Assembly (NCBI GenBank): GCA_028818385.1 | Contig: JAPPNY010000252.1 | Coordinates: 1 to 14,589 of the forward strand | Reading direction: 5' to 3' | DNA length: 14,589 bases | Origin: Spirochaetaceae bacterium | GTDB lineage: Bacteria; Spirochaetota; Spirochaetia; SZUA-6; Bin103 | In this document: positions 1 to 14,589 of the stretch, piece after piece | How positions within the stretch are numbered: position 1 is the first letter of the stretch | Layout of the letters: each line of letters opens with the position of its first letter | Notes under the pieces: model-generated | Told to the model about the DNA's origin: nothing | Database searches by the model: none | The model's input: the letters and a program-made list of their open reading frames with translations, nothing else | Translations under genes and position numbers: made by a program

Positions 1-1
1 G

Positions 2-664
2 CTACGGACAGCCGTCTGCAACCAAGGGAATCCCCGGAGTTTTGCAAGAGGCTCCTCCGTTATAGTTTGCCTGTGACGTCGAGATAGTCGAACCAGTATG
101 ATACGGTCCGGTCGTCCGGGCACGTGCTACGTATTCCCACTCGGCCTCACTCAACAGCCGATATGGCTGACCCGTTCCCTGTCGCAGCCATTCAACGAAT
201 TGCTGGGCATGTCTCCAAGTCACATTGACCACTGGCCGGCGGCCTCGGCCCCAACCTGCGTCATCCGGACGATACTCTCCGCATCCGCTGTCGTTCACGC
301 ATGCGTCCCACTCCTCAAACGTCACTTCGTATACCCCTACAGCAAACGGCTCCGCAATTTTCACCCTGTGCTGAGGTGCCTCCCAGGAGCTAGCCCGTTC
401 CGACCTATCTCTTTCCGACGAAGATGCACCCATAAGGAAACTCCCGGAGGGCACGGTTACCATCCTCATGTTCCTCGCGACCTCCCGAGCTACTCGCCCG
501 GCTGCTGCCTTCCGTGCCTCTTCCGCCTCTTCCGCCTGCCGTTTCTCGTCCGCCGCCTTCCGTGCCTCTTCCGCATGCTCGGCCTCCGAGACCTCATGCA
601 GCAGCGTCAGCGCTTCTCGGTAGTGCGTTCCGGTGCGCCCGGTGCGCTCCAGGTATTGATGCAA
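2..664 (-). CDS. Formylglycine-generating-enzyme-family (SUMF1) protein, catalytic-domain fragment
   Basis: This is the C-terminal piece of a SUMF1/FGE-sulfatase-domain protein whose N-terminal half is the 607-1005 fragment. The true reading enters this frame near 684, so the ATG at 664 is only the first Met of the open frame. Visible in order: an end of a helical repeat (HQYLERTGRTGTHYREAL), an Ala/Glu/Arg-rich probable coiled coil with a repeated EEARKAA, then the start of the FGE fold (MVTVPSGSFLMGA, VGVYEVTFEEWDACV, RPVVNVTWRHAQQFVEWL, YRLLSEAEWEYVARA). These strings are typical of the family, which includes formylglycine-generating enzymes and many proteins of unknown role. The frame ends at a TAG (4-2) right after NYNGGASC, before the family's usual GLxDMxGNVWEW block, so the active-site half is absent. 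Either the gene is dead or there is a second lesion at the window edge. Function as a sulfatase activator is not supported. Confidence 0.75.
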   Translation of the reverse strand: MHQYLERTGRTGTHYREALTLLHEVSEAEHAEEARKAADEKRQAEEAEEARKAAAGRVAREVARNMRMVTVPSGSFLMGASSSERDRSERASSWEAPQHRVKIAEPFAVGVYEVTFEEWDACVNDSGCGEYRPDDAGWGRGRRPVVNVTWRHAQQFVEWLRQGTGQPYRLLSEAEWEYVARARTTGPYHTGSTISTSQANYNGGASCKTPGIPLVADGCP

Positions 665-1005
665 CGCGTTACTCGCCTCGCGTACTCTTCCGCCAGGTTC
701 AATACCTGTGCATACTTGAAGTAAAACTCGTCGGGAACCTTTAGGTTGTGTTCATCGGCAAGGTTGACCAGTTTTACCATCGCCTCCCGCGCGGCGGTAT
801 AATCCTTCTCCTTCATGTACTCTTCGGTCTGAACGAGGTAAAGATCAGCCTGGATGGCGGGCGACAGATCTGCTCCGGCCGACCAAAGCGTCACCATAAG
901 GAGGATCAGCGTGGCCACGGGGAGCACGCGTGTTTCTCGTGCACCGCACATGCGAGACGCGAATCGAAATCTGGGTTCGGTGCCGATTCTGTCACTCTTC
1001 CACAT
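607..1005 (-). CDS. N-terminal fragment of the SUMF1-family protein (signal/TM segment plus TPR-like helices), frameshifted
   Basis: I place the start at the ATG 1005-1003 because an AAGAGGAG Shine-Dalgarno sequence lies about 7 bases upstream; the open frame reaches further up but without a ribosome site. Residues 1-26 are basic, then VLPVATLILLMVTLWSAGA forms a signal peptide or membrane anchor. After it come helical, TPR-like sequences (QADLYLVQTEEYMKEKDYTAAREAM, then a pair ending FYFKYAQVLNLAEE). Residues up to about 107 are genuine; the tail after the EE at 687-685 is out-of-frame. The other frame continues VREASNALHQYLERTG, exactly what the helical repeat needs, so the full gene runs 1005 to the window edge with one missing G (GAG-GTA read as GAG-TA). 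Known architecture: exported TPR-like segment followed by an FGE domain. Confidence is high for the relationship and moderate for the start. Confidence 0.7.
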   Translation of the reverse strand: MWKSDRIGTEPRFRFASRMCGARETRVLPVATLILLMVTLWSAGADLSPAIQADLYLVQTEEYMKEKDYTAAREAMVKLVNLADEHNLKVPDEFYFKYAQVLNLAEEYARRVTRCINTWSAPGAPERTTEKR

Positions 1006-1074
1006 CAGCATGCTCCTCTTGGAATGTCGATTGAGTGAGAGCCGACGGGACGTCGGTCGGTGCGAGAAGAGACC

Positions 1075-1104
1075 GAGATACACTCCCGACAGCACAGTCG
1101 TCAA
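1075..1104 (-). promoter_or_regulatory. Candidate promoter of the SUMF1-family gene
   Basis: On the minus strand TTGACG (1104-1099) is followed after 18 bases by TATCTC (1080-1075), giving a predicted start near 1068, about 60 bases before the chosen start codon. The -35 box is good and the -10 box is weak. The stretch 1006-1193 otherwise holds no gene I can support. Confidence 0.25.
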
Positions 1105-1193
1105 AGCGATTAGCTGCGTTTGGTGCATGGACGGACCGTAACACATGGCCGACGAACTTGCAAAGGCGCCGGGTCGCGAGGCTATCGAGGCCG

Positions 1194-1450
1194 CTATCCG
1201 CGCAAACCGAGCGACGCGAGCAGGGCGGACATCTTCTGCGGGTCCATGTCGGTTTAGCCGATCCGATTGTAGACCACGTTCGGCCCGTCGTCGCAGTGGC
1301 TGAGGCAGAGGCAGCACCTGACCGGCACGGAGCGGGCGGCGTGCTCGTAGCCCGCCTTCAGCACGTCCTCGCAGACGCCATGGAGCAGCTCAAGCCGTGG
1401 CAGACGCCGACGGTGGCTGCGCCGATGAGCAGCTCCTGCAGGGAATTCAC
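1194..1450 (-). pseudogene. Broken thioredoxin-like [2Fe-2S] ferredoxin gene
   Basis: Reading from GTG 1450-1448 gives VNSLQELLIGAATVGVCHGLSC, containing the C-x4-C half (CHGLSC) of a thioredoxin-like [2Fe-2S] cluster. The frame then changes near 1378: restoring one G (ATG-GGC) gives GVCEDVLKAGYEHAARS and then CLCLSHCDDGPNVVYNRIG, the C-x3-C-[D]-x-GP half. An in-frame TAA (1256-1254) interrupts it, after which the same frame runs TDMDPQKMSALLASLGLRG to a TAG at 1196-1194, the usual 'TPEKV..LL' tail of these domains. Family role: small one-electron carrier, related to NuoE and shethna-like ferredoxins. The GTG overlaps the stop of the upstream Mrp-like gene (GTGA), which supports a former translationally coupled pair. 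With one frameshift plus one stop it is most likely non-functional, unless both are sequence errors. Confidence 0.65.
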
Positions 1451-2035
1451 GCCGCCCCCGCCGGCAGCGACTTGATTGTCTGGTGGTAAGGGTAGCGCCG
1501 GTGGAGTGGCCGTCTCTCCCTGCCATCGCCAGCGCGTATTTACCGACCCCCGCACCTCGTCGACCCGGACGTCGGCGGGGATGCGGCTCAAGTAGAGCTG
1601 CTCTCCCGAGAACTCGTCCGTGCATCGCGCGTAGCGGCAGTTGGCGCGCAACTCGCGGTTGGCGACGCGGTCGACCGATCCTTCCTCCCAACTCACCGTG
1701 ATTGCGCTTTCGTCGAACGACACCTCCGGCTTCGCTTTGCGAGCCGGCCTTGTTGCGGCCCAGTGCCGCACCACCACGCCGGACGCGCGTGCGCGAGCCC
1801 TTCGTCCCCGGCATAGGCGCCTAAGGTGCCACCATACGCGGCCGGATCGAGCGGAAGCTGGCAAAGTAGCGGCACGGCGAAGCGCTCGGCCAGCGCCTCG
1901 TCCCCGCCTTCGTCGAACACGTTGTGATGCCGACCTTCGCCGTCGGCGAACCAAGCTATGTTCTCACGCTCAGGATCGGCACCTCGACCTTTTCGAACAT
2001 CACGATGCTACCTCCAGGGCCTGCGGAGGTGGGCC
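1447..2035 (-). pseudogene. Truncated, multiply frameshifted Mrp/NBP35-type P-loop ATPase with C-terminal DUF971 domain
   Basis: Recognisable Mrp blocks appear in order on the minus strand, each in a new frame: PPPQALEVA (about 2032-2006), SIVMFEKVEVPILSV (about 2009-1962), ENIAWFADGEGRHHNVFDEGG followed by LAERFAVPLLCQLPLDPA, then a DUF971/GBBH-like-N domain starting KPEVSFDESAITVSWEEGS and including NRELRANCRYARCTDEFSGE and IPADVRVDEV, then VGKYALAMAGRDGHSTG, then RYPYHQTIKSLPAGAA with a TGA at 1449-1447. Mrp/ApbC proteins carry iron-sulfur clusters; fusion to DUF971 is known. The Walker A/N-terminal half is missing: upstream of about 2035 no Mrp sequence is visible in any frame, and the divergent sensor operon begins. 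Five frame changes all fit loss of one base modulo 3. I call it a pseudogene; sequencing error could explain the frameshifts but not the missing 5' half. Confidence 0.7.
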
Positions 2036-2056
2036 ACACCGCCGGCCGGACTCAGA

Positions 2057-2086
2057 TTGACACGGCGCGGAGGAGCGCGCACGGTA
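2057..2086 (+). promoter_or_regulatory. Candidate promoter of the sensing operon
   Basis: A perfect TTGACA (2057-2062) is followed 14 bases later by GCGCACGGTA (2077-2086); a -10 role would fall on ACGGTA at 18-base spacing, a poor match to TATAAT. The same arrangement with the same spacing precedes the ABC operon (9583-9612), which is the main support. A GGAGGAG at 2069-2075 lies too far (17 bases) from the ATG at 2093 to be its usual ribosome site. Confidence 0.35.
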
Positions 2087-2092
2087 CTCCCC

Positions 2093-2920
2093 ATGGAGAG
2101 GATCGCGGCCGTGGGGCAACCACAATCGCCGGAGGTCCGCTTCAGCCTCCGTCCCCGCGTCGCGGCGAGCATCTGCTTCATCCTGGCTTCCGCCGTCACC
2201 CTGACGGGACTGCTGAACCACTACGAATACCAGAGGTACCTGGCCGGCTTGCTGCGCGACCGGCACGCGCTCGTGCTGCAGGACATCGGTCACAACATAG
2301 AGGCGTCGCTGTCGCTGGGACTGGCCCTGAACGCGTTGCCGGGCGTGGACGGGGACCTGTTGGACAGCATGCAGCAGCACGACCAGGTGCTCTCGATCGA
2401 GATGTTCGACGAGCACGGGATCGTCCTCTACGGCACCGACGAGAGCCTGCGCGGTGACCTGGTGTCCGAGGACTGGGTCGCCGCGTGGAACACGGGCGAG
2501 CCGGTCTGGTCGCGGCTGGAGGCGGACGCGCACGTGGTCGGCCTGCGGGTGGAGAACAGCCTGGGGCAGGCGGTCGGATCGCTCGCGCTGCGTTTCTCAC
2601 GCGCGGAGTTCGACGAGAACGTGCAGGACATGGCGCTGCGGATCGCCGGTCTGTGCGCGGCGGTCGTGGTCGGGTTCGTGCTGCTCGGCGCCGTCCTGTC
2701 GGTGTTCGTGACGCGGCCGTTGCGGCAGCGCCTGCATGCGATGCAGGCGCCCATCGATCCGGGGATCGAGATCGATGCCGGGATGGACCCCGATCCGCAC
2801 GCCGTGCGGTTCGCGGAGACGACGGAGGCGGCCAACCGAGCGGTTTCCAACGGGGCCGAGGAGATCCGCCGGATCGCGCGGGAGGCCGGCCGGCAGGTCG
2901 GCTCCGGCAGCGCGCGATGA
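2093..2920 (+). CDS. Two-TM sensor-like membrane protein without output domain
   Basis: I do not recognise a named family. The 275-residue protein has a short basic N-terminus, TM1 at about 22-41 (VAASICFILASAVTLTGLL), an extracytoplasmic domain at about 42-180 and TM2 at about 182-206, then TRPLRQRLHAM, which resembles the opening of a HAMP linker, and a short hydrophilic tail with no catalytic domain. The outer domain (IGHNIEASLSLGLALNAL, then IEMFDEHGIVLYGTD) looks like a single-Cache-type sensor and resembles the corresponding part of the next protein. Start: the ATG at 2093 is chosen because the coding-looking sequence and TM1 begin just after it; the upstream open frame is antisense to the Mrp remnant. 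Its TGA overlaps the next ATG (ATGA), implying coupled translation. Likely role, inferred: ligand-sensing or accessory subunit for the neighbouring sensor-transporter. Confidence 0.7.
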   Translation: MERIAAVGQPQSPEVRFSLRPRVAASICFILASAVTLTGLLNHYEYQRYLAGLLRDRHALVLQDIGHNIEASLSLGLALNALPGVDGDLLDSMQQHDQVLSIEMFDEHGIVLYGTDESLRGDLVSEDWVAAWNTGEPVWSRLEADAHVVGLRVENSLGQAVGSLALRFSRAEFDENVQDMALRIAGLCAAVVVGFVLLGAVLSVFVTRPLRQRLHAMQAPIDPGIEIDAGMDPDPHAVRFAETTEAANRAVSNGAEEIRRIAREAGRQVGSGSAR

Positions 2921-5007
2921 GCGCGGCTTCCGCCGGTGTCCGCCGCGGCAGCGCGCCGGACCGGACCCCGGAAAGATCCGAGCGGGGCGTCTACCGCAGC
3001 GTGATCCTGCGGCTGGCCGGCCTGACGGCGCTGCTGCTGATCCTCTCCCAGGGTGCCCTGTCGTTGCTGCTGGCCCGGACCTTCGAGGACACCCTGCTTC
3101 CCGAGGTCCGGCGCAAGGCGGAGGTCGCCGGCGAGTTGGTGGCGGAGCAGATCGGCTATGCCGTGTCGCTGGGCATCCCGCTGGGCTCGCTGGTGAAGAT
3201 GGACGAGTTCCTGGACGGCGTGCTCGCGGACAACGAGGACTTCACGTACGTGGCCGTCCTGGATCCGGGCGGCGCCGTGCTCTATGCGCGGGGCATCGCG
3301 GCAGAGTCGCCCCGGGACGCCGCAGGCGGGGAGCTGGTGGAGCTGCCGATCAGGCTCGAGGACGGGAGGCAGGTGGCGTCCCTGCGGGTGCAGGTGCAGG
3401 AGGGTACGGTGCGCTCCGAGCTTCAGGCGCTGCGCCTGGACATCGGCACCGTGCTGCTGGTCACCCTGCTGATCGGGATCGAGTTGCTGGTGGCCCTGGT
3501 GGTGGTCAGGGTCTCGGGGCCGATTCGCCTGGCGGACCGCCTGCTGGAGCTCAGCGCCAGGGGCGACTTCGGCAGCCGCTTCGGCGTGCGCCACCGGGAC
3601 GAGGTGGGCCGCTTCGGACAGCTCATCAACACCGCGCTGCACCGCATCAACACCGCGTTCGCGGACCTGGTGGAGGAGGCCGAGGACGCGCACGAGGTGC
3701 AGCTCGACCGCGGCGTCCAGCGCCGCATCCGCGACGTGCTCGACGACATCAGGGCGCGCTTCCACTTCGCGATGCCCGGCGCGGAGAACACGCTCGTTTC
3801 CCGCTCGCCCATGGACGTGCGGATTCCGTTCTTCCTGTTCATGCTGGCGCAGGAGATCTCGCGTCCGTTCCTGCCGCTGTTCTTCAATGAGATCTACGTG
3901 CCCATCGCCGGCCTGAGCCGCGAGGTGGCGATCGGCCTGCCGATCACGGCGTTCATGGTCATGGTGCTCATCGCGACCCCGATGGTCGGATCGCTGACCG
4001 ACCGCATCGCGCCGCGCGGGATGTTCGTCGCCGGCATCGTCCCGTCCGTTGCCGGCCACGTGGGCACGGCGTATGCGACGACGATCGTCGAGGGACTGCT
4101 GTGGTGGACGCTTTCCGGTCTGGGCTACGGCGTCATCTTCATCTCCGCCCACGCCTACGTCGCCCAGCATTCCGAGCGTTCGAGCCGGGCGGTGGGCATG
4201 TCGGGCTTTCTGGGGGCCGTGTTCGCCGCCTTCGTGTGCGGCCCGGCGATCGGCGGGATGCTGGCGGGGCGCCTGGGCTACCAGAACACCCTGCTGGTAG
4301 CCGCCGCGCTCGCGGCGGTAGCCGCCGCGGCCGCGCTCATGACCATCGATCCGGGAGGCGTGCGCCGCGTGAGCCGCGGGAAAGGCGGCCTGCGCGGCTG
4401 GCTCCGTTTGCTCGGGCACCGCCGGTTCATGGCCGTGACGGTGTTCACGGCGTTGCCGAGCAAGTTCGTGCTCGGCGGCCTGTTCTTCTACCTGGTGCCG
4501 CTCTACCTGGCGTTCCTCGACAACACGCAGTCGAACATCGGCCGGGTGATGATGGTGTACGGCATCGCGTGCGTGGTGGTCACGCCGCTGGTCGCTCGAG
4601 CCGCGGATCAGCTCAGGCGGCCGCGGCTGCTGATGATCGCCGGCAACTGCATCCTCGGCGTGGGGTGCGCGCTGCCGGCGCTGACGGACGCGACCGGACT
4701 GGTGCTCGCGTCGGTGGCCCTGATGGGAAGCGGGTTCGCGATCGTGACCGTGCCCCAGCTCGCCGTGATTCAGGAGATCGCGCAGGAAGCCAGCGGCGAG
4801 GTGGGAATCAGCCCGGGCGGGATCGTCGGCATGTTCCGCACCCTGGAGCGGATCGGCACCGCGGGAGGAGCGGTGGTGGTAGGGGCGGTGGCGGCTGCCA
4901 CGGCGTACGGGCAGGCGATGCTCGCCGTCGGCGTCCTGGTGCTGATCTGCACGGCGGTCTATGTCGTGTTGAGCCGCGCCGGCGCGCCGGCGCGGGAGGC
5001 GGCATGA
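2917..5007 (+). CDS. Cache-like sensor-HAMP fused to a 12-TM major facilitator superfamily transporter
   Basis: This 696-residue protein joins a receptor front end to a transporter. Residues 30-53 form TM1, 54-174 an extracytoplasmic Cache-like domain (IGYAVSLGIPLGSLVKMDEFL, VAVLDPGGAVLYA), 176-198 TM2, and 199-250 a HAMP-like linker (GPIRLADRLLELSARGDF, DEVGRFGQLINTALHRIN). A charged helical stretch leads to about 300-690, an MFS domain with many hydrophobic segments and a clear motif A, GSLTDRIAPR, at about 358-367. A single MFS protein is usually about 400 residues, so the extra 300 are the sensor half. Start is the ATG at 2917, overlapping the previous stop; no strong ribosome site, consistent with coupling. 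It ends in ATGA with the next gene. The substrate is unknown. Inference: transport activity may be gated by the sensor, or the MFS part may act as a membrane signal module towards the SpoIIE protein downstream. Confidence 0.85.
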   Translation: MSAASAGVRRGSAPDRTPERSERGVYRSVILRLAGLTALLLILSQGALSLLLARTFEDTLLPEVRRKAEVAGELVAEQIGYAVSLGIPLGSLVKMDEFLDGVLADNEDFTYVAVLDPGGAVLYARGIAAESPRDAAGGELVELPIRLEDGRQVASLRVQVQEGTVRSELQALRLDIGTVLLVTLLIGIELLVALVVVRVSGPIRLADRLLELSARGDFGSRFGVRHRDEVGRFGQLINTALHRINTAFADLVEEAEDAHEVQLDRGVQRRIRDVLDDIRARFHFAMPGAENTLVSRSPMDVRIPFFLFMLAQEISRPFLPLFFNEIYVPIAGLSREVAIGLPITAFMVMVLIATPMVGSLTDRIAPRGMFVAGIVPSVAGHVGTAYATTIVEGLLWWTLSGLGYGVIFISAHAYVAQHSERSSRAVGMSGFLGAVFAAFVCGPAIGGMLAGRLGYQNTLLVAAALAAVAAAAALMTIDPGGVRRVSRGKGGLRGWLRLLGHRRFMAVTVFTALPSKFVLGGLFFYLVPLYLAFLDNTQSNIGRVMMVYGIACVVVTPLVARAADQLRRPRLLMIAGNCILGVGCALPALTDATGLVLASVALMGSGFAIVTVPQLAVIQEIAQEASGEVGISPGGIVGMFRTLERIGTAGGAVVVGAVAAATAYGQAMLAVGVLVLICTAVYVVLSRAGAPAREAA

Positions 5008-6032
5008 GAAGGCTCACGTCACCCTGCGGGCTCGCGGCAGCCATCTTCGTCGCGCTTGCCGGCGCGGCGGTCGCCCAGATTCCGGCCGGCGCCCGGACCC
5101 CGGACGATCCGTTCCACGTGTTCCTGGTGGTGTGGCGCGGCGAGACCGACGTCGAGCACGGCTTCCGGGCCCACATGCGGGAGCGCGGCATCCCCGTGCG
5201 CTACACGCTGCGCAACCTGGAGCAGAACCGGGGCAATGTCCCCGGGATCGTCGCCGAGATTCGCTCCGCCCAGCCGGACCTCGTGCACACCTTCGGCACC
5301 TCGGCGACGCTCGGCATCCTGGGTCCCCGCGACGCCGCCGACCCCACGGCGCACGTGCAGGGGATACCCGGCGTGTTCTCGATCGTGGCCTACCCGATCG
5401 AGGCCAACATCGTCGAGAGCTTCGAGACCACCGGCCGTCCGGTCACCGGCACGGCGTTTCTGCCGCCGGTCAAGAAGCAGCTCGACGCCCTGCTGCAGTA
5501 CCGCTCCGTCGAGCGCCTGGGGGTGGTCTACAACTCCCTGGAGCGCAACTCGTTGATCAACATCGATGAGCTCCGCAAGGAGGCGGAGGAGCGCGGCATC
5601 GAGCTGCTGGAGGCGCCGGCGCCGCTCGACGCCGACGGCAGGCCGGATCCCGGCCGGCTGACAGAGGTCGTCAACGGGCTGGCGGACGACGGAGCGGAGT
5701 TTCTCTACATGGGTCCCGATTCGTTCGTGACCCGCAACGACGTCCGCATCACGGAGGCGGCGGTCGCGCGCGGCATTCCCGTCTTCGCCGGCACCGAAGC
5801 GAGCTTCGCGGGTTCGCATGCGATGCTCGGCTTCGTGAGCCCCTACTACCTGGTCGGCAAGCTGGCCGGCGCCCAGGCCGAGCGGATTCTGGTCGATGGC
5901 GAGCCGCCGGAGGACCTCCCGGTCCGCTCGCTCGGCCGGTTCTCGCTGGTAATCCGCATGTCGGTGGCGCTGGATCTGGGGATCTATCCTCCGCTGGGCC
6001 TGCTGCGCGTGGCGCAGGTGGTGGTGGAGTAG
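5004..6032 (+). CDS. Secreted ABC_sub_bind-family periplasmic binding protein
   Basis: This 342-residue protein has a classical signal peptide (MRRLTSPCGLAAAIFVALAGAAVA, cleavage predicted after AVA at 24) and a two-lobed type I periplasmic-binding fold of the ABC_sub_bind (PF04392, TrpX-like) family: FLVVWRGETDVEHGFRAHM, then DLVHTFGTSAT, LGVVYNSLERNS, PVFAGTEASFAGSHAMLGF and a C-terminal IYPPLGLLRVAQVV. Family members feed ABC importers (some bind aromatic amino acids) and others stand beside sensor proteins. Here there is no permease or ATPase; the neighbours are a sensor-transporter fusion (ATGA overlap) and a SpoIIE phosphatase 5 bases downstream. GGGAGG at 4994-4999 is its ribosome site. 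Inference: it presents a small ligand to one of the flanking Cache-like receptors. The ligand cannot be read from sequence. Confidence 0.85.
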   Translation: MRRLTSPCGLAAAIFVALAGAAVAQIPAGARTPDDPFHVFLVVWRGETDVEHGFRAHMRERGIPVRYTLRNLEQNRGNVPGIVAEIRSAQPDLVHTFGTSATLGILGPRDAADPTAHVQGIPGVFSIVAYPIEANIVESFETTGRPVTGTAFLPPVKKQLDALLQYRSVERLGVVYNSLERNSLINIDELRKEAEERGIELLEAPAPLDADGRPDPGRLTEVVNGLADDGAEFLYMGPDSFVTRNDVRITEAAVARGIPVFAGTEASFAGSHAMLGFVSPYYLVGKLAGAQAERILVDGEPPEDLPVRSLGRFSLVIRMSVALDLGIYPPLGLLRVAQVVVE

Positions 6033-6037
6033 GTCCG

Positions 6038-8554
6038 ATGGGCCTCAAGGCGCGGATCGGGGTCATCGTCGTCGTGTTCATGGCGGTGATGGTGGCCGGC
6101 CTGGTGCTCGCCGGGCGCCAGCGCGAGCAGGCGCTGCGCGACCAGCTCGACCGCACCGCCATGACCGGCAGCCGCGCGCTCTGGAGCAAGATCGTCGAGA
6201 CCGGCGTACAGCGCATGCGCGAGCGCGTGCCGATCGTCGCGGAGCACCGGGCGCTGCGCGCCGCCCTGGCCGGGGGGGACCGGGGCGAGATCTCGCAGGC
6301 GGCGCAGGCGGCGCTCAGCACCCTGCGGCGCACCGGTGACGTGACCCGCCTGGACCTGGTCTCGCCGGCCAGGGAGGTGCTGTACTCCTCGCAGCCGGCA
6401 TTCGAGCCGGCCGCGGCTGCCAGCGACGAGGCGCTGGCGCGGATGATCGAGCGGGGATGGACCGGCGGCGGCGTGGCGATCGACGCCGAGCGCAACGTGA
6501 CGCTGTCGGTCGGCTTTCCCCTGCACGGCGCGGACGGCGCGACGCTGGCGGTGGCCGTGCTGGCGACCGACATCCTGGAGGCGCTGACCGAGCTGAGGGA
6601 GGACACCGGGGCGGAGGCGCTGATCGTGAACCGGCGCGGCCGCCTGCTGGTGGGGACCGATCCGGCGATCTGGGAGTTCATCCGCGAGACGGGATGGCTG
6701 CCCGGAAGCACGTCCGAGCCGGTCCGCTCGGGCGACCAGGTGTTCTCGCACGCCGCGTTCCCGCTCGACGCCGAGCTCGGCAACCTGGTGGCGAGCGTGG
6801 TCACGGTGCAGGACGTGAGCGCGGTCTACGCCGGCCAGCGGCGCGTCAGCCTGATCACCGCGCTGGCGGGGGCGGGATTCGTGCTCGCATCGCTGGTCGG
6901 GCTCACTCTCTACCTGCGCGGCGCGCTGTCCCGTCTGACCGAGGGCGTCGTGGTGCTGGACGCGCTGTCCCGCGGCGACACGCAGGCGACCGTTGCGGTC
7001 AGCGAGGAGGAGTCGGACGACGAGGTGGCGCGCATCGCCCGCGCCGTGAACACCTTCCGGACGCAGACGCTGACATTGCGCCGGCACCGCCGCCGGGCGC
7101 TGCTGCGCCGGCGCCAGCAGGAGCGGTTCATTCAGGGCGAGATGACTCGCCTTGCCGACACCCTGAACGAGGAGGAGCGGCGGGACATCCTCAACGACCT
7201 TGCCGAGGTGCAGGCGCCGGCGGCCGCGGTGGAGGTGGACGCGGCCGGCGACAACGACAGCGGCAACGAGCTGCAGATGATCGGGCTGGCCTTCCAGAAG
7301 ATGACCAGCCGGGTCGGCCGCCAGCAGGAACGGCTGACGACGCTGGTGGCCCAGTTGCAGGAGGCGCTGCGCACCAGGACCGCTTACATGGCCCTTCAGC
7401 GCGATCTGCAGATCGCCAGCCGGGTGCAGCGCTCGTTCCTGCCCGGCGAACGCTTCGAGGCGCCGGGCGTCAAGATCCAGGCCGCCATGCATCCCGCCAA
7501 GGAAGTCGGCGGGGACTTCTACGACTTCTTCCGGCTGGACGAGAACCGCATCGGCGTCGTCGTCGGCGACGTCGCCGGCAAGGGCGTGCCGGCGTCGATG
7601 TTCATGGCGGTTACGCGCACGGTCATACGCGCCACCGCCCGGCAGGTGGAGCACGGTCCCGGCGAGTGCCTGCGGATGGTCAACGACACCCTGGTCGAGG
7701 CCACCGCCGGGGACATGTTCGTGACGGTCTTCTACGGCGTGTACGACGTTCGCGACGGCAGCTTCGTGTACGCGAACGGCGGCCACAACTCGCCGGCGCT
7801 GGTGACCGACGGAGGGGTGGAACGGATCCCGCTGACCGGGGGCGTCGCCCTGGCCATGTTCGACGGGCTCACCTATGACGAGGCGGCGGTGAGCGTTCCG
7901 CCCGGCGGCAAGCTGTTCGTCTATACCGACGGCATCCCCGAATCGGCCGACGTGACCGAGGAGGAGTACGGCTACGAGCGCATGGAGGACAGCCTCCGGG
8001 ACAGCGCCGGCCGCGGCACCGGCGACACGCTGGAGATGATGCTGCGATCGATCGAGGAGTTCGCCGGCGAGGCGGCTCAGTTCGACGACGTCACCATGGT
8101 CGTCCTCGGCCGCGAGACGGTCGAGGACGAGATCGCGGTCCGGCGCTTCTCGCTGCGCAACAACCGCGCGGACCTGCCCCGCATCGGCGAGGAGATGCGG
8201 GCGTTCGCCGAGAGCGCGGGCATCGGCCAGACCGGCGCAGGGCACCTCCGGCAGGCGCTGGAGGCGGTCGTGATCGATGCGATCGACGAGCGGCTGTCGG
8301 CGGTCAGCGAATACGAGATCGCGGTGTCCGCCACGCTCGACGGCGGCGTGGCGGAGGTCACGGTGGAGGATGACGGAGGCGCATACGATCCGCTGGAGGA
8401 GCCCGCGTTGGCGGACGGGAGCGGACCGGGTGAAGCGGAGGAGCCGGCAAGCCTGGGAGCGGGGCTGATGCGCCGCTCGCTGGTGGACGAGGTGTCCTAC
8501 ATGCGCGTGGGCGAGCGCAATCGGCTCACGCTGCGCAAACGGGTCGATGCATGA
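6038..8554 (+). CDS. Cache-HAMP-SpoIIE (PP2C-type) phosphatase with C-terminal GHKL-like domain
   Basis: A membrane-bound RsbU-type phosphatase of 838 residues. TM1 at 8-26, an extracytoplasmic double-Cache-like sensor at about 27-265, TM2 at about 271-293, and a HAMP region at about 295-350 followed by a basic helical linker. The SpoIIE domain starts near 450 (QIASRVQRSFLPG at 458-470) and keeps the metal-binding motifs GGDFYDF (491-497), GDVAGKG (510-516), YTDG (629-632) and DDVTMVVL (683-690), so phosphatase activity is likely. Residues 703-836 resemble an RsbW-type GHKL ATPase but its N box is altered (LEAVVIDAID where EExxxN is expected) and its G2 loop reads SLGAGLMRRSL. Known role of the family: dephosphorylate a STAS anti-anti-sigma factor to free a sigma factor; that partner is encoded next. 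Ribosome site GGAGTAGG overlaps the previous stop. Confidence 0.9.
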   Translation: MGLKARIGVIVVVFMAVMVAGLVLAGRQREQALRDQLDRTAMTGSRALWSKIVETGVQRMRERVPIVAEHRALRAALAGGDRGEISQAAQAALSTLRRTGDVTRLDLVSPAREVLYSSQPAFEPAAAASDEALARMIERGWTGGGVAIDAERNVTLSVGFPLHGADGATLAVAVLATDILEALTELREDTGAEALIVNRRGRLLVGTDPAIWEFIRETGWLPGSTSEPVRSGDQVFSHAAFPLDAELGNLVASVVTVQDVSAVYAGQRRVSLITALAGAGFVLASLVGLTLYLRGALSRLTEGVVVLDALSRGDTQATVAVSEEESDDEVARIARAVNTFRTQTLTLRRHRRRALLRRRQQERFIQGEMTRLADTLNEEERRDILNDLAEVQAPAAAVEVDAAGDNDSGNELQMIGLAFQKMTSRVGRQQERLTTLVAQLQEALRTRTAYMALQRDLQIASRVQRSFLPGERFEAPGVKIQAAMHPAKEVGGDFYDFFRLDENRIGVVVGDVAGKGVPASMFMAVTRTVIRATARQVEHGPGECLRMVNDTLVEATAGDMFVTVFYGVYDVRDGSFVYANGGHNSPALVTDGGVERIPLTGGVALAMFDGLTYDEAAVSVPPGGKLFVYTDGIPESADVTEEEYGYERMEDSLRDSAGRGTGDTLEMMLRSIEEFAGEAAQFDDVTMVVLGRETVEDEIAVRRFSLRNNRADLPRIGEEMRAFAESAGIGQTGAGHLRQALEAVVIDAIDERLSAVSEYEIAVSATLDGGVAEVTVEDDGGAYDPLEEPALADGSGPGEAEEPASLGAGLMRRSLVDEVSYMRVGERNRLTLRKRVDA

Positions 8555-8615
8555 CGATGCATGAGCGTCCGGTCGACCCGAGTGATGGTTTTCGGCTACC
8601 ATCGGAGGCCACGAC

Positions 8616-8634
8616 GCGGCGCGGCAGGCGCCGC
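8616..8634 (+). other. Hairpin just upstream of the STAS gene
   Basis: GCGGCGC (8616-8622) and GCGCCGC (8628-8634) form a perfect 7-bp stem with a 5-base loop, 6 bases before the GGAGAAGG ribosome site. There is no T tract, so it is not an intrinsic terminator. It could influence translation or mRNA processing. A smaller inverted repeat, GATGGT/ACCATC, lies at 8584-8603 in the same gap (8555-8652). Confidence 0.35.
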
Positions 8635-8652
8635 ATGACGGGAGAAGGATGA

Positions 8653-8991
8653 GTGCAAATCAGCAGTGAGCGCGACGGCAGCGCGTTGATCGTCGCCGTC
8701 GACGGTCGCATCGACGGCAGCAATTCCCAGGAATTCCAGGACCGGTTCGAGGAAGTGGTCGGCGACGACGATTCCGCGGTGATCCTGGACATGGACAAGC
8801 TTACCTACATCAGCAGTTCCGGCCTGCGGGCGACGCTGCTGCTCGCCCGGAAGCTGCAGCGGCAGCAGGCGAAGTTCGCCATCTGTGCGCTCTCGCCGTC
8901 GATCAAGGAAGTGTTCGAGATCAGCGGCTTCGACCGCATCATCCAGGTGCACGCCTCCAGGGAGGAAGCCACCCAGGCGGTGAGCGCCTGA
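8653..8991 (+). CDS. STAS-domain anti-anti-sigma factor (RsbV-like)
   Basis: A 112-residue single STAS domain, the normal size for RsbV/SpoIIAA proteins: a beta strand MQISSERDGSALIVAVDG, RIDGSNSQEF, then VILDMDKLTYISSSGLRATL. The family's phosphorylated serine sits just before GL, here Ser56 in ISSSGL; the usual DSSG is SSSG. Known role: in the unphosphorylated form it binds the anti-sigma kinase and releases the sigma factor; the kinase inactivates it and a SpoIIE phosphatase restores it. Both partners flank it. Start is GTG at 8653 with GGAGAAGG 4-5 bases upstream; the nearby ATG at 8649 is in another frame and stops after six codons. It follows the phosphatase by 98 bases and precedes the kinase by 114. 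Confidence 0.9.
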   Translation: MQISSERDGSALIVAVDGRIDGSNSQEFQDRFEEVVGDDDSAVILDMDKLTYISSSGLRATLLLARKLQRQQAKFAICALSPSIKEVFEISGFDRIIQVHASREEATQAVSA

Positions 8992-8999
8992 CATCGATG

Positions 9000-9087
9000 G
9001 GTTCCGTGGGGGCGACCACCGGCCGCACGGAACCTCCGCGCGGCGGCGAGAGCCGCGCATGAGGCGCTCGCGCCGGAGGCGGCGCGA
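9000..9087 (+). other. Three consecutive inverted repeats between the STAS and kinase genes
   Basis: Three perfect stems fill the 114-base gap: GGTTCCGTG/CACGGAACC (9000-9008 with 9026-9034, 17-base loop), GCGCGGC/GCCGCGC (9038-9044 with 9052-9058) and TCGCGCC/GGCGCGA (9068-9074 with 9081-9087). None is followed by a T tract. They could stabilise or separate the messages and so set the ratio of antagonist to kinase. The last two are GC-only and may partly reflect base composition. Confidence 0.4.
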
Positions 9088-9105
9088 ACGGGGGAGGCTC
9101 CGGGC

Positions 9106-9531
9106 GTGAGCGCCGACCTGCATCTGAAGCTGGACGCCGACCCTGAACGGCTTTCGGACATCACGGATGCCATCGAGGAACTGGGAGAGCGCGAGCGGTG
9201 GCCGCCGGACTTCCTGTTCCGCATGAACCTCGTGCTCGAGGAGATGACCCTCAACGTGATGACCCACGGCCGCGAGGCCGGGGCGAGCGAGCTGGAGGTC
9301 ATCGTGGCGTGCGACGCGGACACCGTCACCATCGAGATTTCCGACGACGGCCCGCTCTTCGATCCGCTTCAGGACGCTCCGGTCCCCGATACGGACGCGG
9401 CGCTCGACGACCGCCCGGTCGGCGGCCTGGGCGTCCACCTGGTCCGCGAGATGATGGACGAGGTCAGCTACCGCTACGAGGACGGCAGGAACCGTCTCCT
9501 GTTGAAAACCAGCAAGACAGATAACGCTTGA
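9106..9531 (+). CDS. RsbW-like anti-sigma regulatory factor (GHKL serine kinase)
   Basis: A 141-residue stand-alone GHKL ATPase of the RsbW/SpoIIAB type. It has an intact N box (LVLEEMTLNVMTHG, with Glu45-Glu46, Asn50 and His54), a G1 box ISDDGPLFDPL at about 78-88 and a G2 box GGLGVHLVREMMDEVSY at about 106-122. Family role: binds a sigma factor, or another target, and phosphorylates the STAS antagonist on serine; the antagonist is encoded immediately upstream. No sigma-factor gene is in the window, so the final target is unknown. Start is GTG at 9106 with a strong GGGGAGG site 8 bases before. Its sequence resembles the C-terminal domain of the upstream phosphatase (both have a D-x-G-x-x-[FY]-DP box and a DEVSY ending), but here the catalytic residues are kept. 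Confidence 0.88.
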   Translation: MSADLHLKLDADPERLSDITDAIEELGERERWPPDFLFRMNLVLEEMTLNVMTHGREAGASELEVIVACDADTVTIEISDDGPLFDPLQDAPVPDTDAALDDRPVGGLGVHLVREMMDEVSYRYEDGRNRLLLKTSKTDNA

Positions 9532-9582
9532 CCGGCAAGGCAGTTAACGTACGCTCGGCAGCACCGGGGCCGGGCGCGTCCG

Positions 9583-9612
9583 TTGACAGCGCTCCTTGAG
9601 GGGCGCACAGTA
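9583..9612 (+). promoter_or_regulatory. Candidate promoter of the ABC transporter operon
   Basis: TTGACA (9583-9588), then 14 bases, then GCGCACAGTA (9603-9612), the same pair of boxes and spacing as at 2057-2086. The end of the second box is only 8 bases from the ATG at 9621, so a transcript starting here would have almost no leader. Confidence 0.35.
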
Positions 9613-9620
9613 GGCTTCTC

Positions 9621-10574
9621 ATGCGGAACGCCGTGTCCACGGCTTCCACCCTGACCAGACGAACCCCTTTGGCGGCGTTGTGGAGGCGGATCAAGCTCGA
9701 ACGCGCTTGGTACGCCATGATGCTCCTCCCGGTCATCTACCTCGTCATCTTCCACTACGTGCCGATGGGCGGCATCGTCGTCGCGTTCAAGGACTATCGG
9801 ATCGCCAAGGGCGTGTTCGGCAGCGACTGGGTCGGCTTCAAGTGGTTCATCCAGTTCTTCGAGTCGTTCTACTTCTGGCGGCTCATGCGCAACACGCTGC
9901 TGATCAGCTTCTACACCATCGTCTTCGGCTTTCCCGTGCCGGTCGTCTTCGCGCTGATGCTCAACGAGATACGCATCGTCCCGCTCAAGCGGATCGCGCA
10001 GACCGTGAGCTACCTGCCGTACTTCGTCTCCCTGGTGATCATCGTCGGCATGCTGGTCACGTTCCTGTCGCCGAACAGCGGCGTCGTCAACGTCGCCATC
10101 AAGTCACTGGGCGGCGAGCCGGTCAACTTCATGGGCCAGCAGCGCTGGTTCCGGCCCCTCTACATCGGATCCCACATCTGGCAGTGGTTCGGCTTCAGCT
10201 CGATCATCTATCTGGCCGCAATCGCCGGCATCAGCCAGGAGCTCTACGACGCGGCGGAGGTGGACGGCGCCTCGCGCATCCAGCGGATCCGTTTCGTCAC
10301 CGTTCCCGGGATGGCGCCGACGATCATCATCCTGCTCATCCTGAACCTCGGGCACGCGATGTCCGTGAACTGGGAGAAGAACCTGCTCATGTACTCGCCG
10401 GTCATCTACGAGGTGGCCGACGTGATCGACACCTACGTCTACCGGCGCGGCATCGTCAGCGGCGAATACAGCTTCGGGGCGGCGGTCGGGCTGTTCAAGA
10501 ACCTGGTCAACTTGGTGTTTCTCTTTGTCTTCAATCGGCTGGCGCGCCGGTTCACCGACACCTCGCTCTGGTGA
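9621..10574 (+). CDS. LplB-type carbohydrate ABC transporter permease
   Basis: A 317-residue inner-membrane permease, the usual length of LplB-like (binding-protein-dependent, MetI-fold) proteins. The N-terminal region LERAWYAMMLLPVIYLVIFHYVPMGGIVVAFKDY is characteristic of the LplB branch. About six membrane segments follow, and the ATPase-contact EAA loop is seen at about 207-233 (ELYDAAEVDGASRIQRI, then VTVPGMAP). Together with the next permease it forms the channel for a sugar or oligosaccharide. There is no strong ribosome site before the ATG at 9621; a weak AGTAGG is 7 bases away, and the promoter-like block lies directly upstream. The stop is 7 bases before the next ATG, so the two are co-transcribed. 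Confidence 0.92.
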   Translation: MRNAVSTASTLTRRTPLAALWRRIKLERAWYAMMLLPVIYLVIFHYVPMGGIVVAFKDYRIAKGVFGSDWVGFKWFIQFFESFYFWRLMRNTLLISFYTIVFGFPVPVVFALMLNEIRIVPLKRIAQTVSYLPYFVSLVIIVGMLVTFLSPNSGVVNVAIKSLGGEPVNFMGQQRWFRPLYIGSHIWQWFGFSSIIYLAAIAGISQELYDAAEVDGASRIQRIRFVTVPGMAPTIIILLILNLGHAMSVNWEKNLLMYSPVIYEVADVIDTYVYRRGIVSGEYSFGAAVGLFKNLVNLVFLFVFNRLARRFTDTSLW

Positions 10575-10581
10575 GCCTGCG

Positions 10582-11484
10582 ATGACGGACCGAGTCGGAG
10601 TCCGCAGGGCGCTCACGGTCGAGGATGTCCTGGTCGACACGTTCGTCTACCTGGGCGTGGGGCTGGCCTTCGTCGTCACGCTCTATCCGTTCGTGTTCGT
10701 GCTAAGCATGTCGATCAGTGATCCGGTGGCCGTCGCACGGCGGGAGATCTTTCTGCTGCCCAAGGGATTCAGCCTGGACGCCTATCGCACCGTGCTGAAC
10801 GATCCGACCGTCATCCGCAGCTACTACAACACGATCTGGTACACCAGCGTCGGCACCGCGCTCAACCTGGTGTTCACGGTCATGGCCGCCTATCCGCTTT
10901 CCAAGCGCAATTTCTCGGCACGCGGCGTGCTGATGTTCCTGTTCGTGTTCACGATGTTCTTTTCCGGCGGCCTGATCCCGCTGTTCGTGCTGGTGGTCAA
11001 GCTGGGGCTGTACGCGACGCGCTGGGCGATCGTGATCCCGACGCTGATCGCCATGTTCAACCTGATCATCTGCCGGACCTTCTTCCAGACCCTGCCGGAG
11101 GACCTGTTCGAGTGCGCCCGCATCGAGGGCGCGGGCGAATGGCGGATCGTCTGGAAGATCGTGCTGCCGCTGTCCAGGCCGATCGTCGCCGTGCTCATCC
11201 TCTTCTACGGGATCGGCCACTGGAACAGCTTCTTCCCGGCCCTTCTCTACCTCCCGGATGCAGACCTGCAGCCGATCCAGATCTATCTGCGTCGGGTGCT
11301 CATCCAGGCGTCGCCCGAGGCCGTGCAGCAGTTCGAGACCGGCGAGTCGGGCAGAGGCGTCATGGCGATGGTGCAGATCAAGTTCGCGGTGATGATCGTG
11401 GCGGTGCTGCCGATCCTGCTGCTGTATCCGTTCCTGCAGAAGTATTTCGTCAAGGGCGTGCTGATCGGCGCGCTGAAGGGGTGA
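10582..11484 (+). CDS. LplC/YtcP-type carbohydrate ABC transporter permease
   Basis: A 300-residue second permease, matching the size of LplC/YtcP proteins. TM1 is at about 20-42, followed by the family's SDPVAVARREIFLLPKGFSLDAY segment, further membrane segments and the EAA loop at about 174-200 (DLFECARIEGAGEWRI, then VLPLSRP). The C-terminus ends KYFVKGVLIGALKG, a tail typical of this permease group. The longer open frame upstream overlaps the previous gene; the ATG at 10582 is preferred because it sits 7 bases after that stop and gives the usual N-terminus. No ATPase gene follows; in related Lpl-type systems a shared ATPase is encoded elsewhere. Confidence 0.92.
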   Translation: MTDRVGVRRALTVEDVLVDTFVYLGVGLAFVVTLYPFVFVLSMSISDPVAVARREIFLLPKGFSLDAYRTVLNDPTVIRSYYNTIWYTSVGTALNLVFTVMAAYPLSKRNFSARGVLMFLFVFTMFFSGGLIPLFVLVVKLGLYATRWAIVIPTLIAMFNLIICRTFFQTLPEDLFECARIEGAGEWRIVWKIVLPLSRPIVAVLILFYGIGHWNSFFPALLYLPDADLQPIQIYLRRVLIQASPEAVQQFETGESGRGVMAMVQIKFAVMIVAVLPILLLYPFLQKYFVKGVLIGALKG

Positions 11485-11540
11485 ATCAGTTCGACATCGG
11501 AGCGAGCAGGTTGGTTGGTGGACCAATCGCAAACCACCGG

Positions 11541-11567
11541 ACGACGGAACGAAAACGACGGAACGAA
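11541..11567 (+). repeat. 13-bp perfect direct repeat in the leader of the binding-protein gene
   Basis: ACGACGGAACGAA occurs at 11541-11553 and 11555-11567, one base apart. The second copy runs into the AAGGAG ribosome site of the 11579 gene. It may be an RNA or protein binding site, or simply a local slippage duplication. A partial inverted repeat TTGGT-GG-ACCAA lies at 11515-11526. Confidence 0.5.
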
Positions 11568-11578
11568 GGAGAACCGAA

Positions 11579-13150
11579 GTGAAGCTACCGAGAATCGTGG
11601 TCCTGGGCACGGCGCTGGCGATCGCGGGCGCAGGCGCCTTTGCCACGGGTACCGAAGAAGCGATGGCGCCCGGCGAGCTGCCGACGCTGACCGTGGCCAC
11701 CCATACCGGTTGGGCCGCGCTCCTGCAGCCGGCCAGCAACGATCTGCCGGTCTACCAGGAGCTGGAGCGGCTCAGCGGGGTGCACATCGAGTGGGAGAAC
11801 ATCCAGGTTGGCAACTACGCGGAGGTGATGCGCGCGCGGCTGGCGGCCGCCGTGAACCTGCCGGACGTGATCAACATGTCGCTGCTCGGCGACATTGGCC
11901 AGCATGGCCGTGACGGACTGATCATCCCGCTCAACGATCTGCTGGACTCGCACGCGCCCAACATCAATAAGTGGTGGAACACCGGCAGCAACGGCATCTA
12001 CAAGATCCTGGACACCAGCCCCGACGGCAACATCTACGGCGTGGGCAACTACGTGCTGCCGCACTACCTGTCCCAGGGGCCGCTCTGGAACGTGGTGTGG
12101 CTCGACGCGGTGGGCATCCCGGAGATGCCGGAGACGCAGGCCGACACGATGACGGCGCTGCGGGCGTTCCGCGATGGCGATCCCAACGGCAATGGCCAGA
12201 ACGACGAGATTCCCCTGGTGCCGGCCGCCGGGCGCGGCTACCTGCGGTTTCTGGGCAACATGTACGGGTTCGAGTACTCCATCGTTTCCGAGTACCTGGT
12301 CGACGACGACGAGCAGGTCTACTGGATCTTCCAGAGCCCGCGCATGAAGGAGTACCTCACCTTCATGAACCAGCTTTACACGGAGGGACTGCTCGACAAG
12401 GCGTATGCCACCGACAGTTGGACCGAGACGCTGGAGAAGGTCACCAACGACCTGGTCGGCCTGATCACCTGCTGGACCACGTTCGCCGGGACCTACAGCC
12501 AGGCGTCTCCGTCCGGCAAGCCCGACGGGTCGGTCCCGGTATTCGTGAACGGTCCGCCCATCGAAGGGCCGTACGGTGACAAGTTCTTCGTGAAGCGCGA
12601 GATCTTCGGCGGCGACCAGATGGGGATCACGAAGGATGCCAAGCAGCCGGAAGTGGCCATGCACTGGATCGACTTCATCCGCAACAGCGAGGAAGCCCTG
12701 ATGCTGCAGAACTTCGGCATCCTGGGAGAGACGTACAACATGGTCGATGGCGAAATCCAGACCGTCAGCACCGACGACAAGCCGTTCAACGACCGGCTGC
12801 TGGAGGTCGGTGGCAGCCAGCCGCCGTACGCTCACCTGCAGTGGGACTTCGCGTGGGACTATCGCTTTCCGAAGTGGGCTCTGGAGAACAACACCGCCTA
12901 CCAGGGGTACTACAAAGCGCCGTCCTTCCCGCAGGTGCGGCCGACGCTGGACGAGCAGGAGACGCTGAACCGCATCCTGACCGATCTGAATACCTACAAG
13001 ACGGAGTGGTTCGACAAGTTCGTCACCGGCCAGGAGCCGCTGAGCAAGTTCGACGAGTTCGTCGACGGACTGAACAAGCTCGGCGCCCAGGAGGTGATCG
13101 CCGTGCGCCAGCAGCAGTACGAGCGCTACGGAGAGCTGGTCGGCAGCTAG
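11579..13150 (+). CDS. LplA-like extracellular carbohydrate-binding protein
   Basis: A 523-residue family 1 solute-binding protein of the large LplA type that accompanies LplB/LplC permeases. The N-terminus MKLPRIVVLGTALAIAGAGAF is a signal peptide; there is no lipobox Cys, and the mature end ATGTEE is typical in style of spirochaete binding proteins. A DGDPNGNGQNDE stretch (199-210), a calcium-loop-like motif common in this family, precedes IPL. The substrate is probably an oligosaccharide or modified sugar; it cannot be specified. Start is GTG at 11579, with AAGGAG about 8 bases upstream. The 94-base gap after the permease is larger than the others in the operon and holds a 13-bp direct repeat, so the binding protein may be separately boosted. 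A strong hairpin terminator follows its stop. Confidence 0.92.
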   Translation: MKLPRIVVLGTALAIAGAGAFATGTEEAMAPGELPTLTVATHTGWAALLQPASNDLPVYQELERLSGVHIEWENIQVGNYAEVMRARLAAAVNLPDVINMSLLGDIGQHGRDGLIIPLNDLLDSHAPNINKWWNTGSNGIYKILDTSPDGNIYGVGNYVLPHYLSQGPLWNVVWLDAVGIPEMPETQADTMTALRAFRDGDPNGNGQNDEIPLVPAAGRGYLRFLGNMYGFEYSIVSEYLVDDDEQVYWIFQSPRMKEYLTFMNQLYTEGLLDKAYATDSWTETLEKVTNDLVGLITCWTTFAGTYSQASPSGKPDGSVPVFVNGPPIEGPYGDKFFVKREIFGGDQMGITKDAKQPEVAMHWIDFIRNSEEALMLQNFGILGETYNMVDGEIQTVSTDDKPFNDRLLEVGGSQPPYAHLQWDFAWDYRFPKWALENNTAYQGYYKAPSFPQVRPTLDEQETLNRILTDLNTYKTEWFDKFVTGQEPLSKFDEFVDGLNKLGAQEVIAVRQQQYERYGELVGS

Positions 13151-13186
13151 AGAGCCGGCCGATCCCGACGAGGATCGATCTTCTCC

Positions 13187-13221
13187 ACGAGCAGGCGGGC
13201 ATGCAGCCCGCCTGCTCGTTT
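13187..13221 (+). terminator. Intrinsic terminator of the ABC operon
   Basis: A perfect 14-bp stem (13187-13200 with 13206-13219; arms ACGAGCAGGCGGGC and its complement) with a 5-base ATGCA loop starts 36 bases after the binding-protein stop. It is followed by only a short T run (13219-13221). Stem strength and position make a terminator the natural reading; it may work in both directions. Confidence 0.8.
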
Positions 13222-13303
13222 CCGCCCTGCGCCCCCTGTTGGCTCTGCGCAGCGAGCCGTACCGCCGCACCGCGCGTCGCATCGTTAGCACCCACGAGAC
13301 AGG

Positions 13304-13357
13304 TGTCGCAAATCGCGACAGTCGCGACAGAGCCGTGTAATCCTTTGTATACATAAT
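13304..13357 (+). repeat. TGTCGC/GCGACA repeat cluster beside an AT-rich patch
   Basis: TGTCGC (13304-13309) is followed by a tandem pair of TCGCGACAG (13313-13321 and 13322-13330), so one inverted and two direct copies of GCGACA lie within 27 bases. Next comes an AT-rich patch with CATAAT (13352-13357; TATTAT on the other strand), which could be a -10 box in either direction, though I see no matching -35. No gene is supported in 13222-13580. The cluster looks like a regulator-binding site but nothing links it to a specific regulator. Confidence 0.35.
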
Positions 13358-13473
13358 AGTTGTGCAATGCGCGCACGCTGTCGGCCGCGTCGGCGTCGCA
13401 TGATACGACACTCATGGGGACGTGTGGCGGCCGATGTCCGGGCCCTGATTGCCCTCCCGTGTGTCCCGGTCTT

Positions 13474-13549
13474 CTGTAATAGCCGTAAATATTTTCATTA
13501 GAATCATTTACGAGATTCCTACGGGAAATGGCACGGCGTTTGCTATATG
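13474..13549 (+). promoter_or_regulatory. Candidate promoter region of the Na/Pi-cotransporter-family gene
   Basis: This stretch is markedly more AT-rich than the rest. TAGAAT (13499-13504) is a one-mismatch -10 box with a weak CTGTAA 19 bases upstream; a second candidate, TGCTATATG (13541-13549), fits an extended -10. An inverted repeat GTAAAT/ATTTAC (13485-13490 with 13506-13511) brackets the first -10, suggesting a possible operator. Which start is used cannot be decided from sequence. Confidence 0.35.
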
Positions 13550-13586
13550 TGTCATGGGAGGCGTCTGCCAGGCGCTGTCTCTCGGG

Positions 13587-13608
13587 TCGGTCCGACGGCT
13601 CGGTCCGA
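13587..13608 (+). promoter_or_regulatory. Tandem palindromic sites upstream of the Na/Pi-type gene
   Basis: TCGGTCCGA occurs twice, at 13587-13595 and 13600-13608, with 4 bases between. Each copy is itself a palindrome around a central T (TCGG-T-CCGA). They lie 22 bases before the start codon and just ahead of the GAGGGG ribosome site, so a bound protein or a folded leader RNA could control the gene. It does not look like a classical Pho box. Confidence 0.4.
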
Positions 13609-13629
13609 TAGAAAGAGGGGAATATCGAG

Positions 13630-14550
13630 ATGGTGGCAATTGTCGGTGGAATCGCCGGTGGCATAGGACTGTTCTTCATGGGGGCGAAGATCCTTTCGGA
13701 GCACCTCAAGTCGTTGGCCAGTCGCCGCTTGCGAATGAGTGCGTCCCGCTGGACCGGGAGTCGCTGGTCGGGATGCGCCTGGGGCATCATCGCCGGCGCT
13801 ATCACGCAGTCCATGCCGGCGTTGACCTTCATCTCCATCGGCATGTTGAGATCGGGCCTTCTGACCTGCCGGCGGGCGCTGCCGATTCTGCTGGGCGGCA
13901 ACGTGGGAGCGGTGCTGGTCCTGTTCGTGGTGATGCTCGATATCAAGCTTGCGGTGCTGTACGTGCTGGGCGTTGCGCAGATCATCGCCGTGATGACGAC
14001 GAGAGGCCGCACCGCCAAAGTAAGGTTGCAGACCATGGGCGCGGCCCTGTTCGGCATGGCGATCATGATCCTGGGCTTCGTCATGCTCAAGGACTCGGTG
14101 GCTCCGCTGGCAGGCTATGCGTGGTTCACTCACGCCGTGCAGTGGGCGGCACGCTCGCTGCCGCTCTGTCTGGTGGTCGGCCTGGTGTTGTCGGTCCTGG
14201 TGCAGTCGTCGGGCGTGGTCGCGGTCTCCGGGATCAGCATGGCGGCGGTCGGCATCCTGGGTGTCGACCACGTCATCGTGCTGCATGCCGGCGCATGCCT
14301 CGGTTCCAGCCTCAGCCTGTACCTGTTCTCGATGAACCTCAAGGGCCGACCGCGTCAGATAGCCATGTACCAGGTGCTGCACAACTGCCTGTTGTCTGCC
14401 GTATTCGTGCCGATCGTGCTCGTCGAAGCGTTTTTCGGCGTACCTTTGCTCAAGGCCGCGATGCTCGCCACCGACCTCCCGGTCGCACCGCTCCTGGGCC
14501 TGTACTTGATCTTCTGTGAGGTCACCACCGGCGTGGTAAGCGTCCGCTGA
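13630..14550 (+). CDS. Na/Pi-cotransporter-family (NptA-like) membrane protein, short form
   Basis: A 306-residue hydrophobic protein with the two inverted Na/Pi-cotransporter repeats (PF02690 type). The N-terminus GGIGLFFMGAKILSEHLKSLA is the family's opening. Each repeat has its Q-S core, GAITQSMPAL (56-65) and LVQSSGVVAV (190-199), where QSSSA is usual, and each has the GANxG-like turn, LGGNVGA (88-94) and GACLGSS (221-227). Family role: sodium-driven uptake or export of phosphate; substitutions in the Ser-rich cores make the substrate uncertain. Many bacterial members continue into a PhoU-like cytoplasmic domain, which is absent. The frame ends GVVSVR; adding one C near 14545 would give VVSVPLNPTLRGLK, closer to the family, so the 3' end may be frameshifted. 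Start ATG 13630 has GAGGGG 9 bases upstream. Bases 14551-14589 hold nothing further I can call. Confidence 0.82.
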   Translation: MVAIVGGIAGGIGLFFMGAKILSEHLKSLASRRLRMSASRWTGSRWSGCAWGIIAGAITQSMPALTFISIGMLRSGLLTCRRALPILLGGNVGAVLVLFVVMLDIKLAVLYVLGVAQIIAVMTTRGRTAKVRLQTMGAALFGMAIMILGFVMLKDSVAPLAGYAWFTHAVQWAARSLPLCLVVGLVLSVLVQSSGVVAVSGISMAAVGILGVDHVIVLHAGACLGSSLSLYLFSMNLKGRPRQIAMYQVLHNCLLSAVFVPIVLVEAFFGVPLLKAAMLATDLPVAPLLGLYLIFCEVTTGVVSVR

Positions 14551-14589
14551 ACCCCACCTTACGAGGGCTGAAGTAGCAAGCGATCGTCC

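Follow-up and report, generated by a model that had tools for sequence, protein, structure and literature searches.

Do the six consecutive genes at positions 2093-9531 of a spirochaete contig form one signalling system, and what would such a system perceive? The window is the whole 14,589-nt stretch analysed (Spirochaetaceae bacterium, GCA_028818385.1, contig JAPPNY010000252.1, positions 1 to 14,589, forward strand). The genes, g1 to g6, are all carried by the + strand. An earlier note, made from the sequence of the window, had described them as a sensor protein, a receptor-MFS fusion, an orphan binding protein and a complete partner-switching module; these observations, including coordinates, strand and couplings, were confirmed overall. 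The reading preferred here, with a probability of about 0.6, is that g1 to g6 together make up one envelope-signalling unit, in which a receptor for an amino-acid-like ligand drives the g4-g5-g6 partner switch. The inputs of partner switches are mostly unidentified signals, and this unit offers a testable input side.

Gene order and conservation

The genes g1 (2093..2920) and g2 (2917..5007) overlap by ATGA at 2917-2920, and g2 and g3 (5004..6032) by ATGA at 5004-5007. Five bases separate the g3 stop (6032) from the g4 start (6038). Gaps of 98 and 114 bases follow g4 (6038..8554) and g5 (8653..8991); given these gaps, g5 and g6 (9106..9531) may be transcribed separately. The promoter scan (0 promoters) and the terminator scan (1 terminator-like site, inside g2, vs 2.0 expected by chance) were uninformative. 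The last gene of the conserved unit is g6. The ABC importer genes found at 9621..13150 (+ strand), with their own SBP_bac_1 protein, are outside the unit: a 44-residue match to the first of them was found in one related spirochaete locus (L001) and none in the two others (L002, L106).

The six-gene order is intact in these three related spirochaete loci (3/3), with best-segment identities per gene of 74-87% in L001 and 54-65% in L002 and L106. In the spirochaete family, g2 is present in 3/4 genomes and absent from one. A wider set comes from a genome scan by g2 (the MFS fusion) alone, which confirmed 160 places; the best 80 of these were kept. Gene calls are GC3-based picks, the g2 and g3 ORFs being often over-long at the 5′ end; genome names are those of the records (L026 is labelled Bordetella parapertussis). 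Among these best 80 of 160 loci, some of which are cut off by contig ends and in which closely related Azospirillum loci are counted separately, g1 was found in 78, g3 in 75, g1 and g3 together in 73, g4 in 42, g5 in 30 and the kinase in 30. All six genes are present in 22 (separate kinase in 17, fused kinase in 5). The 54 of these 80 loci with >8 kb on both sides include 54 with g1, 52 with g3, 52 with both, 34 with g4, 25 with g5, 23 with the kinase and 19 with all six.

Co-occurrence spans Spirochaetota and three proteobacterial classes. PF04392 is single-copy and located at this locus in 5/8 genomes tested, SpoIIE in 3/8. The six-gene set is not accidental: it is a conserved signalling unit. 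Co-occurrence in other genomes was the earlier note's own test of its proposal that the genes belong together, and the result was positive (3/3 spirochaete loci; 22 of the best 80 of 160). SpoIIE is absent within 9 kb in 38 of the same 80 loci (20/54 long-flank loci); g1-g3 therefore serve other outputs too.

The proposed receptor genes g1 to g3

The g1 protein (275 aa) has no match in Pfam. Its AlphaFold2 model (pLDDT 89) shows a single extracytoplasmic Cache (PAS-like) domain flanked by two TM helices, with WalK as nearest fold, and a short cytoplasmic coil without output domain. The g2 protein (696 aa) is a Cache-TM-HAMP-12-TM major facilitator fusion (AlphaFold2 model, pLDDT 86; MFS_1, E 1.5e-32, Pfam). 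The nearest folds of its MFS half are the proton-coupled exporters VMAT2, NorA and MdfA; the D-galactonate symporter, MCT1 and G6PT1 are also in the top 50. Besides the 12 TM helices of the model, g2 has the DHA1-like motif C (GPAIGG, residues 442-447), GPxxGG being conserved in 59-60/60 alignment rows; GPxxGG is the antiporter motif C of MFS drug/H+ antiporters (DHA1-like). The DHA1-like motif-B Arg of TM4 is absent from g2, which has Trp397 where VMAT2 and 3wdo (YajR) carry Arg. This position is Trp in 46/60 alignment rows, the window among them; the Arg is invariant in the proteobacterial g2 alignment (24 rows). The g2 clade without this Arg may therefore not transport at all.

The MFS half is thus efflux-like and not evidently an importer. 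The uptake of a ligand, put forward in the earlier note, is unlikely because this half is closest to proton-coupled exporters and carries the antiporter motif C; the motif-B Arg is moreover missing in the clade. An importer role was rejected on the closest folds, although some importers occur lower in that list. A HAMP domain ahead of a complete MFS fold is unusual; the protein would then be an exporter gated by a ligand, or one that has turned into a receptor.

The g3 protein (342 aa; signal peptide, by eye) belongs to ABC_sub_bind (PF04392; E 1.3e-22, Pfam). It resembles solved PF04392 proteins and matches the TrpX model weakly (64.2 bits, cut-off 390). TrpXYZ-type PF04392 importers have a PF02653 (BPD_transp_2) permease as partner. 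Such a permease was found within the locus in 0/5 related genomes and in none of the 10 window genes scanned, so the description of g3 as an orphan binding protein holds. Two BPD_transp_1 permeases are encoded in the window 3.6 kb beyond the locus, with their own SBP_bac_1 protein (Pfam). TrpXYZ-type importers share the binding-protein family of g3 and differ in that the locus lacks the PF02653 permease in 5/5 related genomes. The stimulation of transmembrane receptors by binding proteins is established (PMC9602780).

The predicted partner switch g4 to g6

A SpoIIE phosphatase, a STAS protein and a GHKL kinase, as recognised in the earlier note, are borne out by Pfam and by motifs. The g4 protein (838 aa) comprises a putative N-terminal sensor, a weak HAMP match, SpoIIE (residues 501-692; E 7.2e-45) and a kinase-like C-terminus. 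It has all the catalytic Asp motifs of SpoIIE-type phosphatases (VGGDFYD, GDVAGKG, YTDG, DDVTM). The g5 protein (112 aa; STAS, E 1e-22) carries the acceptor motif YISSSGLR, and Y[IMV]SS[AS]GLR is found in 31/31 sequences, window included. The g6 protein (141 aa; HATPase_c_2, E 1.4e-25) is an RsbW-type kinase in which the N-box and the GGLG motif are both intact. A second HATPase_c_2 copy, overlooked when a single GHKL kinase was reported, lies at residues 710-834 of g4 (33.5 bits vs cut-off 27.4). It is degenerate: the N-box Asn and the GGLG motif, both retained by g6, are lost (read by eye).

Three extracytoplasmic sensors had been proposed: those of g1 and g2 are supported by the AlphaFold2 models; for that of g4 there are dCache_1 matches below the Pfam cut-off (E 0.018 in the window; E 7.7e-9 in relative L009). 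The amino-acid dCache motif is absent from the g4 sensor.

The 14 window proteins or pieces that were scanned include neither a cyclase nor a sigma factor, nor anything else that is evidently a target of the switch. A SigB/F/G factor was set aside as probable target: the SigBFG cut-off was reached in 0/8 related genomes. This cut-off is narrow (1/14 control genomes passes), and other sigma types are present and may be targets. Sigma-factor control, which the earlier note mentions as one known role of such trios, is without support here.

Neighbours of relatives

Neighbour families were defined by sequence clustering, followed by a Pfam test on one to three members each. Outputs vary among relatives: class III cyclases, kinases and secretion-system operons, both T6SS and T3SS, adjoin the receptor genes. 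That these receptor genes recur next to T6SS, T3SS and cyclase genes, in bacteria that are not related to one another, suggests one common kind of signal. Amino-acid enzymes also recur: racemases, ATP-grasp ligases and a GNAT-like family; none adjoins the window version of the unit. The racemase family is found in 8 of the best 80 of 160 loci, and in 6/8 of these relatives an alanine racemase lies beside STAS and kinase genes. A second alanine racemase is over the cut-off in 7/8 genomes with a racemase in the locus, and a second Ddl in 6/7 type-2 spirochaete genomes with Ddl in the locus. An ammonium transporter adjoins the unit in L002, with family members in L009, L011 and L015. Together, secretion systems, cyclases and amino-acid enzymes hint at an amino-acid-like signal.

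Proposed mechanism and alternatives

In the proposed unit, g3 would bind an amino-acid-like compound in the periplasm. Together with the Cache domains that g1, g2 and g4 carry, it would make up a membrane receptor. Both g3 and the MFS receptor g2 would report to the phosphatase. Occupancy would alter the HAMP-linked SpoIIE phosphatase g4, which would dephosphorylate g5; g5 without phosphate would bind g6, releasing the target of this kinase, and re-phosphorylation of g5 by g6 would reset the switch. The efflux-like half of g2 may be gated by its own Cache-HAMP or may have turned into a transporter-shaped receptor. The genes, their domains and motifs, the conserved order and the co-occurrence are observed; from these we infer the ligand class, the physical receptor complex, the direction of the switch and a target that would not be a recognisable SigB/F/G factor. 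The functional part of the earlier interpretation is supported for the unit and the switch motifs, but not for uptake and sigma-factor control.

A broader version is tentative and rather doubtful: the unit would be one branch of an undescribed family of amino-acid-signal receptors, in which the PF04392 protein and a Cache-HAMP-MFS 'transceptor' perceive a D-amino-acid- or peptide-like compound, self-made or released from cell walls; in branches with enzymes they may also assist in making and exporting it. Outputs would be interchangeable: partner switches, class III cyclases, histidine or Ser/Thr kinases, T6SS/T3SS operons.

The closeness of the MFS half to drug/amine exporters would also suit a defence system in which the unit detects an amino-acid analogue or a dipeptide that acts on the envelope and the MFS expels it, the racemase and ligase paralogues of relatives (second copies in 7/8 and 6/7 genomes) and the GNAT-like enzyme being tolerance genes. 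This is unlikely: the motif-B Arg is replaced by Trp in 46/60 rows, including the window, which also lacks such an enzyme, and the phosphatase-STAS-kinase chain and secretion-system operons exceed the needs of a pump. Quite unlikely too is the sensing of a common amino acid by g3 and the Cache domains, the switch then governing growth or the stress response in general. The nearest relatives of g3, which are solved PF04392 proteins and the TrpX model, and the ammonium transporter family near the unit in four loci would fit it; the absence of an importer within the unit and of a PF02653 partner, and the association of relatives with T6SS and T3SS operons, argue against it. Very improbable is the chance adjacency of two independent operons, a g1-g3 sensor/transport unit and a separate g4-g6 switch. 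The loci without nearby SpoIIE (38/80 and 20/54) and the gaps after g4 and g5 agree with this, but g3 and g4 are just 5 bases apart in the window, the genes co-occur across Spirochaetota and three proteobacterial classes, and single-copy PF04392 and SpoIIE meet here.

Comparison with known systems

RsbU/RsbV/RsbW and SpoIIE/SpoIIAA/SpoIIAB share phosphatase, STAS antagonist and GHKL kinase with g4-g6 (excerpt of PMC8256260). Unlike these switches, as described there, the unit has a transmembrane sensor phosphatase and extra sensors, and SigB/F/G was found in 0/8 related genomes. SiaABCD of Pseudomonas aeruginosa likewise combines a membrane HAMP-PP2C phosphatase, a kinase and a STAS-like protein in a partner switch (excerpt of PMC7647112); the match of g4 to the SiaA model is weak (63.7 bits, cut-off 700). 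The SiaABCD output is a diguanylate cyclase, whereas the window unit has no adjacent cyclase, and no binding protein or MFS is named in that excerpt.

The earlier note knew of no published pathway made up of precisely these genes, and the literature search found none; this is to be qualified by the nearest system, the Bordetella btr locus, which has similar gene types. Table 3 of PMC7498569 lists BtrV, BtrW, Alr, BtrO, BtrU, BtrN, BtrM, BtrA and BtrS. The annotated types include STAS, kinase, alanine racemase, MFS transporter, SpoIIE phosphatase and 'ABC transporter', all but the racemase corresponding in gene type, by published annotation, to members of the window unit. The racemase, ECF sigma, anti-sigma and T3SS genes of btr have no counterpart in the scanned part of the window (14 proteins or pieces). 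In a second protein search, for the proteobacterial g2 alignment, none of the matches listed (120 of 482) was named Bordetella. BtrN, BtrO and the racemase are not known to have a role; the unit suggests what these MFS, 'ABC transporter' and racemase genes, so far uncharacterised, could do. Alr lies next to the STAS and kinase genes in btr, as in 6/8 racemase-bearing relatives of the window locus.

Gene content of the unit

The six-gene unit (2093-9531, + strand) encodes a Cache-transmembrane (TM) protein (g1), a Cache-HAMP-MFS fusion (g2), a PF04392 binding protein (g3), a sensor-HAMP-SpoIIE phosphatase (g4), a STAS protein (g5) and an RsbW-type kinase (g6). Gene calls and Pfam bear out the gene types listed in the earlier note and its couplings: ATGA overlaps for g1-g2 and g2-g3, and 5 bases between g3 and g4. 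Pfam gives no hit for g1 (275 aa); in the AlphaFold2 model of this protein (pLDDT 89) two TM helices flank a PAS-like Cache domain, the cytoplasmic part is a short coil only, and WalK sensor domains are the best PDB neighbours found by structure comparison. The model of g2 (696 aa; pLDDT 86) is arranged Cache-TM-HAMP-12 TM, with VMAT2, NorA and MdfA as the closest matches to the MFS half; within a 25-member g2 alignment, HAMP is matched in 7 proteins and sCache_3_2 in 3. The signal peptide of g3 (342 aa) was judged by eye. Three sensor domains had been proposed: the models support those of g1 and g2, and the match in g4 (838 aa) is sub-threshold, as is the HAMP match that precedes SpoIIE.

G+C is about 67-74% across the unit (window 2000-9000) versus 59-65% outside. 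The genes upstream, on the - strand (2-1317 and 1254-1954), look frameshifted: they comprise an FGE-sulfatase piece with an adjacent frame devoid of match, and a GBBH-like_N piece.

Conservation

The unit is a real, conserved signalling unit. Related loci (L numbers) were sought with the g2 alignment alone, and the best 80 of 160 confirmed places were kept; they are labelled as Spirochaetia, Alpha-, Beta- and Gammaproteobacteria. Among these 80, g1 lies beside g2 in 78, g3 in 75 and both in 73. SpoIIE lies no further than 9 kb away in 42; STAS is found in 30, the kinase (fused forms included) in 30, and all six genes in 22, 5 of which have a fused kinase only. For the 54 of these best 80 whose flanks exceed 8 kb on each side, the counts are g1 54, g3 52, both 52, SpoIIE 34, STAS 25, kinase 23 and all six 19. 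The order is complete in the three spirochaete relatives (L001, L002, L106; 54-87% identity per gene), so that the co-occurrence on which the earlier note had staked its proposal is found in other genomes. Its input side, in which the binding protein and sensors would report a ligand to the phosphatase, is plausible.

The unit is rare. At E <= 1e-60, 9/392 Spirochaetota genomes match, only one of the 392 having a full-length window-type match; 9/398 Pseudomonadota genomes match. g2 is present in 3/4 genomes of the spirochaete family and absent from one. PF04392 is single-copy and sited in the locus in 5/8 genomes; G005 and G006 have two copies each, and G007 gives five matches. SpoIIE is single-copy and in the locus in 3/8, and G001, G002 and G399 have one further SpoIIE outside the locus.

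Catalytic motifs and the second kinase domain

The Asp motifs are kept in the window phosphatase. By strict patterns, all four motifs occur in 30 of 43 g4 proteins, one or two are missing in 12, and L033 has 0/4. All 31 STAS proteins compared carry the acceptor motif.

Pfam places a second HATPase_c_2 domain, overlooked in the earlier note, at the end of g4. In three loci (the window, L001, L002) the copy no longer has a GGLG motif, nor an N-box Asn where one is expected; the separate kinase is intact there. In L007, L008, L009, L015 and L021 the phosphatase-fused kinase is intact, and no separate kinase was found within 10 kb. Because the fused copy is degenerate where a separate kinase is intact and intact where none was found, the spirochaete domain looks like a fused kinase that was retired and retained as a non-catalytic domain.

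Ligand and transport

The solved PF04392 relatives of g3, whose ligands we take to be amino acids, and the TrpX model point to an amino-acid binder. In type-2 spirochaete loci (L099-L105, L107), which gather genes for an Orr-like racemase, a PF04392 lipoprotein, a longer Cache-MFS, a Ddl-like ligase and HAMP-cyclases (plus a cNMP-binding protein in L105), the racemase lies 5' of the lipoprotein in all 6 loci with enough contig and the ligase 3' of the MFS gene in 7/8 (L103 lacks it). Genes for amino-acid enzymes are recurrent neighbours of g3 in relatives. Among the best 80 of 160, an alanine racemase family occurs in 8 loci, adjoining the unit in 7 and elsewhere in L022. These Ddl and racemase copies look dedicated, since another Ddl scores above cut-off elsewhere in 6/7 type-2 genomes with a locus Ddl, and another alanine racemase in 7/8 genomes with one in the locus. 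A GNAT-like family occurs in 32 loci, within 103 bases of g3 in 30; its Pfam support is thin (in L067 Acetyltransf_1 barely exceeds its cut-off, and L014 gives no match). ATP-grasp (6 loci) and PanB-like (4 loci) families are also found, and there are single instances of a formyltransferase behind g3, in L021, and of an aminotransferase behind g4, in L059. The window has no racemase, ligase or other such amino-acid enzyme, so for its own unit the relatives only hint at an amino-acid-type ligand.

An ammonium-transporter family gene lies near the unit in L002 (Pfam-tested), L009, L011, L015 (by clustering) and L106 (by eye). A Cys/Met-metabolism PLP enzyme (L001:7702-9081) ends 56 bases before g1.

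Antiporter motif C (GPxxGG) is kept in 59-60 of 60 g2 rows, which argues against simple uptake, one of the options raised previously. The motif-B position, aligned with Arg of VMAT2 and 3wdo, is Trp in 46/60 rows and Arg in the remaining 14; Arg is invariant in a 24-row proteobacterial alignment. The window is among the Trp rows, and its g2, which keeps motif C, may or may not be a transporter.

Outputs and known systems

The output side varies from relative to relative. Of the targets evoked earlier, a sigma factor of SigB/F/G type finds no support: across the 8 genomes scanned, no protein scores above the SigBFG cut-off, a narrow one that 1 of 14 control genomes passes. PMC3999984 reports that no sigma factor cognate to a partner switch of R. 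capsulatus was found; sigma-free outputs thus have precedent. A class III cyclase accompanies the kinase in 8 alphaproteobacterial loci, directly adjacent in 4 and fused to it in 4; Pfam was run for L039 and L073, and the others are assigned by HMM. The two form one protein in L039, L040, L073 and L079. The type-2 loci are a second Spirochaetota group; all 7 of them other than L107 (contig 4.3 kb) have HAMP-cyclase genes no further than 6 kb away. SiaABCD, as described in PMC7647112, is likewise a switch of phosphatase, kinase and STAS protein, and it comes with a cyclase. In beta- and gammaproteobacterial loci, g1-g3 genes accompany families (one member each Pfam-tested) of hybrid histidine kinases (10 loci), Ser/Thr kinases with Cache and HAMP (4), alpha/beta hydrolases (16) and histidine-phosphatases (14).

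The closest known set, by published annotations alone, is the Bordetella btr locus, for which PMC7498569 lists SpoIIE phosphatase BtrU, STAS BtrV, kinase BtrW, and an alanine racemase, MFS transporter BtrO, 'ABC transporter' BtrN and gamma-glutamylcysteine synthetase BtrM, these last four of function given as 'unknown'; its switch proteins govern T3SS secretion. A racemase likewise lies beside STAS and kinase genes in 6/8 racemase-bearing relatives. According to PMC9602780, stimulation of transmembrane receptors by binding proteins is widespread. The receptor part of the unit is under-studied and merits work.

Other neighbours

In several lineages (L049, L064, L066, L067, L072, L074, L010, L118, L119, L123, L124) the receptor genes are part of T6SS operons (ClpV, VgrG, TssK, TssB) or adjoin them. 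In the Azospirillum loci with TssK, g1 starts 30-72 bases past it in 6/6, with ClpV and VgrG upstream. ClpV and VgrG are present in L010, ClpV directly adjoins the g2-g3 pair in L118 and L119, and VgrG adjoins the g1-g3 trio in L123 and L124. T3SS export genes adjoin in Thalassospira (L014, L025); the L014 gene, reread as L122, scores above the SctU cut-off. The genes beside them in L014, L025 and L122 are a GNAT-like gene, g3, g1, g2 and SpoIIE. In L049, L064-L067, L074, L080 and others of the kind of L039, SpoIIE is directly preceded by a paralogous pair: a second g1, and a Cache-HAMP-TM protein named g2b, two members of which were tested and gave no MFS match.
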